From: Naumovozyma dairenensis CBS 421
Lineage: Eukaryota; Ascomycota; Saccharomycetes; Saccharomycetales; Saccharomycetaceae
Assembly (NCBI RefSeq): GCF_000227115.2
Contig: NC_016480.1
Location: 434,001-498,000 of the forward strand
Reading direction: 5' to 3'
Length of the DNA stretch: 64,000 bases
Shown: positions 1-64,000 of the stretch, piece after piece
Layout of the letters: every line of letters begins with the position of its first letter
How positions within the stretch are numbered: position 1 is the stretch's first letter
Position numbers and translations under genes: made by a program
Notes under the pieces: model-generated
What the model saw: only the letters and a program-made list of their open reading frames with translations
What the model was told of the DNA's origin: nothing
The model's database searches: none

Positions 1-1815
1 ACACTTTTCACTACTTCACAAAGAGATAAATTTAAATCTACTGTTGCAGTACAAAAGCTTAATCAACAAGAGGAAGAGAAGGGACAGAAAATCGACTGGC
101 GTTTAAGTGATTGGATTATTGAAACAGAAATGTTTTCTTTCGATCAAAATCAAAAGAACAAGATGATTGTTAATAGCAATAAGAAAAGAATTGACCAACA
201 GGATAAAGGGCTATTACTCTCTGAATACCTGGGCCATGGTATTGTTAGACTATTCAAACTAACAGGTGGTTTAGATGTAGATGGTACTAAGGGAAAGCCT
301 CCTCAAGAAGACGGGAAGGCTAGGAGTGAAACTGATGTCTTGACAATTCCTGGTGATGATACAATGGTATGTATATTATTTGTTCCCACATATTTTACAG
401 TTCATGATTTATTATATTTTTATATCGGGGATGAAATTGTTAATCAAATATCCCATTTTAGGATCTTAAGGAATAAACAAGGCGGTGTTGGTTTCAACTT
501 TATGGTATTAATGAAATTTAGAGAGCCCTTAATGGCCAAGAATTTCAAAGATAAATTCAACGGGAAAAGTTTCAGTAAAATGGATCCTGAAACTTGCCAC
601 GTCATTTTCATCAAAGAGATTGTTTTTAAATCAAAATTGTTCCGAAGGGTAGATTTACAAGAATTACCATATCTAATGACCGATCCATTCACCAATAAGG
701 ATAGCCCTACAACTTTAAAAAAAGTGGAGTTGCCGACATGTCCTGTCTGTTTAGAAAGAATGGACAGTGAAACGACGGGTTTAATAACGATACCTTGTCA
801 ACATACCTTCCACTGTTCTTGCCTAGATAAATGGAACGATTCAAGATGTCCAGTATGCAGGTATTCAAATCTAAGACTTACTAGAGAGTCCTTAGTGAAA
901 CAAGCTGGTGATTCGAACGCACCGTGTGCAACATGTGGATCCCATGATAATCTTTGGATTTGTTTAATTTGTGGTAATATTGGTTGCGGAAGATATAATT
1001 TCAAACATGCTATTAAACATTATGAAACTACATCTCATTGCTTCGCTATGGATATAGCCACACAAAGGGTCTGGGATTACGCTGGTGATAATTATGTCCA
1101 TAGACTGGTGCAAAATGAAGTAGATGGTAAATTAGTTGAAGTTTCTAGTACAAGTATGGGAACATCGAACTCCGATGGACATGATAATGTAACAAATGAA
1201 GGGAAAGAATCAAAAGACTATAACCTAGCCGCAAACTTCCTAAGAAATAAAGAATATCACTTAGAATATGTCCAAGTATTAATCTCACAATTGGAGTCTC
1301 AACGTGAGTATTATGAGTTAAAACTAGAAGACGCCAAAAATGACAGTAGTGTAGTAGAAGAGAAGAACCGTGTAGAATTGAAGATGGTAGAAATGCAAGC
1401 TCAAATATCCAACATCGAAAAGAAGTATGAAACAAATATAGACAAGATGAGGAAACAACTAGATATCGACGGATTGATGATAAAGGGTCTCCAAGAAAAT
1501 TTAGATAAACTTACAAAGATAAATGAAACAACAACAGAAGAGAAGAAAATGTTATTGCTCGAGAAACAGGATTTGGAAGAGCAAGTAAAAGACTTAATGT
1601 TTTATTTAGAGTCGCAAGAAAAATTCAAGGATGCTGATGAAAGTGTTCGCGAAGGAACTATCGTAATTCAACAGCAACAAGTAGGTTCTACAAACTCGCA
1701 GATACCTTTGACTAGAAACAACAAGAAGAAAAAAAAAACAAGAAACCTAAGAAATAAGTGGAATTGGCGATCTTGGACTAATTTATACCTTCTACTTCAT
1801 ATGTTCAAGAATTAG
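1..1815 (+). CDS. ETP1: Etp1/BRAP2-like RING and ZnF-UBP protein, 5' partial
   Basis: Orthologue of yeast Etp1 (YHL010C), the BRAP2-type protein linked to ubiquitin binding and ethanol-responsive turnover. The first ATG in view is at 130, but the frame is open back to base 1, so the true start lies outside the window. Domains in order: a BRAP2-type RNA-recognition-like N-terminal region (about 360-650), a RING finger from CPVCLERM to RCPVC (about 739-860), a ZnF-UBP domain with paired CxxC motifs and conserved His (about 925-1110), and a long coiled coil (about 1230-1630). The Lys-rich end is odd. After the A10 run at 1729-1738 the frame reads a hydrophobic tail ending at 1815. The frame one base back instead gives NKKPKK and a stop at 1755, a more typical end. 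A missing A in the run is likely. Family assignment is secure; the last 25 residues are doubtful. Confidence 0.93.
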
Positions 1816-2253
1816 TTGAACTTTTCATGTTACATAATTAAATATTCTTCAATAAGCATACAAATTAGTACCTTTCTGTCTTTTCGATATATTGAACATA
1901 ACTGCTGAGCATGATGAGTTTTCAAAAGTCCTAACATTCACTTGCACTTAGGATTCACAAGAAAGATACTTTTGCGAAATACCTTGAGTCTATCTATTAT
2001 TCTTCCACCGTTTTAGAAATACTTTGGCGGCTATTCCACTTATAAACAATACGTGAAAAACGACTGGAATTTATGAAATTTTGGAAAAAGTGAAAAATTT
2101 AATGAAAACAAGATCTGAGAAAAAATAATAATGTGATGAGATGAGCTGAGATGGCTACTTGTTCATATAACAAAAAAAGGTAACATAGATATAGTATATT
2201 AGAGTATCTCTGTATTAACAAATAATCTAAATAACAAATCCCATATATTCATA
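1816..2253. other. ETP1-NCL1 intergenic region
   Basis: 3' flank of ETP1 and promoter of NCL1, which lie in tandem. It holds the RRPE and PAC-like elements listed separately. There is also a URS1-like TTGGCGGCTA at 2034-2043, one base off the Ume6 consensus. No open frame of note. Confidence 0.6.
2091..2145 (+). promoter_or_regulatory. RRPE and PAC-like elements upstream of NCL1
   Basis: TGAAAAATTT at 2091-2100 matches the ribosomal-RNA-processing element. GTGATGAGAT followed by GAGATGAGCT (2134-2148) gives two overlapping near-matches, each one base off, to the PAC core GCGATGAG. This pair marks ribosome-biogenesis promoters in yeasts (Stb3 and Dot6/Tod6 targets). Both lie 110-165 bases before the NCL1 ATG, which fits a tRNA-modification gene co-regulated with ribosome production. 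Sites are read from sequence; function is inferred. Confidence 0.6.
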
Positions 2254-4314
2254 ATGGCCAGAAAGAGAAACCAAAAAAAAGGTAATAAGAAAACCTTCGG
2301 TGCTCGTGATGACACAAGAGCTAAAAGAAGTTGGTCAGAATTGATTAAAGAAAATGAGAAATGGGAAACTTATTACAAAACTTTAAACATTATCCCTGAA
2401 GAAGAATGGGCCCGATTCAAAGAGACATGTCAATCACCACTACCGCTAACATTCAGAGTTACAGGTTCAAGAAAGCACGCTCATGAAGTTCTTAAATTAT
2501 TTCAAGAAAAACATTTGCCAAATTTAACTAATGTGGAATTTGAAGGTCAAATTTTAAAACCACCAATGGAATTACCATGGTATCCAAACCATTTAGCATG
2601 GCAATTAGATGTTCCGAAGACGGTTATTAGAAAAAATGAACAATTTGCCAAGACTCAAAGATATCTCGTTGTAGAAAATGCCGTGGGTAACATCTCAAGA
2701 CAAGAAGCTGTTTCTATGATTCCTCCAATTGTTCTTGAAGTTGAACCACACCATACTGTGCTTGATATGTGTGCTGCTCCTGGTTCTAAAACAGCTCAAT
2801 TGATTGAAGCTTTACATAAAGATACTGATGAACCAACTGGTTTCGTTGTTGCCAATGATGCTGACGCTAAAAGATCTCATATGTTGGTTCACCAATTGAA
2901 AAGATTAAATAGTGCCAATTTGATGGTTGTTAATCATGATGCTCAATTTTTCCCACGTATCAAGCTACATACAGATGCGGAAAAGAAGAAAGAAATGTTG
3001 AAATTCGATAGAATTTTATGTGATGTTCCTTGTTCAGGTGATGGTACCATGAGAAAAAACGTGAATGTTTGGAAAGATTGGAATACTCAAGGTGGGTTAG
3101 GTTTACATACTGTGCAATTGAATATATTGAACAGAGGTTTGAATTTATTAAAATCTGGTGGTAGATTAGTCTATTCTACATGTTCAATGAATCCTATTGA
3201 AAATGAAGCTGTTGTAGCAGAAGCTTTGAGAAAATGGGGATCAAAAATCAAATTAGTTAATTGTGATGATAAACTAGTCGGTTTGGTCAGGTCTAAAGGT
3301 ATTTCTAACTGGCCTGTCCTTGATAGGAACATGGCTGTAAAAAATAAAGGTGACGAAGGAACCATAGAGAGTTGGTTCCCACCAACTGAGGAAGAAAGGG
3401 AAATTTTTCATTTAGACAGTTGTATCAGAGTTTATCCTCATCAACAAAATACTGGTGGATTTTTCATTACTGTTTTTGAAAAAATTGAAGATGAAGTTGA
3501 ACAAGCCAAGAGATTAGCGAATGAATTGGAAGAATCATCTCCAACCCCATCTGCCAAGAAATTGAAAACTGAAAATGGTGCAGCAGCAGAAGTCCAACAA
3601 GAACCCGTGAAAAAGGAAAGATTGCCACGTGATGCTAATGAGGAACCTTTCGTCTTTGTCGATCCAAATCATGAATCTTTAAAGGTATGCTGGGATTTCT
3701 ATGGTATCGATTCTAAATTTGATAAAACCACTTGTCTGGTTCGTAACGCAACAGGTGAACCAACAAGAACAGTCTATACAGTTTGTCCAACTTTGAGAGA
3801 TATTATTCAAGCCAATGATGATAGATTAAAGATTATTTATTCTGGTGTCAAGTTATTCGTTGCTCAAAGAAGTGATATTGAATGTTCCTGGAGGATTCAA
3901 AGTGAATCTTTGCCAATTATGAAACATCACATGAAATCTCCAAGAATTGTAAATGCAAATTTGGATATGTTAAAGGAGCTTCTAATAGAATCATTCCCAA
4001 CTTTCGAAGATGTTGAAGCTAAACATCTTGACGATGAATTTGTTAAGAAAATGCATGACTTGAGTTCTGGCTGTGCTTTCGTGGAAATCGAAAGAGGAGA
4101 AGATAAGGAGAGTTTATTTTTACCTGTCTGGAAAGGTGCCAAGTGTGTTAACTTAATGGTTAGCAAAGAGGACACACATGAATTACTTTATAGAATTTAT
4201 GGTATTGAAACCACAGCAAAGGACAACTCTAAAATACAAAAGAAACAAGTGGCTACTGGAACTGCTGAATCTACTGAAACTGTTGATTCGAAGGAAACGT
4301 CAACTGATGCCTAA
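2254..4314 (+). CDS. NCL1: tRNA (cytosine-5-)-methyltransferase Ncl1/Trm4
   Basis: Orthologue of Ncl1 (YBL024W, NSUN2 family), the nuclear enzyme that forms m5C at several tRNA positions from S-adenosylmethionine. The length, 686 residues, is close to the yeast protein (684). Visible motifs: the SAM-binding loop LDMCAAPGSKTAQL at about 170-183; motif IV DVPCSGDGTMRK, with the release cysteine at C260; and motif VI TCSMNPIENE, with the nucleophile at C310. These cysteine positions match those known for the S. cerevisiae enzyme. The N-terminus is basic (RKRNQKKGNKK), as expected for a nuclear RNA enzyme. ATG at 2254 is the first in frame and is preceded by an A-rich leader. RRPE and PAC-like sites upstream suggest control with ribosome biogenesis. 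Nothing is broken. Confidence 0.97.
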   Translation: MARKRNQKKGNKKTFGARDDTRAKRSWSELIKENEKWETYYKTLNIIPEEEWARFKETCQSPLPLTFRVTGSRKHAHEVLKLFQEKHLPNLTNVEFEGQILKPPMELPWYPNHLAWQLDVPKTVIRKNEQFAKTQRYLVVENAVGNISRQEAVSMIPPIVLEVEPHHTVLDMCAAPGSKTAQLIEALHKDTDEPTGFVVANDADAKRSHMLVHQLKRLNSANLMVVNHDAQFFPRIKLHTDAEKKKEMLKFDRILCDVPCSGDGTMRKNVNVWKDWNTQGGLGLHTVQLNILNRGLNLLKSGGRLVYSTCSMNPIENEAVVAEALRKWGSKIKLVNCDDKLVGLVRSKGISNWPVLDRNMAVKNKGDEGTIESWFPPTEEEREIFHLDSCIRVYPHQQNTGGFFITVFEKIEDEVEQAKRLANELEESSPTPSAKKLKTENGAAAEVQQEPVKKERLPRDANEEPFVFVDPNHESLKVCWDFYGIDSKFDKTTCLVRNATGEPTRTVYTVCPTLRDIIQANDDRLKIIYSGVKLFVAQRSDIECSWRIQSESLPIMKHHMKSPRIVNANLDMLKELLIESFPTFEDVEAKHLDDEFVKKMHDLSSGCAFVEIERGEDKESLFLPVWKGAKCVNLMVSKEDTHELLYRIYGIETTAKDNSKIQKKQVATGTAESTETVDSKETSTDA

Positions 4315-4775
4315 GTACGCGAAAGGGATCTATTTATTTAACTTGATTATATTTATTCATTTAGCAACGTCATAATTGATAAAAGTGTATACTAAGATTA
4401 TTCAAAAAAGATGTATTAAAATATATTGTCTGTATTACACAGATAGATAAGAGTTACAAGTACGTCAAATACCGTTTCTAGAAACAATACTACTTTATAT
4501 AGTGGTTACGCTCATGTACTGTTTATTATTGTATCGAATTCATTGATAAATATTGTTTCCCTTAATATTTTTCCGATGGCGCTCAAAGTTGGAAAACAAT
4601 AATGACTTGTCTATTTTGAAGTGTACTCGTGAACAACACACATACGAACATTGGATGCAAAGAACTAACGGAAGAGACAAAAGTTCTTGAGCTTCCCCCC
4701 CCCGTTTTTTCTCTGTATAAATATCCACTTTCTAATACAGTGACATTAATTTACCCATTTCAAACTACCTTCGGA
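4315..4775. other. Intergenic region NCL1 to the UBR-box gene
   Basis: Tandem spacer serving as 3' flank of NCL1 and promoter of the next gene. It contains a C9 run at 4695-4703, a TATAAATA box at 4716-4723 and one copy of GATGGCGCT (4575-4583). The frame of the downstream gene is open through much of this region, but only from a GTG. Confidence 0.5.
4716..4723 (+). promoter_or_regulatory. TATA box of the UBR-box/PHD gene
   Basis: TATAAATA lies 53 bases before the ATG at 4776. It sits inside the stretch that a longer GTG-initiated frame would have to translate, which supports starting the protein at 4776. Confidence 0.5.
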
Positions 4776-5855
4776 ATGAATGTCCAAGAATATATTGATA
4801 ACCAAGCTGCCTTAGAGGAAGAGGCAAGAGCTGCGATGCCATGGGAACCTAAGAAATGTACTTACGAAATGGGTTCCATTAGACAACAGATATTTGCATG
4901 TAGAACCCATGAAAACATTGGGATATGCTACTCATGCTCAGTTATGTGCCATACAAAATGTGATATAGTGGAATTATTCACAAAGAGAAACTTCACTTGT
5001 GACTGTGGGACAGAAAGAGATAAAATGATAAAGGAGCATAATTGTAAATGTGATGTTCGCAAAAATGTTGAAAATGATATCGCTTCTTTGAGTAATAAAT
5101 ATGGGCAGAATTTCAAGGGATTATTCTGTAGTTGCTCAACAGAATATGATCCCGATTCGAAAGCAGTAATGTTGCAATGTGTGCTAGGAATAGAGTGTGA
5201 CGAAGATTGGTATCATGATTCTTGTATAATGGGGATTGATGACTCCAAGAAAGACGCCCAAGTTAGAATTGATGATCCAGTATCGGGAGAAAGTACAATT
5301 GAGGGATTCCCGCATTTGGATTCATTTGATGCTTTCATATGCTGGAAATGCATTTCAAAGTATGACTATTATTTTAAAAGAATATTATCGCATCATGCGT
5401 CAGATAAAATTATTCAATGTAAGCTGGGGCGTGATTCTGAAATCATACCTGATAAAATAAATGAAAATGGGAAAAGGGTTATTGAAGAGGGACAGAATAA
5501 CGGCGAGTACTCTGTGTTCTTGAAAAGTGATTACTCTAAAGAATTTAAAACATTAAAGGCTAAATTGGAAAAGGACGATAAATTATTTATTTTCTTAGAT
5601 AAAATAGCCCCATTTCTCATTGAAGATGACCCAATTTATGAACCTGCTGCCGAACCAGAGGATGATACGGATATTATTCAATTAGTGTCGAAAATTTTGC
5701 AAAATGGAGCTAGTGTCGGCGGTGTCGTTGATACAATGGTGACATTCAATTCAATGAAAACTAAACTAAATGAATATTTAAAGAGTTTTGCTGAGAATAA
5801 CAGGGTCGTTAAAGAAGAAGACGTTAAGAATTTTTTCCGAAGCGTAGAAGAATAA
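4776..5855 (+). CDS. UBR-box and PHD-type zinc-finger protein (UBR7/Mlo2-like)
   Basis: A 359-residue protein in the UBR7 / S. pombe Mlo2 family of putative E3 ligases with a UBR box followed by an atypical PHD finger. The UBR box is near the N-terminus: C-x9-RQQIFACRTH, GICYSCSVMCH, then FTCDCGT. The PHD-like finger follows, with FCSCSTEYDP, LQCVLGIECDEDWYH and ICWKCI. The C-terminal third is acidic and lacks an obvious domain. The reading frame is open further upstream to 4629, but that stretch begins with GTG, contains a TATA box and looks like leader sequence, so ATG 4776 was chosen. As far as I know S. cerevisiae has UBR boxes only in Ubr1 and Ubr2 and lacks this gene, so it would be an ancestral gene kept here. 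Substrate and partner are unknown; UBR7 of animals is linked to histone H2B ubiquitination. Confidence 0.88.
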   Translation: MNVQEYIDNQAALEEEARAAMPWEPKKCTYEMGSIRQQIFACRTHENIGICYSCSVMCHTKCDIVELFTKRNFTCDCGTERDKMIKEHNCKCDVRKNVENDIASLSNKYGQNFKGLFCSCSTEYDPDSKAVMLQCVLGIECDEDWYHDSCIMGIDDSKKDAQVRIDDPVSGESTIEGFPHLDSFDAFICWKCISKYDYYFKRILSHHASDKIIQCKLGRDSEIIPDKINENGKRVIEEGQNNGEYSVFLKSDYSKEFKTLKAKLEKDDKLFIFLDKIAPFLIEDDPIYEPAAEPEDDTDIIQLVSKILQNGASVGGVVDTMVTFNSMKTKLNEYLKSFAENNRVVKEEDVKNFFRSVEE

Positions 5856-6320
5856 GCCTACACAGATGTCATAAAGTAAGGAAAAAATGCCGACAAAAAT
5901 TGGTCTCCGAATTAACATAAGTTGGTAAATGACATTTAATGATACATTTCGAACAGTATTATATAGCTCGGTGATATACCGTCGCTATTTGGTCACTTTA
6001 TACCATTACTTATTCAGACTATATTCTAGAACAATATACAATCTTTTATTTTTGTGATTTGGCAAGATGGTCCAAATTTCCATAAGAGGATAAAAAAGAA
6101 GACATGAGGAATTGCTAACAAGACATGTCCTTTCTCTGTCCGTAATGTAAGGTCATATGTGTACTATTTTTTCCAGAAAGTATAGAGTAAACTTATATTG
6201 TTTAGTTCAGATTCTCCATTATATATTAAGATATTCAAAGGAGTGTGTACCTTCTAGCATACACGTTTTATTATCAAGAAACCAAAGCTTTTTCAAATAC
6301 AAATGCTCATTGCTAGGATT
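5856..6320. other. Convergent 3' spacer
   Basis: Lies between the 3' ends of the UBR-box gene and GTS1. AT-rich; I see no gene or clear repeat. Short frames here have no supporting features. Confidence 0.5.
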
Positions 6321-7532
6321 TTACATATATGGATTTGAATTATAGTTATAGAAGTTTTGCTGCTGTGGTTGTGGTGGTTGCTGCTGTGGAATGTAACCAT
6401 TTGGCAAATTTTGCATATTATTTTGCGCTGGTGGTATTTGGTATCCACTGCCAGATGGTATTTGCATATTATTCATTGTATTCATTGTATTCATTGTATT
6501 CATTGTATTCATGGAGGGACTTTGTTGCATTTGATTTTGTAATGGTGCAAGTTGCTGATACTGTGGATATGCATTTTGAGGAGGTTGATTCATGTTGGTA
6601 TACGCTTGGGAATATTGAGGCATTGTCTGTTCTGGCAGTAATGCATTTGTAGGTAGCGTTTCTGTTTGAAGAGTAGGGGCACTATTTGAAAATCCATCAA
6701 ACACCGCAGGTCTCGGTTGGTTTAGTTGGTCTAATTGAATTGGCTGTCCTCCCAATTCCGTACTTCCATCAAAGATGGCCGGCCTTGGAGTACTATTTTC
6801 TACAACAGTAGCATCTTGTAAGATACCGGTTCCATCAAAGACAGCTGGTTTAGGCACATTAGCTGCAACAGGTCTAGACGGTAGAGCTGGCGCCATTTCT
6901 AACTCGTCTCCGTTATCTTGTGTCAATATATCGATTGCTCCGTTTAAATCGCCTCTTGCGAGTACCAAGGCTTCAGTGTTAATATCGATATCACGAAACC
7001 CCATATTCTGCAATCTTCTTAACTCTCTCGAATATTTACTCAACTCATAATCTCTTGCCATTCGATTCTTACATAATTTCGGTATATAGTTACCTCTTTT
7101 CATCCTTAATGAGGATGGTGTAAATCTTCTTCTATCCTCCTTTTCCTGTTCATATTTGAATTTCTTCAAAATATATTTATTCTTGATGAAATCTTCACAT
7201 TTCAAATCATCATCCTTATCATAATATTTGATTTGTACATTTTTAGGGTTCCAAAATTCCATATTATGTCTATTACCACCTGAAGATAGGAATCGTTGTA
7301 ATTCATCATTATTCCAATGATCCAATTGAATGGATTTAATGATTGAAAAATAAGGATCATGATTCAACAATTTCTTATGGATAGCTGCACATCTCGTACA
7401 TAAGAAAACAGTGTAGGTTGTCGAACACCATGCAGGATTCAAAGAACCACATTCACCACACTTGTTACCATTTTGAGATGTGGCTAGAAAGTTTTGGAGT
7501 TGGGGCTTGTAACTATCGGCGACGGAAAACAT
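6321..7532 (-). CDS. GTS1: Gts1-type protein: ArfGAP zinc finger, UBA-like domain, Gln-rich tail
   Basis: Orthologue of Gts1 (YGL181W), a regulator tied to metabolic oscillation, sporulation timing and heat tolerance. The ArfGAP zinc finger is C25-x2-C28-x16-C45-x2-C48, with WNPKNV further on. A UBA-like segment (LQNMGFRDIDINTEALVLARGDLNGAI as two halves, about 168-205) follows. The C-terminal third is rich in Q, N, P and M, as in S. cerevisiae Gts1. Two odd points stand out. The position of the catalytic arginine finger, HR in active ArfGAPs, reads HK (K53). The middle holds three copies of (K/R)PA(V/I)FDG. A 9-base tandem repeat encodes an NTM repeat in the tail. The ATG at 7532 is the first in frame. 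The gene diverges from MDP1. Confidence 0.9.
   Translation of the reverse strand: MFSVADSYKPQLQNFLATSQNGNKCGECGSLNPAWCSTTYTVFLCTRCAAIHKKLLNHDPYFSIIKSIQLDHWNNDELQRFLSSGGNRHNMEFWNPKNVQIKYYDKDDDLKCEDFIKNKYILKKFKYEQEKEDRRRFTPSSLRMKRGNYIPKLCKNRMARDYELSKYSRELRRLQNMGFRDIDINTEALVLARGDLNGAIDILTQDNGDELEMAPALPSRPVAANVPKPAVFDGTGILQDATVVENSTPRPAIFDGSTELGGQPIQLDQLNQPRPAVFDGFSNSAPTLQTETLPTNALLPEQTMPQYSQAYTNMNQPPQNAYPQYQQLAPLQNQMQQSPSMNTMNTMNTMNTMNNMQIPSGSGYQIPPAQNNMQNLPNGYIPQQQPPQPQQQNFYNYNSNPYM
6472..6511 (-). repeat. 9-bp in-frame tandem repeat in GTS1
   Basis: Four perfect copies of TTCATTGTA on the + strand, plus a partial copy. On the coding strand they encode Asn-Thr-Met repeated. Because the unit is a multiple of three, copy-number change would alter length without breaking the frame. 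Confidence 0.9.
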
Positions 7533-7586
7533 CTTACGACGGGTATGTCTACCTTCAGTTCTGCTGTATTCGGATGATTGCTAGTC

Positions 7587-7626
<40 letters not shown>

Positions 7627-8561
7627 TGACGAACACTTCTTCTTCTCCTTCATTCCGCCTATATATCCTGGGTGCTAATTAGTAGTTAGCCAACGTAACG
7701 CTTCATTCTTAAACGGGAAAGGGAGACCGTTTCATGCGGGAATTAGCAACAAACAAGAAATCAATAAGAAACGGGCGACACAAATGTATTGTAGGTGTAT
7801 AATTTGGGTGATAAGCACAAGTCGCCGAATATGCTTATATATATATATTTATATATGTATGTGCTTATGTATGAACGTAATAGAGATGGTCTATTGAAGA
7901 GGTGAATAATTATATTTGTATCGCTCTCATAAACTCGAATTACCTGAGAATAAGGAATCGGTAAAGTGACCTTGATTCCTTCCCATGCCCAACTGGGTCG
8001 GCCTACAAACCGATGCATTATTCCCTATGACGGCACTGAACCTGTAACTGAAACAGGAAAACATATGTAGCATGAGAGGCAAATCTATATATATGTATAT
8101 ATTCCACTGAAGCTACCAGTCATCCTTTTTTTCGAAACCAGCAACTGATGCAAGGTTTTCTCGCAATTCATTGTCCGTGTAAAGATGAAAGGCAAAGGGA
8201 AAACAGTTCATTTGACTACCCTTTAGATTGCGTACTCGAGTACTCACGCTGCTATGAGCTATAAGACTCTATTGAAAAAAAGGTAGTGTGTGTATTGGGG
8301 GGGGGTTGGAATTTAGTATCTTCTTTAGTAGATGCCGCTCGAAAAACGTTAGTTTTGTCGCGAACTGTTATGTAACTATTAACATCGAAATAACGAAGTG
8401 TTATGAAAAAAGAAACTAGAAGTGAAAAATTATAACATCAGCACGCCTTTCCAAGTAACACATATATATATATATATGTACGTATATACGTAAATATAGC
8501 TCATTCTCATCCTCATTTAAATTATATTGATTTCTAACAGAAAAGCAGAAGAAAAGTGATC
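7533..8561. other. GTS1-MDP1 divergent promoter region
   Basis: About 1 kb between divergent genes. It contains a (TA)16 tract at 7591-7622 just upstream of GTS1, shorter TA-rich tracts near 7835 and 8464, and a G9 run at 8297-8305. No coding frame is convincing. Confidence 0.5.
7591..7623. repeat. (TA)n microsatellite
   Basis: Sixteen uninterrupted TA units, about 60 bases upstream of the GTS1 start codon. Probably promoter or leader sequence of GTS1; likely length-variable. Confidence 0.9.
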
Positions 8562-9128
8562 ATGACAAAAGATACAGAAACCAAATCATATCCTGACGTC
8601 GCCGCTTTCGACTTGGACTTCACAGTTTGGCCATGTTATTGTGATACAAACCTTTCACCACCTTTCAAAGAAGTTTATAACAAAAATAAAGAAGTTCATA
8701 CATTAGTGGATAGCTGTGGGTACAAATTATCTTTCTATAAAGATATTCCTAAGATTATTATCGATTTGAAAAAAAATGGTGTTAGGATTGTATCTGCTTC
8801 AAGAACATGGGCTCCAGAAATTGCCAAACAGTGTTTAAGACAATTTAAAATTGAATATGAGGGACAAATTATACCAATGATTGAATTGTTTGATGATTTA
8901 CAATGGGGAGAAAGAAGTAAAATTGGTCATTTAAAAGATGCTTTGGTAAATATTTATGGACATAATGATTTGAAGCTATTGAAAGTTTGTTTATTCGATG
9001 ATGAAAGTAGAAATAAAGATGTAGAACGTTATGGTGTTAAATTCATATATGTTAAAGACTCTAAACATGGACCAAGTTGGCAATTGTACCAAAATTATTT
9101 GGATGAATATGACATTGATCTAGCTTAA
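8562..9128 (+). CDS. MDP1: Mg-dependent acid phosphatase, HAD family (Mdp1)
   Basis: Orthologue of YER134C, the yeast MDP-1 type haloacid-dehalogenase phosphatase that acts on phosphotyrosine and sugar or protein-glycation phosphates. The length is 188 residues against about 178 in S. cerevisiae. Motif I is DLDFT (D17 nucleophile, D19 acid/base) followed by WPCYCDT, typical of this subfamily. Motif II is in VSASRTW, and the late acidic motif is LFDDESRN. A GTG at 8556 is in frame, but ATG 8562 is the eukaryotic start. In S. cerevisiae this gene is the direct neighbour of GLC7. Here the two are separated by tRNA-His, EMP24 and an 8.5-kb accessory island. Confidence 0.94.
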   Translation: MTKDTETKSYPDVAAFDLDFTVWPCYCDTNLSPPFKEVYNKNKEVHTLVDSCGYKLSFYKDIPKIIIDLKKNGVRIVSASRTWAPEIAKQCLRQFKIEYEGQIIPMIELFDDLQWGERSKIGHLKDALVNIYGHNDLKLLKVCLFDDESRNKDVERYGVKFIYVKDSKHGPSWQLYQNYLDEYDIDLA

Positions 9129-10113
9129 ATCATTTATGGTATATTCTGATATTAAACAGTTTGACCAAGGGGACAGAGATATGGTTTCTTTTCCTCAAAG
9201 TACAAGATGAACTTTGTATACGCTTCTTCCTTAGGTTATTGGAACTGTTGAAATTTGGACACCGTCAACCAATTTAGTCAAGTGTTTGGATAATATACCC
9301 TTTAATGAAAGTACGCATTTCCCAACCAAAATTACATAATAAATGAATGACCAAAAGTGCCTCTAATTGATCGACCTTTACTTTTTTGCAAAGATAATTG
9401 CTTCAACTTTTTATACGTTTTTATAACATATATTGTCCTCTTTTTAAAAAATACCTTTTTCGTGTCTTTTAAAATGGAATCACACCAGTCGTAAAAATTA
9501 TGTTAGAAACATTTTAAAAAGCTATTCTCCTAGAAAAATTCAGTTTATTGCTCGTAACGTAATTTTATACTGGTATTAGATGTTTTATGATTTTTTGTTT
9601 ACTTTATATTAACATAATTTAAACAAAATTTGGATTCGACTAGCATTAAGACATTAAAATATAAGTGAGAAAAATAAACAATAGGTTTATATCAAGAAGT
9701 TAAAACTATAGAAACAAATATCCCTTTAAGCTAAGCTTGATAAAGTGAGAAGCGGTATAACAAAATTATGTAATTTACTTATTTGAAAGTTGCTTATGTC
9801 ACATATTGTTCAAAAGAAGAGATTCCGGATTGAGGTTGATTAGCCATCTTGAACTTTATAGATAATATAGTAAAATTGATACTGTGATTTTGTACACCCC
9901 CTATTTAAAAATAACTAAATAAATTAATTCTATTGTACATAGGAAATTTCGGAATGGTTCTTTCCATTTTGTTGTGTGTTTATATACAGTTTAGGATTGT
10001 GACCTAATTTTGTTTCTAGTTTCGTTCTTTGATTCATCATGAAAGTATTATATTGGCTTTACTATTCCTCGAGCCGCAGTTTCAACACATATGCTCTTCA
10101 CCGCTACAGTTAG
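9129..10113. other. AT-rich spacer between MDP1 and the first LTR
   Basis: Nearly 1 kb following MDP1. I see no coding frame, tRNA or repeat related to the rest of the window. It forms the left edge of the accessory island. Confidence 0.5.
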
Positions 10114-10349
10114 TGTTGGAATTTGGGACGTATATTAAACCATGTCGTATAACCCGATTTGATGTAATGTGCTGTTAAATTTCACAAGTATATAAGCGAG
10201 GATTTTTGTTCCATATACATTTTACATAATTAGATAGTACTTTCACCTATAAGAGGGAGAGGAGCAGACTGTTCTTACAGGGACATATCTGGTAAATATA
10301 TTCCATTCTCAAACACCGCGACACCCTCTTCACACTCAGATTATCAACA
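10114..10349 (+). mobile_element. Solo LTR of a Ty1/copia-like retrotransposon, copy 1
   Basis: A 236-base element beginning TGTTGGAAT and ending TATCAACA, the TG...CA termini typical of yeast Ty LTRs. It carries a TATATAAG promoter-like box near its middle (10189-10196). By hand alignment it is about 89% identical to the inverted copy at 10951-11186, with the same length. No internal domain, primer-binding site or polypurine tract adjoins it, so it is a solo LTR. Flanks are GTTAG on the left and ATTCT on the right. They do not match each other but do match the opposite flanks of copy 2. Confidence 0.88.
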
Positions 10350-10950
10350 ATTCTTGATGTTCGGAAGAGATATTGGATTAGGTAAGATCATCCATAAGCG
10401 CATAATATCTTTTAATCATTTACATCTTGGAACCTTATGATTAGGTAATCTTCTTTATTTCTTGATTCTTTTTTTGTCAAAACTCAGCTATACGGACACT
10501 GTCAACTATTTATTTGTAATAATGATAGTGATTAATGGCATAAAGCTATATAACATTATAGTACATATAGAATCTTCCTTCTTCAATTAAAAAGTGCGGA
10601 TGCATTAATATTCAAAGGCAGCAACAAAGTTTTGTTTATGCAGCCGATTAGAAGTGGATCTGAAGAGTATGTAAGAAGTGCTCAATGTTGTGAGAGGCTT
10701 CTTCTATTTTTTGCAAATTACAAATGATATATACCGATTGTGGTATCCAAGATGAGATACCACGTTATCATAGGCAGCTTTTTTAGAAGAGTTTTAGGAA
10801 AGATTTGGTTTAACTGTTAAGGAGGTAACTTATTCAAGATTAATATTATATATATATATATATATATATTGATAATTATTAATTCCTTATTATAATATTT
10901 TTTAAAGAAATAAAGTAGCTCAATAGAAGCCGTCAATAACAAGTACTAAC
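10350..10950. other. Segment between inverted LTRs, probably inverted
   Basis: About 600 bases bounded by the two inverted LTRs. No open frame. It contains a perfect hairpin, GTGGTATC (10740-10747) with GATACCAC (10756-10763), and a TA tract at about 10847-10869. The swapped 5-base flanks of the LTRs indicate that this segment was flipped by recombination between them. Confidence 0.7.
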
Positions 10951-11186
10951 TGTTGATAATCTAAGTGTAGAGACAGTAAATAGTTGTTGGAAAATGGAAT
11001 ATATTTACCAGATATGTCCCTGTAAGGACAGTCTGCTCCTCTCCCTCTTATAGGTGAAAGTACTATCTAATTATGTAAAATGTATATGGAACAAAAATCC
11101 TCGCTTATATACTTGTGAAATTTAACAGCACATTACATCACAACGGGTTGTACGACATGATTTAATAGGTGTATTAAGTTCCAAGA
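10951..11186 (-). mobile_element. Solo LTR, copy 2, inverted
   Basis: Reverse-complement relative of the LTR at 10114-10349, also 236 bases. Its 3' end TATCAACA is intact, while its 5' terminal TG has become TC. The central part is almost identical to copy 1 (one difference in about 147 bases by hand count), but both ends are much more divergent. The flanks on the + strand are CTAAC and AGAAT, the complements of the outer and inner flanks of copy 1. Confidence 0.87.
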
Positions 11187-11637
11187 AGAATCTCCAATAT
11201 AGCTTCGTTAATCTACCAAACGAGTCTAAACAATAATTATTATACATTATATTTTTCTACTTCAACAAGTTAAAAAACTACAAGTTTGTCGAGCTTTCAA
11301 TTTCATAATCACTAAGATACACTGAAGGTTAATTTTTTTGATTAATAAGAACTACTACTAATGTTGTTCTTGAGTATGACATGGCGCCGCTGAGTAAGGT
11401 CCGCTTAGTCAAGTGACACGCTTAGGTAACGGAGAGATACAAATAGCTTATGTAAATGATTTCTCAGCATAATACACATTATTGAGTTAAACATCGAGGT
11501 TTGGTGCTGTATAAAAGCCACATTGGTTTCTATGTTTATTCTATTTCTCTTGGTTTTTGCAGTTTATTATTTATGTTTTATAAAAATAACAAATATATCA
11601 ATAATAAACACCACACCACTCTATTAAAACTAAAAAA
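11187..11637. other. Spacer upstream of the GST pseudogene
   Basis: Right flank of LTR copy 2 and presumed old promoter of the ECM4-like gene. It is AT-rich just before the ATG at 11638. No other feature seen. Confidence 0.45.
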
Positions 11638-12697
11638 ATGTCCACTACTGAAACTACTTTTTTCGAAGAAACTATTTCTAAAACCCACGCAATATATAAG
11701 CCAGAGAGGGCAGATATTGGTTATATTTATCTGCAGGCTGCCCATATGCTCAACGTATCTGGATCACAAGATCATTAAAAAATTAACTGACGTTATTGGT
11801 GTCAGCGTTGTTCACTGGAAATTGGATAAGAAAACAGGTTGGAAACTTTTGAATGCAGGAGAAACTAAATTAGGAGAAAACGCCTTTAAGATTGATGGTG
11901 GTATCTTGAGCTCTCAGGATGACACCTCATCTCCCTTAGGTGATCTAGATGAGTCTAGTAACAGATTATTCAAGGATGGTACGTTTGACCCTCATTACGG
12001 CGTCACACAAATTAAGGAATTATATGATATGACAGATAAACAGTATAAAGGTGAATATTTCTGGCCTATTTTATGGGATTTGAAGACGAAAACCATTGTT
12101 AACAACAATTGGGACCAAATTGATGCCATCTTAAACAGTGCGTTTAATGATTTTGATGAGACAAAGGGAACTGTTGACATTTTTCCAGAGACTCTATCAT
12201 CTCAAATTGAAAAATATAATGAGTGGTTGTTTCCTCATATCATTGACGGAGTTTATAATGTCGGGTTGGCAGAAAAACAGTCAGTTTATGAAACCAACTT
12301 GATTAACTTTTTTAAAGATATGGACAAAATTGAAAATAAATTGAGGGAAGTGCATGATACATTGGCCAAGGAATATGGTGCTTCAAATGAGGAAGAGATT
12401 TTGAAGAGATTCTTCCTGTTCGGTGGCCAAATTACTGAAAGTGATATCAGACTATTCGTTACCATGATTCGATTCGATTCGATTTATGCAGTTCACTTCA
12501 AATTAAACTATAGATTGGTTAGAAGTGACTACTATTATATCCATTTATGGATGAGGAATTTATATTGGAATTATCCAGCATTTGGCCACACCACAGACTT
12601 TAACCATATTAAACTCTTGTATACACATGGAATGAGAAACATTAATCCAAACGGTATTGTGCCATTAGGTCCTGAATATGATATTTTGAAGTTATGA
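11638..12697 (+). pseudogene. ECM4: Omega-class glutathione transferase (Ecm4/Gto family), two frameshifts
   Basis: Relative of Ecm4/Gto2 (YKR076W) and Gto1/Gto3, the yeast omega-like glutathione transferases. The frame from ATG 11638 reads MSTTETTFFEETISKTHAIY, matching the family N-terminus. The conserved stretch GRYWLYLSAGCPYAQRIW, with the active-site Cys (S-A-G-C-P-Y), is in the next frame after a one-base loss near 11707. A second one-base loss in the A6 run at 11777-11782 moves to the third frame. From KKLTDVIGVSVVHW that frame is intact to the stop at 12697, ending PLGPEYDILKL. Each break needs one added base, so as written no full-length protein is made. The long C-terminal frame is open upstream only from a TTG. 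Either the gene is a recent pseudogene or both breaks are sequence errors. It lies beside LTRs and telomeric-helicase relics, away from any position I know for ECM4. Confidence 0.85.
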
Positions 12698-13539
12698 GGT
12701 ATCACCATAAATAATTATGTACAAGAATTTATATTATGTAAGAAAAAATACTCTTTCCTCTAGTAAGAATGCTGATGGCAGCTTTGTAAGCTAATTAATG
12801 TCGTATTTCATACTTGAGAATCGTTTAATGAGTTAAATGGAAGTAATAAAACTAAAGAATAAGTGAAAGCCAACTTGTGTCACCAGCGCTTTGAAATGGA
12901 TAGCCCTGACAACAAAGTGGTAAAGCTAAATAGAACATAGGTGAGGGTATAATGTGAATATTGAAGCTTCAGTTGTCAACAGCAACTTTATTTCAGGAAA
13001 GCATGAATTAAGGAAGGCCAAAATCGTATGGCTTTTGATCATACACCTAGAAATTGGTAAATCACTTTTTTTGGTAAGATGGTCTGGCGCAATTTTTTAT
13101 GTTTATCTGCCAAAGTCAAAAAAGAACAAGGTCAAAAGTCTACGTAAGTACAACATCCTCCAAAAAAGGGATAAACAACCAAATTTTTATTTTTGCCACA
13201 CAGAAACACACACTTTCTTTACAGTTTTCTCTCTCTCTCTCTTAGGAACACATATGGTCCAAAAGTGAATGTTAAGGAATAATAATTCAGATTAAGAATA
13301 CATTAAAGAATTGGGGTAATTCAAATAGACGAGAAATATTGGGTTATTGCTCATTTTCTGGTGCAAGAAAGAAATGGCGTAACGTATATAAGATATTTTC
13401 CAGTTTTAAATCATGGCATGGAGCAAAAATATAGTAGATATAAAGTAAATTCAATGAAGATAATCAATCTCAGGGGATAAAGAGATGAATACCCATAGAC
13501 TTCCCTCATTCCATGTCAATCAACACTACTTTTTGATCA
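12698..13539. other. Spacer between GST pseudogene and helicase relic A
   Basis: About 840 bases. The open frame at 12954-13268 has no recognisable domain and a composition unlike neighbouring proteins. Pyrimidine-rich stretch at 13210-13245. Otherwise nothing seen. Confidence 0.45.
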
Positions 13540-15470
13540 TGTTCAAACATTTACTTATGAATTCTACCGTAAAAGAGAAGAACCTTATAAAGTTAATGCG
13601 AGAACTGCTAGTAAATTCAGAAATATTTCCTCTCCCTTCAAAGTTATTTCTTTCAGATTGAAAGTAGGTCCTGTTAAATATTTATATCACCAAAACAACG
13701 TAGAGATCAAAAGGTGCAATGGGGAATGAAGATGAAGACGAAGAAGAAAGCAATCAACTTGTTGATGAGGAAGAAGACGCTGATGAGAATAAAGATGATA
13801 TCATTGTTCCACCTGTTAATATTTTCAATGATAGAAAAAATCTTACCGATCTAGATTACTCTCGTCAGATTTTACATCCTATTTTGTTTATTTATATTAG
13901 TACGAATAAAATGATTAATTACCATAGGTTTATGAAATTTATATATGAATATCCTTTATCATGAAAAGGGAAAAAATTGATCTTTAGGGATATGCGACGT
14001 GCTATGATAGGTTTGCTTAGGGAGCTTGTAGCTATAATAAACATTTTGAATTATTCAAAGAAGAGTATGCAGGCCACGATGCGATTACAGGATATTCTGA
14101 TTATGCTGTCAATCCATATAAAGCCAGACATACTCCAATTAGCAAAAGATCGGAAGTATTAAGTAGACTATGGCAAGAATGGTTAGGTTTGAGAACGTAT
14201 CATGAGACAAAGACAATCGAACCATTGTATAGAACTAAAGAGCCAAAACTACCAACCCTCACTCAATCTCTTTATGATATTGCATATGTGAGAAGTTCAT
14301 TCTTCTATGACTCTCGATGCTTATCAGAACAGGAGAATATGTTATTATTGGATATATACATGGGACAGGCAAATTTACATCCAATTCAGATTCTCCAAAA
14401 GATGATGCTTTCAATTGGTATAAGTTGCCAATTTATGCCCTTTCCGAAGTTGCAGCAAACAAGAACCAAATCTCCTTCATATTTGAACCAACCCTGAGTG
14501 CAAAAATTTTGACATTGCAGAAACTCTCCGAAATAAAATCGTCGTTAAAAGTTGGTGATTTTGATTCTATTGAAAATATGGAATTTGGTCCAGAAGAGCA
14601 GGACTTTAAATAGTCCACATATGTTGGTACTTCCGAAAATTTATTGAATCGAAAGTTTTGTGATTTAATTCACAAATGGGATGAAACAATGGTTAAACTG
14701 TCTCTCTGTTATTTGGTAATTAATGGTTTTGAAAAAATAAACGAGGATCTCTATAAAGATTTGAATATTGGTTCCATAAAGTGGTTCTTCAAAATATTGC
14801 TATTCACAAAGGTTTGACGCGCGTCATCGGACTAAAATATTGATGAAAAATATAGGGATATTCAAACAAGTAATATCGGTAAAGCGCATTGACATATCTG
14901 AATGTATATATTACCATAATATGTTAAAAGAGCTGCCATTGAAAGATGTTTATAAAGAATTGTGGAAAGAGGATTCTGGTTATGGCTTTACAGAAATGCT
15001 GCTCTTATGCTAAACGATATTTGCAATTATTTAGTCCTAGGACAAATAGAAAAATTGTAATTATTTCAAAGCAAACTGACGCAGCTGATGCTTTGCATGC
15101 CATGTTAGGAGATATATCGATTAAAATTACTGAAAAAATTGATATAAAAGAGAGGTTTAGGTTAATGGATAATTTCAGAGAGCAACCGAATTCCAAAATT
15201 TTGATTGGAACAAAAGTGTTGCTTGACTTTCCGAATGTTGAAAATGTTGCCCTAGTCTTATTAATGGATTATATGCCGACTATTTCAGATTACATTACCT
15301 TCTTCTCTATGATAACTAAGGATAACGGCATAATGAGTGCTATTTTTTGCCAAGGGTCATATTCAAAGATTCCATGACATTGGATTGTCCAACAAACCAG
15401 ATAAGAAAACTCTATGGAATATCCGCAACCCGCCCTGAAATTGTTGTAACAACTCCAATGAACTGGTAAG
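13540..15470 (+). pseudogene. Y'-element-type telomeric helicase relic, copy A
   Basis: A degraded relative of the helicase encoded by subtelomeric Y' elements (YRF1 family). Homologous blocks appear in order but in changing frames. They are: an acidic stretch then PPVNIF (13719-13840); LFRDMRRAMIGL, like the Y' FREMRQ block (13980); LWQEWLGL (about 14170); a Walker-A-like GTGK (about 14350); PIYALSEVAANKNQISFIFE, like the Y' stretch after Walker A; KILIGTKVLLDF, like Y' VLIGTKLVTEG (about 15200); and NQIRKLYGIS, like Y' EQVREFYGLE (about 15400). At least six frame changes or stops break it. The Walker B box, DEFH in active copies, reads NGFE. It is clearly non-functional. Homology is from recalled Y' sequence, and the left boundary is approximate. 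Confidence 0.8.
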
Positions 15471-16079
15471 AGACTTGTTAATTGAAGTCCATGGCGATGA
15501 TTGAATTGAGCTGATGCATTATTGTGGCTTCATTTAGGTAGCATATTTCATTACCTTCTAAGTTCTTATTGCACATTTTAAATTGTAACTATTAATTGCT
15601 AATCATACCAATATAATATAAAGATTAAGTAATTATATTTTCAATAGCGTACATCGAAATTCCAAAGTTTACAAACGTTTGGAAGAGTGTTTTTAAGTTT
15701 ATAATTAATTCATAAAATTTCCTTACTTATGAAAAAGTAGTTGTGGTAGTACCAATATTGAATGCATTTCAGAGTTAATGTGCTAATTAGGACTCCCAAA
15801 GGGTTGTTCCACATTAGGTGACGATACAATGTCTTAGATGGAGAGAGGTCAATGTATAATGAATCAAAACCTTATGATTTCCAGAAATAATAAAAAAATG
15901 ATCATAGTAATACCAAATATTCATATAATTTTAACTGTGTAGTTTCAATATTGTGGGTAAACCCAGGAGAGTATGTTTTGAATGTATGAGCTTTTGATAT
16001 TATGATTTGATTTAGTTATTCAATTTTTAAATTTCGGAACTATATTGAATATGAAAGTCGGTAAATTAGACGTCGACAT
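15471..16079. other. Spacer between the two helicase relics
   Basis: AT-rich, about 600 bases. I see no coding remnant or LTR. The boundary with relic B is uncertain. Confidence 0.4.
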
Positions 16080-17563
16080 TTAAAATAGAAGGAGAAGGAA
16101 TTTATGACCCCACAGGGATGAAAGTTCCTCCCTAGTTGGTGCCCTTGGTTTTGCTGTCAATAGAGATATCGTCCATTCCAAAGACTTTTCCTTTTTCGAA
16201 CAAGAAATGAATGTCGGTGAAATCAAGTTTATTGAGACAGATTTATCGATTTTACGCCAATTCCACCAGATCATACATCCAAGAATTCTATGGTACTGTT
16301 GTTGCGAGATATGATGCTTGTATTGATGAACTACGCCAGTATTTTACTGAAGTCTGGTCGGTTGAAGCTATTGCAGAGCCTTTCTTAAATTCTGGTTCCA
16401 ATGTCGCTTTGGCTAAGAGTAGAGTTGCACCAAAGAAGTTATTAATTTCTCTGTTCATAATTCTAGACTGCCATCGCAAATTCCTGAAACAATCCCAGGT
16501 ACCGATCTTAATTCTGAAGCTATTGCAAAGATTGCAGCTGACATAGGAGTTTGTGCTATGTGGATGGTGTATTTTACAGGTCTCTATAGATTTCCTGACA
16601 TGTTGGTTTTGAAATATGGTGGTAATAACAGGAATTTGCTCATTGACCCAAACTCTCGTTGCTTTGATGTAATTACTTCTTATTCGAAAACTATATGTGC
16701 CAATTTCATGTGCAAGAATTTAGATAAGAAAACCGCTGATTATTTGTTCCATTATATTTTTGTTGTGAGAGGTATTCTTAAACATTCCCTTGGTCCAGAT
16801 TACGATGGTATGAAGAGGGATTTGTTCAACGAGACTGAAGGGGAACCTGCTAATTATTTGTTGAACAATTTTGTAGCTAGATCCGTTGGTGATGGTGACT
16901 CTGAAGATGATTTTGGTCCTGTAAATATTCCAATAATGTTTTGAATTCTTTTATTTTTGCTGATGCTATTTCTCATTCATTGATGATTATCATAAATTCC
17001 AATCATGTTTGAAAGTTTACCCAATGCCTATCGATAGATCGTCGGGGTTGTCCTTTAGAGAATTGAGACACGATATGATCAACCTAGTTCGTGAGTATGC
17101 TAAGGTTGAAGGTGAAGATATGGATGTGCTGAATGTTAAGGAAAGACTAACTGGTCATTTTGCTGCTACAAGTCAACCTGTGTATGCCAATGATGTTGAA
17201 ACAGATAAAGGGTCGGATGAGTCGTTGGAAGAGAAATATGCTTCCTTAATCAATAATGCCTGGCCAAATTGGTTCGGATTTGGTTATGGCAAAGAAAGGG
17301 AAGATGGTGAGTCTGCTGTAGCTGAAAATGCATGTGTCAAGTAATATTTTTCATCAAATGGTTCTATTAAAGATTTATTTTTGGCTGATAAGAAGCGGTA
17401 TGGTAAAGACTTCCAATTTAGAGAGGGACAGTGTGATGTTGCTGTAGAAATTTGTCTATATGAAACTCGGATTATTCCTATTCAAGCTCTTCCCGGTTTT
17501 GGGAAAACTGTTCTGTTTCAAACTCCTCTGGTAACACTATCTTATGGTGACTTGCATACTTAA
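16080..17563 (+). pseudogene. Y'-element-type telomeric helicase relic, copy B, 3' truncated
   Basis: A second, separate copy in the same orientation as copy A. It covers the N-terminal half and the start of the helicase core. Blocks in order: a stretch to about 16560 in two or three frames; YDGMKRDLF (Y' has TERLKRDLC) and FGPVNIPI (16800-16940); SGLSFRELRHDMINL, the FREMRQ block (about 17045); WPNWFGFGY, the WIQWLGLES block (about 17265); and FQFREGQ then ALPGFGKTVLFQTPL (about 17410-17530), matching Y' APPGYGKTELFHLPL. Walker A is intact as GFGKT. The copy stops right after it at 17563, only 45 bases before the tRNA-His gene. It overlaps copy A in the FREMR to Walker A region, so the two are not halves of one gene. 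Several frame breaks; not functional. Confidence 0.8.
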
Positions 17564-17608
17564 ATGGAACATAGGGAGTCTATTATACTACGTATTTCCA
17601 TCTAATAA

Positions 17609-17680
17609 GCCATCTTAGTATAGTGGTTAGTACACATCGTTGTGGCCGATGAAACCCTGGTTCGATTCTAGGAGATGGCA
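17609..17680 (+). tRNA. tRNA-His(GUG)
   Basis: A 72-base cloverleaf without intron. The 7-bp acceptor stem is GCCATCT with AGATGGC, and the discriminator base is A (A73). The A box is TAGTATAGTGG, the anticodon loop contains GTG, and the T arm is GGTTCGATTC. A T run follows about 5 bases on, serving as Pol III terminator. G-1 is not encoded, as usual in eukaryotes. I recall a tRNA-His gene near GLC7 on S. cerevisiae chromosome V, so this is probably the ancestral location and marks the right end of the accessory island. Confidence 0.96.
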
Positions 17681-18360
17681 TATTATTTTTAGTCTTTTTG
17701 TGATATATTTTTATGACCGATAATAAGAAACGACACACAAGCGAAGAAAAAGAAAAGAGAAGAAAAAGAAAAGAGAAGAGAAAGAAAACAAAAGAAAAAG
17801 AAAAGAGATGAAAGGTTTTCCTACGGGTTATTAGTGTACGAGACGTGGCAGCAGAGCCGGTCAAGAGCAACGGAATTGAATAACTCATGGATATATAATA
17901 AGAGGAACTTTTAGAGGATATATCTAAAAGTTCGTCTTCTTTTAAATATGTTTAAATAAGAAAATAATCAAGTAATAAAAATACTATCAATTTAGAACAC
18001 TTTGTGTCACGGTATAATTCCTATTATATTACACTTTTGTAGTTATTTTCACTAAATTCTGTAATAAGGTCATTGAATTCTTATGAACTTCATATAGTTT
18101 TAGTAATACAGTTCTGTATTATAAAACATTCCTTCTTCCGGTATCCTATCCAAAATATCAAGAATTAGAAATAGAAATACTATCTACAATTATTGATGGC
18201 GCTTTATGATTTTGTGAACCATTGATACAAAGTATAATAATATTTTCTTGTTTTACATCTTTCATATAGAATGCAAAAAGAACCTGGTCATTTTACTAGT
18301 CTGTTTATAATCTGTTTTTTCATAAATGTGGGTAAGTTTTTATTTATATATACAAATAAA
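17681..18360. other. tRNA-His to EMP24 spacer
   Basis: Contains the purine-rich tract at about 17738-17815 and the 3' flank of EMP24. One copy of GATGGCGCT at 18195-18203. No gene seen. Confidence 0.5.
17738..17815. repeat. Purine-rich low-complexity tract
   Basis: Nearly pure A/G stretch of imperfect AAGAAAAGAG units just downstream of tRNA-His. It encodes nothing sensible on either strand; a possible triplex-forming or nucleosome-disfavouring tract. Confidence 0.7.
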
Positions 18361-18972
18361 TTAAACATAAGAAGTAACTTCGAAGAATCTTTTCAAATAA
18401 TAGATTTGGAACAAAGAATTGGCAACAACAACACCAACTTGGAAAATTGACCACCACTTAACACGATCATTAGTAGATTCAGCTGTATTTCTATGAGTTC
18501 TTTCTCTAATAACAATATAACTTTGTTCATTTTGAACTTCTTTAATCAATTTTGATAAAGTTCTAACGGAACCATCCAAAGATTCATTATTTGGATCATC
18601 TACATTGACATAAACAGTACCATGAATATTGAAAGTGACATCTTTTGTTTGAACATTTGAATTTTCATTAATGAAACAATATTCAAACTTACCACCATCA
18701 GGAGCAGAAATTGTAACTTCACCATGAGCTTGATTGACAATACTTTGTAAAACTTGAGTTCTACCGGGTGTATATAAGACAAAATCACCAGTCAATTGAT
18801 TTGATGATTGTGGATCTCTATCCCCGAATTGGAAAGATACGGAAAATTCATCACCTTTACTTAATTTTTCAAAGAAACAACGACGACCATAAGCTGGTAA
18901 TAGGACATTATGACCTAAGGTAAATGTTGTCAACCAACATGAAATGATCAAAATAATAGAATTTAACTTCAT
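18361..18972 (-). CDS. EMP24: p24-family COPII cargo receptor Emp24
   Basis: Orthologue of Emp24 (YGL200C), the type I membrane protein of the p24 complex that packs GPI-anchored and other cargo into COPII vesicles. It is 203 residues, the same length as the yeast protein, when started at ATG 18972. Longer in-frame starts upstream lack the signal peptide at the right place. Order: signal peptide (about 1-20, IILIISCWLTT), GOLD domain beginning HNVLLPAYGRRCFFE with the conserved cysteine pair (RRC and FEYC), coiled coil, RTHRNTAESTNDRVKWWS, one transmembrane segment, and the tail KRFFEVTSYV with the FF export signal. The gene belongs to the YGL track of the duplicated region. Confidence 0.97.
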   Translation of the reverse strand: MKLNSIILIISCWLTTFTLGHNVLLPAYGRRCFFEKLSKGDEFSVSFQFGDRDPQSSNQLTGDFVLYTPGRTQVLQSIVNQAHGEVTISAPDGGKFEYCFINENSNVQTKDVTFNIHGTVYVNVDDPNNESLDGSVRTLSKLIKEVQNEQSYIVIRERTHRNTAESTNDRVKWWSIFQVGVVVANSLFQIYYLKRFFEVTSYV

Positions 18973-20168
18973 TGATAACGTAAGTTTATATTGGTATTGT
19001 TGATCCGGAGATTGCACTTTACCTCTTCTTGCCTAATCAACCTTTGATGTTATTGTTTGTTGAGTTCTTCATTTCAAAAATATAAAAATCTCTCCTCCAG
19101 TTTACGTGTTCGTGTTTTTCCAACTTTTTCTTCTCCTTCGCTTATATTGTTGTTGCTTCATTTAAGAATCGAAAAAATATATTACGTGTCTTTCGTATAT
19201 AATGCGATTGAGATAAAGATGACACAAATATTTCATGATATTATGTATTACAAAGTTCTATTCAACGTGTATTGACCTCTCCATAGCTGCTGTAAATGGA
19301 GAGCAATCGACAAAGTAGGTGCAATATACTTTATTTTGTTTTATGTTGAATATTGTTCAATACTGGACCGACGTTTTACGTTGAAAACAAAAAGTATTAT
19401 TTTTATTAAATTTTGTCCAAAGGTAATAACCTACTTAGTATCTTAAGAAGTTAGAAAACGATATATCAACTTTAAAGATGCGTTCACTAAAAGTAAATTA
19501 TTCACACAACCCCTAAGGAAAGTATATATTTTATAGTAATAATGTAAAACCAGAGACTATAACAACGTTACATATATTTCCTTGATGAACGTTAGTTACA
19601 TTGTAGCTTCATAGGTTTTCGAAACGCTGAATAAAATCAATGTGATAGATATGTATAAAGATACAGAGGTTGGGAAAATATAAAATAAAAGAAATAAAAT
19701 AAAGTTAGAAATACTGAGAAAAAAAGGTGTCATTAGAATGATTGAAGGATAGAAAACGGGAGAAAAAAATAGACGAAGAATTCAAACAAACTAGAAACCG
19801 AAAATAAAAAAATAGAAATTTATCAAAAGAAATACGAGAAGTTGCTTATGTTCATATTAAGAATCGTTAATTTTTTTTTATCATTAGATTCATTTAATCA
19901 TATGCCATCTTTCGTTGATTTTTTCTCAGTTTCGTAAATTCTATACATACATATATATATCAATCTGTTATTAATATATCTTTCTCATTCTCATTATTAT
20001 ATTCTCCTTTTATTTTTATTTTAATTTAATTTTGCTCTGTTTTATGTTTGTTTATGTTTTTTTTTTTCTTCTAGTTTAATATCGAAAGGTAGGAATGAAT
20101 TTCTGTTTTAATTTTATTTTACATGATGATTGAGGTTCAATTAATTAATTAATCAATTAATTAGCTCA
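18973..20168. other. EMP24 promoter and GLC7 3' flank
   Basis: About 1.2 kb. The EMP24 side is ordinary promoter sequence. The GLC7 side is very A/T-rich with T runs and ATTAATTAATTAATC repeats near 20138-20163 just past the stop codon. No other gene seen. Confidence 0.5.
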
Positions 20169-21678
<1,510 letters not shown>

Positions 21679-22604
21679 AATGGTATTAATAATGATATCT
21701 TGCTCTTTATAATTCTTTTTTTTCAAAAAATAGTCCTCAAAATTGGGGGAAGGAGGATGCTTTTAATTCTTTATTTTTTTTCGGATCTATCTGATCGGTC
21801 CTTTAATGATAGGGATGGATTGAATGGTTATTATTTATCTTTCTAATATGGAAAAAATGGAAAAATAAATAAAAACTTGCGATGGACGAAACAAAAAAAA
21901 AGGAGGATGGCTGGTAAGGATAAAAATATACTCGAATATATTATAGTAGTATATTATATTTGGGACAATTAAAATGGAATAGGGATGAAGATAGAATAGA
22001 ATACAATACGATACTATACTATAAAATACAGTGAAATGAGGGAATCGGTGTTTCTACCAAAAAAGAATAAAAAATAAAAATAGAAGTGTCGTGTCTTGTC
22101 TTGTATAGTTTTCTTCAAACAAGTTTTTTTTCCAGGGATCAAGATTCCTATAAAAAAATCTTTTAGAGATGTGAAATGAGAGGTTTTATGAAAGAAGAAA
22201 GAGAGAAAGAAGGACCACAATCCAGAAAAAGGGTATAATAACTGAACAATATACAAAAATTGAAGTGAGAACAAGAGTAAGTGATGAAAATGTTACTAAT
22301 GATAGTAGAGAGTACATGCTTGGGAAGCATTAAAATCAATAGGACTTATTCATTCAAAGTGGGATGAGAAATTGGAAGAAAGGAAGAGAGAGAACTACCT
22401 GGGTGGTGGGTGGGTAAACTTGCCTCTTGCAACTTGCAACTTTCAATTTACAAACAAACAAACGAAAATTGAAAATGAAAAAAACAACGAGGGAAAAACA
22501 GCAAATTTAATTTTCTCGAAGATCATCTTCTACGAATACATCACCTGATCTATTCGTTTGGTCGGGTAATTCTCAAACTTCCCAAATTTTGTTACTTGCT
22601 TTAA
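21679..22604. other. GLC7-SNR52 divergent region
   Basis: Promoter of GLC7 on the minus strand and upstream sequence of SNR52 on the plus strand. A/T-rich with T-rich and A-rich runs. No coding frame seen. Confidence 0.5.
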
Positions 22605-22651
22605 TGGCCGAGTGGAACACTGGTGATCAAAAGGGTTTGGTTTCGAGTCTC
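22605..22651 (+). promoter_or_regulatory. Pol III A and B boxes of SNR52
   Basis: A box TGGCCGAGTGG at 22605-22615 and B-box-like GGTTTCGAGTCTC at 22639-22651, about 24 bases apart. The two boxes look like a tRNA, but no acceptor stem can form. They lie about 45 bases before a C/D snoRNA, the layout of the known S. cerevisiae SNR52 gene, where the boxes sit in a removed leader. Confidence 0.8.
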
Positions 22652-22690
22652 CATTGGGCACATGTTTCTTGTACCAAAAATAAAAAATTA

Positions 22691-22789
22691 TTTATATGAT
22701 GATTAACATTTGCGTGAACAATCTCTGACTCAAAATTCAAATTTGAATTTTAGGATTAAAAACATATGTTGCCTTCCTTCTGATATTAA
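22691..22789 (+). ncRNA. SNR52: C/D box snoRNA snR52
   Basis: C box ATGATGA at 22696-22702, D' box CTGA at 22725-22728, D box CTGA at 22780-22783, then a T16 terminator. The guide before D is TTGCCTTCCTT. It is complementary to AAGGAAGGCA of 18S rRNA, and the fifth base from D falls on the A that I count as A420. The guide before D' contains GTGAACAATCT, complementary to the TTGTTCAC A-loop of 25S rRNA, with the fifth base on U2921. These are exactly the two targets of yeast snR52. The position between GLC7 and the MDS3/PMD1 gene, and the strand, also match S. cerevisiae. Exact mature ends are estimated. Confidence 0.92.
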
Positions 22790-22805
22790 TTTTTTTTTTT
22801 TTTTT
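22790..22805 (+). terminator. Pol III T-run terminator of SNR52
   Basis: Sixteen consecutive T residues, directly after the D box and a 6-base tail. Confidence 0.85.
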
Positions 22806-23443
22806 GTGTTGCAACACACAACAATACTATAGATGATGATTCTTTATACTACGGACATATTTCTATTGTATTGAATCATAGCACTAGATTATGATATGAG
22901 AGTAAATATTCTTAAACTTTACTCTTGGACGTAAAGTTACTGTGCGTTCTCTTGTTTCTCTTGTTGCATAACGCCAAGTATGTGCTCGGGTCAATTCTCT
23001 CCGGCGGAACAATAGTAAACTCTAGTGAGCGGATAAATGTCGTTTTATTTTGTAGAATAAAGAAAGAGCCTAGGGTGGCATCGATGATCAGACCTCTTGG
23101 TTTATTACAGGAAATCGATATCGATATATAGCCTAGTCTTTTAAAAGGTGTTATAAAGTGGAAAAACAATTCACCTTGCTACTGGTTTACTATAGACCCT
23201 GGTTCCATTAGCATTTATTCATTCGTTGGTGGAACAATTGCACCCTAGCTAATCTATTCCATATTTACAACCAACTCTATTCCCTACCATAGGTATTCCG
23301 AATTCAACCCAGAAATTAAAACTAAGAAACCAAACAAACGTTTGAATATACCTCTCTAATACTATAGAAAATTTACCCTTTCTCTTTCTTCATTCGCTGT
23401 CTTTTTTACCCCCATACTCATAATAATATCAACAAACAATAAA
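22806..23443. other. MDS3 promoter region
   Basis: About 640 bases between SNR52 and MDS3. The last 150 bases are pyrimidine- then A-rich leader sequence. Open frames here overlap on both strands and have no recognisable content. Confidence 0.45.
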
Positions 23444-26400
23444 ATGCCGTTACTTCAACCAAATTCAACAGAATGTTATAGACTAGAACTACCAGAATTA
23501 CCTCCAAATGTAAACCTTGATGAGGCAACAAAAAATAGATTATCACTAAATGCAAGAACTGGGGCTGCAGTGACATTGGCAAGATCAAGTATATACGTCC
23601 ATGGTGGGTTGACTATACCGTTAAATATATCGGAAATTAACTCAGCCACATTACAAAAGGAATTAATCCTTTATTTCTCTAAATCTAAAGATAGTTCACA
23701 ATCTTTCAAAAATTTGAACGATTGGATCTCATGTGAAGTGTTTTATCTGGATTTAATTACAAGAACTTGGGAACGGATTGAAACTAATGCAACAACAGCT
23801 CTAGCAAGAACAAGTTCATCTCAATTTAGTGAACGATTATTTCATTCCATATGTGTTAATGAAAATGCATTATATATATTTGGTGGGTTAGCTATATCAC
23901 CACAAAATGATTATGAACTAATTGCTACAAATGAATTATGGAAATTAGATCTATACACAAGGAAATGGACTCTATTAAGTAAAGATCCACGTATCACAAG
24001 AAGATTTAATCATGATATGTTTGTTAAATACGCTGCTGATGATTCTCATGATACAAGATTGTTAATCGTTGGTGGGCTGAATAATATGGATCAACCATTA
24101 TGCACCATTGATGTATATAATTTAATTACAAATGAATGGGAATCAATTTCAAATAGTAATATAATAAAAAAATTCGATGAACAACCTGTATCTATCGTTC
24201 ATAATAAAAATCTACCAATATTAATTGAGAATAATGAAGCGGAAGTTCCCACATTGACATTTTATCATACCAATTCAAACGATAATAATGATAGCACCGA
24301 AGAAGAGGAAGAACAACTACAAGGGGAAGAAAATAATTATGGCAATTCAAGCATTAAGATAGAAAACGAATTATCACCGATCATTGCATTACCATTATTA
24401 CCACAGTCACAGTGTGTCAGGATTGCATCAGAATACCTCCAAGATAAAGATTTATTAAAGGTGCCATATAATCTTCAACATCCAAAAGGGGCATACTTTA
24501 ATAGAAATTTACTCATATCTGGATTTTATCCAAATTGCCAGGCATCCAATTTTTATGTCTACATTTACGATATATCAATTGGGAAATGGATCCAATTAAA
24601 GGCATCTTGTGAAACATGTTCATCCTCTCAACACCGATTTTGGAACTTGTTTGTTTGGCAATCTCATCATCAAGCATTACTACTAGGAACAATGCAAGAT
24701 GATTATAATTTACCTTCTGTACAAAGATTTGATTTGATTACTTCTTTTTCTCTCCCCATAGTAAACTCTTTTAATAATTTTAATAATAAGGCCAGTACAG
24801 AATTGTTTCAAACATCTTTCCTCCCCTCATTAGCATCTGATCTCGGATCTATACCAACAACACCAATAGATAAAAGAACTCCTCCATTAACAACTTCCAA
24901 TTCTACATCCAAGATAACATCACAATTTGAAAATTACATTCGATATATTACAACGCCGTTAGAATTAAAATCTACAAGTTCTGTATTCCCACCTTCCGCT
25001 ATGGTGGTAGGGAAAGATGCATTGGAAATATTTGGTAACACATTAGCTGATTTCGAATTTATAACAAGTGAAGGAGATTCTATCGCTGTTTCAGCATATT
25101 TATTACGTAAAAGATGGGGTAGATATTTTAGTTTCATTTTATCAAATGGTTATGCCAAGGTTTGCCAAGAATATCATTCGACGGGTAATCAATCCACTTT
25201 GGTTAAAATTGCTCCAAGTGACGTCTCGTATACTGACGATGGCTCTAAATTGAATCCTCCTCCAGCAATGACATCTTCAAATGTATCATTGGAAAGATAT
25301 TTTAAAAACAATGGTAATAATCACAATAGTAATGGCAATAACCATACCAATACTCTTGATAATAATTATCATAGGAAGAAACACGATACAACTACAAATC
25401 GACATCACGAGCATATTCCATCTACTTCTCCACGAGGTTCCAATGTTGCTGTCCCAAGAGAACATACACTGGCTTCCATGAGAAGATCGCCGTGTAATTC
25501 TCGGTATAATCTTCATAACTCTCCAGAATTAGATTTTGAACCGATACCTTCTAATACAAATCTTTATGACGATTTTGAAACAACAAGTTCGAAGACAGTT
25601 AATTCTAAAACAATAAATGACTCAGTGACAAGTTCAAGCACTGGTATGATATTTAGGGTCCCATTCCAAGAAAATGACAAAGAAGATATATTAACAACGA
25701 CGAATAACATTAATAGTAATACTATAAACTACAACAATAATAACAAGAATCTGAAAAAGAAACTTAGAGCAGGTAGTGCAACGGAAAATAATAATTTCAT
25801 CAATGTTCCCAAGAAAAGAAGATCATCTGTCGTTACAAACCCAATGGGATCCTTAAATAAATTATCACCGCATATGGAGGACGCGAAATCTCGCAGAGCG
25901 TCTAATCCAATTCAACCATTAACTGAGATCACTCAAATTTCGCCTCCACCAAGTCGTAGATTTTCCTTAAGGTTTACACACAGTGGGGCTAATTCAAGAA
26001 AGGCATCTGTGACCTCTCAAACAAGTTCCATTTCATTCGTAAGTTCTACTTCAGATAGATTAAACAATGCAATTCTTACGAGACGCAATACGGAGACGGT
26101 AATATCATCTAATGATCCGTTAAAATCAGGTGTCTTAAACATATTTTTACCCCCACAGAAAAGACTACCATCTGTTTCTTTACCACCTGTTCCTTCTGGG
26201 CAGGAACCTTTAGGTCCTTTCAAAAGCAGAACTAATTCATACATCGAACACTTTCATTCCGATAGAAGCAGCCCATTATCATCTAGAAGATCATCGTTCT
26301 TGAGAAGCTCTAGCGTTCCCGAAGTAAGAAGGAAGTCCATGGCAGCCCTAGACAAGAAGCAATCGAGGAATGGCTCCTTTTCAAGTAATGGCTCTAATTC

Positions 26401-28267
26401 CCATACTAAGAAGTCATGGTCATCTGCTTCAAACCATTCTGACTCAGGGAGCGAGTTTTCTGCAGGACAAGTCGAATTAGAACCACTCCTGATGCCGAGA
26501 TCTTTATATATGCCATGGCCAACAGCAACGGTTAAAGCGTTCACCGAATTCTTTTATACGGGCCAAGTTAATGGGAAATGGATGTTAGCTCCAGTGACTT
26601 TAGATTTGTTACTCATATCAAAGATGTATGAAGTTCCATTATTATATGATTTAATTACAGAAGTCCTATATGCAATAATCGGTAAAAAAGAAGGAAATTT
26701 GTTTGTGAATTGTAACAATTTGGACGACTCATTCAAATCTACTGTAAAAAAATATTTCAACTATGATGAAGCAGAGGTTGAAAATTACTTGGACACACAT
26801 GCAACTTATAAAGATTTGAAAAACTTAAAGAATTTATTGGAATTGACCGATAGTGGGATGTTAGATGTAAACTTAATTAGGAAAATCTCTAGGAATTTTT
26901 CTTTTAGTTCATTTGAAAGTGATTCTATACCGTCAACTCCACGAACAACCAAGCATGTAGTATCGACAGTCTATGCAGGCGGCCCTAGGGATAGTCATAA
27001 TTCTGTTGGATCTATTGTTTTTCCGTCAACGAATGTTAACATAACAAGTAATAAGAGGTCAGTTTCATTATATACTCCACGAATGAAAGGGAAGTCAAGC
27101 CTAAGTAAAGAGATAGATCCCACTATATCCGAAAAAGCTAGAAATAAAAGTACAGATAATCTAACATCAAAATCAAAATCTTCAAGCAAACACTTTGACT
27201 CCACTTTATTAGATTTGGATGAAAGAGATCCTGTTCTTGTTGAACAATTAGATCAAGCCAGGCTGCAGGACTTATCAAGAATAGAAACAGACTATCCATT
27301 AAATTCCGAAGATACATTAAGAACTGGATCAACTGGAAATATAATTTCTCATACTCTTTCCGATTCTTCTCAATCGGACTCTGATGATTTTGAATCACAA
27401 ATCGGACTATTATCAATTTCAAGAATGAAGAAACATATCAGAGAAGTGGAAATCTTTGAGGACGCCATTGACCCATTGCATAAAATCAACAACGCTCTAC
27501 AAAGTCCGTCCAAATCATTTGATATTATATCTTCCAAGCCAAGTATCACCCCACTCAATAGGGCCTTGAAGAACGATTTAAATAGCAACAACAATAATAG
27601 TAATATTGATTTCGAATCCCCGACTTTAGAAAGTATGATCTCTCCTAATTCGTTGCCACCTGTTGATTACGTCATGAAAATCATTTATAGGACATCTGTT
27701 TTAGTGAATGACACTAGATTGATGTTGAGGTGTATTGATTGTATTGAAATTTCTAGGAAATTGAAAATAATTCGGAAGTTATTGACTCAAGATATTAATA
27801 GGATGAATGAAGATGTACTAAAACGCTCCTCCGAGCAAGATAAATCTAAGAGAGGCAAACCGGAATTGACTATTCCTATTTCTTCCAATGGAACAAGAGA
27901 CACAATGACAAGTTTCAAGATAAAACCATACTCTCCAACGGCAACTACTTTTCGTAGAAGCTCATCCAAAGCACAAATTTCTCCTCGAACGTCCATTCCC
28001 AATGATATGGCAAATAAAACAATTTCCGGTAGGAAGTCATCTACTCCTCAACAACAAAGGATACTAACAAAAAGCACTGGAAGTGGAAGGTTTAGCAATA
28101 TCTCTGCAATAGTGTCTACCCCATCTTCTTTGAATACGGCCGTCATTGCAAGACCGCCTTTGTTGGGAACGAACAGTAATAGTAGCAGTTCTGTTCCACC
28201 AAAGAGCAAAAAGGACTCGAATGCTAGCACTAGCAGTTCCTTTTCGTTTTTCGGGATTAGAAAATGA
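23444..28267 (+). CDS. MDS3: Kelch and BTB regulator Mds3 (Mds3/Pmd1 pair)
   Basis: Large regulator of the Mds3 (YGL197W) / Pmd1 (YER132C) pair, negative regulators of early meiotic gene expression that also act in pH and TOR responses. 1607 residues, between the two S. cerevisiae lengths as I recall them (about 1487 and 1753). The N-terminal ~450 residues hold kelch-type repeats (VHGGLTIPL, LYIFGGLA, LLIVGGLN). A first BTB half follows near 540 (FITSEGDSIAVSAYLLRKRW) and the second near 1027 (KAFTEFFYTGQVNGKW), separated by a Ser/Asn-rich insert. The C-terminus is Ser-rich with many RRSS and RRxS sites. The start MPLLQP resembles Mds3, but position between GLC7 and RPS26 also fits PMD1. Orthology within the pair is therefore left open. 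Intact. Confidence 0.9.
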   Translation: MPLLQPNSTECYRLELPELPPNVNLDEATKNRLSLNARTGAAVTLARSSIYVHGGLTIPLNISEINSATLQKELILYFSKSKDSSQSFKNLNDWISCEVFYLDLITRTWERIETNATTALARTSSSQFSERLFHSICVNENALYIFGGLAISPQNDYELIATNELWKLDLYTRKWTLLSKDPRITRRFNHDMFVKYAADDSHDTRLLIVGGLNNMDQPLCTIDVYNLITNEWESISNSNIIKKFDEQPVSIVHNKNLPILIENNEAEVPTLTFYHTNSNDNNDSTEEEEEQLQGEENNYGNSSIKIENELSPIIALPLLPQSQCVRIASEYLQDKDLLKVPYNLQHPKGAYFNRNLLISGFYPNCQASNFYVYIYDISIGKWIQLKASCETCSSSQHRFWNLFVWQSHHQALLLGTMQDDYNLPSVQRFDLITSFSLPIVNSFNNFNNKASTELFQTSFLPSLASDLGSIPTTPIDKRTPPLTTSNSTSKITSQFENYIRYITTPLELKSTSSVFPPSAMVVGKDALEIFGNTLADFEFITSEGDSIAVSAYLLRKRWGRYFSFILSNGYAKVCQEYHSTGNQSTLVKIAPSDVSYTDDGSKLNPPPAMTSSNVSLERYFKNNGNNHNSNGNNHTNTLDNNYHRKKHDTTTNRHHEHIPSTSPRGSNVAVPREHTLASMRRSPCNSRYNLHNSPELDFEPIPSNTNLYDDFETTSSKTVNSKTINDSVTSSSTGMIFRVPFQENDKEDILTTTNNINSNTINYNNNNKNLKKKLRAGSATENNNFINVPKKRRSSVVTNPMGSLNKLSPHMEDAKSRRASNPIQPLTEITQISPPPSRRFSLRFTHSGANSRKASVTSQTSSISFVSSTSDRLNNAILTRRNTETVISSNDPLKSGVLNIFLPPQKRLPSVSLPPVPSGQEPLGPFKSRTNSYIEHFHSDRSSPLSSRRSSFLRSSSVPEVRRKSMAALDKKQSRNGSFSSNGSNSHTKKSWSSASNHSDSGSEFSAGQVELEPLLMPRSLYMPWPTATVKAFTEFFYTGQVNGKWMLAPVTLDLLLISKMYEVPLLYDLITEVLYAIIGKKEGNLFVNCNNLDDSFKSTVKKYFNYDEAEVENYLDTHATYKDLKNLKNLLELTDSGMLDVNLIRKISRNFSFSSFESDSIPSTPRTTKHVVSTVYAGGPRDSHNSVGSIVFPSTNVNITSNKRSVSLYTPRMKGKSSLSKEIDPTISEKARNKSTDNLTSKSKSSSKHFDSTLLDLDERDPVLVEQLDQARLQDLSRIETDYPLNSEDTLRTGSTGNIISHTLSDSSQSDSDDFESQIGLLSISRMKKHIREVEIFEDAIDPLHKINNALQSPSKSFDIISSKPSITPLNRALKNDLNSNNNNSNIDFESPTLESMISPNSLPPVDYVMKIIYRTSVLVNDTRLMLRCIDCIEISRKLKIIRKLLTQDINRMNEDVLKRSSEQDKSKRGKPELTIPISSNGTRDTMTSFKIKPYSPTATTFRRSSSKAQISPRTSIPNDMANKTISGRKSSTPQQQRILTKSTGSGRFSNISAIVSTPSSLNTAVIARPPLLGTNSNSSSSVPPKSKKDSNASTSSSFSFFGIRK

Positions 28268-29464
28268 GCCTACCGTTTTTAAATTACACTTCCGATAATC
28301 CTCTTTATTTATTCCTAAATTACTTTTATAGAAATTGATAGAACATAAGACATAGGATAATAACAAGAATCCATATTCTTATATAAACGACTTTTCATAA
28401 ATATTACCCTAGCAAAACCCGTTGCCTTTACAGTAGTAATGAGCTCAGATTTAATTGAATTATTAATGCACAAATAATCTACATACAGTACTGTAGAAGG
28501 AGCCTTCCTCCTAATACCACAGAATACAAAATTTGATATTGGTACATACGCCATTCCTGCCGGAGACATTAATTGCGTACAGCTAAACCAAGAACAACCT
28601 TAATGTTCCACCAGGTTAACATTAAGAATTATGACAAGAAGCCATGCAAGAAACTATATATAACTATTTAAAACAGCCTCAGCTTTTCCTAATCAAAGCA
28701 CCGCTATTAAGGTGGTGAAATGGCCACGGTACAATCCACATCGATCCCAATAAGATAAAGGCATATAATCTATATGGTTTATCTCTGGTATATCTATGAA
28801 CTCTTTCTTTGAGCACGGATGTTAACATGAACTAAAACCTCTCCTCATCGACTGTTATAGTTGATGAGGAGCTTTTAAATTTTGTAATCAAAAGCAACAT
28901 TTCTTTCTGAAATTTTAGACATGATTTTCAGAAGTTTTTGAAAAGTGAAATCTTGTGCTGCTTAAATATGTATTTAGTTTTCTTTCCCAGCCAACATCTC
29001 GTCCGCGCGCCAAAAAAACACCACGACTGTGAAGAAAAAAAAGCTAGGGTTTCAAAAGTACGTAAGATAAAAAAGCGTATTTTAACGTTACGTAATGAAT
29101 CCACGAAAGAAATAGATACCAGAAGAATTATATATTACGTACTACCTAAAATGGTTTTAAATTAATTTATTAATAAAAAAAAGTAATATTAACATTGGTT
29201 GTTTAGTGTGAAAAGTATATAAAAAAATATAAATATGAATTGAAGTGATGATATAGAAAATATGAGACGACAATAAAGTCAGTACATTATAATAATATTA
29301 ATATGATGAATAATAATAATAATAATAATAACAATAATAGTATATTATGGGAAAAAATAATAAGACGTAAATCTGGAAATAACTGATGACAATTGAATGG
29401 AGTGTAGTATAATAAAACGAACCAATTAAAGCTTCAATTTTGCTTCTGTATTCTCATATTATTT
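28268..29464. other. MDS3-CDC55 convergent spacer with a strong hairpin
   Basis: Between two 3' ends. Most is A/T-rich, with an AAT repeat near 29308-29337. It contains a 13-bp stem, 5-base loop hairpin at 28841-28871 followed by TTTT. No coding frame or known RNA recognised. Confidence 0.5.
28841..28871. repeat. 13-bp inverted repeat (hairpin)
   Basis: CTCCTCATCGACT, loop GTTAT, then AGTTGATGAGGAG. Twelve Watson-Crick pairs and one G-U in the + strand RNA. It is followed by CTTTTAAATTTT. Confidence 0.85.
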
Positions 29465-30985
29465 TCACAATGCAGAAAATATAAATAGATTATTTGTTGC
29501 AGCAACGGATATGCTATTTTCTCTTGGATGCCATGAAAAATGTAATATACTTTTCTTGAAATCAATGTCGTTACTCCATTCTTTATTCCTCGATGATTTT
29601 GATAATAGTGAACTTGAACGTTTATTCTTAAACACAGTTTTATCTGCCTTTAATATAATCTCATCAGGTGTTTTTGTACTATTTCTCTCTTTCTCAGTTT
29701 CACCTCCACCCCCTTTAGAGTTATTTTTACCACGTTTACTGTTACTATTGTTACTATTATTACCATATGGTAAGTTTTTCTTAAATATATTATTACTATT
29801 ATTTGTTGTATAATTTTCATCAAAGTTTTTAACGATACCATTATTTTCATCTTGAGCTGTCTTAACGACGTTAGGATAAATCATAAAGTTGTTATTATAT
29901 GAACCAGTCATAATACTTGAACTATCTCCACTAAAATTCAATTCGAATTTATCAAAGATTGCATCATTTTCATACGTGTCACTTAGTCTTTCTTTCAATT
30001 CATCATGTACATTGATTGTCTTTAAAGGTTTATTGTTCATATTAACATCCCAAATCTTAACAGTTAAATAATCTCTCGATGCGATGTAACGACCATCGGG
30101 ACTGAATTTAACATCTGAAATGGAGGATGTGATTTCTGTGAAAAAATTATGACTTATTGGATCAGTATACTCTTCAAAAGTTTTTGTTTTGAAATCACAT
30201 AATGCATTTTGTCTCATGTCACATAATTTAATAGTTCCCTTTGAAGACGAGTACATGAAAAGATTACATTGTTGTGGATGGAATTCTGCACTTGTTATAA
30301 CTTCAGTTAATTCCTCCATATTATTTGGTTTAATATCGACAATATTAAAACTTTGATCTGGGATATCAAGGTTCCAGAGATTAATTCTTAAATCATCTGC
30401 ACTAATGAATGTTTCTTGATCTGAATTAGTTGATATGGAATTAATATGGTATGTATGTGCATTACTGTATATTCTTTTGGGAGCTGCAGCAATTATCTTA
30501 TCGTGTTGTGATAAACGTGGTAACTTTAGATTTTGTAATGATAAAGTATGACTATTGCTGGATGATTTACCTTTCGTGATATCATTTTCCATGGATAGAT
30601 TATTTTCGCTCACCAACTTGATGTTTTTCTCATAAACTTTCCAAAGTTTAATTGTCTTATCATTAGTACTCAATAAAAAATGTGACCTTTGATTAGAGGA
30701 CCTTAACCATTTTAGTTGATTTATTTTCTCTTCAATTTCTAATGATTTCAAATAATCGAATTCGGCATCATGACTTTGAAATTCAGTCAAAAACTTATAT
30801 TCACAATGTTTATTATTTTTATTTCTTTCAAACAGCACTACTCTACCACCTTTATCACCTGTAGCTAAGAAGTCACCTGTATGGTCGAATTCCACGGCAG
30901 TAATGATATCTGCTTCTGTGACAACTATATCTGCTTTATCTCCAAAACATTGGCTAAATTTAAAGTGATAATCGTCCCGAGACAT
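29465..30985 (-). CDS. CDC55: PP2A regulatory B subunit Cdc55
   Basis: Orthologue of Cdc55 (YGL190C), the B55 WD40 subunit that directs PP2A to substrates in mitotic entry, the spindle checkpoint and morphogenesis. It is 506 residues against about 526. The N-terminus FKFSQCFGD, then [20 protein letters not shown], is the standard first B55 blade. Later blades show [31 protein letters not shown] and the late [15 protein letters not shown] low-complexity Asn/Lys/Gly-rich insert sits before the last blade (about 395-440), in the same place as the insert in S. cerevisiae. ATG 30985 is the natural start. CDC55 lies next to MDS3 because the ancestral GCN1-HOS2-IME4-COX13 stretch is absent here, presumably kept on the sister chromosome. 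Confidence 0.97.
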
Positions 30986-31750
30986 GTGTAGTTAATTGTT
31001 ATTTTGCACTATTATCACTTTTTCTTTATATTTTGTTTTCTTACACTCCCCTTTTCGTGCTGAAGCTAAATGAACGGGTTACTATGATGAACTGTGCTAG
31101 TAGTTCTATGTAAAACGATAGGGTATAAAGTACTATAGTTCTTCTATCCAGGTTTGTATAAGCTACTTGTCAATGGTAAGTAATGTTTTCTCTTCTCGAT
31201 GTGTTTACTTCGTCCTCTGTTCCCTTGCTGATGCTAGTTATCCCTAAGACATCCTTAATAATCTGTGTGTTTGTTTTTCTTTTGTTCTCCAGATGCACTA
31301 TTACGAAATTATGAAAAGGCTGTTGTGGTTTTTCCCCCCAAAGGCGCTAGTGTTTTTTGTTGTTTTTTTGGTTTTCTCTTTAGAGTGCGGGTTTCCTCTG
31401 ACGTCCATGGTGATGAATTAAGTGTCAGTAAATTAAAATATTCTATTGGAAAAAATGGAATACACCCTGCTTCTAAGAAGGATCCGATAGGAGGCAGGTA
31501 GTTTAGTTATACACATGATTTACAATGTATATATTGGGAAGAATACAATACGTCTGATAAACTTTCTTCGAATTCCTCTTATCTTGCGGTGATTTATACT
31601 AAACATATGGACTATGAATTTTATACTAACGCATTTACAAATAACTAATTCTTTTTAACATGATTTTATTTTATTTTATTTTTGGGTGGTTTGTTTGCTT
31701 TATAATATTATAAATAAAAGTATTATTAATTCATTTATTTACTTATCAAC
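30986..31750. other. CDC55 promoter and RPS26 3' flank
   Basis: Tandem minus-strand spacer. A 78-codon open frame on the + strand (31265-31501) has no features and is ignored. Pyrimidine-rich near 31180-31400. Confidence 0.45.
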
Positions 31751-32110
31751 TTATAAAGCCTTCTTGGCGGCATCAGCTGGAGAAACCTTGTTTTCTCTGT
31801 TGAATCTTGGTCTTTGAGGAGGAGCTCTGTTCTTTCTGTTTTCTCTGGATCTGACTCTAACAATTCTGGCGTGAATAGCACAAGAAACACAGTAGTGTAA
31901 CTTGTTGTAAGTCTTTGGTAAAGCGTATTCAGCATAGACAGAAGCTTCAGATAAATCTCTAACGGCAGCAGCTTCAACAATGTTTCTGATAGCCATTCTC
32001 TTAATAGCCTTATCCTTTGGAACACACTTGGAACAGTTAACACATCTGACTGGGTTAACGTGACCTCTACCCTTCTTGTTTCTACCGTTGGAAGCTCTCT
32101 TCTTTGGCAT
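31751..32110 (-). CDS. RPS26: 40S ribosomal protein eS26
   Basis: Orthologue of Rps26A/B (YGL189C/YER131W), the small-subunit protein at the mRNA exit channel that contacts mRNA upstream of the start codon. Started at ATG 32110 ([16 protein letters not shown]) it is 119 residues, the same as in S. cerevisiae. Six earlier in-frame codons belong to the leader. Zinc ligands are the CVNCSKC and YCVSCAIHA cysteines. Strong codon bias (AGA, GGT, TTG, GTT) fits high expression. The promoter appears to be far upstream, beyond a predicted 5'-UTR intron, with a Rap1 site at 32913. Confidence 0.97.
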
Positions 32111-32121
32111 TTTTAAATGTT

Positions 32122-32606
32122 CTATCACAATAATATGTCAACAATTTTTTGAAAAATTGTATTGATTTGTTAGTTTTATTGTTCATTTGCTTTAAAAAAT
32201 AAATGTGAAGTTCTAATAATACATCGATCGATAACTAGGTTTTTTTCCCGAAGTATTGGTATTCAAAGAGGTGTTGTATTCTTGATACGTGGGAAAAAGA
32301 ATTCCATAAAAGTATTGCCAATATTGGATATTCAAATATGTCATTTTTATTTCGTTAGGTTTCATATAAGCCCTGTAATTCAGTATCACATTTTTCATTA
32401 TCAATCAGAGTAGCTTTTGATAGGTTTATTCTTTCTGTTGATTGCATACTACTTGGACCCACTTTAATTATTTTGGACTCTTCAGATTTTATTCCACTTA
32501 CAATTTTCTTAACGAATTATTTCACAAGTACTCCATTTAAAAGCCCCTAAATTTCATTGTTTTTCTACTCTTATTATAACTTCTCTTAATGGTACATTCA
32601 ACATAC
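32122..32606 (-). other. Predicted 5'-UTR intron of RPS26
   Basis: On the minus strand: GTATGT at 32606-32601, AACTAAC (one base from TACTAAC) at 32175-32169, and TAG at 32124-32122. The branch-to-acceptor distance is about 48 bases, and the acceptor is 11 bases before the ATG. This would explain why the Rap1 site is about 800 bases from the start codon. Predicted from signals only. Confidence 0.5.
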
Positions 32607-34019
32607 TAATTTATCTTTGGTTTATTTTAAGCTTTTACTCCAAATAATGCTATAACTTAACTATATACATAATAATTCCTATATAGATCTTTGTTTTAGC
32701 TATAGTAAGCTTCCCAGCTTTCGGGCCCTTACGAGTAGAGTACGAGAGTATCACTAGAAAGAGATGGGGCGCATAGACCGAGGGCAAACCAGTTGTCACC
32801 AATTAGCCTTTGATTTTTCCGCCTTTACAAAGTTTCGCTTAGTTGTAAATTCCTAATTTTCAAATTCTCTTTCAGTTTTGTTGCGAAGGTAAGGATGTTT
32901 TAAATTTTTCTAGATGTGTGGGTGTAACAGTCATGTTCGTGAGGAATACTTTCTGTACATAGGTATGAAAGTCCGAAAATAATATAAAAAGAACAATTCC
33001 GCATGGCAAAAGGAAATAGTCTCATTTATAGAAAAATTGACTTTTTTATACCGTTTATTAATAGCGCCAACAAAGCTAGCTATTTGATTTTGCGGTTCCA
33101 TTTGTTGTTTGCCCAATAATAATACTTGAAATGGTTTCTCGAGTTATTCCAATTTCATGTGTCTTACAATTCTGACGCTGTTAGATTGTGACATTCAATG
33201 TCCTTTTTTCCCTCCCCCATCCCGCGGATATTATGGTCGATCATTTGAGGCTTAGGGGAAGGAAAAGAAATAAGATAGCGGGCTAATTTCTCCGTGGCTC
33301 TTTCCGTAATTTAACTGCGTCTCAGTAAAGCAAAGTGAAGTAAAAGAAAACAAGTGCGGTTTCGAGGCGTTTTTTTCTCTCTGTACGTAAGATCGGATGT
33401 CGGTACGTCGAGTTCTCTGGCGGTACCACCACTCTAAATTCGGGAATTTGTAAAAATAAAGAGAAAACAACTCGGTTGATCCGAGATTCTTGAAAAAGTT
33501 ATAATAAGATAAAGGAAGCCTTAGGAAAGTAGCGTGTTAAAGTGGGAAGGAATAAATAAGGATGATACATGTATTGATTCGAAAATTTACGAATACAGAA
33601 TCTACGCTTTTACGTTAGTAACAGGAAATATATATATCATCAATTTTATAACTTCAGTATTACTTGTTTACTTTACATAATAACTGCAACAGAAGTGTGC
33701 CTCTAAAACACTTTTAAGACTGTACACGTTCGTTATTCGTAACACATTACGTAACTGGCTATTTTTTTTGATTCCAAGCAATTCTTTCTTTCACTTACAT
33801 GGGGACAAGCCCAGACTTTAAACCTGACTACCTCATCCCGTTCATTACAATACCGATCCCAAAATATACAAAGGTTCACAATTCTTTTGAAGTTAAGTTA
33901 TTTTTATTCAGTAAGATTCAGAACGCTTTTCTCTATTAATAGCTCAGAAGCCTTCCAATCATTAAAATTTAGTCACAACGTCTCACACAATCCATACAAG
34001 TAAATAATAAAGTAAGCTA
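32607..34019. other. RPS26-COM2 divergent promoter region
   Basis: Upstream of the predicted RPS26 leader and of COM2. It holds the Rap1-like site at 32913-32925. No convincing coding frame. Confidence 0.45.
32913..32925 (-). promoter_or_regulatory. Rap1-binding site for RPS26
   Basis: GATGTGTGGGTGT on the + strand, which is ACACCCACACATC on the gene strand, one base from the Rap1 consensus ACACCCATACATT over its core. Rap1 sites drive ribosomal protein genes in Saccharomycetaceae. Confidence 0.6.
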
Positions 34020-35709
34020 ATGTCAAACAATTTTAACTTACAGAAAGTCACTTCTAATGACACCGTTTTTGCTTTTAACCTAGGCTTTGATAATAGTTCA
34101 AAAACAGACCTATCAATACCGTACAATATCAACAATAAGGTAACTAATGCTGAACAACATTTCACACTTCAATTGCTCCCCAAATCTGACAATATAGAAC
34201 TAACAAGTAATATAAGGAATGATTTAACAGGATCCACTATAGCAGACGCACAACAAACTCATAAATCAAATCCTTTTTATCATACAGATTATTATACGAA
34301 ATCAACAGTTAATAATGTGTTTGAAGATTATTTGAACCTACAAACCAATTCTCAAAATATCAGTAATAATATTAATAATACCAATAATAATAACAGAAAT
34401 GGAAGACGATTATCAATATCTGATTATAATGGTAATAATTCTAGATATTTTGAGTATGAATACTTCGACAATTAAAAAAAAACATGAAACACATCCAATT
34501 GATATACTGACGAAATCACAAGACTCAACCTTACTGACAAATAATGTGATGAAACGTCATTATTTGAACAAAAATGGGGACCTTAATGATAATAATGATG
34601 GTGATGTCTTAATGACTGAACGTACTGAGAAAAATGAAACTCCGTTAAGCATTGACGTGATGAAACTAAGTATTAATAACGACGTTTTGTCCTCTTCGAA
34701 TGATATATATGAATATAATGTTAACAGGAATAAACCCAAAATTTCCTTTGAATCAATCGATGATTTCAACCGAATAACTTATTATGGAGATTATGCCCGT
34801 GAGATTGTCGATTTAAATTACGATAATGACTTCGATAACTTTGATGATGATTCTAATGAAATGAATGACAATGATAATATTGATTTTCCAATTATTGATG
34901 ACACACTACAAACACCAAAGAAAAAGGTCATTGACTATTTTAAATTGAGTATTTTTAATAACAATACAAACAGCAATAAACTTCTATCAACAGATGTCAA
35001 CGAAGAAATGGCAACAAATCAACAATCTAACTTTAAGAAAAAATATTTTTGGAAAAAACGGAATAATAAAAAAGGGATAATCAAAAATGATGATACCGAT
35101 GGCAGTTCTGATAGTATATATTTTAATGATGATTCGTATGAGGACAGGAAAGGTTCCCCATGCTTAAGAGATAATAATGACATAATTACGGAAGAGACTG
35201 ATGTAAGTATTCTAATAAACCCCTCTAAACTAATCGTCAACCGAGATGTAGAAGAGAATATGACATCCTCTGACCAGGATCCTTCAGAATCCCTTTCTTC
35301 TTTTGATGTTTCAGTCTCGAATAGTCCTTCTCAGCTACCTCTTTTATCTTCAAATACGAATCCATTCAAAATAAGAACCGACTCGAATAAAAGGCACGTT
35401 AACGAACATCATTGTGAAGACAAGTCAGCAGTGAGCTTAGAAAAATATAGCGCCAGAAGCCACAGTGATAATAAGGAAAATATTAACGGAACCTTACCAA
35501 AGACTAGAGGGCGTAAACCATCATTAATTCCGGATGCAAGTAAACAATTTGGTTGTGAGTATTGTGAAAGGCGATTCAAAAGACAAGAACATTTGAAAAG
35601 ACATGTTAGATCATTACACATTGGTGTTAAACCTTATACCTGCCATATATGTCAAAAGAATTTCAGCAGAAGTGATAATTTGAGCCAACATATAAAAACT
35701 CATGGCTAA
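34020..35709 (+). CDS. COM2: Com2-like C2H2 zinc-finger factor, interrupted by a frameshift
   Basis: Relative of Com2 (YER130C), an Msn2/4-like factor that regulates SIC1 and sulphite-stress genes. Two C2H2 fingers end the protein: [20 protein letters not shown] and [17 protein letters not shown], with RKPS just before them resembling a PKA site. The N-terminal part runs from ATG 34020 to a stop at 34475 and includes RRLSIS, another PKA-like site. The zinc-finger part is in the next frame (+1), open from 34336 to 35709. The shift must fall between 34336 and 34472, most likely near its end, where the upstream frame still reads sensibly ([10 protein letters not shown]). The A9 run at 34474-34482 lies after the first bases of the TAA, so its length cannot repair the frame. 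It is a real break or a sequence error, not a homopolymer miscount there. Location next to RPS26 matches YER131W-YER130C. Confidence 0.82.
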
Positions 35710-36060
35710 AACTACTTTTTTCGTTGTCTCCTTCATGAATATCAACTAAGGGTAAAATATTATGTACTATTTTGGAGAAATATATACAGTACTTATAGAC
35801 TTTCAATGACAAAATTTCATTATAGATCTCAAGTTAGCTTTGTTTGTGACCATTTCACTACGTAAATACAAGTCTGTCTCGCGTCGGAACATATGTGCAC
35901 AATGACCAAAAATTTCGACCTCTCTTAAATTAAGATAGAATCACAGACTTCCTTCGTAAAAACTGCATTTTTATTTATTTACAAGGCAATGAATATAAAA
36001 GGGAAGGAACTAGCATATTGTTATATTGTGAAATGCAGAATGTAATCAAAGTGTACACGT
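35710..36060. other. Convergent spacer downstream of COM2
   Basis: 3' flank of COM2 and of the broken minus-strand gene. A/T-rich; nothing else seen. Confidence 0.45.
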
Positions 36061-36880
36061 TTACTTATTGAGCTCAAACCTATATAGCAGCTTTCCTTCT
36101 TTCCGGCTATAAATGGAAAAATTCTCTTGCATAGTTCCTTGAATAGCATTCTCCCACGACTCACTGGAAAGAATGTCTGCTACTCTTTTGAATACAAGAA
36201 TAATTATTTCCGAATCTTCATTAAAAGTTCCGACAAAATATTTGATAAATCTTTGTGGATGGCGGGTAGTATTCTTTACCTTACATCCCTTCAATTTTTA
36301 AGGCAATTTTCAGGATATCCTTCCAGGAAGCCTTGTTACTGAACTTTGACAATCTCTTCTTGGCATAGTCACTGATACAAATTTCAATGGTTGTGCCTTT
36401 TGGAAGAAATAAGTCTGATCCGGTTGTAAACCCACGGCACGTTAAATGGGATTGGTTTGCAACATTAACCCCATATAACTTCACCTTGAAGTCAAATATA
36501 CGGCACGTCAAATCATTAAATTTGTCGAAGTGTTTAACTCCCACATTTTCAATAGTTCGCTCAATCCCATGGTTACTGGTGTTCCTTCAATAATATTGAT
36601 ATCTTTGAGGACAAACAGAACCAAAGCACAAAATGTCGCCAACGACCCAAATAAACAACTCGAACCACCAAAAGATGCGAAAGCTGCCTCTACGGGGCAC
36701 ATATCATTGCAACATCAAGTAAGGCAAGAAACTCGACGAACAATGTAATGTAGAAGAAAGTATCAGTTCCTCTCGTGAAGAACAGGTGCAGCACCCACAC
36801 TGAATGTAAGGTAGACGATAGCAACAGAAGAAAAAGGAACAGAGAATTTTTTGTAAGTTTTATTTCTATTGCAAACAATT
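36061..36880 (-). pseudogene. Unidentified broken gene, hydrophobic N-terminus
   Basis: Four overlapping minus-strand frames read as one decayed protein of about 270 residues. First comes a hydrophobic leader (FLFLLLLSSTLHSVW or, in another frame, VPFSSVAIVYLTFSVGAAP). A second hydrophobic segment follows (SCLFGSLATFCALVLFVL). Then comes a soluble part (FKVKLYGVNVANQSHLTC, LPKGTTIEICISDYAKKRL), and finally RFIKYFVGTFNEDSEIIILV to the stop at 36061. At least three frame changes are needed, and no ATG heads the first segment. I do not recognise the family. The layout of signal or anchor, second membrane segment and Cys-containing soluble domain suggests a membrane or secreted protein; a killer-preprotoxin-like layout is possible but unsupported. 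It sits where synteny switches from the YER/YGL block to the YPR block. Confidence 0.5.
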
Positions 36881-38593
36881 GTGTACTTTATTTATTGTCT
36901 AGATAACTGCAACGTAGAGAAAAAAATATATTCTAAAGGAAAAATTTACACGGGTAAGGATATAAGCCTTTTTATACCTTTAACCTTTTGAATACCATTA
37001 TAACTTGGGCTTTGTGAAAACTGCCCAGGGAATGAAATTCAAAAGCTAACTTAAATGACATGATTGTTTTTATTTAGTCCTGTCTACACTTTATATGTAA
37101 CATTATATAAGTGCCCTTCGATGGTCCAAAAGAAATTGCTTCCCTTGATTTGGCGTCTCACTGATACGGGGTCGCATTATGATCCACGTTACAGTTGATC
37201 AGGGTATAACTAGTATTCAGCGTATACTATCCCATTCTTGGGTCAATTATCTTAGTTATGGTTTAGAGCAGCCAAATAAACCTCACAGAAGGTGAGAAGT
37301 GAGTACATATGGAAACCTTCCTTTCAGTCGTGCTAGAAATGAACTAAGGTATACATACATGAATATAGCTTTCAGAGTTAGTACGCTTTCATCTCTAGGT
37401 TCTTATAGTAACTCTGTACTTTTTTAAGAATGATAGTGGACTGGAAAATTAAAAGGAACTCATGTAATCTTTAACATTAGCTTTAAAAACAATTACATAC
37501 TTCGTTCTTCATACACATACAAATCTTGATTTGTTTCTAAAGATTAGGGAAAGTCTTTAGATATAATTGGCAAACCGAGTAACCTTACAAGTATGATGTT
37601 TCTTTACGTCAATATCATCAATAACTAACCTTCGGAAAATAAAAAGCATCCGGTAAATAATAAGGTTTTTCAACTTTACATTGCTTTCGAAAATGCGAAT
37701 TTTGCAAGCCCTATTAACATTCACTAAAATGGAAATACCGGGTTTCAAGGGAAAAAAGTTCGCGAGAGAATTTCCAACTTTGAATTCTCCGCAAAGTCAG
37801 TAGCTATGCATGAATAAGCTGGCATACAGCGGTTTGTTCGCGCATGATTTTCATTATTGTTTAAAGTTATCGTTCAATTATGCGTATTCAGCTTCTATAT
37901 TATGGGGGAGTTCAACTGAGCATTTATTCAACACACGTACCTACGTAGCTCCGAAAGTACTCGAAGCTTTAGGCTAGGTGTTAGGTGATTACGTAACTAA
38001 GAGCGTATTCAGCTTGAAAAGAGGGGAGATATATTACATCCTATTGTTTCTTACAGGAAGAGAGCACTTTGTAACGGTAGGGAGAAGATATTCTTCAACA
38101 ATGGAGGGCAATGCATCCTCCTCTACACTTCTGTCCCACCAGGGTATGTACAAGAATAGGTTGTAGGGATACTTCTCCCATTACCAACCACAGAGGAGCA
38201 TTGATGTTCCATTCACTTGTAACAATTCATATTGGAGAATGTGTTTCTTGATCAATTAATTCAGCACTTATCGGCTTAAAAGGATGTATAACCTTCCATA
38301 CACACATATTTAGACTCTAAAGTTTAGAATTAGTAACACCTAAATACGTGTACTAATCTCCTTCAGCTCCCAAATCTTTCGATTGCTTCCATAGGTTTCA
38401 ATTGTAAAAAAATTCATCTTGCGATTAACCGAAGCCATCTCGTTATTAACTTCAGCTATTTTGAGTAAGGATGGTTTCCTCTTTAGGGTTCATAACTATA
38501 TGAAATTACACAAAGTGTTGACCTTGATTTTGATTGTTTGGAATGCAATTATGCTTAAGGTGAATATTTTATTTACTGACTTATTATAATTAA
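36881..38593. other. Gene-poor spacer, 1.7 kb
   Basis: Between the broken gene and the 3' end of the zinc-finger gene. Short frames on both strands lack any recognisable content. A few TACGTA motifs (for example 37944 and 37989). Nothing else seen. Confidence 0.45.
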
Positions 38594-39604
38594 TTATTTA
38601 TTAACGTGTCTTTTCCCTCTCTGCTTATGTTTATTCTTATCAATAACCTTCGAAACCCCTCCACTTAATCTTGCTTTTTTTTCGTGACATTTAAAATGTC
38701 GAAGCATGTTACTTTTAACATTAAATGCTTTCGTGCAACCTTTCCATGCACATTTGAAAGGTGTGTCTCCACTATGAATTAAGTAATGAGTCTTTAAAGT
38801 AGATGGTCTTGAACATATTTTACCACATATATCACATTGTTTTTTATTCTTTATCTTTGGGTCACGGTAGATATTTGCAAGTTTAGATGAATCGCCGTAC
38901 ATGCACCCAATACTGTTAGGGTTTTCTTCGAAATTGGCTACACCATAGTTATTAGTTGGCAATGTCGGAGATGACATTATAGACGAAGAGGACAGTGAAC
39001 TTGTGGAAGAAGGTGTGTTAGAACAGAGTGGATGATACGGTACAGTTACTATGAATGGTCGACGTGGTGCTACGTTTATAGGTAACGGCTCCAAAGCAGA
39101 TAATCTTGGTGCTGGACCTACCAGTGTTCCTGGGGGTGGCGGGTTTTGAGTAGAGTAAAAATTGGCAGTGATCCACTGTGTCTGAGGAGTTTGCGTAATC
39201 ACCGGTATTGTTTGGGGGTAGAATTTATTAGCAGCTTGAACTTGGACAATGGGCGTCTGTACCATAGAAAACGTATATGGCATGCCAGCTGATGAACATA
39301 ACTGTGGTGGCCTAGAAACAGCAATATACTGAGGCTGTGGAGTTAAAACCGTCGTTGTTGTAGGATTATGTGTATATGCCAAAGGGGCAGGTAGCTTCGG
39401 TGCTTCAGCCGATTTATGGTGGTACTGGTACCGGTCTGGTGTTCGAAGATGCTGATAGTGTTGTTGCAACGGTTCGGTTTTCGTAACATTGCTATCGATA
39501 TTTGAAACAAGAGCAGCGATTGATGGTAAAACTATACGATCACTTCCCAATTTTTTGGTTTCTTGGTAATAGTTAGTAAAAGGTAAAATAGGCTCTCGTG
39601 ACAT
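38594..39604 (-). CDS. CMR3: C2H2 zinc-finger protein of the YPR013C/YPR015C family
   Basis: 336 residues with two C-terminal C2H2 fingers: CDICGKICSRPSTLKTHYLIH and CAWKGCTKAFNVKSNMLRHFKCH, shown here as overlapping family motifs. They are followed by a basic tail (KHKQRGKRHVNK). The N-terminal two thirds are rich in P, Q, T and S without a known domain. The finger pair is characteristic of S. cerevisiae Cmr3 (YPR013C) and its tandem paralogue YPR015C, putative DNA-binding proteins of unknown role. The neighbour TIF6 (YPR016C) is on the same strand, as in S. cerevisiae. Which of the two paralogues this represents cannot be told; the single gene here is probably the ancestral copy. Start at the first ATG, 39604. 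Confidence 0.82.
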   Translation of the reverse strand: MSREPILPFTNYYQETKKLGSDRIVLPSIAALVSNIDSNVTKTEPLQQHYQHLRTPDRYQYHHKSAEAPKLPAPLAYTHNPTTTTVLTPQPQYIAVSRPPQLCSSAGMPYTFSMVQTPIVQVQAANKFYPQTIPVITQTPQTQWITANFYSTQNPPPPGTLVGPAPRLSALEPLPINVAPRRPFIVTVPYHPLCSNTPSSTSSLSSSSIMSSPTLPTNNYGVANFEENPNSIGCMYGDSSKLANIYRDPKIKNKKQCDICGKICSRPSTLKTHYLIHSGDTPFKCAWKGCTKAFNVKSNMLRHFKCHEKKARLSGGVSKVIDKNKHKQRGKRHVNK

Positions 39605-41983
39605 CCTGTTTTCTTAGCATTATGAAAATGGTATTATACTAAGTTGAAGTAAAACTAGCTGATTAAGGTAGTATGAAAAAAAGGAAATGAATTCAGTTGA
39701 ATAAAAAAAAGTTGCAAAGAAAGATGTAGGAGAAGTCTGAGAATCATACATAATGATGAAAAGCTGAAAAACCCAAAAAAGACGGTATTTGTTCCTTTGT
39801 ATTTATATATTTAACACATAGGTTCACGGTTATCGTCCACGTCATTAAGGTGTTGAAGTAAACGAAGCATCCCATGACGAATGCAAGTAATTCATGTGTC
39901 CCAAGAAGAGTACTGTGGACTATGTGCGGTGTACCTTGGAAAAGTTTCAACCAAACAAAATAAGACGTATTCTCTTACAATCCTGCACAGATTTAATAAC
40001 GTTTCTCATAGTTACTGCCGAGTTTGGACGTTCTGAACTGGAATCTGGAGGCTTCACCCGGTTTAAAAAATACCAACGCAACTATATCTTCGTAGTTCGT
40101 TGTTATATTTGCGTCCTGCGTGAAAGGAGAGAAAATTTTTGTTGGGTTTTCCATTTGCGTCCGCCGCTCAAATTCTCGGATGCATTTTGGAGGATTGTTC
40201 CCATTGTCCTTCCCAAAGTGGCCTGTCTAAGTATCTCTTTAGGCTTTTTCCGCCTTCTTAAAGTTCGAGAAGACAATGGAAAAAGTGCACGGACCACAGA
40301 CGAAGATAACCTTTTAGGTTTATAATACGTAGAATTGTCAAAAAAATTACGTGCTTATATCCGTACCTCCTTTTATCTCCTGAGAAGGGAATATCTCCAC
40401 GTAGGGAAAGACAGCGCTGGCAGTTTCTCGAAAAATGTGAAACGTTTGCCAAGTATAGAGGTACTAAAAATGATGCGCACAACCCTCCATAATTCTTAAG
40501 GGTGCCTCCTTACCGAAGTCTATTTGATAAACTTAATTAAAAACGAATCAATGGGAATACTTTGAAATCCCCTACGTACATCTGTCTGTGCCTACGGTGT
40601 TTATCAAAACCTGATTTTCATCTAAGAGGAACTGTGCATACGGGGAAGATGGAAGTTAGGTAGTTTTTTGACTAAAGTGTAATTTACTTTCCATTGTGCA
40701 AAATTTGTTCCTTTTCCATTGCAGTGTTGAAAGTACAATATGTACCATAACTTGTTATCCGAAGTGCAATTTTTTGCCGCCCATCCAAGAAAGTCACGTA
40801 GATTTTCAGTAAGTTTGGGTAGGGAGTCCACAGTTAACACTTAGACATGGGATTACGTAGAGCATTATATAGTTTTGAGAAAAATGAAAGAAGGTTTAGA
40901 TTAATAACGAATCGTCTTGCTTATTTTTACGCTTTCATACGTATAGAGGGGGGGGAGGCTAAAATTCATTTGATTTGCTATCAACTCAATTAAAGTTGAC
41001 CCTATATTAGTATAGCTTGTAAGCAAAACGTTGCTTTTGTTTTGGGGACGATGAAACCTACCTTAACCTATATTCTAAAAAGGTTAGGTAAGAGGGCTTA
41101 TTTATTATAGGTATAACTATGTGATAGTTGTATCCTCATTTTGTGCCAACAGTAAGGCGTCATTGAGGACAATATTTTGAGATATTACATTTTAGACCAA
41201 ACATGAGAGACCACATTTTATTTCTCTCTTCATTTATGAACATATGCAATTATAGTTTAATTTTAAGTAGAGAAGAGTTTACGTCAATTTACCTCGAATA
41301 CTGTGAAAACGTTAAGCGCAATAAGGATTCAGTACCATACGAACTTAAAATGCCGTATAGTCACCATAATATAGTCATAAGTTTTACGTACGTACGTACC
41401 TACCGTGGGACAGGTGTTGGACGACAGATCTATCTTCTTGTGTAAACAGAAACAAATTGTGCTAGTGACCAACGTACGCTTAATTTATTTTATGTTGATC
41501 CTTACACATGATTTATGGGTAATTGTATATACTCTACATCGATCGTTTAGGATTGACCCCCATTTTATGCACGGGATCCATTTAAGATAATAAAAAAGTC
41601 TCGAAAAACTTACTTACATACGTACGTAGGTATGTACTTGACAATGCTACTTATTTTACAGGAGCCTACTGCAGCATTTAACATAGTGATGTCAGAACAC
41701 AATTCACTTTCCGAAAGGTTGTTCCGTTTTCGTTTTTCCGTCTATACTTGAGATTTCATGTGGGATGATGAGGCCTCCCTGTAAGTCAAAGAAATATGTC
41801 GACCCAGAAGAAAAGAAACAAAAAAAGAATAATCTTTTATGGATTAATACCAGTATTAGTCAAAAAAATGTGAGTATATTATACTACAAAGTAATTAAAT
41901 AAAAAAAAATTCTCCAAAAAAAAAATTATCAAGTACATGCTGAGGTAGATTAAAAAACATGGTATAGACGAAATGCATAGAGA
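39605..41983. other. Gene-poor spacer, 2.4 kb, between CMR3-like gene and TIF6
   Basis: Contains the CMR3-like promoter and the 3' flank of TIF6. A 143-codon frame at 39894-40325 lacks domains and was not accepted. TACGTACG repeats occur at 41395-41409 and 41619-41628. A G10 run occurs near 40949. TTTCCGAAA at 41708-41716 recalls a centromere core but lacks the rest. Confidence 0.45.
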
Positions 41984-42721
41984 TTAAGAATAAGTTTCGA
42001 TTAAAGTATCACGCAAGTTACCAGAAATAGCATCTGGATGAGCATCTTGTAGACGGAAAATACTTTCAATCACACTTAATTCTGGAGCAGTTGTATCCAA
42101 CCCAGTGACAGCTAAGTAATCATTTACAACCATACCAGCACCGACAACGGAACTACCACGGTTAACTGTACCTGCAACTAATGGGACTTGTAAAAGAGAG
42201 GATAATTCTTCTTGATCTTGGATAGTAGTTTGTGGATGAACTAACCCACCTTGATTACTCAACGCACAGTAAGAACCAACCAATATATTACCTGATATAG
42301 TTTGACGGAAAACTTCGACACCCAAGACATCACTTATTAATTCTTCTGTTTCTCTGTCGATATCTGGATGTACTAAAGCAACGTAATCGTTACAACAGAT
42401 AACGTTACCTAATGCAGATAATCTTTCTTCGACTCTTTGAATCTTGACTGAATCTGGTAAACTATTTCTTAAATGCTGTAGTTCTTGATCTGTAGTTTGT
42501 GTTGGAACTAATAACCCCCTACGGTTACCGGCGGTCATTCTACCAATGATACGTGTACCGGCGATGGTAGTATGTGCTATTGGGATGGCATCTCCTAATT
42601 CAGCTTCGAATGCGGAATAGAAATTCTCAGATCCACCAAGAGCAACTAAACAATAAGTGTTTGTTAATTTGGAGAAGACACCGATTTCGTTGGAGTTTTC
42701 AAATTGGGTTCTGGTGGCCAT
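41984..42721 (-). CDS. TIF6: Ribosome anti-association factor eIF6
   Basis: Orthologue of Tif6 (YPR016C). It binds the 60S subunit in the nucleolus and cytoplasm, is required for 27S pre-rRNA processing, and blocks premature joining to 40S until released by Efl1/Sdo1. It is 245 residues, identical in length to the yeast protein. The N-terminus [21 protein letters not shown] is family-typical (here one residue over two motifs: [12 protein letters not shown] and IGVFSKLTN). Repeats of the five-fold pentein are visible ([53 protein letters not shown]). Codon use is strongly biased. An RRPE lies about 250 bases upstream. Confidence 0.98.
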
Positions 42722-43551
42722 TTTTTTTCTCTTTCACTTGATTGATTGATTGTTTGATTGTTTGACTGTATGCTTTTTGCAGATTAATGTTTTCCTTGTA
42801 TAGTCAGTTATAACTATTGGCTGCCGTTTGTGGATACTATCAGTTCCTGACGGATGGAAGATAACGAACGAGTGTTGGATCTGATATAGGTTTTATAACA
42901 AATGGGGAAGAACATGGAATACCCACTAAAATATGTAAGTAGAGTGGGGGATTTTGATTGATATTTTAATGAAAAATTTTCTTCTGCTTAAAAACGAAGC
43001 ACAGTCAGGGTAACACCCACCTCGATGGCGCTTAAAAAAAAGGATGATGAACTAAGTAACCCGGAAAATAGGCATACTATAGAAATATAACAATTGAAGC
43101 TTACAATAACGTTACAAGAACAATAGTAGTAGGAGTTCCACTGTGAATTAATTATTGACCCACAAATGTGTCCTCTTAAATTCTTTGCAATCGCGTATTT
43201 GTACATAAAATGTTATTGCTTAATGCATCAACAGGTCTTCATACAAAACATCATAGAAACTGATAGAGGTCTATTCTGATGGATCATTGTTAACCTAACA
43301 TAAAATGTACTGATGCCAGTACCATAACAAGTAGGGGCGCAAATTGGTTCCGCAACAGAATAATGCTACTCTTGAATTTCTACTCCCCCATTCCAGGTAA
43401 CAAATCCCCTGTGGATATATATATATATAAACATGAGCCTAATGATTGACCTGTAGACGCGACATGCTAATAGGACTTTTCGCCGTAGTTTAGCTGTCTA
43501 TATAAATGAGCCGCATCCGGTTCCGATCCTTATTTGTTTTCTCCAGTATTC
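42722..43551. other. TIF6 promoter and ARP6 3' flank
   Basis: 830 bases. Holds the RRPE at 42970-42980 and one GATGGCGCT copy at 43024-43032. A (TA)n stretch lies near 43417. No gene seen. Confidence 0.5.
42970..42980. promoter_or_regulatory. RRPE upstream of TIF6
   Basis: TGAAAAATTTT, a perfect ribosomal-RNA-processing element, about 250 bases before the TIF6 ATG. This fits co-regulation with other ribosome-assembly genes, as in NCL1 in this window. Confidence 0.6.
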
Positions 43552-44871
43552 CTATAGCCAATTTTGGTACCCAAACTTATGTTTCGTTAACCAATCAGGT
43601 CCATGTTCATAGTACTCTTCTTTGCTGATTCTTGTTTTCTTGTACGAGTCGGTATTAGCAAACTGGCACATCGATTTCCAACTAAACAGCTCGCATTCCT
43701 TCTTAGGAACAGAAATCCTACATGTCCAATCTGTTGGTAGTTGCCTTTGCAGTTCTGCTGCTAATCGAGCAGCAAAATGTGGTAGGTTAAAGTTCCCTCC
43801 AGTACAAACGATGTTTGCTACCAACAACGGACGTAATATCTCAGGAATCATGGACAAACTTTCTAGGATTGTTTCAACAATACCTGGTTTTAATATTCTG
43901 GAAATTTCTGGGTGGAAAAAGGTCTCTGGAACTGAGAATAATTCATCATATAATTTTACCACTTGAGAACCTTCTGGCAACGGCTTCGATTTATTCTCTC
44001 TGGTATAGCCAAGATAGGAACTAGATATATCTGGTAATATATATTCAACAGAGGTTTCTTCTTTCGCTTTGAAACTATCAAAATACGAAGTAGGGCTGAC
44101 AAATAAACATTTCTCCTTTATATTATTTACCAATAGAGTCTCATCCATTAAGTCATAATGTCGAAATGATAGTGTCTCTTTAAGGAGCCCAGTTAAAAAT
44201 CTTCCTCCTATGTCTAGTTTCTTGATCGCTTTGTAATAAGGTACTCCTTTAATCATCGGTATTATCCATGTACAATTGAATCCAGAGTCTATTACTAATT
44301 CATAATCTTGATAGTCATTACTGAATTTTTTTTTATCGTCTTTCAAATTATCCGTGGATATCGTAACATTTTCTGATTGACCTATCATATCATCGTCATT
44401 TTTCTTCCCTGATATAGTATCAAGAAGAACCTTGCGATCATCTGCTTGAACGCCAAACGGGATATAACCTGCCGTAGGCGCTTTGAACAAACTATCGAAC
44501 TCGTATTCCTCGAATATCACTTGATCCATATTCTTGCTTAACTCAGGTAAAGTCATGCATGGTTCACTAACTATCAGATGTTTCTTTCCACTTCCCCCCA
44601 ATTCAAACCCATCAAATTCATCAGGATTGTAAAGACAGTAATCCCATATACAACTTTCTAATTCCCATGATGTCAATTGGCCCAATTCATGTGGTCGTCT
44701 CAGAGTGACCTCAGAGACTTCTTGAATCTTTTTCATTTGGTTGGATAAGTAAGCTGAACCATACTTATCAACAGCAAAGCCATTCAAGGCCCTATACGGC
44801 CTTTCAGAGTTCGATAATCCAAATTTTATTTCATAGGAACCATTATCAAGTACTAAAGGCGTACTATCCAT
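43552..44871 (-). CDS. ARP6: Actin-related protein Arp6 (SWR1 complex)
   Basis: Orthologue of Arp6 (YLR085C), the actin-fold subunit of the SWR1 remodeller that, with Swc6, supports exchange of H2A.Z into nucleosomes. It is 439 residues against 438. The nucleotide-binding phosphate loops are LVLDNGSYEIKFGLSN near the start and LVIDSGFNCTWIIPMIKG in the middle, followed by KLDIGGRFLTGLLKE. The late actin motif IVCTGGNFNLPHFAARLAAEL is present. A short charged insert (about 160-185) precedes the second phosphate loop. It diverges from SMC4 across 336 bases, the same pairing as YLR085C-YLR086W. Confidence 0.97.
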   Translation of the reverse strand: MDSTPLVLDNGSYEIKFGLSNSERPYRALNGFAVDKYGSAYLSNQMKKIQEVSEVTLRRPHELGQLTSWELESCIWDYCLYNPDEFDGFELGGSGKKHLIVSEPCMTLPELSKNMDQVIFEEYEFDSLFKAPTAGYIPFGVQADDRKVLLDTISGKKNDDDMIGQSENVTISTDNLKDDKKKFSNDYQDYELVIDSGFNCTWIIPMIKGVPYYKAIKKLDIGGRFLTGLLKETLSFRHYDLMDETLLVNNIKEKCLFVSPTSYFDSFKAKEETSVEYILPDISSSYLGYTRENKSKPLPEGSQVVKLYDELFSVPETFFHPEISRILKPGIVETILESLSMIPEILRPLLVANIVCTGGNFNLPHFAARLAAELQRQLPTDWTCRISVPKKECELFSWKSMCQFANTDSYKKTRISKEEYYEHGPDWLTKHKFGYQNWL

Positions 44872-45207
44872 CGTATATAATAACCCTTGTTGATATACAG
44901 TGCATATATTTAGCCTTCATTATCATCTTCATCTAACTATGGAAATATTTGACTATTCAAAAAAGTATACTTAAACGTTATATGGTTCTACTTTTCGCAT
45001 CATCAACACTTCCCGCGAGATCAAATTTGATCTTTATTTGTTTACATCTTTGGGCAGAATTTCTTCGAACCTCATCGTTAGCAGATCCAATCTATTTGAA
45101 ATATTACGTAGAAGACCACTCTGCTATTCATTATTAGTAGCCTATACGAATTGGCCAACTACACCTAACAAACGGCTTCCATATAAAGCATTGTGGCGTA
45201 GAGGGAA
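44872..45207. other. ARP6-SMC4 divergent promoter
   Basis: Shared 336-base intergenic region. No further motif that I would defend. Confidence 0.5.
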
Positions 45208-48200
45208 ATGCCTGAATCAACAAATATACCCTCACCAAAGAGGCAAAAGGTATTAGAATCACATACCCCCGAACAACAAGAGGAAAATCGTCGAGAAGAC
45301 GATGAATCCCCATTAAGGTTTGAACATCAACAATCAGCAGTCTCGTTGTCTCCACCAGCAATTAGTAAATCACACACACCTCGAAAACTTATCTTACATC
45401 AATCAGATAATCGATATGCCTTTTCACAACCAACAGTCTCCGCATCTTCGTTACAAGTCCCTAGTTTACAGCCACCAGAAACATCATCATCATCATCAAG
45501 AGGGCGAAGAGATATCAAAGTATATTCTCAATCGCCACCTAGATCTCCGGGAAGATCTCCGACTAGAAAATTGGAATTGATCCAATTATCTCCAGTGAAA
45601 AATAATAGGATCAGAAAATTACAAGAGTTATATAATTCACAAATTAAAAAGGAAAGATTATTTATTAACAAATTGGTATTAAATAATTTCAAGTCGTATG
45701 CCGGTGAGCAAGTAATTGGACCGTTCAATACGAATTTTTCTGCAGTAGTAGGTCCCAATGGTTCAGGTAAGTCAAATGTTATTGATTCTATGCTATTTGT
45801 CTTTGGATTTCGAGCTAATAAAATGAGACAGGACAGATTATCTGATTTAATTCATAAATCGGAATCTTTCCCTAATTTACCATCATGTTCTGTGGACGTT
45901 GAGTTCCAATATGTCGTAGATAAATCGAATGGATCATCTAAAATCGATGACAATAAACCAAAATTGATTATAACAAGGAAGGCATTTAAAAATAATTCTT
46001 CGAAATATTTTATTAATGGGAAAGAAAGTAGTTATACCGAGGTTACTAAACTTTTAAAGGAGGAAGGAATCGATTTAGACCATAAAAGGTTCTTAATTTT
46101 GCAAGGTGAAGTGGAGAATATTGCGCAAATGAAACCAAAGGCAGAAAGAGAGGGAGATGATGGATTATTAGAATATTTAGAAGATATAATAGGAACAGCA
46201 GATTATAAATCATCGATTGAAAAGAATACGATAGAGGTGGACACACTGAATGAAATATGTATTGAGAAGGAAAACCGATTTGAAATTGTTGAACGTGAGA
46301 AAAATTCATTAGAAAGTAGTAAAAATGCAGCACTAGAGTTCGTCAAGAAGGAAAGACGATTAACATTATCCAAATCGAAACTATTACAATATAATATTCT
46401 TAAGGAACATGAAAAACTAGCTTCTACATTACAGAAACTGTCTGTATTGCAAGAGGAGTATCAAAATGAGTCCACTAAATTTGAAAATACTCAAAGAGAA
46501 ACAAATAAGTTGGAGGATAATTTTAAACAAATGAATAAGAAAATCGTCTCCATAAAGGAAGATATGAAAAATAATACTTCAAAAAAGAGGGAGTTACAAA
46601 ACAAAAAGGCATCACTCGAAGAAAAAATTAAAAGTTATACCAGAAAGAAAGAGAAAGCTTCGAAGTCAATAGCACAAAGTAAAAAACTATTAAAGAACTA
46701 CAGAAACGAAATTGAAACATTAAATGTTGATCAACAGGAGCGAGAATCTAATCTACAATCTCTGCTTTCAGAATTGAAAAAGGAAAAGAATGTTTTAGAA
46801 GAGATAAAGCTGTCATTGAAAGATAAAACAACGGACATTTCAAATGAAATTGCACAGCATGAAAGGGAACTTGAGCCATGGAAGAAGCAACTTCAAGAAA
46901 AAAAATTGGAAATTCAGGTCGCTGAGTCCCAAATTTCATTATTACAAGAGAACCAATCAAAATTAAAGGATGAGATAGAGAAGTTGAAAAATGATTTAAA
47001 ATGCCAATTTGAAAACAAAAAAAATCAAGAAGAGAAGTTGATTGATCTTAAAGTACAGTTCTCAGCTATCTCAACTGAATTTGACCGTGGTGAATCTGAA
47101 TGTGCTAATGCCAAGAGCAAAATAAAAGATATGCAACATGTTCTACAAACGCAACGACAGAAGGTGATGGACGCAAGATCTAGGTTAGCAACAGTAGAAA
47201 ATAAAAGTAAAGTTTTAAGTGCTCTTCACAAGTTACAGAAGTCTGGTCGTATATCAGGCTTCTACGGACGGTTGGGTGATCTGGGTGTCATTGACAATGA
47301 GTATGATATTGCTATATCAACGGCTTCTGCCAGATTAGATGATATAGTGGTTGATTCCGTTGAATGTGGACAACACTGTATCGAATATCTTCGAAAGAAT
47401 AAATTGGGCTACGCAAGGTTTATTCTTCTGGAAAAATTGAGGAATTTGATACTAAAAAGAATACAAACTCCTGAAAACGTGAAGAGGTTATTTGATCTGG
47501 TTAAACCAGATAAGGACATCTTTATTCCTGCATTCTATTCTGTTTTAAGAAATACCTTGGTCGCAAAAGATCTAAAGCAAGCCAATAGAGTTGCATATGG
47601 TGCAACCCGTTTCAGGGTTGTAACTATGGATGGGAAGTTGATTGATATCTCTGGTACTATTACGGGTGGTGGTAAACAAACGGCACAGGGTTTAATGAAA
47701 TTAAGAAAAAAAGGCCAGGAAAATATAGATATTTACAGTAACGACGACATAGAGAAGATTGAAAAAGAACTTGTCGAAAGAGAAAATAACTTCAAGTTTG
47801 CTAACGATACCTACTTCGAAATGGAGCAAGCATTGCAACGCCTAAAAGATCGCAAACCTGAGCTGGAACTAGAAATATCAAAGTGCTTGATGGATACTGA
47901 TATATCTAGTAAGGAATTGGAATCAACTCAAGATCAACTCAAGCAAAAAATAACTTTCTATGAGAGACATACCCAAAATAAAGATGAAGTAGTTGAAATT
48001 GAACACCAATTGAACCTTCTACAAAAAGAATATCAACTATTATTAGATAGTACTAAGAATATAAGTGAGAAGATCGATAAGCTCAAAAAAAGAATAATGG
48101 AAATCGGAGGAATTGACTTACAAATGCAAAACTCAAAAGTGAATTCAATAATACAAAATATCGATATTATTAAATCGAAACAGAAGAGAGGCATTTCTTC

Positions 48201-49455
48201 TATGAAGAAAATAGAGAATGAAATAAGGCGATCTGAAAAGGCTTTATCAGGCGCAGAGTTAGATTTTAAAACTTGTTCTAAAGAGATGGATTCTTTTTCT
48301 CAAGAGATGGAAAGTGTTGAGCGTTCTTTAGGAAGTATAGATGAAACGTTCCTTAAGTTAGAAAATGAAAACAGTGAACTTGAAATAGAATGTTGTAATT
48401 TAAAAGAGAAAATAAATGAAGCTGAAATTGAAGGTACTAAATTCAAATCGTATGAAATAGATGTAAAGGATAGATTAGAAAAGTTGAACAATTTATTAAA
48501 ACATATCAAGAGAGTGATCAAAGAATATGATGAACAATTACGTGCTTTAGAGCTGAGAAATACTACTACTATTTTTGGCGACGAAGGAGACAATAATAGC
48601 ATCAATGGGGTTGATCGAACTTCACATGGAGGCGGTGTTCCACTACAGGATCAGAACAAGGTTGTGCGTGAAAATAATATGCGTAATGAGAAGAATTCAA
48701 CAGAAGCAGAAATGGAAATTGACGATGTGGCGGATGAGTTTTCCCCAGGAATCCCCAGGATCTCAAAGGCGAAACTTTTGCAAATTGATGTACAAGCATT
48801 AGAGGCTGAGATTGGACAACTGGAAGAATATGTTGCTATCACCAACGTTAATATAGATGTTCTGGAAGAATATGCGCGGAGACTGGCTGACTACAATAGT
48901 AGAAAATTGGATCTAAACCAAGCCGTTGAGAGAAGGGAAGCCCTTAAGAAACTACTTGACGAATTAAAGAAAAAAAGGTACGACGAGTTTATGCAAGGCT
49001 TTGGTATTATATCTATGACTCTGAAAGAGATGTATCAAATGATTACGATGGGAGGTAATGCAGAACTCGAGCTGATTGATAGTTTAGACCCATTTTCTGA
49101 AGGAGTAACATTTAGCGTCATGCCTCCGAAAAAGAGTTGGCGTAACATTGCAAATCTTTCTGGTGGAGAAAAGACTCTAAGTTCGTTAGCTCTAGTTTTC
49201 GCTCTTCATAAGTATAAGCCTACACCACTTTATGTCATGGATGAAATTGATGCCGCATTAGACTTTAGAAATGTGTCTATTGTAGCAAATTACATCAAAG
49301 AACGCACCAAAAATGCTCAATTTATAGTCATTTCCCTGAGAAATAACATGTTTGAGTTGGCGCAGCAATTGATAGGAATATATAAACGGGATAATAAAAC
49401 GAAAAGTGCCGCCATAAGAAACAAAGATTTCCTAAAAGAAGCTGACATCGTATAA
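45208..49455 (+). CDS. SMC4: Condensin ATPase Smc4
   Basis: Orthologue of Smc4 (YLR086W), partner of Smc2 in condensin, which compacts mitotic chromosomes and rDNA. It is 1415 residues against 1418. A disordered N-terminus rich in SPxR/SPP sites (QSPPRSPGRSPTRK), likely CDK targets, precedes the head. Walker A GPNGSGKSNV begins at about 182. Two coiled-coil arms flank the hinge at about 680-850 (SGRISGFYGRLGDLG, TGGGKQTAQG). The C-terminal head has the signature LSGGEK at 1317 and Walker B YVMDEIDAALD with D1345-E1346. An acidic, Ser/Gly-rich break in the second arm lies near 1115-1170. Intact. It converges on CSF1 with a 63-base gap. Confidence 0.98.
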   Translation: MPESTNIPSPKRQKVLESHTPEQQEENRREDDESPLRFEHQQSAVSLSPPAISKSHTPRKLILHQSDNRYAFSQPTVSASSLQVPSLQPPETSSSSSRGRRDIKVYSQSPPRSPGRSPTRKLELIQLSPVKNNRIRKLQELYNSQIKKERLFINKLVLNNFKSYAGEQVIGPFNTNFSAVVGPNGSGKSNVIDSMLFVFGFRANKMRQDRLSDLIHKSESFPNLPSCSVDVEFQYVVDKSNGSSKIDDNKPKLIITRKAFKNNSSKYFINGKESSYTEVTKLLKEEGIDLDHKRFLILQGEVENIAQMKPKAEREGDDGLLEYLEDIIGTADYKSSIEKNTIEVDTLNEICIEKENRFEIVEREKNSLESSKNAALEFVKKERRLTLSKSKLLQYNILKEHEKLASTLQKLSVLQEEYQNESTKFENTQRETNKLEDNFKQMNKKIVSIKEDMKNNTSKKRELQNKKASLEEKIKSYTRKKEKASKSIAQSKKLLKNYRNEIETLNVDQQERESNLQSLLSELKKEKNVLEEIKLSLKDKTTDISNEIAQHERELEPWKKQLQEKKLEIQVAESQISLLQENQSKLKDEIEKLKNDLKCQFENKKNQEEKLIDLKVQFSAISTEFDRGESECANAKSKIKDMQHVLQTQRQKVMDARSRLATVENKSKVLSALHKLQKSGRISGFYGRLGDLGVIDNEYDIAISTASARLDDIVVDSVECGQHCIEYLRKNKLGYARFILLEKLRNLILKRIQTPENVKRLFDLVKPDKDIFIPAFYSVLRNTLVAKDLKQANRVAYGATRFRVVTMDGKLIDISGTITGGGKQTAQGLMKLRKKGQENIDIYSNDDIEKIEKELVERENNFKFANDTYFEMEQALQRLKDRKPELELEISKCLMDTDISSKELESTQDQLKQKITFYERHTQNKDEVVEIEHQLNLLQKEYQLLLDSTKNISEKIDKLKKRIMEIGGIDLQMQNSKVNSIIQNIDIIKSKQKRGISSMKKIENEIRRSEKALSGAELDFKTCSKEMDSFSQEMESVERSLGSIDETFLKLENENSELEIECCNLKEKINEAEIEGTKFKSYEIDVKDRLEKLNNLLKHIKRVIKEYDEQLRALELRNTTTIFGDEGDNNSINGVDRTSHGGGVPLQDQNKVVRENNMRNEKNSTEAEMEIDDVADEFSPGIPRISKAKLLQIDVQALEAEIGQLEEYVAITNVNIDVLEEYARRLADYNSRKLDLNQAVERREALKKLLDELKKKRYDEFMQGFGIISMTLKEMYQMITMGGNAELELIDSLDPFSEGVTFSVMPPKKSWRNIANLSGGEKTLSSLALVFALHKYKPTPLYVMDEIDAALDFRNVSIVANYIKERTKNAQFIVISLRNNMFELAQQLIGIYKRDNKTKSAAIRNKDFLKEADIV

Positions 49456-49518
49456 TATAGAACAATAGTGTATATATTTCGATATAATATTATATATATA
49501 GTTAATACAAAGAATTTT

Positions 49519-52500
49519 TTAATTTGTGTTCTTTGCTTGCGAATGCCCTAAAATGCTACCATATTCTTTTTCTGCAGTATGGACTAATTTTTGTACTAGA
49601 ATGACTGCAGTTTGGTGAGTGAAAGCAGGAAATCGTTTCCGATTAAGACCAAACCACTCAAGAGGTGGGGTAGCGTCTCCCAGGTCTCTAATCTGTGGCA
49701 TATCAATACGGGGTTCCTCTAATGGGACATATTGAAATCTTGAAAACTCTTCTTCTTTCTTGATCCGCTTTCCAACATCTTCTTCTGACACAGGGCCAAA
49801 GGTTACATCGATTTGTGATCTACGAACGGCCATAGCCCTTACATGAGTCGCCCACATCTCTTTAATGAAATTCACGGGACCAAGATTCCACCGGACAGAA
49901 ATTTTATCTCCAAAAGAGCAGGTGTATAAATATTCTAAAATATCGCTCTTCTCCTTTTGGTATGTTGTCATGGCAATCAAAAGCCTGGGAGCTTCGATAA
50001 TCACTCCGCCAGAGATCCTGCCGGCATAATGCATGTAATCTTCAACCGAAATAGTAGCAATTATATCTTCATCCAATTCTTCTTTTGAGGTTGATAAGGC
50101 AACGGATGCGTCATACACTTGCATTTCCAATTCCGTCTTTAATTTATTCCCTGCATGTGTTTCCGAACGTGCAGATATATTTTCTATATTGACTACTAAA
50201 ATTTCTGCATCAAATAAACTTATGGGTGATATTTGTATATTCAACGTATAGATGTCGACAGAGACATCCGTCTGGATCAGATTTAACGATCTTAGTATGT
50301 CCTTATAATCAAGTGCCTGCCGAGGTTCTGACGTATTTGATTCTTTAAGTGTTTCAATATATGATATTTTATTATCTTGGCGAAGACGCATGACTGTATT
50401 ATAAATATCGAGAATATTGGCTGCAACCAATGCAGTCGAACATAACTTAATGGCCTCACATATGACATTGACTTTCAATAGATCAGGTTTGATTCCGTTG
50501 ATGTCCTTCTCACTGTGAATGTGAACGTCGATGTTATTAATGGCACCAACTAAAAACATATGGTAATCAAAGGCCACTTTTGTTTCAACGCGGTCTATAT
50601 TTAGTGAAATAGAAACTAGTGGATAATCATTTATGTTTTCATATATCGGCCAATTTACTTCAGAAATCCAGCTCGCACCATCTAATTCTAGTATCCCACT
50701 TAGTCGTCCTTTCGAAGTTAATGTTATTCCCTTGGTATATGCGTGTAAAACCTTCCTAGTACTTTTATAATGGTCCGTCGCAAACCATGTCCTCTTAAAG
50801 TGCAATGAAAGAACTCCTAATGTAGGTCCTAAATCGACATCACCATTAATGTTGCTGAAAATCAGAGTAAAGCACCATGGAATGGTAGAGTCTGTGTCCT
50901 TACTTTGTACACTTGATAATGACTTAAGATCAGTTCTACTTTTCACAACTTCATTCATTGGTTTCGAGTTTAAGAGATTGCTTAGTTTCCAAATATCTAA
51001 AAATAAATAAAGATTTTGTAATTGTTTAACATTGAAAAAAACGTGAACATCGGAAATTAGACCAGTTCCAAGAATGTTAATAGAGTTCGGGTGAGTGAAC
51101 ATCACTGTTAAGTCAATAAAGTCAACCCCAAATGATGTACTTGCCTCTCTGGAGAAAATATGCTTGATTGATGCTTCGGTCTTTTCAACAGACAGTGCAA
51201 ATATGAGCGGCTCTTCTGGATCATAATCATTTGTTGTAACAGTAAATGTAAAGGATTGAAACCCAATGTCAGCCTGTACTTTGGCTCTTGGTTCACAACA
51301 AAGACTCAGCAATTGTTTAGCTGATATTACTTCTACAGCTACATCGAAAGAGTCGAGCATACGTTTATAATCAATGTTTTGTTTTGATATATTGGTCCCG
51401 CTTGGTTCGCGATCAGAACTATGCCTTTTGACCATTTTCTGGATACCCTCCGAGAATTCTGCAATAAGTGGAGCACATTTCGCGAACAACGTGTTATGAG
51501 TAGAATTGATTGTGATTAACGTTCTTATCCAAGTTGGGGTTTGCGTCTTTTTCTCGTTATATTTGTAATTCATATCTATTATTACATTCGGACTTTTGAT
51601 CTCAAATGAAGGCTTTAAATGATTACTTGCCTCGGCGGAAGAAAATACCTTAAAAACCCCACCATCGTATTGGAATTGGCAATTTATTGATCTTATTCCG
51701 GTAAAAAAAGGAGAAATATCACCTATAGGTTCCTGAGTAGTGGACTGTGTTTGCTCTTTAATATTGCTTGCAGTCCCTACTAAGTCTCTTTTCAATTCTT
51801 GGAATTTTTGGATCGATTCCAGAGACGACTCAATCACATCTATGAATGAGGCCAAGAAATTGACATCCAATGCTTCTCCATGGAATCTAAGATAAACATC
51901 CCTTAATAAGCCCTCATTTTTTAACCAATAAGAGATTTGCATGTTTGGAAGATAGCTTCTATTATATCTGTCTTTTTCGTGGCCCTTGGAGAAAAAGGTA
52001 TCCGAAGTTTTCCCATTAGCTACTGAAAAATAGGCATCGATCAAAGTAAGTTTTCCAAAATTCTTCTCATATGCTGAGAATAATCTGCTATACCCAATAA
52101 TCAACCCTGGTTCATTGTCAAACTCTGGTGAAAATAACCAACCAACACAGAAATTATAAGATAAGACATGAAAGGATGGAAAGTCAGCTTGAACTTCAGC
52201 TGAGTTATTAGTATTTTTAAAGTTTATGACCTTTTCCCAAGCCACTGAAGTGTGCTCTTTGTAGTACCGAATATTTGTAAGTGCTTGATTCCCACGCCAA
52301 AGCATGTGAGCCAATGATCCTGGAGATAAGCAAACCCTAAAATGTGGACTCTCTATTTGAAACGATCTTGGGGTTACTTTCAATTTTTGTAATGTGGAAA
52401 CCTTGATAGAAAAATCTAGTATTTTAGAAAGATCTGCAGGTAATGATTTTTCTTTTAACAGGAAGCAGACATTGTCGATCGAGAATTGGCCTGACAAGCC

Positions 52501-55500
52501 GTTGTATTTTGAAGAGATTCCTTGAATTTTATTTAGGGACATTAGCAGCATATGTAGCTCCAGAATAAAGTATGTTGAAGAAATTGGAACCAGTAGACCA
52601 AAGTAGTTAATATTCGACTCTAGCGACCAAGTGACTGTTCTTCCACTTTTTTCTGTAGAAGGAGCTGGTTTCTTCCTTTGGAAGAGTTTTAACGAACTGA
52701 ATTGCTCGAGACTTTCGATAAGAATTTTTTCATCCTGCAAGAAGCTGGGAATTAACCGCCTAATGTCGCCAAGGGTCAACTTAACAATTGATGCAGAAAC
52801 ATCTATATTAATAGTATAGTTAGGGTTTTCTAGTATATTACCTTTCAATTGAATATTACCAAAGGAAAATCTAAAATATTCTTCTTTGGTCAGATGTGAA
52901 ATTAAGAAAAGATCGGTATCCCAAACACTAAGGACTAAATCATTCGAACCGAGCCGGTTGAAATATATATCCAGCTGTTTAGCATTATGTCGGAAAGAAA
53001 AGGGAGAAAGGGGCATAATTTCTAGGTTTACATTGGTGAAATAACAGGTCAAAACCATATTAATTTTTTGTTCCATGACAGGATATTGAGATATTTGCTG
53101 AATTCCAGAGTCACTATCTGAATAAAACAACTTTTCAAGCTCTTTAATGTTTTCAATTATTTCCCCGACGGATTTTGCAAGGACATCGGTAGCTGTCATG
53201 GCTCGAAAGTGAATATCAGTACATTGTAGATTAACCAGAACGGTAGGTTTATAGGACCATGATTCAGCAGTTATAATGATTGAAAACTCTCTCATCTGTG
53301 ATTCTGCTAAAATGATATTATGATGTTTCATCCACATTTCTGACCGCTGCGCATAAACCGTCATTGAAATAGCCTTGCTTGCCAAATCTTTTGGACTTTC
53401 CCATAGCATACTTAGCTTCCCACCGAAAACTCTCGACATTACTTTTGAGGCGCCGAGAACAAACTGTAGCTCGCTCCTTTCAAACAAAAGCAACATATTT
53501 AACTTAAAGCATCTCAGAAACGGTGTTGATGGCTTTAGATTCTTCTTCATTGATAGCTCAGGTAAAAGTTTTTTCAAGTTTATTAGTTTGTGACTTGTTT
53601 TACCTTTGATAGTACCTAAGCTACCTGTCACGTTTATTATTTTTTCTTGTATTATTGAAGAGTCGGAAATTGCAGGAAGGGTTTCCACTACTACATTTGT
53701 TCTCGTTAAGATAAAATTATGTTCCACTTCATAACCAGTACTGTATACTGTAAAAAACAGAGAAGCTAGTTTTAGCTTGATAGAATTCTCCATCGAATTC
53801 TCTTGCTTCTTCGAATGTCCTTCAGAAAACATGTTTCTGTATATATATGACCTAGCAATATCTGAGAATTCCCAGTTTCTCCAATTAGAGAATACGGAAA
53901 TAAAAGCATTCCCCGGATCAGGCAAGGTATGAGAATCTTGTTGATTTCTCATCTCATCGATAACCCTTAACCAATCAATTGGTAGGTAAGTTAATATGTG
54001 ACGTAGCCTTGTTATAATTTTCCAGCTACGATTTTCTCTAACATGTCCTCTCGATAGTCTTGTAATAAATGCTGGTTTCGTTATGACGTAAGGATCATGA
54101 CTAATTTGATAGTATTCGCTAGCAACTGCCAATTTTGAAACAAGTTGTTTCCTTGTAGTCGACCGACTTTCTTGGATAGATTGTAGGGCTGATGCAATTT
54201 CTTGACTTAACGTAAGTTGCTTGTCGATATACTGAAAAAGCCAATCGATTTGCGCTTCATCTATAGTAATATCAGCCGATAAAATATTAAGTGAGTTTAC
54301 TTGAGCATTGGTTATACAGGACCATATTTCGGACCCCTCTATAACTAATGATAAAGCAGGTGGTCGTTCGTCAGCTTTACCAACCGATGATGCTTCATTA
54401 ATAGTCGCTCTAACAGAACGAATCTTGTTTAGAAATGTAACTTCTGTTATCTTTGTTTCATTATTTTCTTCGAGCATCTTTTGACACATTTCAAGGTCAA
54501 TCCTATCAAGATATAAGCTTATACCGGCATTCTGCCGGTCTCCCCAAAAGAGATCCAGGTATAAAATTTGAAGCTTAATATTCCGAGCAGTTTCTATTCC
54601 CTCTTGCAAATCGCTTAAGTGATTCACAATGCCGATTTCAATATCATCAAGGATTTGTACAATATCTTGGGAGCAAAAATGCTCTCGACAATTGTCTAAA
54701 TAGCTCCAAAGACGTGGATTGATACTTAGGGAGCAATAACTGATATCTATTACAAAATTATCAGAAGCGAAGGTTTCTGAATCCCCCGATGTTTCTGTTT
54801 TGAACTCCAAGGGATCAAGTTCTTCATCGCTCTCAGTATCGGAACCTTCAAAAGGATTCCCCAATTTTGGACTGGTAGCTGGGCTAAACGGAATCCTGAA
54901 CGGGTTCTCACTTTCTAATATCTCAGGGAAACAACCCAGAAGATCATCGACTATATAATCAATGGTGGCTGGAAGTAAAGGGATTGGTAGAGGTGGTAAT
55001 GATGAAGACGGAGCAATAGAGCCAAATAAGTCTTGATAGATTTCAGAATCCTGCAACGATGGCGGTAATATAAATGCACATCGATGATAAGGGGCATCAT
55101 GTAGCGTTATATACTCTTGCTGTTTTGATTTATGTGTAGCAATATCATTAGGTTTTTCAAAATTGCTCAGGTTGACTTTCGTTTCAAACTCAAATAGTTT
55201 CTCCTTCTTAGCCCCATTCATAGTATACATGAAAAGGTTAAAGATTGGGATTCTTAAGTCTAGCCTTGTACAATATTTTTCATTTTCAAAGTTTATATTA
55301 CTAAAATAAAGCTCTTCAGCAGTACAAAGTAGAAAAGTGTCCATTTCTGATTCCCTTATCATAATTGAGATCTTTTTCACATCTACAGTAAGTGATGTCA
55401 TATCATCGATGACCTCCTTTTCGTACAGTAGTATATTTTCTAGATCGACTAACCCAAAGCTGATCTTGTTGAAAGACGTTATAAAGCCCTCCAAAAATGA

Positions 55501-58398
55501 AATATCACAGTTTAAATCTAAGGTGCCTAATGAAAAATCCCACTGACAAAAGTAAGTAGGTTCTAATGGCGGCAAACCATACATCCTGTGCGCATGTATT
55601 ACCATGTCACTTAAAGATCCATATTTTTTATTACCACACCCATTATCTTGCCGAACTGACTCGTATATTTCATTCTGTTGTTTGCCGATATAGCGCCTAA
55701 GACTTATATCATTCATACTTGCTAGTAGGTCCATATAATAATTACAACTTCTGAAATCGATTAGAAGTTCTCCAAAATGTAGTCCAATACATGGATCACA
55801 ATTATATATTGTCTCTGGCAGTAATATCGCACCTTCCCACACAGTGAATGTAAACCATAAATCAGTTTCATTCGTAGCACGCTTAAGGTCGGATCTTTTG
55901 ATTTTTGAGTCTCCGGTTTGTTCTTTCCTGACACTGCTCGTCTCTATTGATTCGTATGAAGATAACGATGCTTTGTCTTCGTATAATTGCCTATCGGTAA
56001 ATTGGTTCTGAACTTCGTTTGCCCTAATTTCACCTGTATATTCTTCAGAAGTAACAAAATGGAAAAAATCACCAAAATAATTCATCTTGACATTGGTCAG
56101 ATAACGGATAACAAAACCATAACATTGCAGTACTGTACTCTGGCTTGAGCATTCGATAATGATAGTATCGACATTATCTATGTCTAACTCGGAATATATA
56201 AGATAAGATCCTGTTATTTTGAAGTCGTGCGATCTTCCGACTTCTTTATTTTTCATGAATTCATTCAAAGTATTCCAAGGTGGTGTATTTAACACAAGTC
56301 GGAACATTGGAGTGTATATTGTATAAGATACCTCGGTAAATCCCGCAGATACTTCTCTCTTTGGAACGACTAAGTCAATTTGTAGAATATCACCATGGAA
56401 GGATAGATAACAGTTCTCATTAAAATCTAAAGGGTTGTTAACAATATTATGATCATTGACGTTCAAGTAAAGTGAATACCCATTGATTTTCCAATTGATT
56501 CTATAAACAAATGGGCGAAATAATTCATAAGGAGTCGGTTCCCCGGATGAAAAGTCTGTCAAAGTATCTGCTATTAGTGTGATATGTTCCCGTAAAATAA
56601 ATGCTTCTAACTGAGTAGACTCTAAATCGATAGTCCAAGTTGCTTCTTCATTCCAGCCTAGTGGGAATCCTATATCCATAACAAAATTGAACGATTTGCA
56701 CTTTAATAATATATCATGGTTAACACTTGATCTAATTTCGTTATCTCCCAAATGTATATCTAGCGTATTTTTGAAGCCTTCCTTTGTAGGACATTGAGCA
56801 ACTGTGGAACAGATGTAGGTATCCTTTGAAAATTTCAAGTCGATCCAACCGAAAGGTCTGTATTCTTCATTTGTTTCTCTATAATGTTGTAAAAATTCAG
56901 GATCTTTGCTCGATTCTCTGGTTGGAATCCTCCACGTCGTTTCCTCCGTGGTGGATATCGTTGTTTTAAACTGTGTATAGATTCTTGTGCAACCAGGTGT
57001 TAGTCTTTTCGTAGGTTTTGCATTTCTGGAGGCTATGGGTGACAGTAATCTGATTAGCGAGTTAAGTTGACGTTGTGCCCAAGGACCAAAACAAATCGAG
57101 CCGCCCGATATTTGAATCTCTAGGGAGAATTCTGGGGGGGCTCCGCTATTACCAACATCTGGACCATCTGTTGCCGTTAAAGTTGGGTGAGCACCATGCG
57201 GTACAATGCCTGGGATGTCACATTCAAAAGTGAAAATAGCCTGGGGCGTTCTCACAATACTACTAAATTTTGCATACTCATGATTAGCAAAATCGAAATC
57301 GATATCATTAATGTCATCATTGCTTTTACCGAAAATTGTTCCTCTGTATAACGATAATCCACGCCATTTTTCATAAAAGGGATCCTCTTCAGAAACCTTG
57401 TTGCTTCTAAGATGTGATAACTTCATGTGCGAATAACATGTAAGAAGAACCTTATTAAACTGTTGCCACATTTTTGAAACTCTATTACGGTCGATTTTAA
57501 ATTTCATTGAGAACTCTTCATTAAAGCCAATATTTTGTTTAATATCTATCGCAAACGTCTTGAAATCTAAAAGAAATCTTAGCTTATAAAGATCTAGCTT
57601 CTCACTGGGTTGACAAACATCAATCATCCCTGTGCAGCTCGAGCAACTTCCAATCATTAAGGAAGGAGTGAACTTATTCCCGATAATTAAAGAACCGTGG
57701 GATACTTTGAAATCAATTGGGAGAAAATCTAGAAATTGAGGCCGTTCTGACAGCTCTTCTTGAAAAACTCTGTCATTTGTGGTAGATGAATCAGATTTAA
57801 ACGTTCCTGCCGATTCAAAAGTATCTTCCTCAGAATTACTCTCGCTGTTACTCACCTCTGCCTTAGAGTCTGTAAAAACTTGCTCATTTAGAAACTTTTC
57901 GAATTGGTTTCTCTCTTCTTTACTAAACTGTCCAATAATATTATCATAAGCTACCCCTCTATTGTAAACGAAAATTTCCAATCCTTCAAACTCTAGAAAA
58001 AAACGACACGGCAGTTTCACACTGTTTGCTGAAGCTTTGTCTGGCAACTCAGGTGTATCGTATCCTGACTTTCTTACATTTAAAAGCCAATACCTCCATG
58101 TAACATTTGCCTCTAAAAATGAGATCGTATAATCTTGATGTATAATGACAACGTTTTTGAAAAACACTCTACCACCTAACGGGGAGATCCTAATCGATTC
58201 AATATTGATTTTGACGTTTGATCGCTTCCACAGAAACCACTCCAGTATAAAACTTATTCCATAGGCTAAAGTCCTACTGAGGTAGAATATAACAAATAAT
58301 GTTACTATAAGAATGAGGATCCAGTCAACTAAGAATACCCAACTAAAATCTTTCTGTTTCGTTAAAGGTATACGTTGGAATTGGGATATAGCATCCAT
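49519..58398 (-). CDS. CSF1: Bridge-like lipid transfer protein Csf1 (BLTP1/Tweek family)
   Basis: Orthologue of Csf1 (YLR087C), a giant ER-anchored protein of the repeating beta-groove family that moves lipid at membrane contacts. It is needed for cold fermentation and for GPI-anchor phospholipid supply. It is 2959 residues, essentially the S. cerevisiae length (2958). One transmembrane anchor lies at about 22-45 (VFLVDWILILIVTLFVIFYL), followed by the conserved chorein-like start WFLWKRSNVKINIESIRISP (as two pieces). The remainder is beta-rich without enzymatic motifs, as in the family. Both ends align with the family without breaks. In S. cerevisiae GAA1 (YLR088W) lies between this gene and ALT1; here it does not. 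Confidence 0.97.
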   Translation of the reverse strand: MDAISQFQRIPLTKQKDFSWVFLVDWILILIVTLFVIFYLSRTLAYGISFILEWFLWKRSNVKINIESIRISPLGGRVFFKNVVIIHQDYTISFLEANVTWRYWLLNVRKSGYDTPELPDKASANSVKLPCRFFLEFEGLEIFVYNRGVAYDNIIGQFSKEERNQFEKFLNEQVFTDSKAEVSNSESNSEEDTFESAGTFKSDSSTTNDRVFQEELSERPQFLDFLPIDFKVSHGSLIIGNKFTPSLMIGSCSSCTGMIDVCQPSEKLDLYKLRFLLDFKTFAIDIKQNIGFNEEFSMKFKIDRNRVSKMWQQFNKVLLTCYSHMKLSHLRSNKVSEEDPFYEKWRGLSLYRGTIFGKSNDDINDIDFDFANHEYAKFSSIVRTPQAIFTFECDIPGIVPHGAHPTLTATDGPDVGNSGAPPEFSLEIQISGGSICFGPWAQRQLNSLIRLLSPIASRNAKPTKRLTPGCTRIYTQFKTTISTTEETTWRIPTRESSKDPEFLQHYRETNEEYRPFGWIDLKFSKDTYICSTVAQCPTKEGFKNTLDIHLGDNEIRSSVNHDILLKCKSFNFVMDIGFPLGWNEEATWTIDLESTQLEAFILREHITLIADTLTDFSSGEPTPYELFRPFVYRINWKINGYSLYLNVNDHNIVNNPLDFNENCYLSFHGDILQIDLVVPKREVSAGFTEVSYTIYTPMFRLVLNTPPWNTLNEFMKNKEVGRSHDFKITGSYLIYSELDIDNVDTIIIECSSQSTVLQCYGFVIRYLTNVKMNYFGDFFHFVTSEEYTGEIRANEVQNQFTDRQLYEDKASLSSYESIETSSVRKEQTGDSKIKRSDLKRATNETDLWFTFTVWEGAILLPETIYNCDPCIGLHFGELLIDFRSCNYYMDLLASMNDISLRRYIGKQQNEIYESVRQDNGCGNKKYGSLSDMVIHAHRMYGLPPLEPTYFCQWDFSLGTLDLNCDISFLEGFITSFNKISFGLVDLENILLYEKEVIDDMTSLTVDVKKISIMIRESEMDTFLLCTAEELYFSNINFENEKYCTRLDLRIPIFNLFMYTMNGAKKEKLFEFETKVNLSNFEKPNDIATHKSKQQEYITLHDAPYHRCAFILPPSLQDSEIYQDLFGSIAPSSSLPPLPIPLLPATIDYIVDDLLGCFPEILESENPFRIPFSPATSPKLGNPFEGSDTESDEELDPLEFKTETSGDSETFASDNFVIDISYCSLSINPRLWSYLDNCREHFCSQDIVQILDDIEIGIVNHLSDLQEGIETARNIKLQILYLDLFWGDRQNAGISLYLDRIDLEMCQKMLEENNETKITEVTFLNKIRSVRATINEASSVGKADERPPALSLVIEGSEIWSCITNAQVNSLNILSADITIDEAQIDWLFQYIDKQLTLSQEIASALQSIQESRSTTRKQLVSKLAVASEYYQISHDPYVITKPAFITRLSRGHVRENRSWKIITRLRHILTYLPIDWLRVIDEMRNQQDSHTLPDPGNAFISVFSNWRNWEFSDIARSYIYRNMFSEGHSKKQENSMENSIKLKLASLFFTVYSTGYEVEHNFILTRTNVVVETLPAISDSSIIQEKIINVTGSLGTIKGKTSHKLINLKKLLPELSMKKNLKPSTPFLRCFKLNMLLLFERSELQFVLGASKVMSRVFGGKLSMLWESPKDLASKAISMTVYAQRSEMWMKHHNIILAESQMREFSIIITAESWSYKPTVLVNLQCTDIHFRAMTATDVLAKSVGEIIENIKELEKLFYSDSDSGIQQISQYPVMEQKINMVLTCYFTNVNLEIMPLSPFSFRHNAKQLDIYFNRLGSNDLVLSVWDTDLFLISHLTKEEYFRFSFGNIQLKGNILENPNYTINIDVSASIVKLTLGDIRRLIPSFLQDEKILIESLEQFSSLKLFQRKKPAPSTEKSGRTVTWSLESNINYFGLLVPISSTYFILELHMLLMSLNKIQGISSKYNGLSGQFSIDNVCFLLKEKSLPADLSKILDFSIKVSTLQKLKVTPRSFQIESPHFRVCLSPGSLAHMLWRGNQALTNIRYYKEHTSVAWEKVINFKNTNNSAEVQADFPSFHVLSYNFCVGWLFSPEFDNEPGLIIGYSRLFSAYEKNFGKLTLIDAYFSVANGKTSDTFFSKGHEKDRYNRSYLPNMQISYWLKNEGLLRDVYLRFHGEALDVNFLASFIDVIESSLESIQKFQELKRDLVGTASNIKEQTQSTTQEPIGDISPFFTGIRSINCQFQYDGGVFKVFSSAEASNHLKPSFEIKSPNVIIDMNYKYNEKKTQTPTWIRTLITINSTHNTLFAKCAPLIAEFSEGIQKMVKRHSSDREPSGTNISKQNIDYKRMLDSFDVAVEVISAKQLLSLCCEPRAKVQADIGFQSFTFTVTTNDYDPEEPLIFALSVEKTEASIKHIFSREASTSFGVDFIDLTVMFTHPNSINILGTGLISDVHVFFNVKQLQNLYLFLDIWKLSNLLNSKPMNEVVKSRTDLKSLSSVQSKDTDSTIPWCFTLIFSNINGDVDLGPTLGVLSLHFKRTWFATDHYKSTRKVLHAYTKGITLTSKGRLSGILELDGASWISEVNWPIYENINDYPLVSISLNIDRVETKVAFDYHMFLVGAINNIDVHIHSEKDINGIKPDLLKVNVICEAIKLCSTALVAANILDIYNTVMRLRQDNKISYIETLKESNTSEPRQALDYKDILRSLNLIQTDVSVDIYTLNIQISPISLFDAEILVVNIENISARSETHAGNKLKTELEMQVYDASVALSTSKEELDEDIIATISVEDYMHYAGRISGGVIIEAPRLLIAMTTYQKEKSDILEYLYTCSFGDKISVRWNLGPVNFIKEMWATHVRAMAVRRSQIDVTFGPVSEEDVGKRIKKEEEFSRFQYVPLEEPRIDMPQIRDLGDATPPLEWFGLNRKRFPAFTHQTAVILVQKLVHTAEKEYGSILGHSQAKNTN

Positions 58399-59159
58399 TT
58401 TTTTTATGAAGATATCAAAGAATAATAAGTATGTTTCCTTTGTCTCAATTGCTATGTGCTCCTCATATGTAAGGTTATTGGTTCCTTTAGTGAGTTTTCA
58501 ATGATTTGGTGTATTCAGTAGCCTTCTTAATGCATCATTATTAATTAACTTTAAAATGTTAGATTATAAGTTGATGAAATGTCAAAACATCGGGAACGCG
58601 TCAAGTAACGTTCGTTATGTTCTTCAAAGCATACTTAATAGCTTATGGCGCTATCATATGAGAATAACTTAAAAATTGGTGGCATATAACATCAGCAATT
58701 CGACATTTCCGTCTGTCTATTTCCAATGGCCAATCCTAATTTCTTCGTTTTTACATATTGTATTGACAATGGGATATGAATCTTAGTTGGTAACATTTTC
58801 ATAGGAAGATTTAACCAAATGTTACCTTTCTAAAGTAAATATATATAACATCTACTGGGACGAAGTAAAAAAATTCTTCAAACCTTACAGAGAATGCAAA
58901 TATTTTGAACACTATCTGTATTGAATTCAAATGAAGGGAAGCAATTATTGAGTACCCGTGGTTATAAATGGGTGACGCTTATTCGCGAAGAAAAAAATAG
59001 ACCTAAGTTACTATTGTTACATTACGGTACATATAAGTATAATATTCGTTTATGTATATAGTTCGTTGTTGCATGAAGGTATTAATTGTTATGAAGAGAT
59101 GAATATAAGCAAGTATTTTTCCAAAGATGTGTTCTCAAATACATGTTTTCTTTCTTTTT
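58399..59159. other. CSF1 promoter and ALT1 3' flank; no GAA1
   Basis: 760 bases with no coding remnant. Contains TTATGGCGCTATCATA at about 58644-58659, close to the recurring GATGGCGCT motif. The gene expected from S. cerevisiae order, GAA1, is missing without trace. Confidence 0.55.
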
Positions 59160-60926
59160 TCAATCCCTATAGTTGTCATAAAATTCTTTGTGGAACGCTT
59201 CCCATTTCTTGATCCATTCCGTACCTGGAGCCAAGAATGTCGTTCTTAAATGATATGTACCTGGCTCTTGACCGAACCCTGAGCCTGGTACAGTACAGAT
59301 ACCGGTAGCATCTAGCAATGATTTACAATAAAATTCATCCGGTGTCATTTCTAAATGTTGAGCTTCTTGTACAGCTTTAAACGGTAAATCTAATTTTGGG
59401 AATAAATACATAGCACCTTGTGGTTTTTGGCATTCAATGCCTTCTAAACCGACAAAAGTTTCATAAAGTTGAGAAGCTCTGATACTTAGTTCAGATTTAA
59501 TATGTCTCCTTTCGGCTTGATCCTGCTCATAAGATGCATCACCTTTCTTTGGAGGAGAGACCATTAAATCAACTAGAGCCTGACCAGTGACAACAGGGCA
59601 TAAAGAAATGGAAGCTAATTTCAAAATAACTTTTCTAACTTCATGAGTAAATCCAATAAGTTCCATATAACCACCTCTTTGACCACATTCACCAGAAACA
59701 CCTTTAGAGGTTGAGTGTAATGAAGCTAATTGAACATTATCGAATTTACCAGGATGAGATTTTTGTAATTTTCTTAGAACTTTTTTCATTGAATAGAATT
59801 TAACACCATCAGCAATATTTTCTTGATATACTTCATCGGCAATGACAACGATACCATATTTAGCGGCGATTTCAAAGATATGTTCAATTGATTCTTCAGT
59901 TAGAACGGCCCCAGTTGGATTTCCCGGGTTAATTACAACAAGGACAGATGGGTTGATAGCCCTTTCCATAGCATCCTGGACAACTTCTTCTATTTCTTTT
60001 GGATTCGTTGACCATCCCGATTTCTCATCTAAATAATAAGGCAAAGCATGTGAGTTGTTTAGAGCCAAAGTAGCAGTATATAGTGGATATTGTGGGATTG
60101 GAATCAAAACACCTGTCTTAGGACCTTGACAAAGAATGGATAAAAGGTAGCAACAGCAGCGGAAGCACCAGACGGTTAAAAAAATATCTTCAGGATAAGC
60201 AGGTTCACCTCCATCTCTTTCTGTGATGAAATTAGCGACAGTTTTCCTAATACCATACACACCTTGAGAGGCAGAATAAGCCCCTACAGAACCACCAATT
60301 TCACTTAACAATAGTTTAGCACGGTCTATAGCATCCCTCTTATAGACCTTTGCATCAATTAAGTTTTGTTCATTTTCCTTTAATATATCAGGATATTGTA
60401 ATATGGATAGAACTTGTCTATAAAAACTTAAAGGTTTTTGTTTTAGTTGTTGAGGATTACCTATATTGGCATTCACTATTTGAGAGAAAGGTAAAGTAGA
60501 AGGATTATTCTCTAGTTGAACCTTTAGTTCTTCAGCTCTCATTGGGATAGAACCTCGAACAGCATATTTAGCCTTCAATACATTTTCATTTAAATCTGCT
60601 AAAGTCAGTTGTTCAGCAGGAGCAAAATCTTTTCCCTTAGCGACCTTCAAACTATGATGAGATATCGATCTCGTCATCAAGGCTCTCTTAGCATCGAAAA
60701 ATTGATATTCTGGAATAGCAGTAGTTGTAGCTTTTATTATTAGAGGAGATTTCTTGACTTGATTTGAATTAATTGTTTTAATGTTATTGCTATTGCTATT
60801 ACTAACATTAGCTTTTATTGAGTAAGTACATGTAGCCATTTTATTTAATTGTTTTAAATTTGCGAAGTTTGTTGTTACAGCAGTTGAAGTCGAACGACGG
60901 AAAGTAATGATAGAGGCAACACTCAT
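59160..60926 (-). CDS. ALT1: Mitochondrial alanine aminotransferase Alt1
   Basis: Orthologue of Alt1 (YLR089C), PLP-dependent transaminase converting alanine and 2-oxoglutarate to pyruvate and glutamate. It is 588 residues against 592. A basic, Ser/Thr-rich presequence (MSVASIITFRRSTSTAV) and a long extension indicate mitochondrial import, unlike cytosolic Alt2. Conserved blocks: GSVGAYSASQGVYGIRKTVA, PIPQYPLYTATLALNN, VINPGNPTGAVL, ADEVYQENI, HSTSKGVSGECGQRGGY with PLP lysine K408, and CTVPGSGFGQEPGTYHLRTT. One oddity: at about residues 252-259 the frame reads VWCFRCCC where the family has AGASAAV. The neighbouring frame reads SGASAAV, so one extra base near 60173 and one missing base near 60150 cancel each other. 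As written, the cofactor-phosphate loop is destroyed. Confidence 0.95.
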   Translation of the reverse strand: MSVASIITFRRSTSTAVTTNFANLKQLNKMATCTYSIKANVSNSNSNNIKTINSNQVKKSPLIIKATTTAIPEYQFFDAKRALMTRSISHHSLKVAKGKDFAPAEQLTLADLNENVLKAKYAVRGSIPMRAEELKVQLENNPSTLPFSQIVNANIGNPQQLKQKPLSFYRQVLSILQYPDILKENEQNLIDAKVYKRDAIDRAKLLLSEIGGSVGAYSASQGVYGIRKTVANFITERDGGEPAYPEDIFLTVWCFRCCCYLLSILCQGPKTGVLIPIPQYPLYTATLALNNSHALPYYLDEKSGWSTNPKEIEEVVQDAMERAINPSVLVVINPGNPTGAVLTEESIEHIFEIAAKYGIVVIADEVYQENIADGVKFYSMKKVLRKLQKSHPGKFDNVQLASLHSTSKGVSGECGQRGGYMELIGFTHEVRKVILKLASISLCPVVTGQALVDLMVSPPKKGDASYEQDQAERRHIKSELSIRASQLYETFVGLEGIECQKPQGAMYLFPKLDLPFKAVQEAQHLEMTPDEFYCKSLLDATGICTVPGSGFGQEPGTYHLRTTFLAPGTEWIKKWEAFHKEFYDNYRD

Positions 60927-61672
60927 CTTGGCTTCAAATGAATAGTCTATATTCTATATATATGGGAATCGAAGATATGTCACAACCAAATAAAGGCGTT
61001 ATAGAAAAAGAGTGTATACGTAATGGTTATTATCCAACAATGTAAATTACGTATATTAAGTTTACGAAAAACGTCAATGACCCAATCAATACGGTAGGAA
61101 ACAGTATAGGTAGCGCAAAAGGAGACGTGACTTTTTCCTAGGCTTAAATATAATCCAATTGACGTGGATTATTTCAAATTATTTTTTCCTCTTTGGTCGA
61201 ATGTTGGTCACACTTTGAGCGAAGTTATTTGTGCGTCATCCTTCACAAAAAATTTAAAAACCGTACGGAAAAAAATTTAGGTCATGGGATTATTTAATAG
61301 GAGAGAGAAAGAGAAATAACGACTTTTGATTGAGCGAAAAGCTTTGAAGTTTATATACTTTTAAAGAAAAACCTTTAAAACTCAAAATGAATATTTAGAG
61401 CTATAATCATTATTGAGAAAACTAAGAGACTCAGAGTCTTACAACTTTGTAGTATTTATTTTGTTCTATACGTCAGTTCTTAAAGAACTGAGTTAAGTTG
61501 TCTGTTGTTCACATAATACATAGTCGCTTGTGCGGAAAATTGACAGAAAGGACGAAGCAGAGAAATAATCTTCTATGAAACAGTCGTGCGGAAGGACCGC
61601 ATTTTAAAAAGCGACAGGCCGGGAAGCGCTGTTTATTATCCGCTTCGGAAATATTTGACACCCGGAGAGGGT

Positions 61673-61682
61673 TCGGCGGCTA
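61673..61682. promoter_or_regulatory. URS1 (Ume6 site) between ALT1 and XDJ1
   Basis: TCGGCGGCTA, the exact complement of the URS1 consensus TAGCCGCCGA bound by Ume6. It lies about 750 bases from the ALT1 ATG and 1.3 kb from XDJ1, so assignment to either gene is uncertain. Confidence 0.5.
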
Positions 61683-62865
61683 ATCTTATTTACTTAATAT
61701 TCTATGCAATGCCCGTTCACCCACACCCAAGGTAATCATAATTAGATTAGTCCTTTGGGAAAGAAAGGTAGCAAGAAGATAAGTAGAAGAGGCAATGGGC
61801 AACTAATCGAGTATATCATCAACAACGAAAACAAAAGTAAAGGAAGTCCGGGGAGAGGAGCAAGTTGGTGAAATGTCTCTAACTGGCCCCTTACAATGAC
61901 ACTTATTGTAGACAACTATAAATGTAGAATAACCTTTACAGGAAGAAAAATATTTCTCCCTTTATATATATATATTGTGTGAGTGAGTATATATAGCCCG
62001 TATCAACCCTTTGAACTGCAGCGCGGAATATATAAATGGACACTGTAATAAGATACAAAATTAGAAAGGCTCCTAATTAACACATAAAATACATAACGAC
62101 AAGTACATATAGTGGATCAGATGTATACACTATTAAGTAACCGTTACATGATCAATAAACGCTACAACATGAACAGCAATACTGACATTCAAGATCACAC
62201 TGCTAACTCTCAGATAGACAGACAGGGGGAACCCCCATGGCCCTTGTACTCCATCTGGATTTATATACTATAAGCCAAAATGCTATATATTTTCTTGATC
62301 AATTTTATTTACTTTTTCTCTTACATTTCTTTACGTTCGCAACAAACCAATTTTTGATAGTCGTTTTATTGCAAACAACTAAATATAAACAAATTTATAA
62401 GTATATTTCCAGGAAGAACTTATATAAAGAATTTTCCTTTCAAAAACTAGGTTGAATAGAGAAAGGTTCAATGTACAATCACCTTTCTACTATTGAAACA
62501 TGGAAGTTTCATTTTCCTAAACCTCAGCAAGAGATACAATATTTTGACAGTCCCAAATGTTCAGAAAGGATTGATGCTTCCTAGACAACGACGGTTCATT
62601 CGACATATATATATATATTCTATTCTCAATGTTCATTTCTTCGAAGGTAACTATTCTACTTTTTTTGATTGAATGTAATGAAATTTACCTACGTGTGAAT
62701 ATATAAGAAAGTTAAGGGATGGGGATGTTTTAACAGAAAAGAAATTTTCGTACGAAATAAATCGGTTCCTTTCAAATTTCTCAATGGAAAAAGAATCCAG
62801 CGCCTCATTTCTTGTCCGCTGTGTTAGTTAACCTTTTTCCGTTCAGTCATCGAACTTGGGAAAGC

Positions 62866-62881
62866 CTACGTACGTACGTAG
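62866..62881. repeat. 16-bp perfect palindrome of TACG units
   Basis: CTACGTACGTACGTAG, self-complementary, about 140 bases upstream of the XDJ1 ATG. Related TACGTACG runs lie at 41395 and 41619. Confidence 0.7.
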
Positions 62882-63022
62882 AAGACGGGCATCCTATATG
62901 AAATTAAATGATCCAACCACTATTGGATCATACAAGTATCGTTATTAACTTGTCAAGCATACCAAGTACATCACATTACATTCAACAAGGCTCTCCAGAA
63001 TCAATAATACTGGTAGCTTCAA

Positions 63023-64000
63023 ATGGCAGATTTGTATTCGATATTAGGTGTGACATCTAGCGCAACTGATTCAGAGATTAAAAAAGCCTATAGAAAGTTA
63101 GCGTTACAATACCATCCCGACAAAGTTCTGGATCCAAATGACCGTGAAGAAAATGAAATTAAGTTCAAAGAAATTACTTCTGCATATGAAATTCTAAGTG
63201 ATGAGGAAAAAAGAGCTCATTACGATTTATATGGTGATGCAAATGAGAATGAATATAACAATCAAAATGCAAATGATTTTTTCAATTTCGAAACTGATCA
63301 ACCTGATTATGATTCATACGCTTTCGATAATGATAAATCCAAAGATGTAAAAATTCCATTGAAACTTTCAATTCAAGAACTGTATAATGGTAAAACTTTT
63401 AAGTTCCAATCGAAAAGGAATATCATTTGTGTCCAATGTGAGGGTCTCGGCTGGAGACGTAGAAAAAATGGAAATGTAACTATTCCACATGAAATAGAAT
63501 GTAAAAAATGTAATGGGCTAGGCTATAAAGAAAGAACTCGAATGTTAATACCTGGGTTTGTTACAACAGATAAGATTAGATGTGAAGATTGTCATGGGAA
63601 GGGGGAAGTATACGCTAAGCCTAATTCTGAGAAAAATAAGTGCAAAAATTGTCATGGGAAAGGCTTGCTATCTGAAAACAAACAACTTCTCGTATCAGTT
63701 CCTCGTGGCTTACAAAATAAGGACACTATTCGTATAGAAAATGAAGCGGACCAAGAAATAGGAAAGTCAAAGACAGGCGATATTATACTTGTCATTGAAG
63801 AAGATACAACAATGCCATCAGATGTACATTTTATACGAAAAGGAACTGATTTCGTCATGTACCTATCGCTGTCATTGGCAGAAGCACTTACAGGGTTTAA
63901 GGATAAGTTTTTATCGAAGTCATTAGATGGTAGAATACTTACTTTATCAGTACCTTCAGGAAAAGTAATAAGACCAGGAAATATTATCAAAATCAAACAG
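63023..64000 (+). CDS. XDJ1: Type I J-domain co-chaperone Xdj1, 3' partial
   Basis: Orthologue of Xdj1 (YLR090W), a DnaJ-type Hsp40 that assists import of precursors at the mitochondrial outer membrane. 326 codons are in view from ATG 63023 with no stop; the frame runs off the right edge (S. cerevisiae protein about 459). J domain: [20 protein letters not shown] then YHPDK, the HPD being the Hsp70-stimulating motif. There is a short acidic linker in place of a G/F region. The zinc-finger domain has four CxxCxGxG-type repeats ([32 protein letters not shown]). The substrate-binding domain has begun by the edge ([28 protein letters not shown]). It is divergent from ALT1, as in S. cerevisiae. Confidence 0.96.

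Follow-up and report, generated by a model that had tools for sequence, protein, structure and literature searches.

Two decayed Y'-type telomeric helicase genes in a block of subtelomere-like DNA at an internal chromosomal site of Naumovozyma dairenensis

The window analyzed here is a 64,000-nucleotide stretch of Naumovozyma dairenensis CBS 421 DNA (C2:434001-498000 of 1549475 bp) from a genome assembly of 13.53 Mb in 11 contigs. It is internal on C2 rather than at a chromosome end, and its sequence contains no N. A block resembling chromosome-end DNA was found in it at about 10.4-17.55 kb (DNA similarity runs from ~10.4-10.6 kb to 17551), in which a broken glutathione-transferase gene is followed by a Y' copy of a subfamily designated A and then by a truncated Y' copy of a subfamily designated B. 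A first-pass annotation made from the letters alone had placed two decayed Y'-type helicase genes at 13540..17563. Both genes were recovered, but the start was set too far right, as the Sir1 domain of copy A (13322-13687) lies mostly upstream of 13540, and the interval is not the whole feature, as the block starts further left, at ~10.4-10.6 kb, and a third broken gene lies within it. The features in and around the block are as follows (window positions; contig ends are abbreviated L and R, and internal places are named by contig and kb).

8562..9128, + strand: left flank gene, acid-phosphatase/MDP-1 type (Pfam Acid_PPase, 9.5e-46)
9804..10088, no strand assigned: dispersed repeat, probably a solo LTR (genomic copies elsewhere, up to 92% identity)
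10133..10352, + strand: dispersed LTR-like repeat marking the block's left edge (many genomic copies; inverted partner at 10948-11167, 91%)
10568..10677, + strand: stretch like C2R sequence, lying left of the second LTR-like repeat (94.5% to C2:1535975-1536084, 13.4 kb from C2R)
10948..11167, - strand: dispersed LTR-like repeat, found in the same place at C6L (covered from 10951 by the C6:5619-7649 match at 91%)
11608..12694, + strand: glutathione-transferase-like pseudogene, frameshift near its start (Pfam GST_C_2, 3.1e-7)
13171..13702, + strand: copy A, 5' region with Sir1 ORC-binding domain (13322-13687) and two stops (PF11603, 2.5e-24 at C2:447322-447687)
13694..15745, + strand: copy A, remainder, with acidic region and degenerate helicase part (DNA and protein comparison)
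15746..16116, + strand: A-B joint, common to the C2:1008 kb array
16117..16279, + strand: copy B, first piece, 5'-truncated (DNA similarity, tblastn)
16266..17551, + strand: copy B, second piece, ending before the DEFH box (nearest end copy C9L, 82.8%)
17609..17680, + strand: tRNA-His(GUG) (ARAGORN)
17774..18036, no strand assigned: dispersed repeat, probably an LTR remnant (>25 genomic copies)
18361..18972, - strand: right flank gene with EMP24_GP25L domain (Pfam, 1.1e-47)
20169..20600, - strand: right flank gene, C-terminal part of a PP1 phosphatase (PDB PP1-2, 4.8e-94)

Searches of the window by tblastn with the intact A-type protein from C2R gave eight same-strand pieces in changing frames at 13316-15501 (best E 7e-170), and an intact B-type protein gave four pieces at 16111-17560 (best E 1e-132). 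The relics overlap in their coverage of the gene and form a tandem on the + strand rather than one split gene, which is one of the two arrangements that had been proposed. DNA similarity of copy A to A-type 5' regions (C3L, C6L and C3R) starts at 13171. Relative to end copies it is missing ~1.4 kb, with the junction at 13694-13702, and comparison with the intact C2R gene over 604 codons shows 6 frameshifting indels and 4 stops. Copy B begins inside the gene at 16117 and is missing ~0.64 kb relative to end copies (junction at 16267-16279); its right end, which is also that of the insert, again falls within the gene. The Walker A box reported for copy B was read from the sequence as an intact PGFGKT at 17492-17509, and the copy is cut before DEFH; copy A lacks both boxes. 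A Sir1 domain was not listed for window copy B in the profile search.

The assignment of the relics to the Y' family is borne out by their intact relatives. An intact B protein matches a protein labelled as S. cerevisiae (P0009) with E 3.5e-240 and 44% identity, and the P0011 search matches proteins labelled Yrf1-6p and Y' element helicase, plus two NDAI proteins. The intact B copy has a complete architecture of Sir1 ORC-binding, DEAD and Helicase_C domains, in the same order as S. cerevisiae Yrf1; the Y' (Yrf1) family is already known, its Sir1 domain included. A PDB search with the B protein returned only generic DEAD-box-type relatives among the best 60 of 120 matches. Pfam PF11789, considered as a candidate Y' family, was ruled out because it is zf-Nse.

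A DNA search of the genome with the interval 13540..17563 gave at least 28 matches, itself included, and protein searches gave at least 41 with the B-type query and at least 49 with the A-type query. When these copies were mapped against the telomeres, as the annotation had suggested, at least 8 of the 22 contig ends (C2R, C3L, C3R, C4R, C5R, C6L, C9L and C11L) were found to carry Y' copies within ~12 kb, and at all eight the copies read towards the end. Nine places with Y' sequence at least 50 kb from a contig end were counted as internal: C1:66, C1:172, C2:106-113, C2:344, C2:447 (the window), C2:1008, C3:461 (98 bp only), C7:668 and C8:952 kb. The intact N. dairenensis copies are at contig ends, like the Y' helicases of S. 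cerevisiae, while those in the window are internal, truncated pseudogenes, and the ATPase/helicase motifs of subfamily A are altered. An S. cerevisiae-like telomere-repeat pattern, which may not be N. dairenensis's own, had no match in the genome.

The annotation had also attributed the missing DEFH box of copy A to decay. Copy A reads NGFE at this position, and so does the intact A-type gene at C3L, which argues that NGFE is not a product of decay. The two intact A-type genes, at C2R and C3L, encode proteins of 1216 aa that are 89% identical; in both, motifs I, II, III, V and VI are altered and the Walker A and DEFH boxes are absent. By comparison, helicase motifs are recognizable in 12 other aligned proteins where the sequence reaches, with P0006 having GET for GKT and the C1:172 copy reading PEYGKT. 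The subfamily has a strong Sir1 ORC-binding domain (3e-32 and 6e-31 in the intact proteins); its match to Helicase_C is marginal (7e-5), and DEAD gave none. Over 1215 codons, dN/dS between the two intact genes is 0.31 by a simple counting method, which was used without a significance test for all such values given here. Together, the altered motifs in intact genes and this ratio indicate that the ATPase boxes of copy A were not lost by decay. Judged from its sequences, subfamily A is a probable non-catalytic pseudo-helicase under selection, and it offers a case, open to testing, of a telomeric helicase that has become a non-catalytic protein binding ORC. By part, however, dN/dS is 0.57 in the Sir1 stretch, 0.23 in the middle and 0.27 in the helicase part, and the Sir1 stretch being the least constrained argues against the reading that ORC binding is what is kept. 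A protein search with the A-type sequence listed only the two intact A-type proteins; this says little about A-type relatives elsewhere, because B proteins were missed too.

The remainder of the block also resembles chromosome ends. Window 10951-12971 is 91% identical to C6:5619-7649 at C6L, 11084-12971 is 91% identical to the C2 right end, and 10375-10638 is 75% identical to C7:17114-17391. The end counterparts of the transferase gene lie 5.6-7.6 kb from C6L and 11.5-13.4 kb from C2R, and tblastn of the open C2R gene against the window pseudogene gave 86% identity over 334 aa in two frames. We take the pseudogene to be of the omega class. All three genes of the block have the orientation of their end counterparts, which read towards the contig ends. 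At C3R and C5R, too, B comes after a 5' fragment of A. The two LTR-like repeats at the left edge are mutually inverted. The same order of transferase gene, A and B is repeated in an array at C2:1006-1016 kb, between END3/CCT-type and MKT1/OST3-type genes. Window 13717-16279 is collinear and unbroken with C2:1008243-1010810 (90.7%), and the left edge of that array matches C5R at 94% and 88%.

The first-pass annotation had noted conserved genes on both sides of the relics, and the flank domains agree with this. The left flank gene is presumably the YER134C ortholog, and those on the right presumably EMP24 and GLC7; S. cerevisiae gene order accommodates both flanks. Genes further left in the window presumably stem from other ancestral places, so that left-flank synteny rests on one gene. 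Synteny could be judged from both flanks at five places (C2:344, C2:447, C2:1008, C1:66 and C1:172), and S. cerevisiae order is kept at four of them. C2:344 lies between MRPL3 and MSS1 (then YMR027W, PEX12 and CSI1), C2:1008 between CCT2 (END3 beyond) and MKT1 (OST3 and TCB2 beyond), and C1:66 between GRX1 and LSB5 (MXR2 and STE50 beyond). Among the flank genes, searches supported END3, Cpn60, MKT1, OST3/6, mL44, MnmE, Pex12, ARMT1-like, Ste50, SelR, glutaredoxin, Acid_PPase, EMP24, PP1 and S26e identities; no Pfam match was obtained for the candidates for CSI1 and LSB5, and no PDB match for MKT1. At the fifth place, the C1:172 copy lies between STE3-type and TOS1-type genes, which are not known to be linked in S. 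cerevisiae; a rearrangement may therefore have taken place here.

The internal copies do not have a single origin in the tree of 11 B copies (~1 kb). Internal and end copies are intermixed and the internal ones do not form one clade: C2:1008 groups with the C3 and C5 end copies (support 100), while the window, C1:66, C2:344 and C9L copies are placed elsewhere. Tip branches are 0.02 for C2:344, 0.12 for the window and 0.18 for C1:66. This mixed tree and the unequal branches suggest that the internal inserts differ in age and source. The A copies of the window and C2:1008 have three frameshifting indels and one stop position in common, plus the A-B joint. From these shared letters it seems that the two either go back to a single array that was already broken or have exchanged tracts, and the shared indels and stop position mean that one may have been copied from the other rather than both from an end. 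Neither insert contains the other, since the window extends further left (C2R/C6L-like) and C2:1008 further right.

Copy A is also a mosaic. All 23 sites at which it groups with the C3L gene fall in 14249-14830, and 113 of the 116 sites at which it groups with C2:1008 fall outside this interval (3 inside); 4 other sites group with C2R. Fisher's test gave 2e-23 for an interval picked after the sites had been seen. Either a later exchange with a chromosome end or a mosaic donor would account for this pattern. The resemblance of the middle tract to an intact end copy also offers a reason for the low dN/dS of the copy A branch (0.24-0.25) despite the broken gene, and this branch value is therefore no basis for dating the decay.

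We consider it likely, with a probability of roughly 0.7, that the block derives from an N. dairenensis subtelomere, a piece of which was copied as DNA into the interval separating the YER134C ortholog from those of EMP24 and GLC7, immediately upstream of tRNA-His and among LTR-like repeats. Its directly supported elements are the homology, order and orientation of the genes, the like array at C2:1008 kb, the distinct relationships and branch lengths found for the internal copies, and the mosaic structure of copy A. Subtelomeric DNA comprising the transferase gene, an A-type Y' and a 5'-truncated B-type Y' would have been copied into the gap between these genes, most likely as a tRNA/LTR site with a break (or stalled fork) was being repaired. 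Copying may have started on the left from LTR homology and ended on the right by joining without homology; decay would have followed, perhaps with later exchange with a chromosome-end A copy. The copies facing the same direction, flanks that fit one ancestral block, the extra gene and repeats, and a right end inside a gene all point to copying into an internal break rather than to fusion, retrocopying or transposition.

The same features bear on the other ways in which such DNA might have become internal. A former chromosome end could be internalized by telomere fusion, or by translocation or inversion with a subtelomeric breakpoint. The convergent pair at C2:106-113 kb is arranged as a fusion would leave it, both of its outer sides resembling chromosome ends within C2:103000-112999, and the C1:172 copy, between genes not known to be linked in S. 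cerevisiae, would suit this origin. At C2:344, C2:447, C2:1008 and C1:66 kb, however, both flanks belong together in S. cerevisiae, and the window copies are not convergent and have flanks that fit one ancestral block; the conserved order favors insertion over telomere fusion, which we regard as unlikely at the window. This route, telomere cycling, has been described for subtelomeric genes in yeasts. In the excerpt consulted of a gene-order study (PMC3141009), chromosome ends are inferred to become internal, with no telomere-like DNA left at rearrangement points in the species studied. N. dairenensis is alike in having subtelomeric genes at internal places, but, compared with that excerpt, it keeps the Y' DNA itself there and seemingly the flanking order as well.

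An origin by reverse transcription of Y' RNA by Ty machinery, with integration near tRNA genes, is less probable still. Its precedent is in S. cerevisiae, where, according to part of a review (PMC7175516), Ty1 can mobilize Y' RNA and breaks can capture Ty1 cDNA. The N. dairenensis inserts resemble these cases in placing Y' or other DNA at new sites and, at two loci, in their tRNA/Ty neighborhood; compared with the cases in that part of the review, they are found in a reference genome, measure ~2.5 kb (C1:66) to ~10 kb (C2:1008), and in two instances include a neighboring gene. tRNA genes adjoin two of the four synteny-kept inserts: the last Y'-like base of the window lies 57 bases upstream of the tRNA-His gene, and the C2:344 copy, which is 5'-truncated and ends ~150 bases past the stop codon, lies between two tRNA-Ala genes beside a many-copy LTR-like repeat. 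On the other side, both the window block and the one at C2:1008 include another gene upstream along with intergenic DNA, the window block has repeats and a 3' end inside a gene, and no poly(A) was seen at the internal insert 3' ends examined, C2:344 included. In addition, no tRNA gene was found in C1:62-75 kb, where a ~0.6 kb repeat present at two other places adjoins C1:66, and the nearest one found to the C2:1008 block is 6.3 kb away (C2:999.2 kb).

The annotation had raised the possibility of a family of mobile or capturable helicase elements and had proposed a test for a conserved terminal sequence. Other internal copies do exist and capture fits them, but a Y' unit moving with its own ends is very improbable. 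It would account for several internal loci and for a 5' end common to two copies; yet the four internal inserts compared mostly begin and end at different positions in the gene, with no terminus common to all, subfamilies and cargo differ (the window insert carries an unrelated gene), and the internal copies are not one clade. Insert ends are for the most part not the same and poly(A) was not seen, which is best explained by subtelomeric DNA having been captured repeatedly. An assembly artefact is the least probable explanation. N gaps occur at some loci (two inside the C2:1008 array, hiding the 5' part of its A copy, and one at C2:109150-109169); the window has none, and in the aligned stretches its copies differ by at least 13% from each end copy, although part of copy A is only 2-8% different from the C3L copy.

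The block in the window and the several other such pieces in the genome suggest that DNA from chromosome ends can reach chromosome interiors by copying. At several internal sites this end-type DNA can still be read, with the order kept at most of those judged, which opens route, age and later exchange to study. A tentative broader picture is that Naumovozyma repeatedly captured Y' subtelomeric DNA in an order-preserving manner at internal, partly tRNA/LTR-rich sites, that internal copies still exchange with ends, and that one Y' branch is a selected pseudo-helicase, a Sir1-type ORC-binding protein on a dead helicase scaffold that may serve to silence chromosome ends or control origins instead of unwinding DNA. 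A literature search of titles and abstract starts turned up no account of Y' copies at internal sites in Naumovozyma.

The C2:344 copy has several features of its own. Its two tRNA-Ala genes are identical in sequence, and the surroundings of the second are common to C2:896 kb at 87%, so recombination between tRNA loci may have contributed there. It has an open frame of 1121 codons, and there are 10 stops in its 5' part; the dN/dS of the open frame against C9L is 0.21, a mean of the two lineages. The position of its 3' end past the stop codon resembles that of a transcript and counts against the subtelomere-capture explanation. Finally, the B copies at C2:344 and C1:66 start within ~6 bases of each other, as judged from BLAST ends, a coincidence that a random-capture model does not predict.

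Y' helicase sequences of the Naumovozyma dairenensis genome were found at further places on its contigs (C1–C11), and these are listed here together with related open frames and a change of gene order in the window.

C2:103000-112999, two B-type Y' copies (B being the subfamily with recognisable helicase motifs), tail to tail, with a 20-N gap between them
C2:343816-349746, Y' insert between two tRNA-Ala genes of the same sequence
C1:171191-174227, open frame resembling Y' (about 800 aa), DEFH box present
C11:664-5340, Y' open frame of 1576 aa with a Sir1 domain (ORC-binding, PF11603)
C4:1210955-1212604, open frame of 621 aa, at least one Sir1 domain
C10:765081-766724, open frame of 643 aa, at least one Sir1 domain
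C8:1848-2201, open frame of 529 aa, at least one Sir1 domain
Window 38594-49455, gene-order change near 38-42 kb

Both members of the tail-to-tail pair are ~99% identical to the right end of C3, and the sequence on their outer sides resembles other contig ends. Either two telomeres have fused here or the scaffold has been joined wrongly. At the C2:344 kb insert, the surroundings of the second tRNA-Ala gene are shared with C2:896 kb.

The Y'-like frame on C1 is flanked by a STE3 type gene on one side and a TOS1 type gene on the other, and perhaps sits at an old rearrangement point. The gene-order change in the window, from what we take to be the YER130-134/YGL190-200 set to the TIF6/ARP6/SMC4 set, is an old synteny junction; Y' searches of the genome gave no match there among the matches listed.

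The C11 frame represents a third subtype, more distant than the other Y' subtypes. Judged from their Sir1 domains, the C4, C10 and C8 frames are perhaps Sir1/Kos relatives.
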